From Chamaelirium japonicum (Eukaryota > Streptophyta > Magnoliopsida > Liliales > Melanthiaceae): a stretch of DNA of 64,000 nucleotides. Below the pieces are notes generated by a model that made no database searches, was not told the origin of the DNA, and saw nothing but the letters and a program-made list of their open reading frames with translations. How positions within the stretch are numbered: position 1 is the first letter of the stretch; every line of letters starts with the position of its first letter. The DNA lies in assembly GCA_947650365.1 (NCBI GenBank), contig OX393557.1:29191298-29255297 (forward strand). The letters are read 5' to 3'. This document shows positions 1 to 64,000 of the stretch, one piece after another. A program made the position numbers and the translations under genes.

Positions 1-36
1 ATATTAACTCATCTATTTATTTTATATGTCCAACAG

Positions 37-637
37 ACACAGTCCTTGGGCCATGAGCCTAATAGGATTGACCTTTTTGAGGCCTCTAGGAGGCGGCGTA
101 TCGATGGGGCATTTCTGGACGACAGGGTTGCCTCGCAAGTGGTAAGTAATTAAATTACTGTTAATATATTCTTATACATATGCCATAAAATATCATTGAA
201 TATCATTAGTTGTTTTTATATAGGAGAGGATGCGACTTCTGGTGACCCCGTCGGGCGAGGCCGGCTCCTCCTCCAGCTCAGTATCTATCGACTCAGCGAT
301 GGATACTGTGCTGAGACCTGCCACGCACGGCCGTGTCCTCTGTACGGGCCTTGGAGTCACGCCCTCCTCCTACTTTGGACGAGAGGGTATGCGCTCGAGG
401 GCACGGGACACCCAGACCGGTGCTATCACTCAGCTGCAGTCTGCGCTAGACGCGGAGCGAGAGCAGAGGCAGGCCCTCGAGCAGAGGATTGAGGCGGAGC
501 GAGAGCAGAGGCGGGCCCTCGAGCAGAGGGTTGAGGCGGAGAAGAAGGCCCTAGATGAGGAAAGAGAAGCTCGCAGGGAACTGGAGCGTAAATTTTATAA
601 ATTCATAAGCCGATCTAGCGGTGGCTCATCCTCATGA
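37..637 (+). CDS. CACTA transposase C-terminal exons (Ptta/En/Spm type), partial
   Basis: Two exons are legible: about 37-141, ending at a GTAAGT donor, and 224-637, following a TATAG acceptor and ending in TGA. The frame is continuous across the intron. The first exon encodes a pattern of the type G-x-E-P-x-x-x-x-L-F-x-A-S ... D-G-x-F-x-D, which resembles the plant transposase Ptta/En/Spm (Transposase_24) motif with its TH residues changed to AS. The second exon holds a Ser-rich stretch and then a heptad-like coiled coil (repeated AEREQR / ALEQR units), typical of the C-terminus of these proteins. The start of the gene lies outside the window. No stop or frameshift interrupts the visible part, so the full copy could be autonomous, but that cannot be judged here. 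Confidence 0.75.
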
Positions 638-2240
638 TCAGGTACTTACTAATCTTTATAATATTAGCAAAAAATATGAATCTTACTAATTTGAGTTTAG
701 ATCATATTATCACAATTATGATTTTCCAACACTTAGACTCGAAATATGAATCTTAATAATTCCAACTTAAAATTATCGGATGCCGATCCGATGACGATCG
801 GATCGAATCCAAACCTATTTCATATCCGAAACACGCTAAGTTATGATTTTCCAACACTTAGACTCTAAATCGGTGAATCGGAGCGTAAATTGGTCAAATA
901 TCCAATTAGAACCCGCTCGCAAGTCCGAAATACGGAATAATTCCAAGTTGGAATTATCGGATGCCGATCCGATGACGATCGGATCGAATTCAAACCTATT
1001 TCATATCCGAAACACGCTAAGTTATGATTTTCCAACACTTAGACTCTAAATCGGTGAATCGGAGCGTAAATTGGTCAAATATCCAATTAGAACCCGCTCG
1101 CAAGTCCGAAATACGGAATAATTCCAACTTCGAATTATCGGATGCCGATCCGATGACGATCGGATCGAATCCAAACCTATTTCATATCCGAAACACGCTA
1201 ACTTATGATTTTCCAACACTTAGACTCTAAATCGGTGAATCGGAGCGTAAATTGGTCAAATATCCAATTAGAACCCGCTCGCAAGTCCGAAATACGGAAT
1301 AATTCCAACTTCGAATTATCGGATGCCGATCCGATGACGATCGGATCGAATCCAAACCTAGCTATTTCATATCCGAAACACGCTAAGTTATGATTTTCCA
1401 ACACTTAGACTCTAAATCGGTGAATCGGAGCATAAATTGGTCAAATATCCAATTAGAACCCGCTCGCAAGTTCGAAATACGGAATAATTCCAACTTCGAA
1501 TTATCGGATGCCGATCCGATGACGATCGGATCGAATCCAAACCTATTTCATATCCGAAACACGCTAACTTATGATTTTCCAACACTTAGACTCTAAATCG
1601 GTGAATCAGAGCGTAAATTGGTCAAATATCCAATTAGAACCCGCTCGCTAGTCCGAAATATGGAATAATTCCAACTTCGAATTATCGGATGCCGATCCGA
1701 TGACGATCAGATCGAATCCAAACCTATTTCATATCCGAAACACGCTAACTTATGATTTTCCAACACTTAGACTCTAAATCGGTGAATCAGAGCGTAAATT
1801 GGTCAAATATCCAATTAGAACCCGCTCGCAAGTCTGTAATACGGAATAATTCCAACTTCAAATTATCGGATGCCGATCCGATGACGATCGGATCGAATCC
1901 AAACCTATTTCATATCCGAAACACGCTAAGTTATGATTTTCCAACACTTAGACTCTAAATCGGTGAATCGGAGCGTAAATTGGTCAAATATCCAATTAGA
2001 ACCCACTCTGGAATAATTCCAACTTCGAATTATCGGATGCCGATCCGATGACGATCGGATCGAATCCAAACCTAGCTATTTCATATCCGAAACACGCTAA
2101 CTTATGATTTTCCAACACTTAGACTCTAAATCGGTGAATCGGAGCGTAAATTGGTCAAATATCCAATTAGAACCCGCTCGCAAGTCCGAAATACGGAATA
2201 ATTCCAAGTTGGAATTATCGGATGCCGATCCGATGACGAT

Positions 2241-3166
2241 TGTGGGGGAAAATCTTCGTGCCGACCCGAAGACTCTCGCAGCACCAGTCAATTGGAGTTG
2301 AAGTTGACGTCGAAGATCGTTGATCGATCTGTTGATGGAAGTTGGATCTGTTGATGGAAGTTGAAGCCTTTTGATATGTCAATAGAAAGTGATATGCAAT
2401 CAGAGAGATTGTGACACGAGATGTGATCTCGGAGTTCAGCCGAAGCCTACGTCTCCGTGCTATAGGGAGCAACCCGAATTCACTAACACTTCAGTTGAAG
2501 TGACCTCGACAGGCCGAGTGTCACTGAAAACCCTCTGATCTCTTTTAAGGAGAAAAGAAGATCAAGGAGAGATGATAGATCAGAAGTTGAAAATCCCAGA
2601 GCTCTGGTTCTGAAAGTCAGATCTCAGAGTGGAAATCAGAATTTTTGGATCCTTTTACATTCGAAGGCACTGCTATTTATAGGATTCTCTGGTGGGAATT
2701 CTGGGTTAAATGGCGGTTTCTGCCGTCGTATCTGGGGATTCTCCAGGTAAAGCTAGCGGGCCCCGCTACCGTCTTCTGGGGGATTCCACAGGCTCGTGGG
2801 CCTTCCGGGCAGGGCCGGTGGGCCCCACGGTGGTCCTCGTGGGCCCACCAGGCAGGGCCGGTGGGTCCCGTGGTAGTCTTCGTGGGCCCACCAAGCAGGG
2901 CCGGTGGGTCCCGTGGTAGTCTTCGTGGGCCCACCAGGCAGGGCCGGTGGGTCCCGTGGTAGTCTTCGTGGGCCCACCAGGCAGGGCTGGTGGGTCCAGT
3001 GGTAGTCTTCGTGGGCCCACCAGGCAGGGCCGGTGGGTCCCGTGGTAGTCTTCGTGGGCCCACCAGGCAGGGCTGGTGGGTCCAGTGGTAGTCTTCGTGG
3101 GCCCACCAGGCAGGGCCGGTGGGTCCCGTGGTAGTTGGTAGACTTCTGCCAAAATTTGCACCCACA
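2241..3166 (-). mobile_element. Solo LTR of a Ty3/gypsy element
   Basis: A 926-bp insertion interrupts a satellite monomer. On the plus strand it starts TGTGGGGGAAAATC and ends TTTGCACCCACA, so it has TG...CA termini in either reading. It is flanked by a perfect 5-bp duplication, ACGAT, at 2236-2240 and 3167-3171. No internal retroelement sequence is present, which is the signature of LTR-LTR recombination. Its ends and internal 43-bp repeats resemble the LTR at 44845-45510, so it comes from a related family. The minus orientation is inferred from that resemblance. Confidence 0.9.
2795..3138. repeat. 43-bp minisatellite inside the solo LTR
   Basis: Eight tandem copies of a 43-bp unit built around CGTGGGCCCACCAGGCAGGG and GGTGGGTCCCGTGGTAGTC. 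The first copy is the most diverged; several inner copies are identical or differ at one to three positions. The similar LTR at 44845-45510 has about four diverged copies of the same unit, so copy number varies between family members. The long ORFs across this stretch are by-products of the repeat. Confidence 0.9.
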
Positions 3167-5947
3167 ACGATCGGATCGAATCCAAACCTATTTCATATCC
3201 GAAACACGCTAAGTTATGATTTTCCAACACTTAGACTCTAAATCGGTGAATCGGAGCTTAAATTGGTCAAATATCCAATTAGAACCCGCTCGCAAGTCCG
3301 AAATACGGAATAATTCCAACTTCGAATTATCGGATGCCGATCCGATGACGATCGGATCGAATCCAAACCTATTTCATATCCGAAACACGCTAAGTTATGA
3401 TTTTCCAACACTTAGACTTTAAATCGGTGAATCGGAGCGTAAATTGGTCAAATATCCAATTAGAACCCGCTCGCAAGTCCGAAATACGGAATAATTCCAA
3501 CTCCGAATTATCGGATGCCGATCCGATGACGATCGGATCGAATCCAAACCTATTTCATATCCGAAACACGCTAAGTTATGATTTTCCAACACTTAGACTC
3601 TAAATCGGTGAATCGGAGCGTAAATTGGTCAAATATCCAATTAGAACCCGCTCGCAAGTCCGAAATACGGAATAATTCCAACTTCAAATTATCGGATGCC
3701 GATCCGATAATGATCGGATCGAATCCAAACCTATTTCATATCCGAAACACGCTAAGTTATGATTTTCCAACACTTAGACTCTAAATCGGTGAATCGGAGC
3801 GTAAATTGGTCAAATATCCAATTAGAACCCGCTCGCAAGTCCGAAATACGGAATAATTCCAACTTCGAATTATCGGATGCCGATCCGATGACGATCGGAT
3901 CGAATCCAAACCTAGCTATTTCATATCCGAAACACGCTAAGTTATGATTTTCCAACACTTAGACTCTAAATCGGTGAATCGGAGCGTTAATTGGTCAAAT
4001 ATCCAATTAGAACCCGCTCGCAAGTCCGAAATACGGAATAATTCCAACTTCGAATTATCGGATGCCGATCCGTTAACGATCGGATCGAATCCAAACCTAT
4101 TTCATATCCGAAACACGCTAACTTATGATTTTCCAACACTTAGACTCTAAATCGGTGAATCGGAGCGTAAATTGGTCAAATATCCAATTAGAACCCGCTC
4201 GCAAGTCCGAAATACGGAATAATTCCAACTTCGAATTATCGGATGCCGATCCGATGACGATCGGATCGAATCCAAACCTATTTCATATCCGAAACACGCT
4301 AAGTTATGATTTTCCAACACTTTGACTCTAAATCGGTGAATCGGAGCGTAAATTGGTCAAATATCCAATTAGAACCCGCTCGCAAGTCCGAAATACGGAA
4401 TAATTCCAACTTCGAATTATCGGATGCCGATCCGATAAAGATCGGATCGAATCCAAACCTATTTCATATCCGAAACATGCTAGGTTATGATTTTCCAACA
4501 CTTAGACTCTAAATCGGTGAATCGGAGCGTAAATTGGTCAAATATCCAATTAGAACCCGCTCGCAAGTCCGAAATACGGAATAATTCCAACTTCGAATTA
4601 TCGGATGCCGATCCGATGACGATCGGATCGAATCCAAACCTAGCAATTTCATATCCGAAACACGCTAAGTTATGATTTTCCAACACTTTGACTCTAAATC
4701 GGTGAATCGGAGCATAAATTGGTCAAATATCCAATTAGAACCTGCTCGCAAGTCCGAAATACGGAATAATTCAAACTTCGAATTATCGGATGCCGATCCG
4801 ATGACGATCGGATCGAATCCAAACCTATTTCATATCCGAAACACGCTAACTTATGATTTTCCAACACTTAGACTCTAAATCGGTGAATCGGAGCGTAAAT
4901 TGGTCAAATATCCAATTAGAACCCGCTCGCAAGTCCGAAATACGGAATAATTCCAACTTTGAATTATCGGATGCCGATCCGATAACGATCGGATCAAATC
5001 CAAACCTATTTCATATCCGAAACACGCTAACTTATGATTTTCCAACACTTAGACTCTAAATCGGTGAATCGGAGCGTAAATTGGTCAAATATCCAATTAG
5101 AACCCGCTCGCAAGTCTGAAATACGGAATAATTCTAACTTCGAATTATCGGATGCCGATCCGATGACGATCGGATCGAATCCAAACCTATTTCATATCCG
5201 AAACACGCTAAGTTATGATTTTCCAACACTTAGACTCTAAATCGGTGAATCGGAGCGTAAATTGGTCAAATATCCAATTAGAACCCGCTCGCAAGTCCGA
5301 AATACGGAATAATTCCAACTTCGAATTATCGGATGCCGATCCGATGACGATCGGATCGAATCCAAACCTAGCTATTTCATATCCGAAACACGCTAACTTA
5401 TGATTTTCCAACACTTAGACTCTAAATCGGTGAATCGGAGCGTAAATTGGTCAAATATCCAATTAGAACCCGCTCGCAAGTCCGAAATACGGAATAATTC
5501 CAACTTCGAATTATCGGATGCCGATCCGATGACGATCGGATCGAATCCAAACCTATTTCATATCCGAAACACGCTAAGTTATGATTTTCCAACACTTAGA
5601 CTCTAAATCGGTGAATCGGAGCGTAAATTGGTCAAATATCCAATTAGAACCCGCTCGCAAGTCCGAAATACGGAATAATTCCAAGTTACAATTATCGGAT
5701 GCCGATCCGATGACGATCGGATCGAATCCAAACCTATTTCATATCCGAAACACGGTAAGTTATGATTTTCCAACACTTAGACACTAAATCGGTGAATCGG
5801 AGCGTAAATTGGTCAAATATCCAATTAGAACCCGCTCGCAAGTCCGAAATACGGAATAATTCCAACTTCGAATTATCGGATGCCGATCCGATCGAATCCA
5901 AAACTATTTCAAAACCGAAACACGCTAACTTATCATTTTTTAACGCT

Positions 5948-6407
5948 TAGACTCAGTTATAGATATAAACCATTTTCTTAACAAATACATGTTAATTGCA
6001 GGAGCAGGGCGGCGTCAAGGGATCGATGAGAGCACCAGCGTTGGTGGTGGGCGGGCGTGGTTGAGATAGGGCAGCGTCAGGGGATCGATGAGAGCACCAG
6101 CGTTGGTGGCGGGCGGGGGTGGTTGAGATAGGGCATGTATCATCTCTCAGTTCTGGATTGTGTAAATATTATTTTGTAATATGTGGTTATTTTTTGTTCT
6201 TGTCTATAATTGTCGGCCGGGTACTGTGGTAATATTTGATAATTTGCTGTAATTTTTTTATTAATTTAGGTAATATTTTAAAATTTGTGGTAATATTTTA
6301 TAAATTGTGGTAATATTTGATAAATTGTGGTAATATATTGTGGTATTGTTGTAAATCACAGGAATTAAATAACATTATTTAGATAAATTTATTTTAAAAA
6401 AAACATA
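5948..6407 (+). other. CACTA-1 spacer between satellite and subterminal repeats
   Basis: No gene is seen. The stretch starts with a tandem pair of about 65 bp around GATCGATGAGAGCACCAGCG (6000-6130), followed by AT-rich DNA with repeated GGTAATATTTGATAAATTG motifs. An almost identical segment follows the satellite in CACTA-2 at 40690-41150, so it is a fixed part of this family. Confidence 0.7.
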
Positions 6408-6959
6408 CTTATTACCGACGGAAATTAATTATACCGTCGGTAATAATGGTTTTATTTTTTTTCAATTATAAATAATTTGCCGACGGTCATATATTATCCG
6501 TCGGTAATATATATATTAGTACCGACGGGCAATATATATATACGTCGGTAATATATATAGTATTACCGACGGATATATAATATTTGTCGGTAATATATAT
6601 ATTATTACCGACGGGCAATATATATATTCGTCGGTAATATATATAGTATTACCGACAGTACAGACCATAACAGTCGGTAAAATGCTTATATATTACCGAC
6701 GTATTAGTAAGTTTCGTCGGTAATAATATATTATATTAATTTTTAAATAATTAAATATTACCGATGGCTTTAAAATTACCGTCGGTATTAATTATTATTA
6801 CCGACGGTAATATTTGGTCCGTCGTATTGTTTTCCCCGACGCCTTTTTTCCCGACAGCCAGCGACGGAAATATCTTCCGTCGCTATAGAACATTACCGAC
6901 GGAATTTTAATATTACCGACGGATATTGTCCGTCGGTAATAACTGTTTTTTTTGTAGTG
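6408..6959 (+). repeat. CACTA-1 3' subterminal repeats and terminal inverted repeat
   Basis: Many copies of TTACCGACGG and its complement CCGTCGGTAA alternate with AT-rich spacers, often as facing pairs that could form stems. The block ends with the complement of CACTACAAAAAAAACAGTT at 6959. In CACTA elements such subterminal motifs are binding sites for the element-encoded TnpA-like protein; this role is taken from the family and is not shown here. Confidence 0.9.
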
Positions 6960-6984
6960 TCTCTCTCTCTCTGGATTGACTGTG

Positions 6985-7190
6985 GGATTTGAGGGGCGAT
7001 CGAAGGTTTTGAGGGTTGCGCGATGATCCGATACAGGTTTTGGGAGACGATTGGAGCGATCGAAGGTTTTGAGGGATGCGCAACAATCCGATGCAGGTTT
7101 TGGGAGACAATCGGGGGATTTGAGGGGTGATCGATAGCCCTTCGGTATTTGGGGGGGGGGGGGGCGATCGAAGGTTCTGAGACAGCGAGG
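6985..7190. repeat. Degenerate tandem repeat, about 65 bp
   Basis: Two to three imperfect copies of a unit containing GCGATCGAAGGTTTTGAGGG and CAGGTTTTGGGAGACGAT lie just outside the CACTA-1 end, with a G-run at 7151-7164. CT microsatellites flank the block. No coding function is evident. Confidence 0.6.
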
Positions 7191-7904
7191 GTAACCCAAA
7201 TCTGGTAACAACTCTCTCTCTCTCTCTCTCAATCTGGTAACAGAACCCCTCTAGCTCTCTCTCTCTCTCTCTCTATCTTAGGTAATCATCAGGATGATCA
7301 GTCAATCATATTGCTTGGGCCACAGATGTGATTCAAGATAGGTACTTTTGAATTACAATTTGGATCCTTACAAGTTCATGATTGTTTCCATGAATCCAAC
7401 CAAAGAAGATTTTTTGATGTGTCCCCTGTTTTGTAGTTTAAACGGGGGTGGAACCAATGTCGAGGGCAAGGTGCTCGACGAGATGATTAGGTATTTTATA
7501 TGATTTTGTGAAACAATTCATCTTTTTCTATCTGAAATATGTAAATCAATTCAACTTCCCCTTTCTATATTTCTCTTTCAATTTCTTCTCTATATTTCTC
7601 TCTGTCTCTCTCTCCCTCTTTCTCTCTCTCATTTGATTTTGTTTGAAGGCTGCTATAAATATGTGCCTATCATTCTTAATCTAATGTCCAAAAGTTTGAA
7701 CCCATACAATTTGATCCAAAATAGAGCAAACCCAAGAAGCGAAGCCACCCAAACCCAGTAGTAGATAACTCCGAATTTGATTAAGAGGACGGATTCCAGG
7801 CAAAATCCCCGTGGGTGTGTGTGTGTGTGTGTGTGTGTGTTGCAAATCCTTAGGTATGTATGCTGCAATCTGACGTCTCCATCTTCGATTACTTTCTGGC
7901 ATAG

Positions 7905-8204
7905 TTTGGATCCATTCCACTAATGCCAGCACAAGCAATGACTCAGCAGGTATGTGATGGCATGTTTTTGTTTGTTTTTATCTTATATTTTGGTATGCAT
8001 GGATAGTAAAGTATTTGTTTTCCTATTATAACGATTAGGCAACAAGGCATGCACGCCGTGTATACGTTGGAGGCCTCCTACCTATGGCAAATGAGCAAGT
8101 ATCTTCCCCTATATCTTTTACCTGTTAGCTTCCATACAAGTGCTAAATTTATATAATTTTGGCCTTCGAAACAGTCAATTGTTACATTTTTCAGCCGTAT
8201 TATA
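7905..8204 (+). pseudogene. U2AF65: U2AF large subunit (U2AF65) fragment, three decayed exons
   Basis: U2AF65 binds the polypyrimidine tract at 3' splice sites. Three consecutive exon pieces are legible in order and on one strand. Exon a, ending 7949 before GTATGT, encodes LMPAQAMTQQ. Exon b, 8039-8098 between TTAG and GTATC, encodes ATRHARRVYVGG and MANEQ, covering the RNP2-type VYVGG of RRM1. Exon c starts at 8175 after ACAG and encodes SIVTFFS, then decays. An upstream CAG has become TAG, in VSGLLPMANEQ-type context one proline has become leucine, and the rest of the RRMs is absent. The exon-intron order shows it derives from genomic DNA, not from mRNA. It is a broken duplicate or captured fragment, not a working gene. 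Confidence 0.75.
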
Positions 8205-8714
8205 CGAGTCTTTTTCTCTTTTATTTTTATAGCCCAAAATCCAAGATATGGTGTAGTGTTTTGTATCTTTTTTTTTTCTTTCTAGAGTAAATATGAAGCA
8301 ATGCAAATCGAGTACATCTTTTTCTCTTTTTTAGCCCTAAATCTGGACCCAATTTGGATTTTTTTAATCTTCTTTCATTCCCTTGGTGAATATGAAGATT
8401 CCGAACCAATGCAAATGGAATAGTTTTAAAAAAAAATTTCCTTATTTTTTGTTGTAGCCCTGCCCTAAAGCTAGAGTTTTTCCAATCCCATTAATAGAAG
8501 AACCAACTTTACTTGATTATGCATTTGAACTTTGAACTTTGAAGGTCTTCCAAATTTTTTTGGAGCTTCAAATACTGCTATGTTTTATGCCATATTCTTC
8601 ATTTTTAACGATTCAAGATCATTCATCTTTTTATAATTTCCTATCAGTTTTGTTTTAAAAACCATAGACCATGTTGTGAGGGATGCATATCCTCTAATCC
8701 TTTGTTCTATCCAG

Positions 8715-8855
8715 TTTGCAGTATTATATGAAGTACGTTATAATACTGGTATTCAGAGGATGATAATCATAAATGCAGTTGCAAAATCTATTCCGCAGCC
8801 GCATAAAGTGAATTTAAAAACCCAAGATAAGACCATTGTAGTTCAAATTGTCAAG
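8715..8855 (+). pseudogene. THUMP-domain protein (THUMPD1/Tan1-like) single-exon fragment
   Basis: A 141-bp stretch, open in one frame, lies between a TATCCAG acceptor and a GTAAAT donor. It encodes a THUMP-domain segment with NTGIQRM, AVAKSIPQPHKV and DKTIVVQIVK, patterns conserved in THUMPD1/Tan1, the RNA-binding partner of tRNA cytidine acetylation. No neighbouring exon of that gene could be read, so only one exon is present. It follows the U2AF65 pieces on the same strand. Both appear to be genomic fragments moved to this site. The protein identity is recognised from motif memory and not from a search. Confidence 0.65.
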
Positions 8856-8859
8856 GTAA

Positions 8860-10320
8860 ATATGACTGTCTTATCTTTGCCTGATGCTGTATAATTTCTT
8901 ACTCTTCAGGAGTACTTCAAGAAACTGGACTTGGTTATTTAGCAACAATAGCAGCTGCAATTTTTAAGAGTTTTGTCAACCAGAATAATCTTTTCTTGCA
9001 TGACCATCTTATTATGTGGTGCATCTTATAGTCCTACTGAACTCTACCCTTCCGTTGTCAGTCAATTTGATGGAATCAATTTAGAAATTCATATGATGCT
9101 ATGGAATTACATGATTTTCTTTTAAAAAGTTTACCTCATGGTGCGTTGTTAAGCAATTTGATCAGCAACTTTCATGGAAATTTGAGTGATTTGGGTATGG
9201 GTTGTTCTTTTTCTGATCATGAACCATTAGTCTTGGATATAAGTTTCCTTGCTATAGTTGTTTATGTTACTTAGGGTAAAATAATAATAGTGTTTCTTCA
9301 TCTCAGTTGGAGCTTCTAATGGAGTGAAATTCAAAGGAGAAAATTGGACAATATTTTTGTATGTTTTATTAAAAAGGGCTGGTCTTCGAGAGAGTGCAGC
9401 AACCATTTGTTTCCTACATGTTGGCAAATCCTTTGATCGCAGTTTTCATCTCCAGGATCCAACCGACTTGGCTGTCACCATTTTTTTTTGTCTTTTAATA
9501 GATTTAAGGTACAGGAAACATGTCATTCTCTGTAGCCCATCTCATGCCGCGAAAAATAGTATGATAACTTTAGAGTAATCAGCATTACCGCTTATGGAGA
9601 TTTTCTTTTTTTAACTCAAGAGGCTTTGTGTCTTTTTTACTACAGGTTCTTTTCTCGAACATCAATGCATACGAGGTACGTGGTCTAAACTCAAATCGAG
9701 GCTAATCCCTATTGAAGATCAATACCTTCCCCCCCCCCATTGGCTGGTGGCTGTGTTATGATTTTTATTTATATGGCTCAGGTGGATCTTGGGGCAAATG
9801 CGAAACACTGTTTTTGTCGAGCTGGTGATCTGCTAGCGATGGTCAAATAGATATAATAGAGAGCATCAACTTTATCAATCCGTAGCAAAATTGTTTTTTT
9901 TTTTTACTTCCCTTCTCTTTCTTTTTGTGTACTGATGTAAATTTGTCATTTTCAACTTCTCAATCTTTGTTTATATGTATTGATGTAAATTCTTTAGTTT
10001 TCCCATGTTAATTCTCTAAAAGAAAACTCTTCGTCGAGCTCTCTATGTTTCCATGTAAACTCTTATCTCTTTCTTTCTCATCTTTATAGTTTGTTGTGTT
10101 CGCAGTCGGCCACAAGCCTCAAAATTGGCATAACTTAATTTAATTTTTTGTTGTTCGCTAACCCGTACATTTTATTAAGTGGATGAATCCTAATAGGAAC
10201 ATGGGTAGTTTTTCAAGACTGGGTAAGACATTCTGATGGGGAAACTTTGTTTCATGGGATTTGCTAAGCTTCGATCTCCATGGGGTTTCGTTACGCTCGG
10301 GACTGAAGGTTTGGTAGAAT
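8860..10320. other. AT-rich DNA without recognisable gene
   Basis: Stops are frequent in all frames and no protein domain is recognised. Short stretches with plausible AG/GT borders occur (for example 8908-8990 and 9780-9850). They may be further decayed exons of the fragments upstream, but none could be assigned. Confidence 0.4.
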
Positions 10321-10330
10321 ATGTGGCCAT

Positions 10331-10716
10331 GGAATACTATTTTTTGATCAAGGAAGATGTTGAGGCAAACAAAGTCAGACCAATGCATAGGCAATAGCAG
10401 GGCGGGTGAGGAAAATGTTTATAAGATTTTCTCTATCCCAAAAACCCGGGTATTGAGATGAAGTTCCATCATACATATAAGGATCATTTCCACCCTCTAC
10501 AAAACCTGGGTGTTGAGATGGTCATGGAATACTATTTTTTGATCAAGGAAGATGTTGAGGCAAACAAAGCCAGACCAATGCATAGGCAATAGCAGGGCGG
10601 GTGAGGGAAAGGTGTATGAGATTTACTCTATCCCAAAACCCGGGTATTAAGATGAAGTTCCATCGTACATATAAGGATCATTTCCACCCTCTACAAAACC
10701 TGGGTGTTGAGATGGT
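10331..10716. repeat. 195-bp tandem duplication
   Basis: Two direct copies about 195 bp apart start with GGAATACTATTTTTTGATC at 10331 and 10526. They share CAATGCATAGGCAATAGCAG and the end AACCTGGGTGTTGAGATGG. They differ at only a handful of positions, so the duplication is fairly recent. No gene is seen in the unit. Confidence 0.85.
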
Positions 10717-11384
10717 CACACCGGTTAGTCCCCTTACAAGCCGGTTTTGTGAGGAAGTGGGTATCCAAGGTAAACATACCAAGATCTTATGCGTGATGCA
10801 TGAATAAGATGCTCTCTTTTTCCCATTTCAATCCATGGTTTGTCTGTTTATATAGTGAAGTTATTCAGCGGATAAGAAGTGCCAAAAATGAGGGGGTCTT
10901 TTTGGCTCATGTTACACAACAATCCTTTTTTCTTAGAAATATTTTCATTAATTGTGTAGAGATTTCTCACTATATTAAGCATTATTGATGAGATCCTAGC
11001 AATCTCCCAATTCCGGGTGGTTAAGGGTCCGTTCATTTAGCGAGACATAAATGGGATGAGAAATTCATTTGCTTGAGACATTCATGGGCAAGGACAATGA
11101 TGTCTCGGGAAACTAAATGTCATGTTTTTTTTAGCAGAGAGAGAGAGAGAGAGAGATTGCACCGACACTTTAATAAGTCAGTCTTACTGTATGTATAGAA
11201 TTAAGGTTAAAGTTAGGATTACATGTAAAGATAAAATAAATTGTGACTTGGTGTTAATCATCGATAATAAAGGTGGGGGCGATAAACTTTATCGGCAACG
11301 CCTACATTGATGTTGGTGTCCCAATTTAGTGAAAGTGATCGCTGCATATAAATATCAGTGCCGCCAAACAAATGTTTTCTCCCC

Positions 11385-11510
11385 CGTCGATTGTGGGCGC
11401 CTTCACATAATGTCGGCGCCCCACCAAACGTTGGTGCATTCATAGAATGTGGGTGCCCCAGTAGAATTTGGACACCCTCACCGAATGTGCGTGCCGACAT
11501 AATCTTCAGT
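11385..11510. repeat. Degenerate tandem repeat, about 19 bp
   Basis: About six imperfect units follow the scheme G-G-(C/T)-G-C-C ... AATGTG, for example around GGCGCCTTCACATAATGTC, GTGCATTCATAGAATGTGG and ACACCCTCACCGAATGTGC. Similar phrases recur at 12630-12690 and 13565-13640, suggesting one decayed low-complexity family across this region. Confidence 0.5.
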
Positions 11511-11541
11511 ATTGTTTAGCACTAAACGTGAAGGCCAAGAT

Positions 11542-11544
<3 letters not shown>

Positions 11545-11605
<61 letters not shown>
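11545..11605. repeat. (CT)n microsatellite
   Basis: About 30 uninterrupted CT dinucleotides. ORFs reading Leu-Ser or Glu-Arg repeats here are by-products. Confidence 0.97.
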
Positions 11606-11608
<3 letters not shown>

Positions 11609-12056
11609 CCATTATTATTGTATTAAATGAACCCCTCCTTTTTTTTGTGTGGGTTTCAGATTTAAAACAATATTTTTTTTTTGTTCCCATCGAGTGATTT
11701 TATTACAGAAAGTGGCCAAGTGTGCTCACTGAAGAGGGCGGTGGGAGTGGGGGGAGGCGATGCTCAAGGTTGTGTTGCCGCTGAAGGCGGTCCGAATGTG
11801 TTTTGCTGCCAAAGGTAGCCGTTGCAGTGCCGAAAGGCACGGGCATTCATATATAGACTAATCAAATATTACTATTGTTATTTTCGCTCAAAAAATATTG
11901 TTTTTACCCTCAAAATATTGTTCTCTTGCTAAAAAAATCATCACTTTTAAATTATTATTGCCACCTTTAAAATATTGCCTCTTCCCTCAAAATTTTATCA
12001 CACCCTCAAAATATTTTTGTCGCCCTCAAAATCTTTTGCGAGCCGGCAGGCACGGG

Positions 12057-12359
<303 letters not shown>

Positions 12360-13005
12360 TAGTGAAAACCCCGTGCCCGAGGGCACGAAAAATATTTAGA
12401 GAGAGATGAAAAATATTTTGAATGCGTAGATAATATTTCGAGAAAGGTGATATTATTTCAAAAGTGGTAACAAAATATTTCGAGGGAGATAAAATATTTT
12501 CGAGGAAGGTGATAATATTTCAAAGGTGGCAATAAAACATTTCGAGGGCGGCAATAATACTTCGAGGGAGATAACACTATTTCTTACGCAGAGATAACAA
12601 TAGTAATGCATGTCCCCGTCAACACGAATATTCGGCGAGGGCGCCCACATTTGTCAGGGGCGTCCACATTCTATGAAGACGTCCATATTAGATGGTGCAA
12701 ATAGAACCTTGGGTTATAATACAAAGAATTTGGATTTCCTTGGACGATCGCCTTTGACAGCAACACACCCAGACTGCCTTCTGCAACATCAACACTACAG
12801 CAGCCGCCTTTACCACAAAAAATAAAATCGGCCACATTCAGCATCAACACACACCCCGGGCCTAGACCTCTTGCCGCACTAACAATGCCAGCATCCACCA
12901 TATTCTCATACCTCGACGCACCACAAAGGGCCCCTTCGGATCCTCCCCACATGTTCTTTCACACTGGCAACACCCAATTGCCCCAGTGGCGCAACATTGG
13001 TGGCA

Positions 13006-13008
<3 letters not shown>

Positions 13009-13062
<54 letters not shown>

Positions 13063-13145
13063 AAGGAATCAGCCTCATACTTGAATGGGACTTGTCGCTC
13101 TCTCTCTAAGAGGGGGATTCAACCTCATACCTAAATGGAACTTGT

Positions 13146-13207
<62 letters not shown>
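13009..13207. repeat. (CT)n microsatellites with a duplicated spacer
   Basis: CT tracts at about 13009-13058 and 13147-13207 are separated by two versions of a short spacer containing AATCAGCCTCATACTTGAAT and TTCAACCTCATACCTAAATG. The whole is a local duplication of CT tract plus spacer. Confidence 0.85.
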
Positions 13208-13210
<3 letters not shown>

Positions 13211-13214
13211 GCTC

Positions 13215-13384
13215 AAATATTCAATGGGTTAGACGTACCACATCAGTCGTGTATCCCCCACACCCAATGCACTATTAATTAGTGGTGACAGGCAGACAGC
13301 AGTGGTTAAAATAAAAACTTTTAATAGGACATTGGGTGTGGGGGATACATGGCTGACGTGGTACTTACGACCCACTGAATATTT
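13215..13384. mobile_element. Foldback MITE, about 170 bp
   Basis: The first 55 or so bases (AAATATTCAATGGGTTAGAC ... CCCCCACACCCAATG) are the imperfect reverse complement of the last 55 (CATTGGGTGTGGGGG ... GACCCACTGAATATTT). The arms are separated by about 60 bp. No transposase is encoded. A clear target duplication was not found, so the superfamily is open. Confidence 0.75.
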
Positions 13385-15150
13385 TCAACTCCCCCAAACA
13401 AAGTTGTCTTTTGGTCTAAACTTTGTATGATGTGACAAAAGTTCTCATCAGCAAAAACAATCTTTAATCTATCCATGAGTCATTATATAACTCGACCACT
13501 CATGTAATAAACCAATAGCACCGATCTCTATGGATATCCAATGGCATTCAACACTTTCGATGGGAGGGCCGACAGTCGCGGGGGCGTCAAAATTTGTTCA
13601 GTAACGTCCACAGTTGATGGGGGCTCTCAAATTCGATCAATGCGTTAATTTTTGACGGTAGCACCTACACCATCGACTGCCATACCTTCTCGTGTGTTGG
13701 GTCAAGCGGGATGACTGTAGCTGCAAAGTATTGTTCTTTCGAGAACCAATTTGTTGAGCAGGTTGAGAACATCCCCCCAAGAAACAATAGAATTGAAAAT
13801 TAATTTCTGACCTCCTAAGAGAATAGAAGTTATCTCCTAAAACTATCTATCATCCCTCCTATGTTACAATACGTAGTACTGCCCATGCCTGTTGGCACTC
13901 AAACAACTGATTTCGGTGGCAACACTTTAGTCATACATGCAAGTGCTCCACATCACTGCCCACCTCATCGTTTGTGTTTTGAATTAAATATATGAGGCAT
14001 ATAAACAATCCTTGTGAATTAAAATTGAAGAATTTATGTGGACAAAAAAAGTAAGCAATACCAAACGAATCAAGAATGTAAAACCCCAAGCATACTTACA
14101 ATGGAAAAGAAAAAAAAACAGCCAATACATACAACTTGAAGTAAGAAATAAAACCTCCGATTTTTATTCATCTTTCATTTTTACTTTCAGATATACATTT
14201 TTTCCAAGGAAAAATTATTTTGTCTCAGTCTATTGTAGCATATAATTGGCCCCAGTGCATCTAGAACAACAGGTGCAAATTAGTCTTAGTGGCTACCAAA
14301 AAATATACTTACATATAATAGATTTTGGAAAATGCAGCGTTCCTTCAAATTTTAGGTGCAGTGGAACTGGCATTTGAATGAAACCTCAACTTTTGAAATT
14401 AATATGATTTCCATATCAATCACGAGCACGCATATCCAAAACATTTGGGTTGAATTTCTTTCTTTACCATTCATTTCAAACAATGGCTCAAGGGTTTGAC
14501 CAAATACAAACATATAGTACCAGTTCGGATTTCAGTCGAGCTGAACTGAATCAATTACTTCTTTTAGTTGAACATCCTTCGTTGCCACTCGTAAATTCAC
14601 AGGACCAAAAAACATCTTTAAGAAGAGACCCTTCTTCAAGAGGTGTCTACCAACTTTCCGGTGACACTAAAAAAAACTGAAATGAGTGTTGGGCAATACG
14701 GTGTAGCTGGTAATGCGTGTGGCAATCGACGTTTGACATGATTAAAGAGATATTCCTCCTATGGAACAAAAAATAAACCAAACCAAAACAAAATGAGCGA
14801 TTGCTTGACAAATATTTACATAAGGAGGCAAACAAACAAAGACCTCTTGAAGAGGTTTCAAACTCTAAAGTATATGTAGTCAGCTAGTGTAGCAGTACAT
14901 GCATTAATCAATCATACCCGGTGAGGAAGCTCCATGCCATGATCATTAGTGAATTCTGCATTTCATCAAACAAAATTAGAAATAAAGATTTGTGAGCTAT
15001 ACAAAGCAAATAAAACATGTGAATCGCACTCGGTGTTTTTTCTAATCTGGAAATCGGCAATGGAGAATAAGGGAGGTGGTGTTTACTGTTCACCTGGAGG
15101 ATGAGGGAGGCGGTGTCACGGGCGAGCGGACAGATCGAGGACGCCATCAG
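13385..15150. other. Intergenic DNA, no gene recognised
   Basis: Several short ORFs occur, none with a recognisable domain, codon bias or credible splice context. No obvious repeat structure was seen apart from short A-runs. Confidence 0.5.
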
Positions 15151-15399
15151 TAATGCAGCTCACAATGGATGCAGGGTTTGCCGTCGCTGGCTTCACAATG
15201 GATGCAGGGTTTGCCGCGGCCTGCTTCACAATGGACAGGTGTAGCAGCCATGGCCTACCTGTACATTGGCAGAGAGGAAGAGAGAGATTAGAAGAAGGAG
15301 AGAGTATGAATCAGCTGATTCAATCAAACAAAAGGAACGCATATGAAAATCCGAAAAGGGGAGAGAGGGGGGGAGACAACCTGCGAGGGCTTCATCGCC

Positions 15400-15800
15400 T
15401 GCGGGGTTTTCAGATCTGGGGAGGGGAGACCCCGGCTTCAGATCTGTGGATTGGGGAGAGGAGGGAGGGGGCTCGCCTGCGGGGTCTTCATCGTGAGGGA
15501 AGGCGGGGTTTTCAGATCTGGGGAGGGGAGACCCCGGCTTCATATCTGTGGATTGGGGAGAGGAGGGAGGGGGCTCGCCTGCGGGGTCTTCATCGTGAGG
15601 GAAGGCAGGGTTTTCAGATCTGGGGAGGGGAGACCCCGGCTTCAGATCTGTTGATTGGGGAGAGGAGGGAGGGGGCTTGCCTGCGGGGTCTTCATCGTGA
15701 GGGAAGGGAGAGGGGAGACCGGCTTCATCGCCTGCGGGATCGTCATCGCGAGAGTAGGGAGGGGTGGCCGGCTTCAGATCTGGGGAGATGAGGGAGGGGC
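15400..15800. repeat. 102-bp tandem repeat, GC-rich
   Basis: CAGATCTGGGGAGGGGAGAC recurs at 15411, 15513 and 15615, giving a 102-bp unit with GCCTGCGGGGTCTTCATCG. Three near-identical copies are followed by decayed partial copies. The 212-codon and 103-codon ORFs across it repeat with the unit and are not taken as genes. Confidence 0.85.
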
Positions 15801-16291
15801 TCGCGGGGTACTGAAGGTGTGCGGCTCGCGGGGTTCCGAGGGGGCTCGCGGGTACTGAAGGCGGGCGGTGGATTTAAGAGGGCAATTAAATATGAGCCGG
15901 GGCTGCTTCTCTATCAAAGAGAGGTTCGGATCAGACGGATGAGAGGGGAGGGGGGGCTGCTCTCTCGGGTGGTGGACTCGGGTTATTTAATAGGAGGCGG
16001 GGCTGTGATCACCGAGCGATCGGGAGGGAGTTTGGATCGGATCGATCAGATCGGATCGGGAGGGGGCTCGATCGGAGGGGATTTAGATTGGACGGATTAG
16101 ATGGGTCAAATGAGATGATTTAAGAGGAATAGGGGGTGGGTTAGGATGATTTAAGAGGGGGATTTATGAGGGTGAGTGGGATTCTTGGTTAGGGCTAGGA
16201 AACGGACGACTGTGATATAGTTTCCTTGTTTATCCCCCTCCTCTAGATAAATCTGAGCCACTCCTTTGTCCCCCCCACAACCGTTGTCCCT

Positions 16292-16932
<641 letters not shown>

Positions 16933-17011
16933 TCTCTAAGAATCTTCATCTCCATGCCGAGCAAGGAGAAGATCATTGGCACGATCATTTCTGTGGGGCA
17001 GATGACTGCGC

Positions 17012-19100
17012 TTGAAGCTGCCTTTGTCGCCCTTCGTCGCTAGGCTGATCAACACCTCGGGGCTAGTGTCGGGGCAAATCAGCGACAACGCCTGGCAAAT
17101 CATCTACTCTTTCTGCCGAATGGAGTCGGATTGTCACAAGGCGCTCAGGTCCTGCTACTCTGAGTTCCTCAAAAACGACGAACCCCGAATCGAGTTAGGG
17201 TACTTCTTTTTTCACTACAAGTGGACCTTGGGGAAGGACAGGGCCTTCGCCCTCCTAGTCAGGGAGGCTGCCCTCCGCCCGATCAAGGAGACCCTCCAAT
17301 TCAACAAGAACTATACCCATTGGCTGATATCAGTCTCAGAGGAGTGGACTTTCCTCTTGGTGCCGTCGATGGAGAGGAAAGAGCTATCCTTCGAGATGAT
17401 GCACTACTAGGTGGGTGGCGATCGCGCCTACCCTCCCGAGAGGGCTACCGTATTTGATAACCTCTTCCTTGAGCTGACATGCAGGAGTCACTCGTGGAAG
17501 CAGTTTAGATGATGCTCGGTGAGTTGGGGCCTCACCAACCTGATGTATAGTTGAAGGACAGGTTCAAGGACAACGACACCTGGTACTCGGAGTATGAGGA
17601 CGTTGGTGTCGCTGACGCCCTTCCCTTGTTGCTAATGGTGGAGCGGCCCCAAAAGGTAGTGGTACTGCAGAAGCTCCCCACCAAGAAGGCGAATGGCACC
17701 CCTTTGGATAAGATCGTCATCAACAAGAAGCAGCTGGCACGCGGGAGAAATCCCACTTTGAAGGTGTCCCTACCCCAGGTCGCTCCTGCTAGCATGCCAC
17801 CAACCCTGTGCAGGGCCTCATTGACCCCCGACGAGGAGGGCTCCTCCGTTGAGGAGTCTAACGAGTTGGGCGAGGAGGAGGGAGGCGAGGCAGTGGCAGG
17901 CGAGGCAACGCCAGAGGATAAGGGGGGGGTCTGATGACGGCCGTGACTTAGGCTATCGTACTCCTCCAGGCCATGGCAACCGGGACTCTGAGGCTCGGCG
18001 ACTAGAGGAGGAGATGAGGTAGCTGAGCCCCAGGCGCCATGTGGAGCTGAAGTTTGACTTCAATCCTCTGAGAAAGGCACCGAGGGAGAAGCGGGTGGTG
18101 AGGGAGGCCACTCCACCACTCGATGCCTTTCCAATTGGCGTCGAAGCCAGCACGTTGATGCCGAAGCCGATAGGCATTGCCGCAAATGCCACCGCAGTCT
18201 TTGATGCAGAAGGCGGCAGCGGAGGTTGGGGGAGGTGAGGACCTCCGATCAAGGTCTTCCTTACCCTTCCCGAGATCGTTCGAGGGCCATCTCTAGTGGC
18301 TTCTCCTCATCTGTCACTGCACAAGGAGGATACGAATGGCGACTCCCCATCATCGCTCCTTGAGCTTCCACAACAAGGTGTGGAAAAATATTCTAACTCT
18401 TAGAGCTTTGACTCTAATAGTCAATGATGTTCTGCTTTGTTGGAGACTTAGGTGAGGTCATGCCTCCCAAATATAATGTGTTCGGCCGCATCGACCCGAA
18501 TAAGCCGGGTCCTGTGCTGAAGTGGATCACGGGTGTCTTCGACGAGCCTCAAGACACCATCGCGAGCCGCGCTGAGGGGATGGTAAGTGTTATGTTCTGG
18601 AAAGTTCGAAATAACTATATCGCTCTGTTAACTTGATTTGACTTAGTTTGCCTGCAGGTTGTGTCCTTGATGCGCATGGTGGAGAAGAGCGCTCGGTCTG
18701 ACAACAAGACCAAATCCATGACGGCGATTGCTTAGCTCCGGGAAGAGCTGTATGAGGCCAAGGAGGCTCTACCAAGCAGAGCAAGACCATGGCCAAGCAT
18801 GAGAAGAGCCTCTCCTATGCTCCTACCAAGCCGAGGAAGGCTCGGGACAGTGCTTCGGACATCAAGCGGGTGAACGTGGAACTGTCCCAGGAGATGGTGA
18901 AGCTGAAGGGGATGCTTGACGTAGGAGCTCTTTGGGAGAAGAGGCTCAACGACAAAGTAAGACAGCTAACAGTGAGCTGCACCAGCTTGCAAGAGACTAC
19001 CGATGCAGCGTTGGCAGCTCTAAGCGAGGCGGTTGGCTCATCGTCAGGCAAGTCTGCTGCAAGTAAGTCCTCTTCAAAGCAGAAGTCAAGTAGGCCATAG
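17012..19100 (+). pseudogene. Antisense extra ORF of the old gypsy element (putative gypsy-type transposon domain)
   Basis: The stretch lies on the plus strand, opposite to pol, between integrase and the missing 3' LTR. The first piece, 17012-17410, resembles the plant 'putative gypsy type transposon' domain (PF04195/Transposase_28): [12 protein letters not shown], then a segment with ISDNAWQIIYSF, and an aromatic-rich end. Further open pieces in shifting frames follow at 17551-17934 (acidic tail), 18424-18636 and 18789-19100. The last is Lys/Glu-rich with coiled-coil character and a Ser-rich end. An AATAAA at about 19161 could be its polyadenylation signal. Antisense extra ORFs of this kind are known in Retand-like Tat elements. 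Frameshifts and stops make this copy non-functional. Confidence 0.65.
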
Positions 19101-19261
19101 CCACTCTTGTCTTCATTTTTGTAAGCCTGAGTGCCACTTTTGTATTCCTCTTTTGAGGCAATAAAATGATAGTTCGACTCAGTGTTCTCTCTTAGTTTGA
19201 ATGTTTTGAATGTTCTGATATTGAATGATGAACGAAATGTCTTTGGATGTTTGATAATTAG

Positions 19262-20760
19262 AACCCGGTAGTTAGATCGCAAGTTAGGTCGACGGAGTAC
19301 CAAAGCAATGATGCTTCGGGAATGTCGTCATGCACCAAGGGCGAGACCTTGAAGTTGTTGAGTGTCGAGGCGCTGAACACCTTAGACTTTGTCATCAAGT
19401 GCCAAGGGAGAGACCTTGGACTTGTCGGGTGCCGAGGCATTGAACACATAAGACTTTGTCACCCTTTGCCCTTTTGATATCTTCGGGTGTAAGTACTGGT
19501 CGACCTAGGCGAAGGGTCATCTAACTCGACACATAGCTTTGTACTATTGTAGGTTAGTTGGTCATGTCGTAACCCGAACCAAACTAACTGAGGTGAGGTA
19601 CGGGAACATGAGTTCTTACGTAACTTGGGAGTTTGTGGGACGCTGGTGATTCGGAGTACTTTGTGTAGCGCCTTTGTATCGGTTGACTTAGGCGAAGCGC
19701 CGTTTCGGTCAAACCTACGTCGGGACACGTAGCATCATGTTGTTGCAGGTTGGTCGGTCGTGTCGCAACCTGAATCGAAGTAACTATGGTGAGGCATGGA
19801 GCATGGGTTCTTACGGAACTCGGAAGCATGTGCGATGTCGGTGATTTGGTATACTTAGCGTAGCGCCTTTGTATCGGTTGACTTAAACAAAGCATCGTTT
19901 CGGTTGAACCTACATTGGGACACGTAGCTTTACACTATTGCAAGTTAGTCAATCGTGTCTCAACCTGAACTGAACTAACTGTGGCGAGGCACGGGAGCAT
20001 GAGTTCTTATGTAACTCGGAGTATGTGCGACGATGGTGATTCGGAGTACTTAGCATAATGCCTTAGTATCGGTTGACTTAAATGAAGCGTCGTTTCTATC
20101 AAACCTACGTCGGGACGTGTAGCTTTATACTGTTTCAGGTTAGTCGGTCGTGTCGCAACCCAAACTGAACTAACTATGATGAGGTACAGGAGCATGAGTT
20201 CTTACGTAACTCGGGAGCATGTGTGACGCCAGTAATTCCTAGTATTTAGTTTAGCGCCTTTGTATCGGTTGACTTAGGTACAGCACCGTTTCGGTCAAAC
20301 CTACATCGAGACTCGTAGCTTCATACTGTTGCAGGTTAGTCAGTCATGTCTCAACATGAATCAAAGTAACTTTGGCGAGACACGAGAGCATGAGTTCTTA
20401 TGTAACTCCTGCGACACCGGTAATTCGAAGTACTCAGTAGCCTTTGTATCGATTGACTTAGGCAAGGCGCCGTTCCTGTCGAACCTACGTCGGGAAGTGT
20501 AGCTTCATACTGTTGCAAGTTAGTCGATCGTGTCACAACCCGAATCGAACTAACTGTGGCAAGGCATAGGAGCATGAGTTCTTACGTAACTCGGGAGTAT
20601 GTGCGATGCCGGTGATTTAGAGTACTTAGTGTAGCGCCTTTGTATCGATTAACTTAGGCAGCCATTTCGATCAAACCTACATTAGGACATGTAGCTTTGT
20701 ACTGTTACAGGTTAGTTGGCCGTTTCACAACCTGAATCGAACTAATTGTGGCATTGAATA
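19262..20760. repeat. Tandem repeats in the 3' non-coding part of the old gypsy element
   Basis: At 19262-19450 there are two to three diverged copies of a unit with GTGCCAAGG ... CCTTG ... TTGTC, related to the 67-bp repeat at 30330-30760. From about 19480 to 20760 follow six to seven copies of a 180-200 bp unit with CCTTTGTATCGGTTGACTTA, CAAACCTACGTCGGGAC and GAGCATGAGTTCTTACGTAA. No ORF is credible here. Confidence 0.85.
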
Positions 20761-20829
20761 GAATTTGGAATATAATCTAACAGAATTTGAAGTGATTGTC
20801 ATTTTATTGATAACTCGAAGACGGTTACA

Positions 20830-21638
20830 TCTAGTGATAGAACCTTTTGAGGTGTGATACATTCCATGCCCTTGGAAGTCATCGTCCTTCGGGTTAGACG
20901 AGTCGGTATGAACTTTTTATGTCTATTGATTCGATGATATATGGTCCTTCTCAATTCGGAGCGAACTTGCCACTGTCGTGCTCCTTTGTATTTGGGAAAA
21001 CCGCTTTGAGTACAAGGTCACTGATATTGAGTTGCCTGTGGTAGATCCTAGCAATCGTAAATTGATCTAGTCTTCTATTGGTTATTGGCAATACATAATG
21101 TTGTTTGGTTACGGAGTTCGTCTACTTGGTCAAGGTCATTGATGCTAAGCTCCTTATTGATTCCTCGTTGTATAGCTTTAGTCTTGTGAGTTAGGAAGAT
21201 TGCTTCTGTAGGTAGAGCCGCTTCTGACTCGTAAGTCAGATAGAAGGGCGAGAATATAGTCGATCGATGAGGCATGATCCGATAACTGCATAGGACCTTG
21301 GAAAGGACCTTCTCCCACAGTCCCTTCTTATCGTCTAACTTCTTCTTGAGCATGTCAAGGATGGCTTTGTTGGATGCTTCGGCTTGACCGTTGTATTGCA
21401 GAATATAAAGTTTGATCATGTAGCCTTGACAGAACTCCCGAAATTTGTTTGAGTCAAACTGAGCTCCGTTGTCGGCGATGAGCTTTTGCAGTGTACCAAA
21501 CCTCAAGAAAATATTTTTTCTGATGAACTTGATGACTTTTTCATCTGTCTCTCGGAAGAGAGGTACGACCTCGACCCACTTTGTGAAGTAGTCGGTAGCG
21601 AGAAGTAAATACTTCTTCTTACTAGAAGATGGGACCAA
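20830..21638 (-). pseudogene. Integrase remnant of the old gypsy element
   Basis: The main open part, 21075-21638, shows the integrase core: LLLATDYFTKWVEV with the first catalytic Asp, IADNGAQF with the second, and the catalytic Glu in a degenerate NGQAEASNKAIL context, followed by the conserved YR-x-x-P-H-R-S-T segment. Codons of the C-terminal tail can be followed in broken frame to about 20830. The zinc-binding N-terminus is not legible. Integrase would insert the cDNA copy into the genome; this copy is broken. Confidence 0.8.
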
Positions 21639-22407
21639 GAAAGTCCAACCCCTATTGATGGAACGACCAAGGACTTATCAGAGGATAGAGCTCATTTTCA
21701 AGAAGATGCATCGCCCTGGCATGCCTTTGATAGGGTTCACATTTTTGAACAAATACACATGCATCCTTGGTCATAGTAGGCCAGTAGTAGCCTTAAAGCT
21801 TGGCCTTTCCCTCAAGAGATCTATCGCTAGAGTGGTTGCTGCAGTCTCCAGCATGGATGCTGGCCAATATCGCTTTCTGCTATATCAAAGTCAACACACT
21901 TGAGATGCACTCCACAGTAAGACTAGAAGTAGGGATCGTCTTTTTGATGGCTGTAGTGAGGAAGTTTCTGCTGTAGTCGTTTGGCTTGAATTGGATCTTC
22001 AGGCATCCTACTATACTTCAAGAAGTCGAAGACTGACTGTACGTCTCCAATCAGACTAACCATTGGTCATGACGAAAGTGCGGGTTGGCTGTCTCCAACC
22101 AACTTTTCTTTTCTCCATAGTGACTGTATTGTGTTGCTTGAGATTGTCTTAGGGCAACTCTTGGTATTTGATATGGATTTGACACTGATTGATTAAATCT
22201 TCCAGAACTGAGGCAGCATTGGTGAGGGCATCAGCTTCATGATTCTCTACTCTCTGTATCTAGATGAATTTGACATTCGTGAATTGTTGCTAGAGGCACT
22301 AGACAAGGGCCAAGTATTGTTGCATCTTCTCTCCTCATGCTACATAATCCCTGTTGACTTGCCTGATCACCACTGGGAATCACTGCAGACAACGAGGTGA
22401 TCTACCC

Positions 22408-22923
22408 CTAGTGCTTGAGCAACTCCAATCCATAGACGAGGGCTTCGTACTCGGCTTCGTTATTGGTGACGTTGAATCCAAAGAGGATGGCCTTTTGAAG
22501 ATGATCAAGTTCGAGGGATATCAGAACTATCCAATTTCTCAAGCCGATTATGCTTGAAACTCTGTCGGTATAGAGCCTACATTGTGCAGCTATCATTGAG
22601 GGAGCCTCAGGGCTCGGACAGGAGGCCTCAGGGCCTGGATTGACATATTGTTTATCATTGTCGTCGAGGTGCATCTCTAGGTAACCTTCGAAAGTAACTG
22701 GATCTTCGATGGGGAGGTCAGCGAGGAAGTTAGTAATGGCTTGCCTTTTGACAGAGATACGAGGTTCGAACTGAACGCCAAGTGAACTCATCTTGATTAC
22801 CCACTTGATCATCCAACTGGCTCGACCTACCTTACCGAGGACGTCTTTGAGAGGGTGCTCGAAGGTGACGGTAACCAAGTGTGATAGGAAGTAGGGGCGG
22901 AGTCGCCTGGTGGCAGTTAGCAA
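22408..22923 (-). pseudogene. RNase H remnant of the old gypsy element
   Basis: Recognised from the order after the reverse transcriptase and from motifs: MIKWVIKMSSLGVQFEPR, in which the Y/W-x-I-E-L-S-E-F-D pattern is partly changed, then ITNFLADLP, then NNEAEYEAL with the catalytic Glu, followed by GLELLK. These are typical of plant gypsy RNase H. The reading frame is open for 171 codons, but flanking frames are shifted. Confidence 0.75.
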
Positions 22924-23142
22924 GGCTAAGGCGACTTTCTTCGTTCATGAGTAGCGAGTCTCGACCGGTAGAACTATGTGACTGATGTAGTAGACGGGGC
23001 ATTCAATTGTATCCCTTCTACTGACCAAAACTGTGTTGATGGTTTGATTAGTAACATCGAGGTAAAGCCAGAGTGGTTCTCCTAGCAGCGGCACGATCAG
23101 TATAGAAGCCCTAACATGGTAGAGTTTGATGCTCTAAAATGA

Positions 23143-24083
23143 TTATTCACAAGCTGCGTCCCATTCTGAAGTGTCGGCTTTGCGAAGCTTGTCAAAAAAC
23201 GACTTGTATTTGTCTGAGAACTTGGAGATGAATTGGTTGAGCGCTGCCAGCCTTCCTATGAGGCGCTGAACCACGTTCTGATTGGATGGTGATGACATTT
23301 CCACGATTGCTCGAATTTGGTTTGGATTTATTTCGTTGCCCCTCCTGGTCACCAAATAACCCAGGAATTTATTCGATTGCACTGCGAAGATGCACTTGGC
23401 TGGATTCAGCTTCATGCGATACTTCCTCAGGATTTGAAAAGTTTCGAAGAGATCGGAGATGTGATATGCTCGGTTTCGAGTCTTGGTAAGCAAGTTGTCG
23501 ACGTAGATTTTGACATTGCGACTAATCTATTCTTTGAACATCTTCGTGACTAATCTTTGATAAGTTGACCCCGTGTTCTTGAGATTGAAGGGCATGACGT
23601 TATTGCAAAAGAGACATCTGTCAGTCGCAAAACATGTCTTCTCCTGATCTTCTAGATGCAGGGGGATTTGATTGTAGCTTGAGTATCTGTCTATGAAAGA
23701 TAGTACCTTGTGCCCGGCGATGGCATCGACGAGTATATCTATCCTTGGCATAGGAAACAGATCTTTGGGGCAGGCCTTATTGAGGTCGAGGGATCAGCTT
23801 CGTCGACCGAACGCTTCGTCGGTGTTGCATTGGGCATTGTCCAAATCTGTGCAGCCATGGCTTCACATGATATGCCCGTCCGTTGACTCCCTCGAATACA
23901 CTTGATGCCCTCCCCAGTTGGAAACCTGAGGAGTTGGTGATAAGAGAAGAAGATGACGCTAATCTGAGAGAGGAAGGGTTTACTCAGGATGGCGTTGTGG
24001 TTTGACGTTCCTTCGATGACGGTAAAGTAAACGAAGGCTCGCATCTCTCTAATAAGATCAAACGTGAACCTCGCCTCTCCCAT
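23143..24083 (-). pseudogene. Reverse transcriptase remnant of the old gypsy element
   Basis: Pieces at 23739-24083, 23527-23751 and 23143-23493 are consecutive. The first holds the segment between protease and RT (Y-N-A-I-L-G-like reads NHNAILSKPFL). The second contains FIDRYSSYNQIPL (first catalytic Asp) and VMPFNLKNTGSTYQR. The third follows an in-frame stop and continues into KLNPAKCIFAV and FLGYLVTRRG. The catalytic YVDD box reads Y-V-D-N at about 23498-23509, which would abolish activity. Frames are broken in several places. Confidence 0.85.
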
Positions 24084-24092
24084 TGTTATGCT

Positions 24093-25393
24093 CTATTCCC
24101 TATTGAAGCCAGTGATGATAGTAGAGATTACTTCAAGGCTCTCGTACTTGTGACTGGGTCGCTTGAAACTATCGAAGAATATGATGTTGATGGAGCTGCC
24201 AAGGTCGATGAGGATTCGGTTGACGGAGGTTCCGTTGACAATGAGCCGGAGGACCAGGGGGTCCCAATATGGAGTGCAAACTCCGTTGAGGTCTTGGTCA
24301 ATGAAGATAATTGTCGGCCAAGGGAGATCTTTGATTGGCTTCTCGATCCAAGACTCCTCGACTTGAGCCACCGTGCGCACGTGGTGGACACGTTGCATTT
24401 GGCGTTCGACTTCTTTTTGAGTCAGAAATTGGTAGTGGAGATTACTGTGAATACCGTAGATCTCCGTCCAAATGACGATGGGGGTCGATTGACGCATGAC
24501 CGAACGGATCCAATATGTCTCCTTCTCTCTCTGAGGAGGGAGAGGAGGAGGAAGCAAATTGTCAACTGGGGCCGATGTCGGCCTTGAACTCCTGAAAGTG
24601 GCCTTCCGGCAAAAGGTCCTCCAAGTGGTACTTAAGACGATAGTATCGAATGGTAGGATGGTCGTGGCACCGGTAGAAATCACAGTAAATTGACTTGTCT
24701 TTCGTTTATTTGGTTCTAGGCTCAAGAGGGCCAGACCTCCTGAGGTATTCCTCGTGCTGGATTTGCTCAAGGATGATATTAATGGGCAGATTCTAGTCAA
24801 TGAACATGGTCCTCCGAGGCTTTGTGGGTCTATCGCCTTCGTGCTTCGATCTCTTGGAGGTTACACATTCCTTAGCCTGAGTATTATGAGTTCGAGCTAC
24901 TGGTCATGCCGGTACCTCGCCTAAAGGACACTTTTGAGATCACATCCCTTGCGTACAATTTGATCATCGTCCACCTCTATCTCCCTTTGGATTCGATCAA
25001 ATAGCGCTCTGAGAGAGGCAGGTGGATTGCGGATGAAGTTAATATAGATGTGAAGGTCGTAGCGTGAGGCGTTCTGGAACACGAGCATGACGGCTTCATC
25101 GTCGAGGTAACACCTGAAGAGCACTGCGTGCCCGTTCCAGAATCTATAAGTAAACTCTTGGAGGGTTTCATCGGAACCCATCCAAAGTCAGTACAGGGAG
25201 TCGAGCTTCTTCTCTGGCTTGAGGTTCAACCGGTAGTGCTGAACGAAAAGGTCTGCCAGGTCTTGGAACCAACTCACAGAGCCCGCTAGGAGGTGGTGAT
25301 ACCAATCGAGCGATATATCATCCAGGCTGCCCGCAAAGGTTCGACATAGAACCTGGTTGTCGTGGTCATATAGAGTTAATGCCTGTTTGAAAG
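24093..25393 (-). pseudogene. gag C-terminal part and protease remnant of the old gypsy element
   Basis: From right to left: a gag capsid segment beginning KQALTLYDHDNQVLCR with FAGSLDD and HYRLNLKPEKKLDSLY, continuing after a stop with MGSDETLQEFTYRF; a Cys/His-type segment with CDFYRCHDHPT; and a retropepsin-like segment with ILIDLGSSINIIFF, where D-L-G replaces the usual D-T/S-G. The first codon at 25393 joins the gag codons ending at 43833 once the younger element is removed. Several stops are present. Confidence 0.8.
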
Positions 25394-26014
25394 TGTGGGG
25401 GGAAATTTCCGAGCCGCCTTGATCGAGAATCCCACCCCACAACCTTGATTGAATTTGATGGTTTGTAGAGTTAAAGAGTTGGGAGAATATATAGAGAGAG
25501 TAAAGAGTGATGACACAAGGATTGGTGACGGAGTTCGATCTTACGACCTACGTCTTCGGGCGAGATGTGCCACCTGATCTTCACTATAATTTGAGTATAA
25601 AGGGTTGAGCGTTTCTCGACAGGCCGAGAGAAGCTTTTTACAGTGGCGGTTGCACGGAGCAACAAGAAAAGAAACTAGGAGGAGAGAAGTAAGCTCTTGC
25701 ACTTGCTCTGGATCTGGAATCCCTCTTCCTCTGATCGAATGACCAACCCCTTTCCTGGATGCCTTGGGGGTCCTTTTATAGCGTAGGCGCGTGCCCGATA
25801 TGGCAGTGATGACGTGGCACTGATGATGTGGCACTGGTTCTGGGCCTCCTTGCTGGGCCCTTATTGGGCCGTTGTTCGGGCCCAATAAGGGGTAGGGCTT
25901 GATCTGCGAGCCTCGTAGAGTGGGCCCATGTGAGCCCAGGCGGGCTTACCCATTTGGGCCGTTGCGCGGGCCCATGCTGCTCTGATCTGGTCCGGTACAA
26001 TTTTTGCACCCACA
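25394..26014 (-). repeat. 3' LTR of the young gypsy element
   Basis: A 621-bp repeat, near-identical to 43211-43832. Plus-strand ends are TGTGGGGGGAAATTTCC and TTTTTGCACCCACA. It abuts the GAAAG duplication on its left and a purine-rich tract (minus strand) on its right. Confidence 0.95.
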
Positions 26015-26032
26015 GTTACCCCCTCCCAGTCG
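26015..26032 (-). promoter_or_regulatory. Polypurine tract of the young gypsy element
   Basis: On the minus strand the bases next to the 3' LTR read GGGAGGGGGTAAC and then TGTGGG. A G/A-rich run here is where plus-strand DNA synthesis starts in LTR elements. Assigned by position and composition. Confidence 0.6.
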
Positions 26033-26129
26033 GGTCAGGACCCCCTGGGTCGGCGGGGATTCCAAGGTGCAAACGCTTTAGGATCCTAGCGCGGTTGGCG
26101 AGGGTTGTCGGTGCCGCAGTTCGTATTAG

Positions 26130-26460
26130 CAGAGCTTTCTTCCGCCGATGCCGAGACCCTTTTTGGCGCGAGCCAAAAAGTCTCGGTTTTGCGAGGGGGT
26201 GTTTCCAAAAAAACAGTGCGTTTTCCGACCGAGTAGATACCGAGAGGGTACCGAGTGCATACCGAGTGGGTACCGAGAGCATACCGGGTGGGTACCGAGA
26301 CCCTTTTGGTGCAAGCCAAAAAGTCTCGGTTTTGCAAGGGGGTGTTTCCGAAAAGGCAGTGCGTTTTCCGACCGAGTGGATACCGAGAGGGTGCCGAGTG
26401 CATACCGAGTGGGTACCGAGAGCATACCGGGTGAGTACCGAGACCCTTTTTGGTGAGAGA
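26130..26460. repeat. About 180-bp duplicated hairpin-rich unit
   Basis: Two copies (about 26150-26300 and 26300-26455) share CGTTTTCCGACCGAGT, a run of ACCGAG/GTACCGAG words, and a stem CCGAGACCCTTTTTGG facing GCCAAAAAGTCTCGG. It lies between the HSP90 fragment and the 3' LTR. No function is known. Confidence 0.75.
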
Positions 26461-26639
26461 ATAGCTTTTCTCTTATTTTTTTTCTTTCTTTGGCTTTGAC
26501 TCGCATGAGGAGCAAACGTCGCTCTCTCTCTCCCTTTCCTTTCTCTCTCTCTCCTTCCATTCTCTACTTTCCATTCACGTGAGAGAGCAGCGTACCCTGC
26601 TCTCTCTTTCCTTTCTCTCTCTCTCTTTCCTCTTTATTC

Positions 26640-27296
26640 CCGACGTCAGAGATTTCCTTCTCGGTGGTCCTCTCAGTCCACAGGGAGATGGGGTAGCTGA
26701 TGAACTCAGATTGTTTCTTCACCAGGTCCTTAAGGCGACGCTCCTCGAGGTATTCCAACTGGTCCTCCTTGAGGAAGAGGGTGATCTTCGTCCCTCTGCC
26801 AAGGACCTCTCCAGACGTGTCCCTGGTGACGGTGAAAGACTCGCCAGCCTGCGACTCCCAGGCATACTGCTCGTCGTCGTTGTGCTTGGTCGTCACCACC
26901 ACCCGATCGGCCACGAGGTAAGCCGAGTAGAACCCCACCCCGAACTGCCCGATCATGCTGACGTCGGCTCCGGCGGCAAGCGCCTCCATGAACTCCTTGG
27001 TCCCCGACCGGGCGATGGTGTCGAGGTTGTTAACGAGGTCGGACTTGGTCATCCCAACGCCGCTGTCGACGATGGAGATCGTGCTCGTGGCCTTGTCGGG
27101 GATGATGTGGATGAAGAGCTCCGGCTGGGCGTCCAGCTTGCTCTTGTCCGTCAGGCTCTTGAATCGTAACTTGTCCAGCGCATCGGAGGCGTTGCTGATG
27201 AGCTCGCGAAGGAAGATCTCCTTGTTGGAGTAGAAGGTGTTGATGATGAGGCTCAGCAGCTGGTTGATCTCCGCCTGGATGATGAAGAGCTCTACG
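26640..27296 (-). pseudogene. HSP90: HSP90 N-terminal exon fragment captured in the gypsy element
   Basis: About 210 codons, uninterrupted, match the ATP-binding N-terminal domain of cytosolic HSP90. Visible are [18 protein letters not shown], the GHKL N-box in [12 protein letters not shown] (E and N-x-x-D conserved), [21 protein letters not shown] and [21 protein letters not shown]90 is an ATP-dependent chaperone of the cytosol. The fragment starts around codon 10 and stops after TEKEISD, where the sequence turns into an unrelated GA-rich tail ending at 26564. The rest of the gene is absent. One conserved Gly in NNLGTIARSG is Asp. It lies in the same orientation as the retroelement and could be part of its transcript. 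The open frame shows recent capture or constraint; recency is simpler. Confidence 0.9.
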
Positions 27297-27820
27297 TCAT
27301 CAAGCTCTTCAGCCGCAAGCGCGCCGATTCCTGGGCCTCAGTCCGTGACGAGGTGGACGTCACCGTCCGTGCCGCCGCCGCCTCCGCGGCCGGATCCCCG
27401 ATCGACATTGGCCTGCTGGTCTTCAACCTCACCATGAACATCACCTTCCGGGCGGCCTTCGGGTCGCGGAACCACGAGGAGCAGGACGAGTTCATCGCCA
27501 TCCTACAGGAGTTCTCGAAGCTGTTCGGCGCGTTCAACATCGGCGACTTCATCCCGTGGCTCAAGTGGTTCGACCCGCAGGGCATCAACAAGCGGCTGAA
27601 CAAGGCCCGCGGGTCACTGGACCGCTTCATCGACACGATCATCGACGTGCACATCTTGAACCCGAAGGAATCCGACGCTCCGATCGCCGACATGGTCGAC
27701 AAAATGATCGCCTTCCTTACGGAGCCAAACCGGAGCGGAGGGGCGGTCGCCGCCGCCGCCGCCGATGATCTCCAGATGAGCCTCAGGCTGTCTAGGAATA
27801 ACATCAAGTCCATTATCATG
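27284..27820 (+). pseudogene. CYP84A: CYP84A (ferulate/coniferaldehyde 5-hydroxylase) exon fragment captured in the gypsy element
   Basis: About 178 open codons match plant CYP84A P450s, ER-bound enzymes of syringyl lignin synthesis. Visible are [72 protein letters not shown] and DDLQMSLRLSRNNIKSIIM. The exon ends at 27820 before GTACG, where CYP84A genes have an intron, and no following exon is present. The heme-binding and K-helix parts are therefore missing. The 5' part of the gene is also missing: the match begins at a junction with the HSP90 fragment, which lies tail-out on the other strand, near a GAGCTC word shared by both. Retained intron border means DNA or unspliced RNA was the source. 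Confidence 0.88.
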
Positions 27821-28860
27821 GTACGATCGTCTCGCCCTTTGGGTTTGGGTTGAGGTTGCAACGGGTTGAGCTGTGCTGCTGTGAAAAGGTTGCGCAGAGA
27901 GAGGGGGGGCGTGTGGTTGGTCCGTTTGGTTTGGGCTGCTGCGAAGAAAACGCATGATTCCCTTTCTCTGTCTTCTCTTCCTTTATTTGCCTTTTTGCCC
28001 TCCTTGTTTTTAATCCATGTGAAAGTATGAGGCCGTTGTTGATCCATGCATGAATGTGAAGTGAATCGATCGTGCGCGAGTGGAAGTGGGGGCAGAAACT
28101 TTCCTCTACTGATCCGCGTGAGTAGTTGTCCTTCTTTGTTGTGGTGAGCGGGATTGTGAGGTAGCTAGTGACGAGTTGATCTCTGGTTGTATGTCCGACC
28201 GTCCCAGGGGAAGGCTTCAAACTCTTTCAGCCACCATGTCCTCTCGTGCGAGTGTCAGATCGATGCACATAAGGTTCCATCATGCTGGCACCAAAAAAGC
28301 AGTCTGCGCGGTCGTGAGGTATCGGCCTCGTTGACATGTTGCTATTCCAATGTCTTCTTTGGGGAAAAAGACCTCAAAACCTCTCGACAGCCATAACTTT
28401 TCATACGTGCGTCGGATCAACGCGTATAAGGTGTCGTTGTGTCGGTGCCGAAAAACCGGTCAAAGTGGACGTGAAACATCATATACCTTGACGAGTAACT
28501 TTTCCGGTAATCACCTTCATAAGGAGATGACTCTAAAGAACGCGTTGGCCGAGTGTCCTACGCGCGTCTTGAAGAGGCATCGATACGCGGTAACTCATCC
28601 GTCTCTGTTCGATACCCAACTGCACCTAGTTACTGTATTCACTAGGGACTGCAGTCGGGCCCTAGTGATGACGCGGAGGTTACCACGAGTCCACCCCCAG
28701 ATAAGAAGGAGGAATTTTGCTTGTGAAGTTTGTACGGCCAACTCAATAGGTTTGTTGGAGATGCTATTCAACCAACCCAATGGAAGATAACTCTTCGTCT
28801 TCGGCTGATCCTTGTGTGCGAATGCCACTTGAATTGGATTGACTAATAAGTTTGGATGGC
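27821..28860. other. Non-coding part of the young gypsy element
   Basis: The first part may be intron DNA of the captured CYP84A copy. The rest holds diverged repeats of phrases such as CTTTCAGCCACCATGTC / CATAACTTTTCATACGTGCG and TACTGTATTCACTAGG; the latter recurs at 30046-30062. No gene is recognised. Confidence 0.5.
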
Positions 28861-28864
28861 GCCG

Positions 28865-29815
28865 AGCACCCCCCCTCTCGGTTTTCTATCGAAACCGAGG
28901 GGTGGGCTGCTGCTGGTGTGCCGTCGCACCCTCCCCACTTGGTTTTTCTGCGAAACCGAGGGGGGGGCTGCTTGTTGATGCCGACACACACCCCTTCTCG
29001 GTTTTCTGACGAAACCGAGGGGTGGTTGTAGCTGATGGCATGCCGTCACCCCCTCCCCACTCGGTTTTTGTACGAAACCGAGGGGAGAATTGCTTGTTGA
29101 TGCCGACCCACACCCCCTCTCGGTTTTCTGACGAAACCAAGGGGTGTGCTGCTGATGGTGTGCCATCACCCCTTCCCCACTCGGTTTTTGTGCGAAACCC
29201 AGGGGGGGCTGCTTGTTGATGCCGACACACACCCCCTCTCGGTTTTCTGACAAAACCGAGGGGTGGTTGTTTGTTGATGCCGACACACACCCCCTCTCGG
29301 TTTTCTGACGAAACCGAGGGGTGTGCTGCTGATGGTGTGCCGTCACCCCTTCCCCACTCGGTTTTTGTGCGAAACCGAGGGGGGCTGCTTGATGATGCCG
29401 ACACACACCCCCTCTCGGTTTTCTGACGAAACCGAGGGGTGGTTGTAGCTGATGGCATGCCGTCACCCCCTCCCCACTCGGTTTTTGTGCGAAACCGAGG
29501 GGAGAATTGCTTGTTGATGCCGACCCACACCCCCTCTCGGTTTTCTGACGAAACCGAGGGGTGTGCTGCTGATGGTGTGCCATCACACCTTCCCCACTCG
29601 GTTTTTGTGCGAAACCCAGGGGGGGCTGCTTGTTGATGCCGACACACACCCCCTCTCGGTTTTCTGACAAAACCGAGGGGTGGTTGTTTGTTGATGCCGA
29701 CACACACCCCCTCTCGGTTTTCTGACGAAACCGAGGGGTGTGCTACTGATGGTGTGCCGTCACCCCTTCCCCACTCGATTTTTGTGCGAAACCGAGGGGG
29801 GACTGCTTGATGCCG
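28865..29815. repeat. Hairpin minisatellite, about 60-bp unit with 417-bp higher-order repeat
   Basis: Sixteen units each hold CTCGGTTT, a short loop and AAACCGAGGGG, so every unit can fold into a stem-loop. Spacers alternate between TGCTGCTGATGGTGTGCCG, GGTTGTAGCTGATGGCATG and CTGCTTGTTGATGCCGAC types. The spacer order repeats after exactly 417 bp (29022 versus 29439). ORFs of up to 336 codons on the minus strand follow from the periodicity. Confidence 0.9.
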
Positions 29816-30329
29816 ACACCCCATTATTGGGGCTGCTAGAAGAGGCCAAGAAGTGTCAGTATTGAAAATAGTGTGTTTTTCGAATTTCAGCCCCATTTGA
29901 AACCGACACTTTTTCGGTAAAACGCTAGTGCGCGGGGATGTCGGTGAGGGACAATGCTATATTCGAGGGGGTTTCTTAGAGATAATCTAGGATGACACCG
30001 CATGATGGCCAGCTGGTCTTCACCCAATGTATTACCGCACCTGGTTACTGTATTCACCAGGTACTACGGTCACGTGAGGGTGTTGACTTGGCTAGGATCA
30101 AGGAAGCACCATTTTATCCCGTGTTTCCCACCGTCGACTGCACCAGTGTGGAGACACGCACTGACAGAGTCAGACCAACCACCCCCTGACTGGTTTGGAA
30201 CCGTTAGTCATCGAAAAAAAGGTGATGGCCAGTGACAATCTGATGCTTGGACTTGAGTGACAAGACTAAGTTTGGACTTTTGGTCGAATGCCAATACGTC
30301 AGCGACGATGTCTCGGACTTTATCTTTAT

Positions 30330-30760
30330 GTGTCAAGGGTAGGGCCTTGGGATTATAGAGTGCCGAGGTGTTGGTCGCCTTGGACTTTGCCTTCAAGTGC
30401 CAAGGGCTGGGCCTTGGGCTTGTAGAGTGCCGAGGAGCTGGTCGCCTCGGACTTTGTCATCGAGTGCCAAGGGCTGGGCCTTGGGCTTGTAGAGTGCCGG
30501 GGCATTGGTCACCTCGGACTTTGTCTTCGAGTGCCAAAGGCTGGGCCTTGGGCTTGTAGAGTGCCGAGGCATTGGTCACCTCGGACTTTGTCTTCGAGTG
30601 CCAAGGGCTGGGCCTTGGGCTTGTAGAGTGTCGAGGCACTGGTCACCTCGGACTTTGTCTTCGAGTGCCAAGGGCTGGGCCTTGGGCTTGTAGAGTGCCG
30701 AGGCATTGGTCACCTCGGACTTTGTCTTAGTGTGCCAAGGATGTCTCCTTGAACTTGGTG
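30330..30760. repeat. 67-bp tandem repeat in the young gypsy element
   Basis: About six copies of a 67-bp unit with GTGCCAAGGGCTGGGCCTTG and GGTCACCTCGGACTTTGTC. Diverged relatives sit at 19320-19450 in the old gypsy element, so the repeat is ancestral to both and was amplified in the younger one. Confidence 0.88.
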
Positions 30761-30834
30761 CATGTCAGGACGGCGACGTCTACCTTGGACTTATTCTCAT
30801 CGCCTCGGATAAGTGTAGTTGATAGTTTAGCTTG

Positions 30835-31830
30835 ACCTGGATTGTCAGGAGCATTTTTACCTGACTTTCGCCTGGAAAGGGCGTAGCCGAATTGCCTTCG
30901 AGCTTCCGCCTTGAACGGGCGGAATCGAAGGTCTTTGGTTGACCTGGGTTGCTAGGAGCCTTTTATCGGACTTTAGCCTCGATAGGGCGTAGCCGAATTG
31001 CCTTCGAGCTTCCGACTTGAATGGGCGGAATCAAAGGTCTTTGATTGACCTAGGTTGCCAGGAGCCTTTTTATCGGACTTTAGCCACGAGAGGGCGTAGC
31101 CGAATTGCCTTCGAGCTTCCGACTTGAATGGGCGGAATCGAAGGTCTTTGGTTGACCTGGGTTGCCAGGAGCCTTTTTATCGGACTTTAGCCTCGAGAGG
31201 GCGTAGCCGAATTGCCTTCGAGCTTCCGACTTGAATGGGCGGAATCGAAGGTCTTTGATTGACCTGGGTTGCCAGGAGCCTTTTTATCGGACTTTAGCCT
31301 CGAGAGGGCGTAGCCGAATTGCCCTCGAGCTTCCGACTTGAACGGGCAGAATCGAAGGCCTTTGGTTGACCTGGGTTGCCAGAAGCCTTTTTATCGGACT
31401 TTAGCCTCGAGAGGGCGTAGCCGAATTGCCTTCGAGCTTCCGACTTGAATGGGCGGAATCGAAGGTCTTTGGTTGACCTGGGTTGCCAGGAGCCTTTTTG
31501 TCGGACTTTAGCCTCGAGAGGGCGTAGCCAAATTGCCTTCGAGCTTCCGACTTGAACGGGCGGAATCGAAGGTCTTTGGTTGACCTGGGTTGCCAGGAGC
31601 CTTTTTATCGGTCTTTAGCCTCGAGAGGGCGTAGCCGAATTGCCTTCGAGCTTCCGACTTGAACGGGCGGAATCGAAGGTCTTTGGTTGACCTGGGTTGC
31701 CAGGAGCCTTTTTATCGGTCTTTAGCCTCGAGATGGCGTAGCCGACTTACCTTCGAGCTTCCGACTTGAATGGGCGGAATCGAAGATCTTTGGTTGACCT
31801 GGTTTGCCAGGAGCTTTTTTTTTTGCCTTA
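30835..31830. repeat. 107-bp tandem repeat in the young gypsy element
   Basis: About nine copies of a 107-bp unit marked by GGGCGTAGCCGAATTGCC, TTCGAGCTTCCGACTTGAA and GGTTGACCTGGGTTGCCAGG. Copies differ at a few positions each. It lies just downstream of the gag stop on the minus strand, in place of pol. Confidence 0.92.
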
Positions 31831-31998
31831 ATATGGTGGAATCGAACTTCGAGAGATTTGATTTGGAGAAAAAAAAAAAGACACTTTATTGATATAACAA
31901 AGTTGTAGTTACACTTTTTCAGAGGTTGCCCCGCGGACGTTACGATTACGCATCCACATATTACATTGACTTTCTTTTCTCCACTACTGCAGCCTCTC

Positions 31999-32173
31999 CT
32001 ACTCTCGACCTGGTCCCTTATTAGCGAGGTAGCCATCGAGCCGCCCTTCTTGGATCAGGTCTTCGATGTGATGCTTTAGCTTCCGACATGTAGAGGTTGG
32101 GTGGCCATGGCTGCGATGAAACTCACAGTAGGCTGTCGTATCTTCCGCCTGGTCGGAATTTGGAGGGAGAGGC
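31999..32173 (-). pseudogene. gag C-terminal end of the young gypsy element
   Basis: Continues gag from 41594 after removal of CACTA-2 and one copy of GGC; the frame runs through the junction without a stop. It encodes the Cys/His-type segment CEFHRSHGHPTSTCRKLKHH followed by IEDLIQEGRLDG, and ends in TAG at 31999. An AATAAA lies about 100 bp further on (minus strand), so the gag transcript could end here. No pol follows. Confidence 0.85.
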
Positions 32174-32885
32174 CACTACAAGAAAGAGGGTCTTTGCCGA
32201 CGGACATTTTTAGCACCGTCGGTAATAATACACTTTTTACCGACGGTGACTATAATATCCGTCGGTATTATAACTTTAATTTTTTAATTTTTTTATGCAC
32301 ATTTATTACCGACGGTCAAATAAAGTTCGTCGGTATAAATATTTATACCGACGGTACATATATGTCCCGTCGGTAATATACTTTATACCGACGGTTACAT
32401 AAATACCGTCGGTAAAATGTCACGACGAAACTCAGGGTAAAAACCGAGCCTCTGGAAAAAAATGTGACCCTGAGTTCCGTCGGAGAGTTTTACCGACGGA
32501 TGTTATATAGCCGTCGGTATAACTAATTATACCGACAGTAATTTAATGGTCGTCGGCAAGATACCGACGGTAGATAAATATCCGTCGGTAAAATTGTCCC
32601 GACGAAACACAGGGTAAAAACCGAGCCTCTGGAAAAAATGGAACCCTGAGTTTCGTCGGTGATTTGTACCGACGGAAATTATTGTTCCGTCGGTAAATGC
32701 CGACGGACATTATATATCCGTCGGTAAAAATATCACGACGAAACTCAGGGTAAAACCAAGCCTCTGGAAAAAAATGGAGACTGAGTTTCGTCGTCGTTGT
32801 TTACCGACGGAGAGTATAGTTCCGTCGGTAAAAATGTTATATTTACCGACGGATGTAAAAATGTCCGTCGGTAAAAATCCAGACA
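32174..32885 (+). repeat. CACTA-2 5' subterminal region with three long hairpins
   Basis: TTACCGACGG/CCGTCGGTAA motifs are interspersed with three copies of a 65-bp module (about 32418-32484, 32597-32662 and 32731-32796). In each, CGACGAAACTCAGGGT faces ACCCTGAGTTTCGTCG or a near variant around a loop with GAGCCTCTGGAAAAA. The stem outer bases overlap the CGACGG-type motif. These modules are not in the 3' ends. Confidence 0.88.
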
Positions 32886-32904
32886 TTAGTTACAATCAGC
32901 GATC

Positions 32905-33190
32905 CCCCCCCTTCTGTATTGTTTCGATCTAACCGGCCTCCCCGCCCCTCTCTCTCTCTCTCTCAATCTCCCCCCCTCCCCGGCCTCCCTCCCCCCCTCC
33001 CCGGCCTCCCCCCCCCTCCCCGGCCTCCCTCCCCCCCTCCCCGGCCTCCCTCACATCGCGTCCCTCCGGCCGACCGATCGACCGGCGGCAAGCTCCTCCT
33101 CCTCCTCGTGGGCTCCGGCCGGTGAGATCCTCCTCCTCCTCCCCCCGGTGAGCTCCTCCTCCCCCCGGTGAGTTCCTCCTCCTCCTCCTC
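32905..33190. repeat. Pyrimidine-rich minisatellite
   Basis: CT tract (32949-32965), then four or so copies of CCCCGGCCTCCCTCCCCCC, then CTCCTCCTCC words with CCCCCGGTGAG repeated. Likely the 5' leader region of the ancestral transposase gene, but no start codon or exon is identified. Confidence 0.6.
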
Positions 33191-33639
33191 CCTCTCTCCC
33201 CAAACTAAATGATGATCTGTGGGTTAGGCATGGGCAAACCTTTCAACCCTCCCAAGTCCCACCTCTTGCTAGAGAGGAAGCACCACTTGGACAAAAAGCT
33301 AGCCCGCTGGTTTTTTTTTTGTTGAGAAATCCCTCTTAAAGGATAAGCGATTGTTCGGCCTAGATCCCAACCAGCGTATTAAAAAAAAAAATCATCACTC
33401 AGAGAGAACAAAATTCAGACACGAAGGTTAAGATCGAAGGTACAAGAGCCCTTGGGTAAGATTTCTTTTTCTTGATGATACAAAACACTCACAACCTTCC
33501 TTCACTTAACCACTACCCCCACTTCCCCTAACTACTCATCAAATGTTACTATCATTGTCACTATCTCATTACTATTTCACAATCTTTATACTTCCTTGTA
33601 CACATGTTCAAGTGCCCCAATTAGAAGCTAAGCTTGCGG

Positions 33640-33933
33640 TTGGCTACACTTCTCATTTTTCGTATTCTACGCAAGAAACGTCTTTCGTTTACTTTGTTAG
33701 TTTTTAATTTCTTAAAAATGATAATATGTTATGTAGATTGTTTGATGGGACATGGCTTACTACTTCTTCGGTACAACGAGCCGAAGAAGTATTCCCCTGA
33801 TCGCTTGTCACGACCCGATTGGAAGCAGATGAACCCGATGGATTTTGCCGCCCAACAAAGAGTCAAACACCAAAAACTTCAAGAACAAAAGAGAATTTCT
33901 CCGTCCACTATCAAGACAATGATCTCGTTACTA
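33640..33933 (+). CDS. Unassigned small ORF inside CACTA-2
   Basis: An open frame of about 100 codons. Its second half (from about 33770) is hydrophilic and looks protein-like, with YSPDRLSRPDWKQMNPMDF and QEQKRISPSTIK, whereas the first half is AT-rich and may be intron. It ends at the left edge of a MITE. I do not recognise the protein. It could be a captured host exon, a remnant of the transposase gene, or chance. Confidence 0.25.
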
Positions 33934-34375
33934 TAGGGCTGTAAAACAAACCAAGCTGTTCGTGAGCAGCTCGAAAACAAGCTCGATAAAAGCTTGTTCG
34001 AGTTCGTTCATTTACTAGTCAAGCCAAGCCCAAGCCTAGAGTTTAGGCTTGTTTAATAAACAATCCAAGCTCAAGCAGACCAAAGCTCGGCTCAGTTGGG
34101 CTCGCAAACATGTCTGTTTAGAACTCGTGAGTAAGATCATGAGTAGGTTCATAAATGGCTTGAATAGACCCAACATATACAGTCCATTCTTTTGACTGAT
34201 TTTGGAGTTCAAGAGCAAGCTCGATAAAGGATTGTTCGATCACTAATTCAGCGTATCCTAGCCTGAAGTTTATCGATCACTAATTGATCGTATCCTAGCT
34301 TGAAGTTTAGGCTCGTTTAATAAACGAGCCAAGCTTAAGCAGACCAGAGCTCGGCTCGGCTTGTTCGCAGCCCTA
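33934..34375. mobile_element. hAT-like non-autonomous element / MITE
   Basis: Ends are TAGGGCTGTAAAACAAACC and GGCTTGTTCGCAGCCCTA, i.e. inverted TAGGGCTG-type termini as in common plant hAT-like MITEs. The inside is full of AAGCTCG/CGAGCTT words in both directions (AGCTCGATAAA, GCTCGTTTAATAAACGAGCC). No clean 8-bp duplication was found next to the ends. Confidence 0.6.
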
Positions 34376-34426
34376 CTTGCGAGAAGCAGAGAAACAAAAA
34401 AAATTAAAAGAGACCCAGAGGGCTAG

Positions 34427-34585
34427 CTTGCCTCATCTTATATAGGCTTTTGAACCTATAACCGAAAGAACCAGAGGGCTTGCTTGCCTCACCTTAAATA
34501 GGCTTTTGAAAGAACCAGATGGCTTTTGAACCTATAACCGAAAGAACCAGAGGGCTTTTGAACCTATAACCGAAAGAACCAGAGG
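34427..34585. repeat. Short tandem repeat bordering satellite block 2
   Basis: Three to four copies of TTTGAACCTATAACCGAAAG followed by AACCAGAGGG, some with an extra GCTTGCTTGCCTCA phrase. The last copy runs directly into the satellite at 34586. Confidence 0.8.
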
Positions 34586-37500
34586 GATCGAATCCAAACC
34601 TATTTCATATCCGAAACACGCTAACTTATGATTTTCCAACACTTAGACTCTAAATCGGTGAATCGGAGCGTAAATTGGTCAAATATCCAATTAGAACCCG
34701 CTCGCAAGTCCGAAATACGGAATAATTCCAACTTCGAATTATCGGATGCCGAGCCGATGACGATCGGATCGAATCCAAACCTATTTTATATCCGAAACAC
34801 GTTAACTTATGATTTTCCAACACTTAGACTCTAAATCGGTGAATCGGAGCGTAAATTGGCCAAATATCCAATTAGAACCTGCTCGCAAGTCCGAAATACG
34901 GAATAATTCCAACTTCGAATTACCGGATGCCGATCCGATGACGATCGGATCGAATCCAAACCTATTTCATATCCGAAACACGCTAACTTATGATTTTCCA
35001 ACACTTAGACTCTAAATCGGTGAATCGAAGCGTAAATTGGTCAAATATCCAATTAGAACCCGCTCGCAAGTCCGAAATACGGAATAATTCCAAGTTCGAA
35101 TTATCGGATGCCGAGCCGATGACGATCCGATCGAATCCAAACCTATTTTATATCCGAAAACTTATGATTTTCCAACACTTAGACTCTAAATCGGTGAATC
35201 GGAGCGTAAATTGGTCAAATATCCAATTAGAACCCACTCGCAAGTCCGAAATTCGGAATAATTCCAAGTTCGAATTATCGAATGCCGATCCGATGACGAT
35301 CCGATCGAATCCAAACCTATTTTATATCCGAAACACGCTAACTTATGATTTTCCGGAATAATTCCAAGTTCGAATTACCGGATGCCGATCCGATGACGAT
35401 CGGATCGAATCCAAACCTATTTCATATCCGAAACACGCTAACTTATGATTTTCCAACACTTAGACTCTAAACCGGTGAATCGGAGCGTAAATTGGTCAAA
35501 TATCCAATTAGAACCCGCTCGCAAGTCCGAAATACGGAATAAATCCAACTTCGAATTATCGGATGCCGATCCGATGACGATCGGATCGAATCCAAACCTA
35601 TTTCATATCCGAAACACGCTAACTTATGATTTTCCAACACTTAGACTCTAAACCGGTGAATCGGAGCGTAAATTGGTCAAATATCCAATTAGAACCCGCT
35701 CGCAAGTCCGAAATACGGAATAAATCCAACTTCGAATTATCGGATGCCGATCCGATGACGATCGGATCGAATCCAAACCTATTTCATATCCGAAACACGC
35801 TAACTTATGATTTTCCAACACTTAGACTCTAAACCGGTGAATCGGAGCGTAAATTGGTCAAATATCCAATTAGAACCCGCTCGCAAGTCCGAAATACGGA
35901 ATAAATCCAACTTCGAATTATCGGATGCCGATCCGATGACGATCGGATCGAATCCAAACCTATTTCACATCCGAAACACGCTAACTTATGATTTTCCAAC
36001 ACTTAGACTCTAAATCGGTGAATCGGAGCGTAAATTGGTCAAATATCCAATTAGAACCCGCTCGCAAGTCCGAAATACGGAATAATTCCAACTTCGAATT
36101 ATCGGATGCCGAGCCGATGACGATCCGATCGAATCCAAACCTATTTTATATCCGAAACACGCTAACTTATGATTTTCCAACACTTAGACTCTAAATCGGT
36201 GAATCGGAGCGTAAATTGGTCAAATATCCAATTAGAACCCGCTCGCAAGTCCGAAATACGGAATAATTCCAACTTCGAATTATCGGATGCCAAGCCGATG
36301 ACGATCGGATCGAATCCAAACCTATTTTATATCCGAAACACGCTAACTTATGATTTTCCAACACTTAGACTCTAAATCGGTGAATCGGAGCGTAAATTGG
36401 TCAAATATCCAATTAGAACCCGCTCGCAAGTCCGAAATACGGAATAATTCCAACTTCGAATTACCGGATGCCGATCCGATAACGATCGGATCGAATCCAA
36501 ACCTATTTCATATCCGAAACACGCTAACTTATGATTTTCCAACACTTAGACTCTAAATCGGTGAATCGGAGCGTAAATTGGTCAAATATCCAATTAGAAC
36601 CCGTTCGCAAGTCCGAAATTCGGAATAATTCCAAGTTCGAATTATCGAATGCCGATCCGATGACGATCCGATCGAATCCAAACCTAGCTATTTCATATCT
36701 GAAACACGCTAAGTTATGATTTTTCAACACTTAGACTCTAAATCGGTGAATCGGAGCGTAAATTGGTCAAATATCCAATTAGAACCCGCTCGCAAGTCCG
36801 AAATACGGAATAATTCCAAGTTCGAATTATCGGATGCCGAGCCGATGACGATCCGATCGAATCCAAACCTATTTTATATCTGAAACACGCTAACTTATGA
36901 TTTTCCAACACTTAGACTCTAAATCGGTGAATCGGAGCGTAAATTGGTCAAATATCCAATTAGAACCCGCTCGCAAGTCCGAAATACGGAATAATTCCAA
37001 GTTTGAATTATCGGATGCCAAGCCGATGACGATCCGATCGAATCCAAACCTATTTTATATCCGAAACACGCTAACTTATGATTTTCCAACACTTAGACTC
37101 TAAATCGGTGAATCGGAGCGTAAATTGGTCAAATATCCAATTAGAACCCGCTCGCAAGTCCGAAATACGGAATAATTCCAACTTCGAATTACCGGATGCC
37201 GATCCGATAACGATCGGATCGAATCCAAACCTATTTCATATCCGAAACACGCTAACTTATGATTTTCCAACACTTAGACTCTAAATCGGTGAATCGGAGC
37301 GTAAATTGGTCAAATATCCAATTAGAACCCGTTCGCAAGTCCGAAATTCGGAATAATTCCAAGTTCGAATTATCGAATGCCGATCCGATGACGATCCGAT
37401 CGAATCCAAACCTAGCTATTTCATATCTGAAACACGCTAAGTTATGATTTTTCAACACTTAGACTCTAAATCGGTGAATCGGAGCGTAAATTGGTCAAAT

Positions 37501-40500
37501 ATCCAATTAGAACCCGCTCGCAAGTCCGAAATACGGAATAATTCCAAGTTCGAATTATCGGATGCCGAGCCGATGACGATCCGATCGAATCCAAACCTAT
37601 TTTATATCCGAAACACGCTAACTTATGATTTTCCAACACTTAGACTCTAAATCGGTGAATCGGAGCGTAAATTGGTCAAATATCCAATTAGAACCCGCTC
37701 GCAAGTCCGAAATACGGAATAATTCCAAGTTTGAATTATCGGATGCCAAGCCGATGACGATCCGATCGAATCCAAACCTATTTTATATCCGAAACACGCT
37801 AACTTATGATTTTCCAACACTTAGACTCTAAATCGGTGAATCGGAGCGTAAATTGGTCAAATATCCAATTAGAACCCGCTCGCAAGTCCGAAATACGGAA
37901 TAATTCCAACTTCGAATTATCGGATGCCGAGCCGATGACGATCGGATCGAATCCAAACCTATTTTATATCCGAAACACGCTAACTTATGATTTTCCAACA
38001 CTTAGACTCTAAATCGGTGAATCGGAGCGTAAATTGGTCAAATATCCAATTAGAACCCGCTCGCAAGTCCGAAATACGGAATAATTCCAACTTCGAATTA
38101 CCGGATGTCGATCCGATGACGATCGGATCGAATCCAAACCTATTTCATATCCGAAACACGCTAACTTATGATTTTCCAACACTTAGACTCTAAATCGGTG
38201 AATCGAAGCGTAAATTGGTCAAATATCCAATTAGAACCCGCTCGCAAGTCCGAAATACGGAATAATTCCAAGTTCGAATTATCGGATGCCGAGCCGATGA
38301 CGATCCGATCGAATCCAAACCTATTTTATATCCGAAAACTTATGATTTTCCAACACTTAGACTCTAAATCGGTGAATCGGAGCGTAAATTGGTCAAATAT
38401 CCAATTAGAACCCACTCGCAAGTCCGAAATTCGGAATAATTCCAAGTTCGAATTATCGAATGCCGATCCGATGACGATCCGATCGAATCCAAACCTATTT
38501 TATATCCGAAACACGCTAACTTATGATTTTCCAACACTTAGACTCTAAATCGGTGAATCGGAGCGTAAATTGGTCAAATATCCAATTAGAACCCGCTCGC
38601 AAGTCCGAAATACGGAATAATTCCAACTTCGAATTACCGGATGCCGATCCGATGACGATCGGATCGAATCCAAACCTATTTCACATCCGAAACACGCTAA
38701 CTTATGATTTTCCAACACTTAGACTCTAAATCGGTGAATCGGAGCGTAAATTGGTCAAATATCCAATTAGAACCCGCTCGCAAGTCCGAAATACGGAATA
38801 ATTCTAAGTTCGAATTATCGGATGCCGAGCCGATGACGATCCGATCGAATCCAAACCTATTTTATATCCGAAACACGCTAACTTATGATTTTCCAACACT
38901 TAGACTCTAAATCGGTGAATCGGAGCGTAAATTGGTCAAATATCCAATTAGAACCCGCTCGCAAGTCCGAAATACGGAATAATTCCAAGTTCGAATTATC
39001 GGATGCCGATCCGATGACGATCCGATCGAATCGAAACCTATTTCATATCCGAAACACGCTAACTTATGATTTTCCAACTCTTAGACTCTAAATCGGTGAA
39101 TCGGAGCGTAAATTGGTCAAATATCCAATTAGAACCCGCTCGCAAGTCCGAAATACGGAATAATTCCAACTTCGAATTACCGGATGCCGATCCGATGACG
39201 ATCGGATCGAATCCAAACCTATTTCATATCCGAAACACGCTAACTTATGATTTTCCAACACTTAGACTCTAAATCGGTGAATCGGAGCGTAAATTGGTCA
39301 AATATCCAATTAGAACCCGCTCGCAAGTCCGAAATACGGAATAATTCCAAGTTCGAATTATCGGATGCCGAGCCGATGACGATCCGATCGAATCCAAACC
39401 TATTTTATATCCGAAACACGCTAACTTATGATTTTCCAACACTTAGACTCTAAATCGGTGAATCGGAGCGTAAATTGGTCAAATATCCAATTAGAACCCG
39501 CTCGCAAGTCCGAAATACGGAATAATTCCAAGTTCGAATTATCGGATGCCGAGCCGATGACGATCCAATCGAATCCAAACCTATTTTATATCCGAAACAC
39601 GCTAACTTATGATTTTCCAACACTTAGACTCTAAATCGGTGAATCGGAGCGTAAATTGGTCAAATATCCAATTAGAACCCACTCGCAAGTCCGAAATACG
39701 GAATAATTCCAAGTTCGAATTATCAGATGCCGAGCCGATGACGATCCGATCGAATCCAAACCTATTTTATATCCGAAACACGCTAACTTATGATTTTCCA
39801 ACACTTAGACTCTAAATCGGTGAATCGGAGCGTAAATTGGTCAAATATCCAATTAGAACCCGCTCGCAAGTCCGAAATACGGAATAATTCCAACTTCGAA
39901 TTACCGGATGCCGATCCGATGACGATCGGATCGAATCCAAACCTATTTCATATCCGAAACACGCTAACTTATGATTTTCCAACACTTAAACTCTAAATCG
40001 GTGAATCGGAGCGTAAATTGGTCAAATATCCAATTAGAACCCGCTCGCAAGTCCGAAATACGGAATAATTCCAAGTTCGAATTATCGGATGCCGAGCCGA
40101 TGACGATCCGATCGAATCCAAACCTATTTTATATCCGAAACACGCTAACTTATGATTTTCCAACACTTAGACTCTAAATCGGTGAATCGGAGCGTAAATT
40201 GGTCAAATATCTAATTAGAACCCGCTCGCAAGTCCGAAATACGGAATAATTCCAAGTTCGAATTATCGGATGCCGAGCCGATGACGATCCGATCGAATCC
40301 AAACCTATTTTATATCCGAAACACGCTAACTTATGATTTTCCAACACTTAGACTCTAAATCGGTGAATCGGAGCGTAAATTGGTCAAATATCCAATTAGA
40401 ACCCGCTCGCAAGTCCGAAATTCGGAATAATTCCAAGTTCGAATTATCGAATGCCGATCCGATGACGATCCGATCGAATCCAAACCTAGCTATTTGATAT

Positions 40501-40690
40501 CTGTAACACGCTAAGTTATGATTTTTCAACACTTAGACTCTAAATCGGTGAATCGGAGCGTAAATTGGTCAAATATCCAATTAGAACCCGCTCGCAAGTC
40601 TGAAATACGGAATAATTCCAAGTTCGAATTATCGGATGCCGATAATTCTACGATCGGATCGAATCCAAACCTATTTCAAAATCGAAACAC
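34586..40690 (+). repeat. 181-bp satellite array inside CACTA-2 (block 2)
   Basis: About 34 head-to-tail monomers of the same satellite as in CACTA-1. Variants with GAGCCGATGACGATCCGATC alternate with the GATCCGATGACGATCGGATC type. GCTA-insertion units at 36687 and 37415 mark a 728-bp higher-order repeat (36531-37258 repeated at 37259-37986). A fused double unit with an 8-9 bp deletion recurs at 34990 and 38168, 3178 bp apart. Three nearly identical units with an AAACCGGTG variant lie in a row at 35445-35987. The array shows both local and block-wise amplification. Confidence 0.95.
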
Positions 40691-41590
40691 GCTAACTTAT
40701 CATTTTTTAACGCTTAGACTCAGTTATAGATATAAACCATTTTTTTAACAAATACATGTTAATTGCAGGAGCAGGGCGGCGTCAGGGGATCGATGAGAGC
40801 ACCAGCGTTGGTGGTGGACGGGCGTGGTTGAGATAGGGCGGCGTCAGGGGATCGATGAGAGCACCGGCGTTGGTGGCGGGCGGGGGTGGTTGAGATAGGA
40901 CATGTATCATCTCTCAGTTCTGGATTGTGTAAATATTATTTTGTAATATATGGTTATTTTTTGTTCTTGTCTATAATTGTCGGCCGAGAACTGTGGTAAT
41001 ATTTGATAATTTGCTGTAATTTTTTATCAATTTAGGTAATATTTTATAAATTGTGGTAATATTTGATAAATTGTGGTAATATATTGTGGTATTGAATCAC
41101 AGGAATTAAATAACATTATTTAGGTAAATTTATTAAAAAAAAAAAATACTTATTACCGACGGAAATTAATTATTCCGTCGGTAATAATATTTTTATTTTT
41201 TTTAAATTATTAATGATTTGCCGACGGCATATAATATCCGTCGGTAATATATATAGTATTACCGACGGTTATATGAATTTGGTCGGTAATATATATATTA
41301 TTACCGACGGGTAATATATATATGTGTCGGTAATATATATATTATTACCGACAGTATGAAATATACCCGTCGGTAAAATGGTTATATATTACCGACGGCG
41401 TTAATATTACCGTCGGTATTAATTATTATTACCGACGGTAATATTTGGTCCGTCGTATTGTTTTCCCCGACGCCGTCTTTCCCGACAGCAAGCGACGGAA
41501 ATATCTTCCGTCGCTATAGAATATTACCGACGAAATTTTAATATTACCGACGGATAGTGTCCGTCGGTAATAACTGTTTTTTTTGTAGTG
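40691..41590 (+). repeat. CACTA-2 3' spacer, subterminal repeats and terminus
   Basis: Nearly the same as 5948-6959 of CACTA-1: the tandem GATCGATGAGAGCACC pair, the AT-rich GGTAATATTTGATAAATTG stretch, then CCGACGG/CCGTCGG subterminal motifs and the complement of CACTACAAAAAAAACAG. Small indels distinguish the two copies, including one missing motif pair around 41390. Confidence 0.92.
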
Positions 41591-41593
41591 GGC

Positions 41594-43070
41594 TGTGGCC
41601 ACTTGCAAAAGGGCTCGTTCTGCAAGTATGTGAAGATGTCTTCAATGGAGGTGTTCAGCTCAGTGAACACCCTTGCTCCTTTGGAGTTCGCCTCTTTTCT
41701 GCTGGAGGGGCTTTCGGATCTTCATTGTACCTTTTGGCCTGCACCTTTTGGTCGGACGCGGCATGGGCAGACTTCTTGTAGTGTGCTTCATTCGGAGCTT
41801 CATCATCTTTCTTATGTCGGGAGTCACGAGACTCGCGGGGCTCGCGTAGTCTTCTGGCCCGCTGATTGTCTTCCACCTCTATCTCCCGCTGTACGCGCTT
41901 GAACATCGCTTCCAAGTTATTGGGAGGATGTCGAATGAAGTCGGTGTAGACGTGGAGATCTGGCCGGATAGCATTCTAGAATGCCAGCATGATGGCCTCC
42001 TCATTATAGGAGCGACCGGTGAGCTCAGAATGCTCATTACGAAACCTCATCGTGAAGCTCCTTAGAGACTCGTCGGAGCCCATCTTCAGCTGGTAGAGTG
42101 TATCCAGCCTCTTTTTCGGCTTTAAGTTTAGCCGATAATGGTCCATGAAAAGTTCAGCCAACTCTTTGAATGTGGCCACCGTACCGGTAGGCAGTGTGTA
42201 GTACCAGTCGAGGGCAGGTCCCTCGAGGCTTCCTGCAAACATACGGCAGAGAACATGGTTCTCATATTCGTAGGGCGTCAGGGCCTGCTTGTAGGCTAGG
42301 ATATGGAGAGCGGGGTCTCCCCGGATGCAGTTGAATTTTGGTAGGTTCGGTGTTCGCCAACCCAAAGGAAATGGTGTTGCAAGAACCTTGGGATGCAGTG
42401 GCCCTACCGAGGTGATTAGTTGTCTACGGTCTTGATGGCGGCGTCCCACGTCGGCAGTATGCCTTAGTCGGTTGAGCAGCTCGCGGGCATCTGTTGCTTT
42501 CGTGTGCGAAGGGATAGAATGTCTAGTGGACCCTGTTGACTGAGGTGATCCTTCTCCGCGATAATTGGGCGCACCGTTGACGTCGAGGCGATCCCACACC
42601 GTTTGCCTTGGTGCTTGTGTGGATACTTGACGCCTCTCGATACGTGGCACATGTGATTCTTCAAGATGATGAATCACGGCTGGGCGAGTCCTTGGTTGGT
42701 ATTCATCAGCAGTTGGAGAGTTGTGGGCCACAACCCCCGCTCTTTCAGCTACCTTCTTTAGGGAATCCCTCTCTTGCTCGAGGGCTGCGTTCCTTTTGAG
42801 AAGGTTCAACAGCTGGAAATCAGCAGCCGAGATCTCGTATGTGGCCTGAGGCTTGCTCCCTTGAATAGCGTGTTCTTTTCCCGATCGACGCCTCGGGGAT
42901 GACGGGTCTCGCCGATCGCTGTGCCCTTTTGGATGGCTGCCTTGCGGCCCCAGCCACTCCCGAACATTTCTTTGGTTGGTTGCAACCGAGACTTCTTGTT
43001 CTTCTTCGATCAGCATATCGTTTGTTCGTTTAGCACCCGCCTTTGGTGGGTTGGTGCTGGCCTTCCCCAT
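41594..43070 (-). pseudogene. gag of the young gypsy element, N-terminal and capsid part
   Basis: Starts MGKASTNPPKAGAKRTND at 43070. It contains a short coiled-coil stretch (ISAADFQLLNLLKRNAALE), a basic/Ser-rich linker and then the plant gypsy gag core: LPKFNCIRGDPALHILAY, NHVLCRMFAGSLEGPALDWY, HYRLNLKPKKRLDTLYQLKM and IMLAF. After that comes a TAG (about 41974-41976) where the related copy has a Gln codon, then the frame resumes. A further single-base shift lies near 41660-41680. gag packages the RNA into particles. With one stop and one frameshift this copy is probably inactive now, though the damage is small. The N-terminal end is open and uninterrupted for 364 codons. Confidence 0.85.
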
Positions 43071-43189
43071 CGAGCGTGTTGATGTCGGCGTGATGAAGGC
43101 GTTGAGGTTGATTTGGAGGAGGACTTGTGGCTCGTCACCACAAGCTGAATAGGAGTCGGTAGAGGTGTGGGTAAGACCTCTATCGATAT

Positions 43190-43205
43190 CCCACAGACGG
43201 CGCCA
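43190..43205 (-). promoter_or_regulatory. Primer binding site of the young gypsy element
   Basis: On the minus strand, five bases after the LTR end, TGGCGCCGTCTGTGGG is read. Its first ten bases are complementary to the 3' end of plant tRNA-Asp, the usual primer of Tat/Athila-type gypsy elements. This fixes the orientation of the element. Confidence 0.8.
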
Positions 43206-43210
43206 AAGAT

Positions 43211-43832
43211 TGTGGGGGGAAATTTCCGAGCCGCCTTGATCGAGAATCCCACCCCACAGCCTTGATTGAATTTGATGGTTTGTAGAGTTAAAGAGTTGGG
43301 AGAATATATAGAGAGAGTAAAGAGTGATGACACAAGGATTGGTGACGGAGTTCGATCTTACGACCTACGTCTCTGGGCGAGAGGTGCCACCTGATCTTCA
43401 CTATAATTTGAGTATAAAGGGTTGAGCGTTCTCTCGACAGGCCGAGAGAAGCTTTTTACAGTGGGGGTTGCACGGAGCAACAAGAAAAGAAACTAGGAGG
43501 AGAGAAGTAAGCTCTTGCACTTGCTCTGGATCTGGAATCTCTCTTCCTCTGATCGAATGACCAACCCCTTTCCTGGATGCCTTGGGGGTCCTTTTATAGT
43601 GTAGGCGCGTGCCCGATATGGCAGTGATGATGTGGCGCTGATGACGTGGCACTGGTTCTGGGCCTCCTTGCTGGGCCCTTATTGGGCCGTTGTTCGGGCG
43701 CAATAAGGGGTAGGGCTTAATCTGCGAGCCTCGTAGAGTGGGCCCATGTGAGCCTAGGCGGGCTTACCCATTTGGGCCGTTGCGCGGGCCCATGCTGCTC
43801 TGATCTGGTCCGGTACAATTTTTGCACCCACA
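43211..43832 (-). repeat. 5' LTR of the young gypsy element
   Basis: 622 bp, near-identical to 25394-26014. Followed directly by GAAAG, the second copy of the target duplication. ORFs inside it are not genes. Confidence 0.95.
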
Positions 43833-44640
43833 GAAAGCAAGGATGTGCATTGTCAGATCTCCCATGTGGCAATTGAACTTAGAGAGAATAGGAGTCCTCC
43901 AGCTCCGAGGGAAAGGAGCACGAAGAATTTGCTGATGAAGTAGTCCTTTGGAGGTGTGGTTGTTCTGACGATCACCTCGTTGGTCAAAGAGGTATCTCGG
44001 AAGAAAAGGTGGCAGCGAGGGCGCCGGAGTCCCTCTCGCCGTTCGATGCTCTACCCTCGATCTTTGTTGTAATATATTTGGATCCCGAGGTGGCACCCAT
44101 CGTTCCGAGCATCCCTCACAAATATAAGGATTGGAGGATCACTCGGAGCCGAGAGTCTCGGGACGACAAGCAGACTCGTTGAGATACTCACAGACCGTCG
44201 GTCTAGAAGGGATGGGTGAGTGTTCTCTCGAAAGGGATTCTAGAAGCCGATGAGAGATGAAGACGATGAAACATCTTGAAGGAGTAGGAGACGAGTCGAC
44301 TGATCGGCGGACGTCTGATCCATCGTTGATATCGGTGGCTGACCAAGGAAGGTTGGCAAATGCCTCAGTGGCAATTTATTAGAGGGAGTCTCTCTCGATC
44401 ATAAGAGCGTCGTTCTGCTTAATGAGAGTGAGAAGTTGGAAGTCCTCCGCTGAGACCTGGTACATCGCTTGGGGATCACCGGCGGGTGAGACATGCGTTT
44501 TCCTAGGCATTGAGGAGTTGTGTCAGCGAGTCGAGGAGACTACCGAGATTCAATTTGAGAAGTGCGGTCGACTGATCGATGACTCCTCGAGTCTACAGCC
44601 GGCTGCTGCTCAAGGCATTGGCTCGTCGCATACCTACGAC
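43833..44640 (-). pseudogene. gag N-terminal remnant of the old gypsy element
   Basis: The part next to the insertion encodes RTPILSKFNCHMGDLTMHIL and is homologous to the GDPALHIL region of the young gag. Further upstream, VSAEDFQLLTLIKQNDAL aligns with the young copy's ISAADFQLLNLLKRNAAL. Several stops lie between them. The gag frame continues at 25393. Confidence 0.75.
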
Positions 44641-44825
44641 TCATTAATCGAGTCATAGGATGCTGAGTGTTTGGATGTATGTTGCTTTCCTCCGGCTGAT
44701 CCATGGGTCGTGTCTTCGTCGTTCTGGTATAACGATGGAGATAGATGGACTACTCTAGCAATCGATGGTTGCTGTTTGACCGAAGGAGGTAGGAAGCCAG
44801 AAGGTCTCAAGTCAATTGGGAGAAT

Positions 44826-44841
44826 CCCACAGCCGGCGCCA
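44826..44841 (-). promoter_or_regulatory. Primer binding site of the old gypsy element
   Basis: Minus strand reads GTT and then TGGCGCCGGCTGTGGG immediately inside the LTR. It has the same tRNA-Asp-type beginning as the young element, consistent with the two being related. Confidence 0.7.
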
Positions 44842-44844
44842 AAC

Positions 44845-45510
44845 TGTAGGGGAAAATTATGGCCGAAATACAATTTCCCTCTAACAGTCGATTGAGGGTT
44901 ATCTTCGAGGGATGGTGCATTGTAGAGTACTGAGCTGTCACACTAACACTATTGAGGTTGAAAGAGATGGAGAGAAAGAGAGTTGACACAGGATGTGGTG
45001 AAGGCGTTCGGTCGAACCTTACGTCTATGTGCGGTAAGATGCAACCTTTGAATCCACTAACTTTAAAAAAGTAGAGCTACTATCGACATGCTGAGCAGTG
45101 CTGATACAAGTAGAAAGTGGGTGGAATAGGTTTGACTAGAGTCTGACCACCAAAAGGCTCATAGAGCTTTAGAAAATAGAAAGTAGGATTGAGAATAATG
45201 AATTCTGCTCTAAAATATTTACAAGATCTACTATTTATAAAGTTTTGGGAATATCTGGGGTTTTGATAAATATCTGGAAGGATTTATCAGACCCCAGATC
45301 GTCTTTGTGGGCCCCAGACCGTCTCCGTGGACCCGAATCGGGACTGACAGGTTCCACTGTTGTCTCTGTGGGCCCAAGACAGGGCTGGCAGGTCCTACCG
45401 TCATCTCTGTGGACCCCAAGTAGGGCTGGCAGGTCCCCCGTCATCTCTATGGGCCCTAAGCAGAGCTGGCGGATCCCACAGTTAGGCGTTAGCCTAATTT
45501 TGCACCCACA
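44845..45510 (-). repeat. 5' LTR of the old gypsy element
   Basis: 666 bp, plus-strand ends TGTAGGGGAAAATTATGG and TTTTGCACCCACA. About four diverged copies of the 43-bp minisatellite seen in the solo LTR at 2241-3166 lie at 45325-45485. This links the two LTRs as members of related families. Confidence 0.8.
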
Positions 45511-45635
45511 ATATGTATTGTCATGCAACATCTATAAAGCGTCGGGATATAAAGAGGCAAATGTCAAGTCTAGTATCAACTGAATGAGAAAAATGTATTA
45601 GGAATGTTTTTCTATACTTTTCATTTAGAGATAGG

Positions 45636-45979
45636 ATGGATATGTTTATGTCATCGAAGACTGTTGAGCATACCAAGGATTTGCATATGAAGTTTGCAAC
45701 GTTAGGTTATGACTTGTTAGCGATGCTTCAACCCTTTGGAAATATTGAGTGTACTGTACAATATTTAACCAGTTGTCCTAGTTCATATAATTTGTCTCCC
45801 CAGATATGTTTGAAGAAGTCGTACATAATGCTCTCCTTACTCATTCAGGATACAAAGTCACCAGGTAATAATATTGATATTTACTTGCCATCGTTGATTG
45901 AGTAGTTAAACGAGTTATGGAAGGTTAAGACCGATACATTTGATGCATCGTTGAGCCATAATTTTTCGATGTATGCGTA
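45636..45979 (+). pseudogene. TNP2-type CACTA transposase fragment
   Basis: About 115 codons match the TNP2/Transposase_21 family of CACTA transposases: a PFGN motif, then SYNLSPQICLKKSYIMLSLL (family W-P-V-x-x-x-P-Y-N-L-P-P), K-S-P-G-N-N-I-D-I-Y-L, and after an in-frame TAG the LNELW ... FDASLSHNFSMYA segment. The 5' and 3' parts are missing. It is a dead remnant in the same orientation as the cyclin gene that follows. It need not belong to the satellite-bearing CACTA family. Confidence 0.8.
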
Positions 45980-46600
45980 GGCCTATCAATCGAGATAGGC
46001 TGGGTCTATCAAGGTCTACTCAAACACAGCTCGAATTCTAGGTGGCCCTTCCAAGTCCGATCTCGGTCCCAAAGTTTTACCATCATGCTTAGCCCAAATT
46101 CAACCAATTTTTATTCTCAGATTTTGGGCCGAGTTCGAGTGGGCCTGTATAAGAGCATTATGAGAGAAAAACTCATGAAAAAAAAATCATTTACTATGCT
46201 CTTGTATTTCATAAGTAACAATGCATCTCAATTTTTTTCTAAAACTTAACATCTTGTACAGTCGACATACGTGTAAGGTTATTTGGTGGTGCCATTAAAA
46301 AACCATCTACATGGGTAGGGTGCCAAGAGTATCTTAGATGCTGATGTTAAAATGAAGGGTTCATCTAGATGGCCTTAAAATGGTATTGATAACGCTACTC
46401 CTCCAACTTGGTAGTACACACTTAACCAAGTGAGTGCCCGGTATCATATTTATAGTGACTACAGGTGGCAACTACCCAGCAATGGGAACAGGTTACAGCC
46501 GGTTGTCATGTGGGGTCGGATAGTTTTAACAACTGGTTATAGCAGGTAACGATGTGGTTTAAGAAATTAACGTAGCTTTATCAGTAAAGGAAATATCACA
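45980..46600. other. Intergenic DNA upstream of the cyclin gene
   Basis: No gene is seen. At 45980-46150 lies decayed TE-like DNA with AGCTCGA and GAGTTCGAGTGGGC words. The last 200 bp before the TATA box would be the proximal promoter; no element there is assigned with confidence. Confidence 0.4.
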
Positions 46601-46602
46601 CA

Positions 46603-46610
46603 TATAAATA
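46603..46610 (+). promoter_or_regulatory. TATA box of the cyclin gene
   Basis: TATAAATA lies 390 bp upstream of the start codon. A start of transcription near 46635 would give a 5' leader of about 365 bp containing a GA microsatellite. Assigned by motif and position only. Confidence 0.5.
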
Positions 46611-46710
46611 CCACAGAGAAACGTCTTTCTTCTCCTTCGGTCCACGCAAAACATCTTCTGATTCCTGAACCGGCCGTCAAAAAGACATCACGGACAGCTG
46701 CGTTTCAAAG

Positions 46711-46713
<3 letters not shown>

Positions 46714-46745
<32 letters not shown>

Positions 46746-46775
46746 GAGACTAGAGAGAGAGAGTAGAGAGAGAGA
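46714..46775. repeat. (GA)n microsatellite in the cyclin 5' leader
   Basis: Interrupted GA tract of about 60 bp between the TATA box and the start codon. GA/CT tracts in 5' leaders of plant genes can bind BBR/BPC factors; whether this one does is not known. Confidence 0.85.
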
Positions 46776-46999
46776 CCCTTTCTCTCTCCTCCTCATCTCC
46801 TCTCCTTCCATGCCACACTCGGAGCCCCCATCAACACCTCCGGTTCCCCTAGCCCAGAAATCACCCGCACCGCCACCTCCTCCATAGCGGTTTCTCGTTC
46901 CTCCGTACCGCCGAGTCGCCGATGCTACACCTCTGACCACCCCACACTTCACCTCCTCCGTCGCCGCGCACCCCACTGCCGCCGGATCTGCCCGTCGCA

Positions 47000-48609
47000 A
47001 TGGCCCTCTCGCCTGACCTCTCCGCATCCTCCATCCTCTACTGCGCCGAGGAAGCCGGGGACGTGGCTTCCTGGGACGACGACGCTTCCGAGTGGGCCCC
47101 GCCGTCCCCCTCCCACCAGGTTCTCGCCAGCAGCACTCCCGTCGCCGCCCTCCTGGAGGCGGAGACGCAACACATGCCCCGCCCGGATTACCTCGCCCGC
47201 ATCCTCGCCCGTTCCCTCGACGCCACCGCCCGCCAGGACGCCGTCAACTGGATCCTCAAGGCACCCATTAAAAACCCCATCCTTTGTTTCCTCCGCTTAT
47301 TGGGGTTTTCCCATTTTTGCCCTATTAACCCATTTATAGCAGGTCCACGAGTTCTACCGCTTCCGCCCAGTTACGGCGTGCCTCTCCGTCAACTACCTCG
47401 ACCGCTTCCTCTCCTCCAACTCGCTCCCGGTAAGGCCCAAACCCCTACCCTCTGTTGCCTCCGTCGCCGGAATCTGTCGCCGTGACGGTTTAGTTTCTGC
47501 TTGAAAGGCTGGGGCCGGCGGTTGGGCTATGCAGCTGCTGTCCGTTGCGTGCGTGTCGGTGGCGGCGAAGATGGAGGAGACGCACGTGCCGCTCATCGTC
47601 GACCTGCAGATCCTGGACCCGCGGTACGTGTTCGAGCCGCGCACCGTCCGCCGCATGGAGCTTCTCCTCTTGTCCGCCGTCCGCTGGCGGATGCGCGCCG
47701 TCACACCGTTCGATTTCCTCGACCCCTTCGCCGCCGCACTCCTCCCCGCCGCCGTCCTCGCCGCCACCCGCCCAGCGTTCCTCTCCCGCGCCGCCCACCT
47801 CATCCTCAGCACCCACCGTGGTAATTGCCACCTTCTCATTAAATTTCCTTTTAACAAATCATTTGTTTTTTTTTTTTCTCAAAAATGCCCCGCATTGTGA
47901 ATTTACACACCATTTGGTACCTTCACGGGCAGTCGTCGATTTTCTGGGTTACCGGCCGTCGTCGATCGCCGCCGCGGCGCTCCTCTGCGCGGCGGGAGAA
48001 ATCCCCGATTCCTCGGCCGGGGACGACGCCGACTCGTCCGGCTGCTTCCACGAGTCTGTCAGCAAGGTAAACTCTAGCTCTTTTGTTTGACGTCTGATTA
48101 CGGTCACCGGTTGTGTGGTTAAGCCCCAGCCTTACCGGTTCGAGCTCCTCACATCTGGTGGCCTCGTGGCTGCTATACGACTGAAAAAAATGGTGGTTGT
48201 AACTCACGGGCGGTGATTGGAATTCAGGCAGTCAATTCAATCCCGACAGAAATTTCAATTGGTGGCAGCTCGAAAATACCGTGCTTTGAATTTTTGTATT
48301 TTTCACTGTTTTCGATGGCAGGAGATGGTGAGGGGGTGTCGCCAGCTAATGGAGGAGTACCTGATCGACACGTGCCCCGCTGCGCCGTGGGCGAAGGCGG
48401 GGCACGAGGCGCCGACCCCGCAGAGCCCCGTCGGCGTGCTGGACGCTGCGGCGTGCGGGAGCTGCGACACCCAGAAGTCTGCGGCGGCGGCGGCCGCGGC
48501 CGAGAACACGGGCCCCGACGGAGGCCGCCCGGAACCACCGGGCAAGCGCCGCCGGCTCATCGAGAGCCCTTGTACAGCAAGTATAGATACGAGCGGTCGT
48601 GGAACGTAG
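47000..48609 (+). CDS. CYCD: D-type cyclin (CYCD), five exons
   Basis: Exons: 47000-47260, 47343-47429, 47508-47820, 47933-48066, 48322-48609 (TAG). They encode about 360 residues, a normal CYCD length. D-type cyclins activate CDKA to phosphorylate retinoblastoma-related protein at G1/S in the nucleus. Residues 13-17 are LYCAE, the LxCxE motif for binding that protein. The cyclin box spans about residues 60-190, with AVNWILK, VNYLDRFLSS, MQLLSVACVSVAAKMEET and VPLIVDLQ. The cyclin C-domain follows (VTPFDFLDPF, YRPSSIAAAALLCAA). Near the end are the plant CYCD phrase SPVGVLDAA and a basic GKRRR (about residues 339-343). GWAMQLL, IAAAALLCAA and the tail resemble CYCD1 most; the subgroup is inference. 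All introns end in AG; introns 2-4 start with GT, but intron 1 appears to start with GC. Very high GC in the exons. No stop or shift, so it appears functional. Confidence 0.92.
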
Positions 48610-48766
48610 AACCTCACTCCACCCATCGAACCCCGTTTCCGTTTTTACCCTCGTAATTTATGATGGATTTTGGATGCGGAGACTAGGGTTTTATGCCCTC
48701 AGCGGACAACGGGAGACTATTTGTAATGTGGTCTTTTGCTACGATTTTTGTCCCCTTTCTATTTAT

Positions 48767-48772
48767 AATAAA
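48767..48772 (+). terminator. Likely polyadenylation signal of the cyclin gene
   Basis: AATAAA about 160 bp after the stop codon, followed by T-rich DNA. Assigned by motif and distance. Confidence 0.5.
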
Positions 48773-48789
48773 TTTTTAAATGAGCGATT

Positions 48790-51390
48790 AAAATTAATCT
48801 TACTACTTAGCAATCTATTGACGGTTTCTGGTGTTCCGTCCCTGATGCCACGACCGACTTTGGTCGCCGGAAAGGTTGTCGTCTCGACGAACCCTGAACC
48901 GGTTCTGCTCTAGAAATTCTGAGACATATTTTGATTAGGGTTTTGTATTTAAACCTGAGAACTTTTGCTAGTCTTATTGGGATGGGATTTCTTTGTCTTC
49001 CCAAAATGCTGCTCTCTCTAATTTAGGTCGAGACATATAGCTTAGGGGTGCGCTTCAAAGAGGTGGTGGTGAGCGAGGGGTAAAATGGGAATAATCTAAC
49101 TTGTTTCCTAATTCCCGATAGGGGTCGGCGTGACGGGCACCCGGGCAGGCCCCTGCTCCACGAAAAACGTACCGCGGGGCCCACCTTCCGGCTGCCACGC
49201 TGCCATTGCGTGGTTAGACGACCTCGTGGAGCTCGAATTATTTAGTATCGGCGGTGTCGACTCCGGATCCTTGATGATTAACCGGGGTGACTTGCTATGG
49301 AAGGTTACGTTCGCCGGTTTCAACCGGTACTTGTGCAGCTTCACACAACGTCGACGTCACGGGAACCTCCTATCGCAGGTGGATTCAGGAGGGTCGTCGA
49401 AATAGGGTAGGGGGGTGACTATCAATGGCTACCCGCTAAGGGCCCTTTCCCGTGATTTCGGCCTCCTCGGAATCGTGCGAGCCAGCTAGTAGGGTGGGAT
49501 CGCATGCGTCCACGTGGAAAGCAATGGTTTGATCCAACGGCGGGACGCCTCTGGCGATAAATCACGTGGCGGGGGCAGTAGGTTTTGCCGCCCACCACCG
49601 GGGACGTGGACGGAAAAGACTCGCTTCGTCGTTTGCATTGGTCATTCTCCCGCCACGGCGCCACCGCGCCTCAACAGTAACTTCACTGCTCGACTTAATT
49701 TACATAGGTTTGTCTAGCCCACCCCCCAACTGCCGTTTTGCTGGAAATAGGCTCAGTTATTTTTTGTATTATTTTTTATTTCGGACTAAAGTAGTCCGAG
49801 ACTTAAAAATGACTTCACTTTTAATTTCAAAAGGATTTGACTTTGCATCACTGATGATCTGTCCTTCCTTTTTATCTTTGATAATTTAGAAAGAGATGTG
49901 GTGCATCTTATTTCAGTGGCCACTATTGGACCATAGGATTAATCCTAGAGGGATGCTAGTACCATAATCGACTGCAGCCCACCACTGGCTGTCAGCATCC
50001 GCCTGCCACCGTCGACCACTGACGAGCACCTTCCACCATCGATGCCACTCCGTCGGTCACCACCTGCTGTCGTCCGCGACGGCCACCACCTGCACCGATC
50101 GCCGGTTGCCTGCCATCGCTGCCTTGTCGGCCACCACCCACGGTGGCCGATGGGGTAGCGTGGGTGGTGGCCAATGGTGATGGCGATGGGTAGTGGTCGA
50201 TGGGTCGTCGACTACCGTGAAATGCTCTAGCACACATGGGTCGTCGTCTTTCACTATGGGTGGTGTCCCGTAGTGAAAGGCGCCAGTGCATTCTACTACG
50301 GTCCGTAGTAAAAGACAATAACACATTCTACTGCGGCTCGCAGTAAATGGCACCAGCGCTCTTAGTGAAAGGCGCCGACGCCTTACACTGAAAGGCACCA
50401 ACGCCTATCACTGCATGCCTGTAGTAGAATGTGCCGGACGGTGGCCGATGGGGCAGTGGGTGGTGGCTAATGGGACAACAAGGGTGGTGGCCAACGGCGA
50501 TGGAGGTAGGTGGTAGCCAATGAGGCGTCTATCATACCGAGCTTGCCTCTGACTCTCATTTCTTCAATTTCTTTCACTATTTTTACATTACACCATCCAA
50601 TTTTTAATTAAAAATTATTGGAGGTACTAACTTCATTTTATCATCGTCTCTAAATGATATCGTAGAGGATCACCTGAGAATGGCAATGCCTCCAGAATCA
50701 CTAAATTCTGATGAGAAACGAAGAAGGTATACCGTACCGAACTTATCACCTGCTCTCATTTCTATCTCTCATTTCTTACCACATATCACCGCCATCGGCC
50801 ACCGACCCCTCGCCACCAGCTCGACGGCAAGAATTCACTAAATACTTTACGCTATGTAAGGACATCAGTAATGAAACATGACATCATCCCAATGATACCC
50901 GACGATAAGAGACGGTTGTAGCGGAAAAAAATTCAAATAGAAAAGATAAACAGTTTGTTTTTTTATTTTGTTTAGAATTTAAGAGTATAATGTTCACAAA
51001 AATGCAACAGCTGTTCTAAAGTTGACATTTGACATGTGTTGAGGGCTTAAAAAAATAATACAAAAAACAACCGGTCAATTTTCGGCAATAAGACAGAGTT
51101 GGCGGCCAATATCGGGAAAACATCTAATTTACGAATGCGCCCTCTGGAACGAGAGCTTTTCTGCTGATTGATTGATGAGTACTATTTGTTGACCCACCTG
51201 GCAGGTAGGTCATCATGAACCGCCGGATCCACTTTATCTGTCATTGTAACACACGTATCACTGCATCCAACGGTTGATATTTGAGGGTCACGGTTACCAG
51301 CCTGTTAGGTGGGTCAAATAAATTGGCCTGACTAATTCGCGGCACTTATTCGTGGCCCAATCGGATGGTAACGCGTGGACGATGAAATGG
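48790..51390. other. Intergenic DNA, no gene recognised
   Basis: ORFs here lack domains. At 49990-50530 there is GC-rich simple-structured DNA with repeated GGTGGTGGCCAATGG and GTAGTGAAAGGCGCC words in both orientations, giving long but meaningless ORFs. The remainder is AT-rich. Confidence 0.5.
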
Positions 51391-51395
51391 TACTA

Positions 51396-51933
51396 AAAGC
51401 ATCTCCAACTGATTCCCCCACTGGCAGTCCTTCCCTACTTTAGGGATCAACCATTCAGCAAATTCGCCATCCGGTTCGCCATGTTCACCAAGTATTTTTG
51501 CCCTCACGAGTAGGTGGTGGGACCCATCAGTCAATCTCGATCTAAAGCTCTTAACTTGGTCGCCCCGAACCAAGGTTTTAGCTTGGTCACCCCGAATCCT
51601 GTCTAAATGAACAGTTTCGGATTGTTGAGATCTAAGGGCACTGGGTGAACCCTAGGGGGGCTCCTATCATAAGGGTCGGATGACTGAACGAGTGGGGACA
51701 GGTGTTGGTTGCTGGATCCTGAATCACAGTATTCCATGGTTCGCGATGACTATTTTAAGTCGTTCGATCTCAATAGCACAACACTCCTCCAATCAAATGG
51801 TATTTATGGTTAATAAAACCAATGTCATTTATGTAAATAGAATGTTGGTAGTTTGATTTTGGTATGTCTAAGAAAATGCCCTCTTTTTGTAGAATAGGGA
51901 ACCAATTATAAGGAATTATGTTAGAGATGCACT
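51396..51933. mobile_element. Possible non-autonomous DNA transposon with GCATCTCYAAC termini
   Basis: The left end AAAGCATCTCCAACTGATTCC and the reverse complement of the right end (AGTGCATCTCTAACATAATTC) match over most of 14-20 bp, a terminus type common in plant MITEs. No transposase and no clear target duplication are seen. About 540 bp long. Confidence 0.4.
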
Positions 51934-52534
51934 AATGGGGCTACATTTAGCCTATGAAACTTATACTGGACTCAACTCTGCTCCAATAACAAAATCGGTC
52001 AGCTGGTAGCACCTATGTGCATGCAAAGGCATAAGCAGCGATTGCAATGCGCAATGACACTTAAGCCACTAGCAGGTAGCACACACATCGATGTCTCTGA
52101 TTCCTCGTCCCATGGTCCAAGCACTTCATGACTGTTACAAGCCAATTTTTGTTACGGGAGAAAAGTTGGAATTTGGCTTATCTCTATTCCTGGGTCCTCT
52201 ATTCCTCATTATTCCTTGCTCTCATGCCTAGGATTGTGATTCAATGGTGCAAATCAATATTCAACTAGGTTCCGTACAGTCTATACGGATACATGGTATT
52301 AGTTGAAAATTGAAGTTTTCAATCTGCATCGTTTAAGCCCGATCTATTGCATGGGAGCAAGGAAAAGCAAGGAATAGAGGCACCAATAATAGAGACAAGC
52401 TGAGCCCGCAAAGTTGAGCCCACGTATGCTACACTTGCTGTCCCGTTATTCCCATTTAATAATCCATGTGGCAAATGATCCCAATTGGGCTATAAGCGAA
52501 GGGTATCAGTGGGTAGCAAAAATGCTAGCCCTAG

Positions 52535-52985
52535 AGATCAGTGCTCTTATTTTGGAAATCTAAAACGCCGCTCAAGACAAGAATATTCATGCTGACTTTT
52601 AAGGACAAGGAACTCACCAAAGCCAACTTGATAAAGCGCAATCACCCAGGCATTCATGACGTATCTTGTCCGTTATGCAATGAGCAAGAGGAGACGATTA
52701 ATCATTTACTGTTCAAGTGCGCTTTCTCTTGAGAAATATGGGAGAACTTCAAGATACGCTTCGATATTTCTTCGCATCCGATGAGCCTTCTTCGTATTTG
52801 GAGTTCATGGTGCAGGAAAAAAGTGCAAACTGATCTTAGAATAACATGGGCTATCTTCTGCTCCCATATTTGCTGGAGTCTGTGCTCTTAACAGAACTCC
52901 GGGGTGTTTGAGAACAAGCACGGCTCCCAGAAGATGGTGATTTTGGAGATTATCAATCTGGTGAAACTTTGGGCCACGACATTAT
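52535..52985 (+). pseudogene. LINE ORF2 tail with zinc-binding (zf-RVT) domain
   Basis: Encodes the plant LINE RT-associated zinc-binding domain: FWKSKTPLKTRIFM, LTKANLIKRNH, then C-P-L-C ... N-H-L-L-F-K-C. After an in-frame TGA the frame continues (ITWAIFCSHICW) to about 52985. The upstream endonuclease and RT are absent, a typical 5'-truncated LINE copy. No poly(A) tail is preserved. Confidence 0.75.
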
Positions 52986-52999
52986 AGGAAACTTAATTA

Positions 53000-54160
53000 G
53001 GGAGATAAAGTCTGTTCTCTTTGTGGATAGTTTAGTTGTTCTCTTTTGATTTTTCTATTAATTTTCTATAAGTACTGCTTTTCTTTGCAATGAACAGATA
53101 GAGCCCCTCCTCCCCCCCCCCAAAGTGAAGATTTTTCAAAAATATAGGACCAATGCATACTTGTTGTGATCACATATTATTTTCTAGCAATGCGAAGGTG
53201 GATGGTGGAACTGGAACAACAAAAGACATCTTAGAGCAGTTCTTTAAAGAGAGAGGGGGTGGTCGTTCTTCTTCGGGGCCTGACTTTCAATCACCCCAAC
53301 CACTGTAGCCTTCCATTTCTTTTCTCTTCAATCCTCTTTGATTTCCTTTCTCTTCTCTTTTTTGTCTCACTTTACTTCTTTTTTTTGTTTTTATGAGGTG
53401 CTCAGTCTTTATGGTCACACCTTGAGTCTTTATGTCCAGCTGGTACTTCATCTCTCTTGTATTGAGAGACATTCACTGTTTAACTCCATGATTTAATCTT
53501 CGGAATTACAAATTTTTTCTTAAGGTCGTTGTGTCTTGTTTGCCCACAGAATTACGAAATCAATAAATAGCAGCCAATGCCACCATGTTTCGATCTCCAG
53601 ACCTCTCTGAGCTCTTGCGATACCGCCCTGTCCTCTGACCGCCTGGCCGGTCTAGCAAGACAAAAAACCCTAAACAAATGGTTGAGTCAAAGTAACATTA
53701 GCATTGCTCCAAGAAAGGAGTAGTACAGAATTAGTGGTTCCATTGTCCATAGTTTTCTATGAGTTTAACAATGCTCCACCCATGTATCAAAGTCCATGGC
53801 ATGAGAAAACCTAGCTAACAACCCTGTTTGACTGTGTCAAAGTCCCCAACCGGGTTGGGCTAATCATCACACCTGTGGGCTCCCCCCCCATGAGACTTTG
53901 CAGTCGCCACCCGATGCTCACTGAGTTATTGTGTTGAAACGCTGCTGTTCTTCGCTCTGTAGTGGCGATCTCTCTGTTGCAAAAGTGAATAGGGAGGAGG
54001 GGGGGGTAGCTTTAAGTCCCTGTCAACTGGGCTGTGCAGCCCTCCAGCAACCTGTTCTTCTTGAAGCGTCCAAAGACAGAGGGGAGCCTGATGGAAAAAG
54101 CTTAGAAGGGCCACTCCCCTGATGAGGCCGGCGCCTACGAGCTGTGAGCCTGTGAGCCTG
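53000..54160. other. Intergenic DNA, no gene recognised
   Basis: T-rich and simple-sequence stretches with short ORFs that show no domain. Nothing else is seen. Confidence 0.5.
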
Positions 54161-54163
54161 TGA

Positions 54164-54165
<2 letters not shown>

Positions 54166-54218
<53 letters not shown>

Positions 54219-54467
54219 CAGCAGGGTCCAGGCTGCATGGAGTGTGTTGGGCCCCTGTGGCGAGGAGCATGTGAGCCGAGGCCTGGCGAGAGCGCAGTGT
54301 AAACGGCCCCACGCCGCTGCTGAGGCTGCAGCAGTAACAGCAGTAAAAGCAGTCTGAAGAATGAACGGAAGCTACAGACCCGAGCAAGAGACAAAACAAA
54401 ATTAACAAACCCCCCCTCCCTCCTCCTCTCTCTCTCTCTCTCTTTCTCTCTCTAAATTAACAAACCC

Positions 54468-54516
<49 letters not shown>
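54166..54516. repeat. (GA)n and (CT)n microsatellites
   Basis: A GA tract at about 54166-54216 and CT tracts at about 54427-54452 and 54474-54516. The phrase CTCTAAATTAACAAACCCCCC just before the last tract is a short direct duplication of AAATTAACAAACCCCCC at 54400. The duplicated unit includes a CT tract. Confidence 0.9.
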
Positions 54517-54517
<1 letters not shown>

Positions 54518-54677
54518 GTTATATGGGCTTAGGTCCGCAGGGAGTCGTAGATCCAAGTAAAGACATGGCCCCCTCCAAATGTCCTTGGGATCTCTGTGGT
54601 CCGACGAGCCCGGGCCCGGCGCAAGATACCCATGTGGGTCGGCCTGCATTACGAGGTGGCTTACTCCACCATCCATG

Positions 54678-55020
54678 TGTTGGGTTAGGCCCACATCAGC
54701 TAAGGGGCTGGGCGACGACTGCTTTATATACCCTCTGGTGGGCCTCCATATACGACCCCCGGTTTTGAGACATGAGGGTATCTACAAATGGTATATCAGA
54801 GCTGGGTGTCACCTAGCTCATTTCGATCGGGCATGTTGGGAATTTGTCTATGTTCCGCATGGGAAGAGGCCCTCGGAGCCTGTTCAGCCCTAGCATTGTG
54901 TGAGTGGAAGATTGTTGGGTTAGTCCCACATCGGCTCGGGGGGTGAGCGATGACTACTTCATATACCCTCTGTTGGACCTCACCTTACGATACGGGTTTT
55001 GGGGTGTTAGAGTATCTACA
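54678..55020 (+). mobile_element. TRIM (SMART-like miniature LTR retrotransposon), 343 bp
   Basis: Two direct terminal repeats, 54678-54786 (109 bp) and 54913-55020 (108 bp), start TGTTGGGTTAG and end GAGTATCTACA or GGGTATCTACA. The inside is 126 bp. Two bases after the left LTR is TGGTATATCAGAGC, the initiator tRNA-Met primer site TGGTATCAGAGC with an extra TA. A purine-rich GTGAGTGGAAGA precedes the right LTR. A perfect 5-bp duplication, CCATG, flanks it at 54673-54677 and 55021-55025. No coding capacity. The two LTRs differ at many positions, so the insertion is old. Confidence 0.9.
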
Positions 55021-55555
55021 CCATGCAGACCTTCAACCTAGTAGAAGTGTGTTTTCATCACCCCTTAAAGGGAGACTTAGCCATAAGTCCTTTTTTAGAG
55101 ATCCTTCTCAGACAAATAATATTTAACTAGTGCTCCAAATCCCTCCCGAAAAGATACATTCTACAACAAGCCCTTTTAGACAATTGTTTGCTTTTTCAAC
55201 CTTGTCAAATAACAAAATTGTCCCTCCGGCCATTACTTCTGTAGCAACTGTATAAATTCGTTACTCTACCAAACCAATTTGATACTCTTTTGCTACAATG
55301 ATTTCACTTTAACAAAATGAATCGATACGGTAAATTGTTACTCTTCAGTGATTTCACTCTAGCTGCTACAATGAAATCGTTTTAGCAAAGTGTAACAATT
55401 TGGCGAATTATTATTCTTACTAAACCGAATTGTTACTCTTGCTACAGTGATTTCAATGTAGCGGCTACAATGTAATCACTGTAGCAAAGAGTATCGATTC
55501 GGTTAATTGTCACTCTTATCAAATCACTGTAGCAACTGCTACATACACTACTAGA

Positions 55556-56150
55556 TCAAAATTTAGAAAAAATGCGTCTCACAGCAATTGTATCCCTACC
55601 CAGGACCAGCACCTGTCGCTGCTCAACAAGATCATCGATCTTGTGCAAAACTGTCTCCTGATTGACTTTCTTCCTCGAGATCCTCTTGTTCCACTCAAAC
55701 CAGACCGTCCAGATGGCGGCTACGACGATGCTATCCCAGCCTCTCCTAATATCCTTGTGCACAAATTTACTATGCCAAGTCGTCCAAAGCGAGTGTAAGG
55801 TTAGAGGTTCCCTCAAGATCCACAACTTTTCTGAGATAGATTTGGCGGAGGAACAAGTCAACAACAAGTGGCCTTGTAGCCCGATCAGCAACACAGATCC
55901 CTCTGCCTCGATCTCCTCCGTCCAAAACTTATTGTACGGTTCAGATGTTCTGTATACGTTGTGATCCAGGGTGCCACCGTTGCCCATGCTGGTCCACGGT
56001 GTGTGCCTGACACTGATAATAATGAGCTGATTTGGGGGAACAATCCATGCACAGTGTACCAAACATCACTGCATACATAAAAGAGGGGGGAGGTACACGT
56101 GGAGGCCCACACAGAGACCTTCATCTCGTGAACACATTGAATGAGAGTTG
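55556..56150 (-). pseudogene. LINE ORF2 C-terminal remnant, copy A
   Basis: An open frame of 168 codons on the minus strand contains the plant LINE tail pattern SIVVAAIWTVWFEWNKRISRKK followed by ETVLHKIDDLVEQRQ. The sequence from 55980 to 56150 matches 58660-58850 closely, so this is one of three related copies. The reverse transcriptase part is missing. Confidence 0.65.
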
Positions 56151-56215
56151 TCCCCTAGATCTGGTCCACACGTGCCACCACCGTTACCGTGCAACGATCG
56201 CTGTGCGTCTATATA

Positions 56216-56463
56216 GGGTTTGTTTGGTTGGAGGGGGTTGGAACCGGCGTTTTCCAACTCACGCGTGGTGCACAAATGGAATGAGTTGGAACTCCACATG
56301 AAAACCGTGGGTACAAACTCAAGCGTTTTCTATACAATCGAAACCTACGGAGGAGATGAAACTCATCTGATCGGGAGCCTCCGCACGGAATCAAATAGCT
56401 GTTTTAGCAGAACACGCATGAGTTAGAGTACACCAATTCCAACTCCCTCCAACCAAATAGACC
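56216..56463. mobile_element. MITE, about 248 bp, Harbinger-like termini
   Basis: Terminal inverted repeats of about 27 bp: GGGTTTGTTTGGTTGGAGGG at the left, and GGTCTATTTGGTTGGAGGG as the reverse complement of the right end, continuing into GTTGGAA on both. A 3-bp ATA flanks both ends. The TTTGGTTGG-type ends and a 3-bp duplication fit PIF/Harbinger MITEs; the family is inference. Confidence 0.7.
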
Positions 56464-56610
56464 ATAAGGAGGTTTTGGTTGCATCAAATTGAACAATACT
56501 CAGGCTCCAACGGGCGAGCTCCAATAGGCTAATGTGGCAATCAATGATTGGACCGTACCCACTTAAAACATGTAAGGTCTACTGAGTACGATTTTGTTCC
56601 AACCTCTTCA

Positions 56611-56749
56611 AAGAGGTTGGAGCATCCCGCTCTCTCTGATGGGTCCATTCCAAGGATATGTTTGTCATTTCATACTGTTTATTATGGTGAAATGATCAAA
56701 AGCCCTCGAGATGGACCAATGAGAGAGAGCGGGATGCTCCAACCTCTTT
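56611..56749. mobile_element. Foldback MITE with 37-bp arms
   Basis: AAGAGGTTGGAGCATCCCGC ... GATGGGTCCA (56611-56647) is the near-perfect reverse complement of 56713-56749 (TGGACCAATGAGAGAGAGCG ... CCAACCTCTT). The loop is 65 bp. No coding sequence. Confidence 0.75.
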
Positions 56750-57410
56750 TAGATAATTGTTGGTTTTTTTAACCCTATCAAATTATAAAATTGTCCCTCC
56801 AGTACTCCTGCTGCAAGACTATCAATTCGTCTCTAGCAAGAGTATTAATTCGTCTGTGGACACCGTACAAGTAGCAATTGCTACAGTGGTTTCACTGAAG
56901 CTGCTGCAGTGAAATCATTATCGCAAAGTGTATCAATTTGGTGAATTGTTATTCTTACCAAACCAAATTGATACTCTTTCCTACAGTGATTTCACTATAG
57001 TAAAGAGTATCAATTTTGTAATTTGTTACTCTTCAGCGATTTCACTCTAGCTAGCAGCTGCTACAATAAAATCATTTTAGCAAAGAGTATCAATTCAGTG
57101 AATTATTATGCTTATTGAACCGAATTGTTACTCTTGCTATAGTGTTTAATTTCATCGTAGTAGATGTTACATTCACTGTGTCAACCAATCGAATTGTTAG
57201 TATTACTCTTATCGAATCGTTACTCTTGTTGGATAGGTAATGGAGGGGTAATTTTTTCATTTGTCAAGGTGTAAAAAGTCAATAATTGCCTAAAACGATT
57301 TGTGGTAGAACCATGTTTTCTAGAGGGATATTACATTAAATACAATTAATGTCGGTCCTTAAAATGGTGGATTAATAAAGCTGACCGTAAAATGAACCAA
57401 CCCCCGGTCG
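56750..57410. other. AT-rich DNA paralogous to 55170-55555
   Basis: Phrases such as ATAAAATTGTCCCTCC, AGTGATTTCACT and AGAGTATCAATT recur in both stretches in the same order, each followed by a LINE tail. This is an older segmental duplication. No gene is seen. Confidence 0.6.
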
Positions 57411-58130
57411 CTAGATCAAAAATTAGAAAAAATGTATCTCACAAGCCATTGAATCCCTGTCTAGGAATAGCATGAGCCATTGCTCAACAAGATCGCCGAT
57501 TTTGCGCAAAACTGTCACTCATTTGCTTGCTTCCTCGAGAAAATCCTCATGTTCCTCTCTAGGCAAATCGTCCTTACGGTGGCTACGACGATGACATCTC
57601 AATCTCTCTTGGCATCTTTGGGCACAAATCTACAATGCCAAGCCGTCCATTGCGAAAGAAAGGTTTGCGGTTCCCTCAAGATCCCCATCTTTCCCCTGGC
57701 GTAATCCCAAATGGGTCAAAAGGGAAAGTCATTAGCAAGTGGTTTCCATTCTCCGGTAGATCTCCACACTAGGGATGGCAACGGTACGGTTTCGGTGCGG
57801 TTTTGGACAAAACCGAAACCGCACCGCACCGCGACGGTGTACCATATGTAAAATTGAAACCGCACCATGCGGTGCGGTGCACCGCGGTTTAACATTATAA
57901 TAGTCTAAACGGTGCCGTTTTTTGCGGTTTTGGGTAAAACCGAAACCGCACCGCGACGGTTTAATATTTTGGCAAACCAAAACCGCAACATGCGGTGCGG
58001 TTTTCCGCGGTTCACGGTTTTAAACCGCACCGTTGCCATCCCTACTCCACACATTGGACAATCGAGGCTGACTATAGTGATTATCCTCTTTTGGAGGTTG
58101 TCCGGGGCCTTGGTGAGGATCTTGTCATGG
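57410..58130 (-). pseudogene. LINE ORF2 tail remnant, copy B (split by a MITE)
   Basis: Minus-strand LINE tail, collinear with copy C (58131-58870). It reads KILTKAPDNLQKR and C-P-M-C, part of the zf-RVT domain, on the left of the MITE-interrupted unit. The hAT MITE at 57770-58044 splits it. Stops and shifts are frequent. Confidence 0.7.
57770..58044. mobile_element. hAT MITE with 8-bp target duplication
   Basis: Ends TAGGGATGGCAACGGTACGG and CCGCACCGTTGCCATCCCTA form inverted repeats. A perfect 8-bp duplication, CTCCACAC, lies at 57762-57769 and 58045-58052. The inside is made of CGGTTTTGG/CCAAAACCG and GCGGTGCGG words in both orientations. The paralogous LINE tail at about 58426 still has the uninterrupted site with one CTCCACAC. 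No transposase. Confidence 0.95.
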
Positions 58131-58870
58131 ATGGAATAGCATGAGCCATTGCTCAACAAGATCACCGATTTTGCGCAAAACTGTCTCCCATTTGCTTGCT
58201 TCCTCGAGAAAATCCTCATGTTCCGCTCTAACCAAATCGTCCAGACGGTGGCTACGACGATGACATCTCAATCTCTCTTGGCATCCTTGGGCACAAATCT
58301 GCAATGCCAAGTCGTCCATTGCGAGAGCAAGGCTTGCGGTTCCCTCAAGATCCGCATATTTCCCCTGGCGTAATCCCAGGTGGATCAAAAGGGCAAGTCA
58401 TCAGCAAGTGGTTTCCATTCTCTGGTAGAGCTCCACACATTGGACAATCGAGGTTGACTATAGTGATTATCCTCTTGAGGAGGTTGTCCGGGGCCTTGGT
58501 GAGGATCTTGTCATGGATGGCTAGCCAAGAGAAAATTCTCACCTCTACTCGGATCGGGGTTCTCCACAGATCCCTCGGTCTCAATCTCCTCCGTCAAGAA
58601 CTTATTGTACGGTTCAGATGTTCTGCATACGTTGTGATAGAGGGTGCAACAGTTGCCCATGCTGGTCCACGGTGTGCTGGAGCTGACACTGATAATAATG
58701 AACTGATTTGGTGGAACAATCCATATCCAGTGTACCAAACGGCCCCCCATAGTTAGGGCTGCAATGATCACTACATACATACAGAGGGGGGGAGGTACAC
58801 GTGGAGGCCCACAAGGAGACCTTGATCTCGTGAACCCATTGAATGAGAGTTCGGATCTCCTCCAATCGGG
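58131..58870 (-). pseudogene. LINE ORF2 tail remnant, copy C
   Basis: Encodes FSWLAIHDKILTKAPDN, LLKRIITIVNLDCPMCG and GNHLLMTCPF, i.e. the zf-RVT Cys/His signature (C-x-x-C ... H ... C), in one frame. After a shift it continues with the LINE end ETVLRKIGDLVEQW. It is directly repeated to copy B, about 660 bp apart, and shares its 3' part with copy A. Confidence 0.75.
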
Positions 58871-59240
58871 TCGGCCCTGGTTGGTGGGCCCCACGTGCAT
58901 CACAGCCGCATGTAGTGGGTTGGGTACAATTCACTTTTGGGTCGCCTGTCATCGTGCGGCTGTAATTGATGATGGGCCCACCGATTTGGACCCACTGACT
59001 AGAGTAGATCCGATCTCATTGAATGATTGTAGTATCTTAGATCTGGTCCACTTGGTTTGCAAAAAAAAAAATCTGGTCCACAAGTGCCACCATGGTACTG
59101 CACAGGGATCCTTGTCCGTCTTTGGTTCGCTGTAGTTCGAACACGAGGGATCAATATGATACGTGGCGGGTTGTTTGGTTCGCTGTAGTTTTAAAAAACT
59201 ATAGTAATTCCAAACTATCGTCATTAAAAAGAAGATCGTG

Positions 59241-59875
59241 TAGTTTTTTTTTTTTTGGTAATCAAAATGCACTACAAAGATTGGGGGGGAGGCATAGAGC
59301 CCCCTACGGCCTGACGAACCAACACGGACCAATATCGCGGAGCATCAAGTCCCGTAACGGGATAAAAAAGTTCTTAAACCAAAAACCTGCACCCTGCTGA
59401 AGAGTCGCACTCGCAATCCAGTCAACCGCGCCATTCCTTTCCTGAAAAGTGTGGGAAACCCGAATGATGTTGCAACGATCCAAGAGACGTCGGCAATCTT
59501 CCATCAGAGGCTCCGCCGCCCGAACGGATTCCAAACGATGGAGCACCACCGTTGAGTCACCTTCCACCACCAGGGGTGGATGACCAATTGGTTGACACAA
59601 CGTAAACACAGCCATCAACTGCGCGTCTCAGCATCAGGCACCGACGCACAATGAAACTGCTTGCTCCCGGCGGCCCAGATGACACCATCATGATCCCAAA
59701 GCACAAAATGAGCTCCTCCTGACCCGTGGGTATAGGACCTCTCAAAGTTGAGTTTAAGACACCAGGGGTCCAATGGAATCCATTTCACATAGTGCAGAGA
59801 AGCACCCACCGTCGGCAAGGTTGTAACCCGGTCCCTCGAGAAGATAGTCTGAGCGGCCGCACCCGTGTGTTCCAA
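59241..59875 (-). pseudogene. LINE RNase H-like (RVT_3) tail with poly(A)
   Basis: Two overlapping frames on the minus strand make one domain. The first (59615-59875) has KWIPLDPWCLKLNFERSYT, in which the usual N-F-D-G-S reads N-F-E-R-S so the first catalytic Asp is changed, and FVLWDHDGVIWAAGS, then an A-E pair. The second (59304-59618) has VVEGDSTVVLHRL with the third acidic residue, then RVSHTFQERNGAVDWIA. A frameshift lies near 59615. After the stop comes an A-run (complement of the T-run at 59241-59253), as expected at a LINE 3' end. Tail of a plant LINE or a related RNase H-like gene copy. Confidence 0.7.
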
Positions 59876-59879
59876 CTAC

Positions 59880-60871
59880 ACGCATTCCGATCCCACTAAA
59901 CCATGTGGTGGCAACTACATGGAACCAAACAGAAGGTTTTGGTTGCATAAAATTATCCCGGAGAGTGATCGAAGTAGACCGGTTCGGACATTTGGTTGTT
60001 CAAGCTTTGGCTAGACTTTATCATCAATTGAACCTAGTCAGGCTTTGGCATGTTTGAACTTGTCTCGTTTACCATACGTGCGTAAACTCAAGACATAGGC
60101 TTGATCCGTATTATATTCGAAAACAATCGAATGGGACTGTACCGATCCGAGCTTTGGTCTGTTTTGAGCTGGGTCGTTTACTAAATGAGCATAAACTCTA
60201 AACTTGGACTTGACTTGAATAGTATTCGAACAAACCCTTATTCAGCATGTCACAAATTGCTCATGAACAACTTGGTGTATTGTGGGCCTTGTTATAAAAT
60301 CGACCGATCTGGCGGCGAAAGTCAATGGATTGATCTTTTAATTTTTTTTGGTAATTTTCGTTTAAAGGGTGGATCACAACTGAATCTCTAGGAGGCGTCA
60401 CATGCCAACGCAAGCACTGCAAAGCCACCGTCCCTATTGGCGGAGCCAAAGAAGAAACACCATCATCGGCGGATACAAGAATGCCACCAGGCGGGGGGAA
60501 ATGTCATTACCAACGGATACAAGAAAGAAAAACTGCGCCGCGCACCAGCGGCGACCACACAGCTCCCGAAAATAAGGGAGAATAGAGAGAAACACCCACA
60601 AACAAAACAAAAACAAAAAACAAAACCAAAACAATGGCAAACCACCTCCATCCATCAGCCCGACCAAAATGTATATAAAAGCCGCAGCACCACCACCGTC
60701 AGCTGTCGAAACCCCGCCTCCAGTACAACATCGGGACCCGCACCATTATCCATTAGAGGAACTCTGGAAATCCACCAACGCCAACAAGAGGGCCGGGGCC
60801 AAATCTAACCCTCCGGGGAAAGATCTGCACCCCCGATGCTGAGAGGAGGCCGCCGACCCGTAGAGTAACGC
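59880..60871. other. Intergenic DNA, no gene recognised
   Basis: TGTTTGGTTC-type words at about 59170 and their complement at about 59920 may be termini of a larger element into which the LINE tail inserted. At 60000-60240 there is decayed DNA with GTTTACCATACGTGCGTAAA and GTCGTTTACTAAATGAGCAT. The ORF at 60437-60808 is low-complexity. Confidence 0.4.
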
Positions 60872-63800
60872 TGTTACACCTCAATTTTTGACAAAAGAGA
60901 AAACCATCAAAAACTCGAGGGTGAAGGGTTAAAAGGATTTAGGTTTAATAAAAGTGGTCATTCAAAAAAATTTCAAGAAAAACCCTTTCCAAGTTTGAGG
61001 ATCACAAAATTTTTATTTTTATTTTAAAAACAGTGAGTTCAGGAAAAACATCATGGAGTAAAAACACACATATTTATTATCATCAAACAAAGGAGAATCG
61101 AGAAAGTATTTCATTATAAAAATATTTTATTAGTTTGAAATATGTGCGAATTAACTACCGGGACTTTCCAGAGGAAGTCAGGACTCAACCAAAATAAGGA
61201 CTACTCTCAAAGTATAGGAAATGCCCAAGTGCTACCCTATTCTTGGAGGATCTCCTCTTATGGGAGCACTAGTGCTTTAGCCTCAAGGGCGAGTTAAAGT
61301 CTTTACATTGATCACTACCTAACTTTAAAGTTGGAATTGGTCACCACCTACTCTATTCAATTTATTTCATTATTAACTACCGATTATTATTTATCATCTG
61401 ATCAACACAAAAAAGATAAGATATTTTATCCAATCATAAGGAAGTTTGATATGATGATCAATCTTTTAATACCAAAAAGGATAGTACAAGTAGTCTAATT
61501 ACTCAGAGTCATTCTAACTATACAACTAAAATGAGGTACAACAACTCGAAACTAACACAACTACAATATAACAGTTTCATCCTAATGAATACAGAAATCT
61601 ATCTTATGATTATCATGATTAGAATGATGCCCAAACTATCATTAATAACTGTACTCTATAGTGCTCCTCTAACTTTCTGTCAAAGGGTAGCAACTCCTGC
61701 TACCGAAGGGCCACATCACTCCAACTCCTCGAACTCCACTACTACCTGCAAAGACTGCCCGTAAAATAGACAGCGCAAGAACCTCCTGGGTCAGTCGCTG
61801 GACTAGACTGGTGAGCACTACCTACCGATATAGGTTAGGTAGTCTCCAATAGTTGATAAATTACAGTCGGGTGATTTAATTATAATTATGATTTACTAAA
61901 TTAAAATATTGAGGTGATAATACTATATATAATTACACTATTTTGGGGATGATAAAGTTGACTAAAAATAAAACTATTAAAAATAAAGGTGATAATGTTT
62001 ATTTACTCATGTCTAAGATTTTGTATATTAATGTTTTAGATTTCCTCATATTTACATGGTTAAAGTTTCAATGTTTTTCGGGTAAGGTCATTGATCTAAA
62101 CCTATGCGAGCATGATAAAGTCATCAACCTAAATCTATGTGAGCATGATAAGGTTGTCAAACTATATCTATATGAACATACTAAGATGTCAACTTTCAAA
62201 CAATTGTATTTATACGATAAAAAGATAAACAAGCAAACAATTTCAACTAAAGTAACTTCAATTAAACTTATATAATAACAATTATAACTTGTTTTGCTTT
62301 AATGTGAACCTTAGTTTTAATGACCCGAAAACATTTGGGGAGCCCTTGGTCAGAGGGTCAACTCCGGTTCCTAGAGATAGCTTCACTATGCACCATATTA
62401 CCCAAATGGCCATAAAGGGGCTCGGTCTTTCACCACGGGGTACTCATACATGTTTTGCTTCTTTGGGGTCACTACCCAGGACTAGGGGTCACTAGGCCAG
62501 GATCCCACAAGGGACGACCTGACTTTACCGTCCACCTCTAACCCTGTGATCCTACATACTTTATTTGGTTTATGCATAGATGGGGTTCACTCCCTTTGGT
62601 GAACACAGATCTGAATTCCATATTTTCTTTTGTGAATTTTCATATTTCATTCATTTTTATTTCATTTCATCTTCTCTATCGAAGATAACAGATAATAACA
62701 ACATATAAAAGATGTCATACTTTCATATTTACTAAAGCATTATACACCATCTGCAACATAATATGCAACATAATATGTTTTCAACAACTCACATATGCAA
62801 GATTCACATTCTTATAACTAATAAAACATTTGTCAAACTGTCTATTCAAAAGCCTACCCATATGAGAGGTTCCTTATGAGGTCAATTGTTAAAGTTAGTG
62901 AGAAAGTTAAATACATACAATCTTTTAGATTCAGCTCCTGAAATGTGTAGTCAATTACTTTTATCTATCCTTAGAAATTTAATTTCACTATCAGTTGTCA
63001 AGTCCTAAGCACTTATGCTCTTCTATCAAGCCAAGAATCATATTCTTTGGTATGCTCTATGTTAAGCCACTACAATTATTAAATCTCAAGTTTTGTTATA
63101 ACTTTTTGAAAGGTCTGTTTAACCAATTTGCTCAACTGATCATCTCCTTCACATTCTTTTAATTGTATTGCCTACTAGAATTTACAAACTAAGTGAGGTA
63201 AACTCACCAGAGCCGAGGTAGTGAAACTCCCGAAAGGATCCACGCGATTAATTGCTCCCTGAGCTATCTAGCACCACGTGCCTCGAATACAGACCAACTG
63301 AAGTAAAACTAGTATCAGTAGCTAACCCAAATATTTTGCTATGCTTAAGAGGAGGGAAGCATTCGATTTTGAATCGTACCTCAGAAGGTACAACTATTGT
63401 CGAATCACCTCTGATAGGGAGTAGGCACTACAGGGGTATGCCAAAGAATAGCCAGTCACCCTCGGTAGGGGATCAACATTGAACCGATAATACAAAAACA
63501 CGTACGATGGTAAACCTCGAACCTGAACAACACTAGGTCAATTAGAAGGTTTGAAAACTACTTCATCGAATCGGTTTTGATAAACCGCTTCCGATGGTTC
63601 TAGATTCACTAAAGTCTGACTTCCAACGAAGAAGGTATGATCGAACCATGAAAGACCGACTAAACCAGATCCATGGCGAGAAAACTAGAGCAAATATGGC
63701 TTCTAGTTTTCAATCATATAGTTGATAGGTAGGTCTCGGGACAAACTGTCCGATGCCACTAGTTTCATCCGAATCCAAGGTTCGGATGGAAAAACGACAA

Positions 63801-64000
63801 CCAAACCACTAAACACCGATTTGATTGGCTTCATGGATACAACATGCTAGTGGATTAAGTGTTAGATAGAGAAATAGCTATGGTGGGTGAGCATATGGAA
63901 TATTGGCCCCAAGGAAACATATTCGATCAAGTGGTACCACTGAATTTTAGGGGGGCATCCATTAGTTTTAACCCACTTAGATAGGTAGATTTCGGAATTT
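60872..64000. other. Gene-free AT-rich DNA, possibly LTR retrotransposon non-coding sequence
   Basis: TGTTACACCTCAATTTTTGAC at 60872 looks like the beginning of a plant LTR, but no matching end or second copy was found in the window. Short ORFs (for example 61943-62275 with three repeats of a NLCEHDKV phrase) have no recognised domain. No primer binding site or pol is seen up to the right edge. Confidence 0.35.

Follow-up and report, generated by a model that had tools for sequence, protein, structure and literature searches.

The window, the whole analysed stretch of 64,000 nucleotides of Chamaelirium japonicum DNA, contains on its minus strand an LTR element (25394–43832) that measures about 9.0 kb once a nested CACTA insertion is subtracted. 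Self-comparison identified its 5′ LTR (43211–43832, 622 bp) and 3′ LTR (25394–26014, 621 bp), both on the minus strand, as a pair with 97.9% identity (K 0.021), and the 5-bp target site duplication (TSD) GAAAG is present on both sides of the element at 25389–25393 and 43833–43837. The polypurine tract (PPT) ACTGGGAGGGGGTAAC (26015–26030, minus strand) adjoins the 3′ LTR, and the same 16 bases are found in 12 of 12 measured elements, the window copy included. Next to the 5′ LTR lies the PBS-like sequence TGGCGCCGTCTGTGGG (43190–43205, minus strand). A tRNA-Asp primer site had been named in a sequence-only reading of this DNA; the PBS-like sequence is there, and its tRNA-Asp type is presumed. 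Matched LTRs, TSD, PBS-like sequence and PPT mark the window copy as an LTR retrotransposon.

The gag gene is split into a 5′ part (41591–43070, minus strand), which includes a Retrotrans_gag frame (Pfam PF03732, E 2.7e-7) at 41976–43070 on the same strand, and a 3′ part (31841–32173, minus strand). The 9.4-kb insertion between them (32174–41590, no strand assigned) has TIRs beginning CACTACAA and a 3-bp duplication, GGC, and is thus a CACTA DNA transposon; a 181-bp satellite array occupies 34.4–40.7 kb inside it. In 11 of 16 sibling elements the CACTA site is empty and the two parts of gag are continuous. The LTR pair, the GAAAG duplication, the gag and the PPT of the sequence-only reading were all recovered. 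Its single element at 25394–43832 keeps its LTR borders, but half of it is a later CACTA insertion that had been overlooked, and the TIRs and GGC duplication rule out a single element spanning all 18.4 kb.

The remaining interior, all on the minus strand, comprises a 3′ untranslated backbone (UTR3, 26031–26464) that forms the 3′ border of a cargo slot and is present in members with and without the gene block described below; a cluster of three PPTs (26465–26635), detected by a tract scan at 26465–26491, 26522–26558 and 26600–26635 with the purines on the element-sense strand; backbone and older slot sequence (PostCYP and Mid1, 27836–28845), found partly in members lacking CYP84A; and an internal tandem-repeat region (28846–31840) that was delimited by self-BLAST and has homologues in the siblings. 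As the sequence-only reading had held, no pol was recognised: Pfam, run on five open frames of a sibling without interruption (L020), detected gag alone and none of the domains protease, reverse transcriptase, RNase H and integrase, as in TR-GAG elements, and the absence of pol in other siblings was judged solely by homology to window segments. As part of an overall explanation that is, taken as a whole, probable, the window copy is assigned to a large non-autonomous Ty3/Gypsy-type LTR family, TR-GAG-like and having gag without visible pol.

Between the PPT cluster and the older slot sequence lie two host gene fragments. The HSP90 fragment (26640–27279, minus strand; PF00183 on that strand, E 9.3e-12) consists of three joined exons without introns, A (27182–27279), B (26759–27181) and C (about 26640–26758), which were located by BLASTN to a gene on C7 (L027/L028). 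It aligns with the three source exons over 651 nt with 21 differences and zero gaps. Since the 99-bp and 10.9-kb GT-AG introns of the source are both exactly missing, the fragment is derived from spliced mRNA. It lies within the coding sequence and has neither a 3′ end nor poly-A; on its 3′ side it enters the purine cluster directly, meeting a PPT where the source itself becomes purine-rich.

HSP90 homology stops at 27279 and CYP84A homology begins at 27288, leaving an 8-nt join (27280–27287, no strand assigned) that matches neither source. The second fragment (27288–27835, plus strand, antisense to the element; PF00067 on the plus strand, E 2.7e-7) is part of a CYP84A-like exon 1 with up to 15 nt of intron 1. 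We take it to be CYP84A by eye, Pfam giving P450 and no finer name. It matches C2:45487251 (L029) at 517 of 548 positions with 9 gap positions. The exon ends at 27820, and the next 15 nt correspond to intron 1 of the source except for two mismatches. Their final 8, CGTCTCGC (27828–27835, no strand assigned), also match the element backbone, as seen by comparison with L029, L034 and L042; a microhomology of 8 nt is reached in a fraction of 7.5e-5 of 200,000 random joins of both sequences. The strands of the two fragments, their meeting near 27290 and the end of the CYP84A piece at an intron border with the intron start retained are as the sequence-only reading had described them. Judged from sequence, both pieces are real and far above chance, given the gapless 651-nt HSP90 alignment and the presence of 17 copies of the block in the genome. 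The search for source genes that had been proposed led to the HSP90 gene on C7; for CYP84A the best paralogue is 94% identical and the direct source is not settled.

The 17 copies of the block, in the window copy and 16 siblings, have common junctions. All 16 siblings agree with the window copy at both HSP90/CYP84A junctions, the 8-nt join varying by point differences only; therefore, the window copy was not the acquirer of the block, and acquisition by this copy alone is ruled out. The earlier proposal of a non-autonomous element that acquired DNA from two unlinked genes thus stands as regards gag, non-autonomy and the two host fragments, but the acquisition preceded the window copy and HSP90 was taken up as spliced RNA. 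HSP90 is truncated in 10 of the 17 copies and gag is reduced to a fragment in 5 of the 16 siblings. Among 12 measured elements, exact 5-bp TSDs were found in seven, one more when shifted by one base, TSDs with one mismatch in two and none in two; the identity of LTR pairs reaches 100%. Two siblings, L017 and L018, carry HD-ZIP IV together with HSP90/CYP84A. Like maize Bs1, to which it had been compared, the element thus contains pieces of host coding sequence that are copied along with it.

Comparison of members revealed that the region between the conserved 3′ untranslated stretch and the conserved middle region is a variable cargo slot. Among 25 sampled members that lack the block, six have other recognisable genes in this slot, namely uS5, HD-ZIP IV, SAHH, GT47 with an antisense NmrA-like patch, NAC and an NF-YC-like gene; across the family nine host genes were recognised. 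The slots are mosaic in composition, and cargo-bearing sequences have been amplified to roughly 5–30 places each. No gene was recognised in 19 of the 25 slots, 14 of which were scanned in selected open frames and five of which are unscanned near-duplicates (L037, L039, L041, L047 and L049). From 13 slots, 131 open frames were selected, excluding frames shorter than 58 residues or of low complexity; Pfam gave no match to them at 0.001, and two marginal matches lay at 0.004–0.006. Slot sequence of the L036 group occurs repeatedly in the genome and pointed to no host gene.

The uS5 cargo (L050) has lost a 763-bp GT-AG intron and includes 66 nt upstream of the ATG; in source and element alike, the match continues into purine-rich DNA. 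The second of the joined exons, by eye, does not encode uS5. Capture from spliced RNA, as in Bs1, is thus indicated for HSP90 (two introns) and uS5 (one intron), and n = 2 because a clear multi-exon source is known for these two cargoes only. The antisense CYP84A and NmrA-like pieces keep an intron start, so that an origin from genomic DNA is possible for them. No clear source was found for GT47, SAHH (its match is split by about 128 bp at several places), the NF-YC-like gene or a dioxygenase, whose match in L032 is below the Pfam cut-off. The best gene-like match of HD-ZIP IV (86%) and the best source candidate for NAC (81%) leave the direct source not settled. The HD-ZIP piece in L017 had no Pfam match in the frame tried and was assigned by DNA identity with L053. 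For the cargo of L054 a single frame was compared with Pfam and gave no match; by eye this cargo resembles a plant membrane protein.

PPTs are concentrated in the slot and strongly oriented. In 24 loci, 100 lie on the element-sense strand and 4 on the opposite strand; in 20 of those loci 78 were observed against 1.9 expected. In 7 of the 16 siblings, 32 tracts fall within 15.7 kb of slot and 2 within the remaining 34.2 kb. Both cargoes of known spliced origin, HSP90 and uS5, end at an element-sense PPT, these two being the cargo ends comparable with a source for purine content. The slot PPTs could also be simple-repeat growth independent of capture.

From its sequences, the family appears to have acquired pieces of host genes repeatedly and to have spread them. 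It is probable that host RNAs were taken up at the purine-rich 3′ slot of this non-autonomous, TR-GAG-like family by template switching and were then amplified and reshuffled. This explanation draws on the common slot, its varied cargoes, the exact intron loss in two of them, the 17 copies with identical junctions, one 8-nt microhomology and the sense purine tracts. As to packaging, the order and strand of each jump and the helper, we infer the following. Host RNAs would be co-packaged with element RNA and copied into the element by template switching of reverse transcriptase. First-strand synthesis would exit the element at a PPT and enter a purine-rich stretch of a host mRNA, the spliced mRNA would be copied toward its 5′ end, and synthesis would then return to element RNA. 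The antisense pieces were probably added during second-strand synthesis, from unspliced transcripts via short microhomologies, and the chimera would be multiplied and reshuffled by ordinary retrotransposition with pol supplied in trans.

Capture at the DNA level, by a Pack-type TIR transposon or a Helitron that carried both fragments into an ancestral element, is very unlikely. Such elements bear gene fragments in plants (PMC13317346), intron starts survive in the CYP84A and NmrA-like pieces, and a CACTA element is nested elsewhere in the window copy. However, no inverted-repeat pair of at least 14 nt flanks the block within 26016–28845, where one short palindrome was detected, and a TIR element enclosing the block, Pack-type or otherwise, was therefore rejected; the Helitron version is disfavoured solely by the exact intron loss in HSP90 and uS5, and varied cargoes occupy one slot. 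Either flanking TIRs or a pol region at the same place in siblings would have spoken against the sequence-only reading; all 16 fetched siblings hold the block there, and no pol was found at that place (Pfam scan of one sibling). Processed pseudogenes made by LINEs, inserted in the element and carried along, would account for the spliced HSP90 and uS5 sequences; however, the HSP90 piece is coding-internal, lacks a 3′ end and poly-A and abuts the purine cluster of the element, and several genes at one slot would require repeated targeting, which makes this origin highly improbable.

Recombination between elements after few captures is a possible, if doubtful, main source of slot diversity. Mosaic slots, the joining of HD-ZIP IV to HSP90/CYP84A in L017 and L018, and the intra-family recombination during bursts reported for Onsen (PMC5668417) are in line with it, but nine recognised host genes require several captures, which recombination merely shuffles; it is a partner of template switching more than an alternative. 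That the cargo was kept because element or host profits from it, through antisense or siRNA action against CYP84A or HSP90, for instance, or through escape from silencing by similarity to the host, is unlikely. The amplification of cargo-bearing sequences and the LTR pairs of up to 100% identity would agree with a benefit, but the fragments are partial, the truncation of HSP90 is common, and hitch-hiking is enough to explain the spread; the HSP90 differences of the window copy from its source by codon position (4, 6 and 11) do not tell selection on the element apart from selection on the source gene.

Template switching into a shared slot thus remains the favoured explanation, and it can be compared with known systems. 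Maize Bs1 is an LTR element that gained several host gene segments by transduction (PMC13317346); the present family shares such segments, whereas here different genes occupy the same slot of one family, in roughly 5–30 places each and with antisense patches. TR-GAG elements likewise have LTRs and gag without pol, and gag-only elements are noted in oil palm (PMC4608283), but here there is a host cargo slot, and 5 of 16 siblings have a gag fragment only. Retand/Tat elements have a long tandem-repeat region before the 3′ LTR, antisense coding pieces and non-autonomous members (PMC11963269); the likeness is in the layout before the 3′ LTR, by architecture alone since the element itself shows no recognisable reverse transcriptase, and the cargo here matches host genes. 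Many LTR elements of rice and sorghum hold host genes (PMC3726574; PMC13317346), but these accounts, so far as seen, mention neither a fixed slot nor purine tracts within a single family. The BARE-2 and Veju chimeras gained sequence through abnormal template switching (PMC13317346), though of element or unknown DNA and not a series of host mRNAs.

In the titles and abstract openings of the literature, no family-wide cargo slot and no PPTs linked to host-gene capture were recognised, and gene capture by plant LTR elements appears in the review literature, so far as seen, as single cases like Bs1 or genome-wide lists (PMC13317346). The family may best be read as maize Bs1 in the form of a family-wide cargo slot. 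One slot with several cargoes, traceable sources, exact intron loss and readable junctions opens the capture step itself to study, including which RNAs are taken, on which strand, at which motifs and how often, and whether cargo is of use to the element or leads to silencing of its source. More tentatively, the sense PPT array by the 3′ LTR may be a standing docking and strand-transfer zone, through which the elements would continually load, exchange and broadcast spliced host pieces, along with antisense patches derived from unspliced RNA. If so, this capture device would be the retroelement counterpart of Pack-type transposons.

The window comes from contig C9 in a genome of 1.52 Gb, whose genes and elements point to a plant, and includes a minus-strand LTR element at 25394–43832. 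Its two LTRs, 621 and 622 bp long, share 97.9% identity (K 0.021), and GAAAG is present on both flanks; further components are a sequence resembling a primer site, a polypurine tract and, by Pfam, a gag domain (PF03732). A Pfam scan of five open frames from one sibling, i.e. one of the further copies described below, revealed gag and no pol domain. In 5 of 16 siblings gag is reduced to a fragment, and hence it seems from these sequences to be dispensable in cis. Internal tandem-repeat arrays with varying unit lengths, the extent of which differs among siblings, lie between gag and the cargo (28846–31840). By eye, the left flank (24093–25393) looks like minus-strand gag plus protease from a further Gypsy-type element, and the element may therefore sit inside an older relative; no Pfam match was obtained in 24093–24800 at 0.001.

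A 9,417-bp CACTA DNA transposon at 32174–41590, with TIRs that begin CACTACAA and a GGC duplication, divides gag in two. In 11 of the 16 siblings the two parts of gag adjoin directly, overlapping by 3 bp, and so represent the empty site of the CACTA; the remaining five lack the gag part spanning that site. Discounting the insert, the element proper is therefore ~9.0 kb. The nested CACTA contains a 181-bp satellite array of about 35 tandem units, and is probably non-autonomous, since no open frame of ≥130 residues was listed in it. At 755–6959 there is another 181-bp array together with a CACTA end resembling the nested one; a CACTA family may be dispersing such satellite arrays. In L024, a sibling locus, array pieces and CACTA sequence lie on both sides of the LTR element (1–1618 and 9126–9898); thus, these LTR elements are found inside satellite-bearing CACTAs as well as the reverse. 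Highly similar simple-repeat tracts at 12058–12358 and 16292–16930 match each other on both strands.

The cargo of the window copy is a block of two fragments: HSP90 at about 26640–27279 on the minus strand, which is the element's own, and a CYP84A-like piece at 27288–27835 on the plus strand, antisense to the element. Pfam assigns the latter to P450 only, the name CYP84A coming from inspection by eye and from the sequence-only reading. That reading had asked whether other copies share the block, and they do. A whole-genome search gave 43 matches, from which 16 further copies were fetched, and the CYP84A piece is present in 17 of 17 copies, window copy included. All 16 siblings have the family LTR and internal segments, with two LTRs within the fetched stretch in 12 and one in 4, and both block junctions are identical in all of them, point differences allowed. 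Across the 17 copies HSP90 is full in 7, limited to positions 234–649 in 2 and to 413–649 in 8. LTR-pair identity is 97.4 to 100% in the 12 elements measurable at both LTRs, window included.

The LTR search gave 3520 first-look candidates, 40 of which were scored. Twenty-five block-free members were examined, namely L031–L034 (LTR hits), L035–L054 (20 of 41 matches) and L058 (the shortest LTR pair noticed); this sampling, by similarity to the family's LTR and UTR3, was non-random. Between UTR3, the conserved 3' untranslated backbone, and the conserved middle region they carry different sequence, mosaic from member to member. Six of the 25 slots gave a Pfam match that passed the curated cut-off: GT47 (L031), NF-YC-like (L032), SAHH (L043), ribosomal uS5 (L050), HD-ZIP IV PDF2_C (L053) and NAC (L058). 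Selected frames scanned in 14 of the other 19 slots gave no convincing match, the five near-duplicate slots being left out of the scan; slots without Pfam-recognisable content are the majority of those sampled.

The cargoes have been amplified in the genome. Each count, obtained by searching the whole genome, is a minimum that includes the queried copy unless stated, and LTRs were checked at a minority of the places. uS5 occurs at a minimum of 15 further places at 95–97%, five of them beside LTR-search matches; HD-ZIP IV at at least 7 places at 97% or more, two of which (L017 and L018) also bear HSP90/CYP84A; GT47 at at least 9 places at 96% or more, plus at least 13 at 86–87%; the L032 cargo at at least 7 places at 98% or more; NAC at at least 19; and the L054 cargo at about 30 or more. 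SAHH was found at at least 5 places at 98% or more; at several SAHH places (matching L043 800–1350) about 128 bp divide the match into two parts that overlap by 16 nt, which may reflect an intron, an insertion or a duplication.

For HSP90 the best-matching source gene lies on C7, and the window copy joins its 98-nt exon, its 423-nt exon and 130 nt from the start of the following exon in a gap-free alignment of 651 nt with 21 differences; two GT-AG introns, of 99 bp and about 10.9 kb, are removed exactly at the splice sites. The uS5 match to a C34 gene begins 66 nt before the ATG, covers exon 1 (717/730) and extends into a further exon (155/163), by eye other than uS5 coding, the 763-bp GT-AG intron between them being absent from the cargo. 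The CYP84A piece shares 517/548 identities with a gene at C2:45487251 and, as proposed from sequence alone, reaches the intron border: the exon end is followed by 15 nt that agree with intron 1 at all but two positions. The final 8 of these, CGTCTCGC, are also the backbone reading in L034 and L042, both lacking CYP84A, and thus 7 to 15 nt are of intron origin. Eight matching letters were reached in 7.5e-5 of 200,000 random joins of the CYP84A source stretch and L034. In L031 an antisense NmrA-like piece from C1 (PF05368 on the source exon) interrupts the GT47 sequence; at L056, a related place with LTR status outside the comparison, this piece extends over the end of exon 1 and about 18 nt similar to intron 1, three of them mismatched. 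Thus, the two sense cargoes traced to multi-exon genes are both spliced, and both antisense pieces carry an intron start. Spliced capture, as read from these alignments, is based on two cargoes.

Polypurine tracts were called by one scoring rule. L031–L054 (24 loci) have 100 on the element-sense strand versus 4 on the opposite strand, and L035–L054 have 78, whereas 50 first-order Markov resamplings gave 1.9 on average and never more than 7. Among the siblings, counts for 7 of the 16 place 32 tracts within 15.7 kb of slot sequence and 2 within the other 34.2 kb. The HSP90 3' end lies within a few bases of a tract cluster (26465–26635), and its source becomes purine-rich at the same point; the uS5 match likewise ends running into purine-rich DNA in source and element alike. 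The tract scan revealed no strong polypurine tract adjoining the CYP84A end.

In this family, host-derived and partly spliced fragments occupy a fixed slot, are copied with the element and form mosaics, and purine tracts and one clear microhomology accompany them. A cargo slot shared across a family and holding spliced host RNAs is not described in the accessible parts of PMC3726574, PMC11963269 and PMC4608283, and none was recognised in a literature search whose scope left subscription literature largely outside. Selection on the element and selection on the source are indistinguishable in the codon-position counts. Under the most probable mechanism, host mRNAs would be packaged together with element RNA, pol being supplied by an unseen helper. 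First-strand synthesis would switch from the purine tract of the element to a stretch of the mRNA rich in purines, copy the mRNA 5'-ward and return to the element; antisense patches would enter during second-strand synthesis from an unspliced RNA template. Intra-family recombination during bursts, reported for Onsen (PMC5668417), would account for the slot mosaics.
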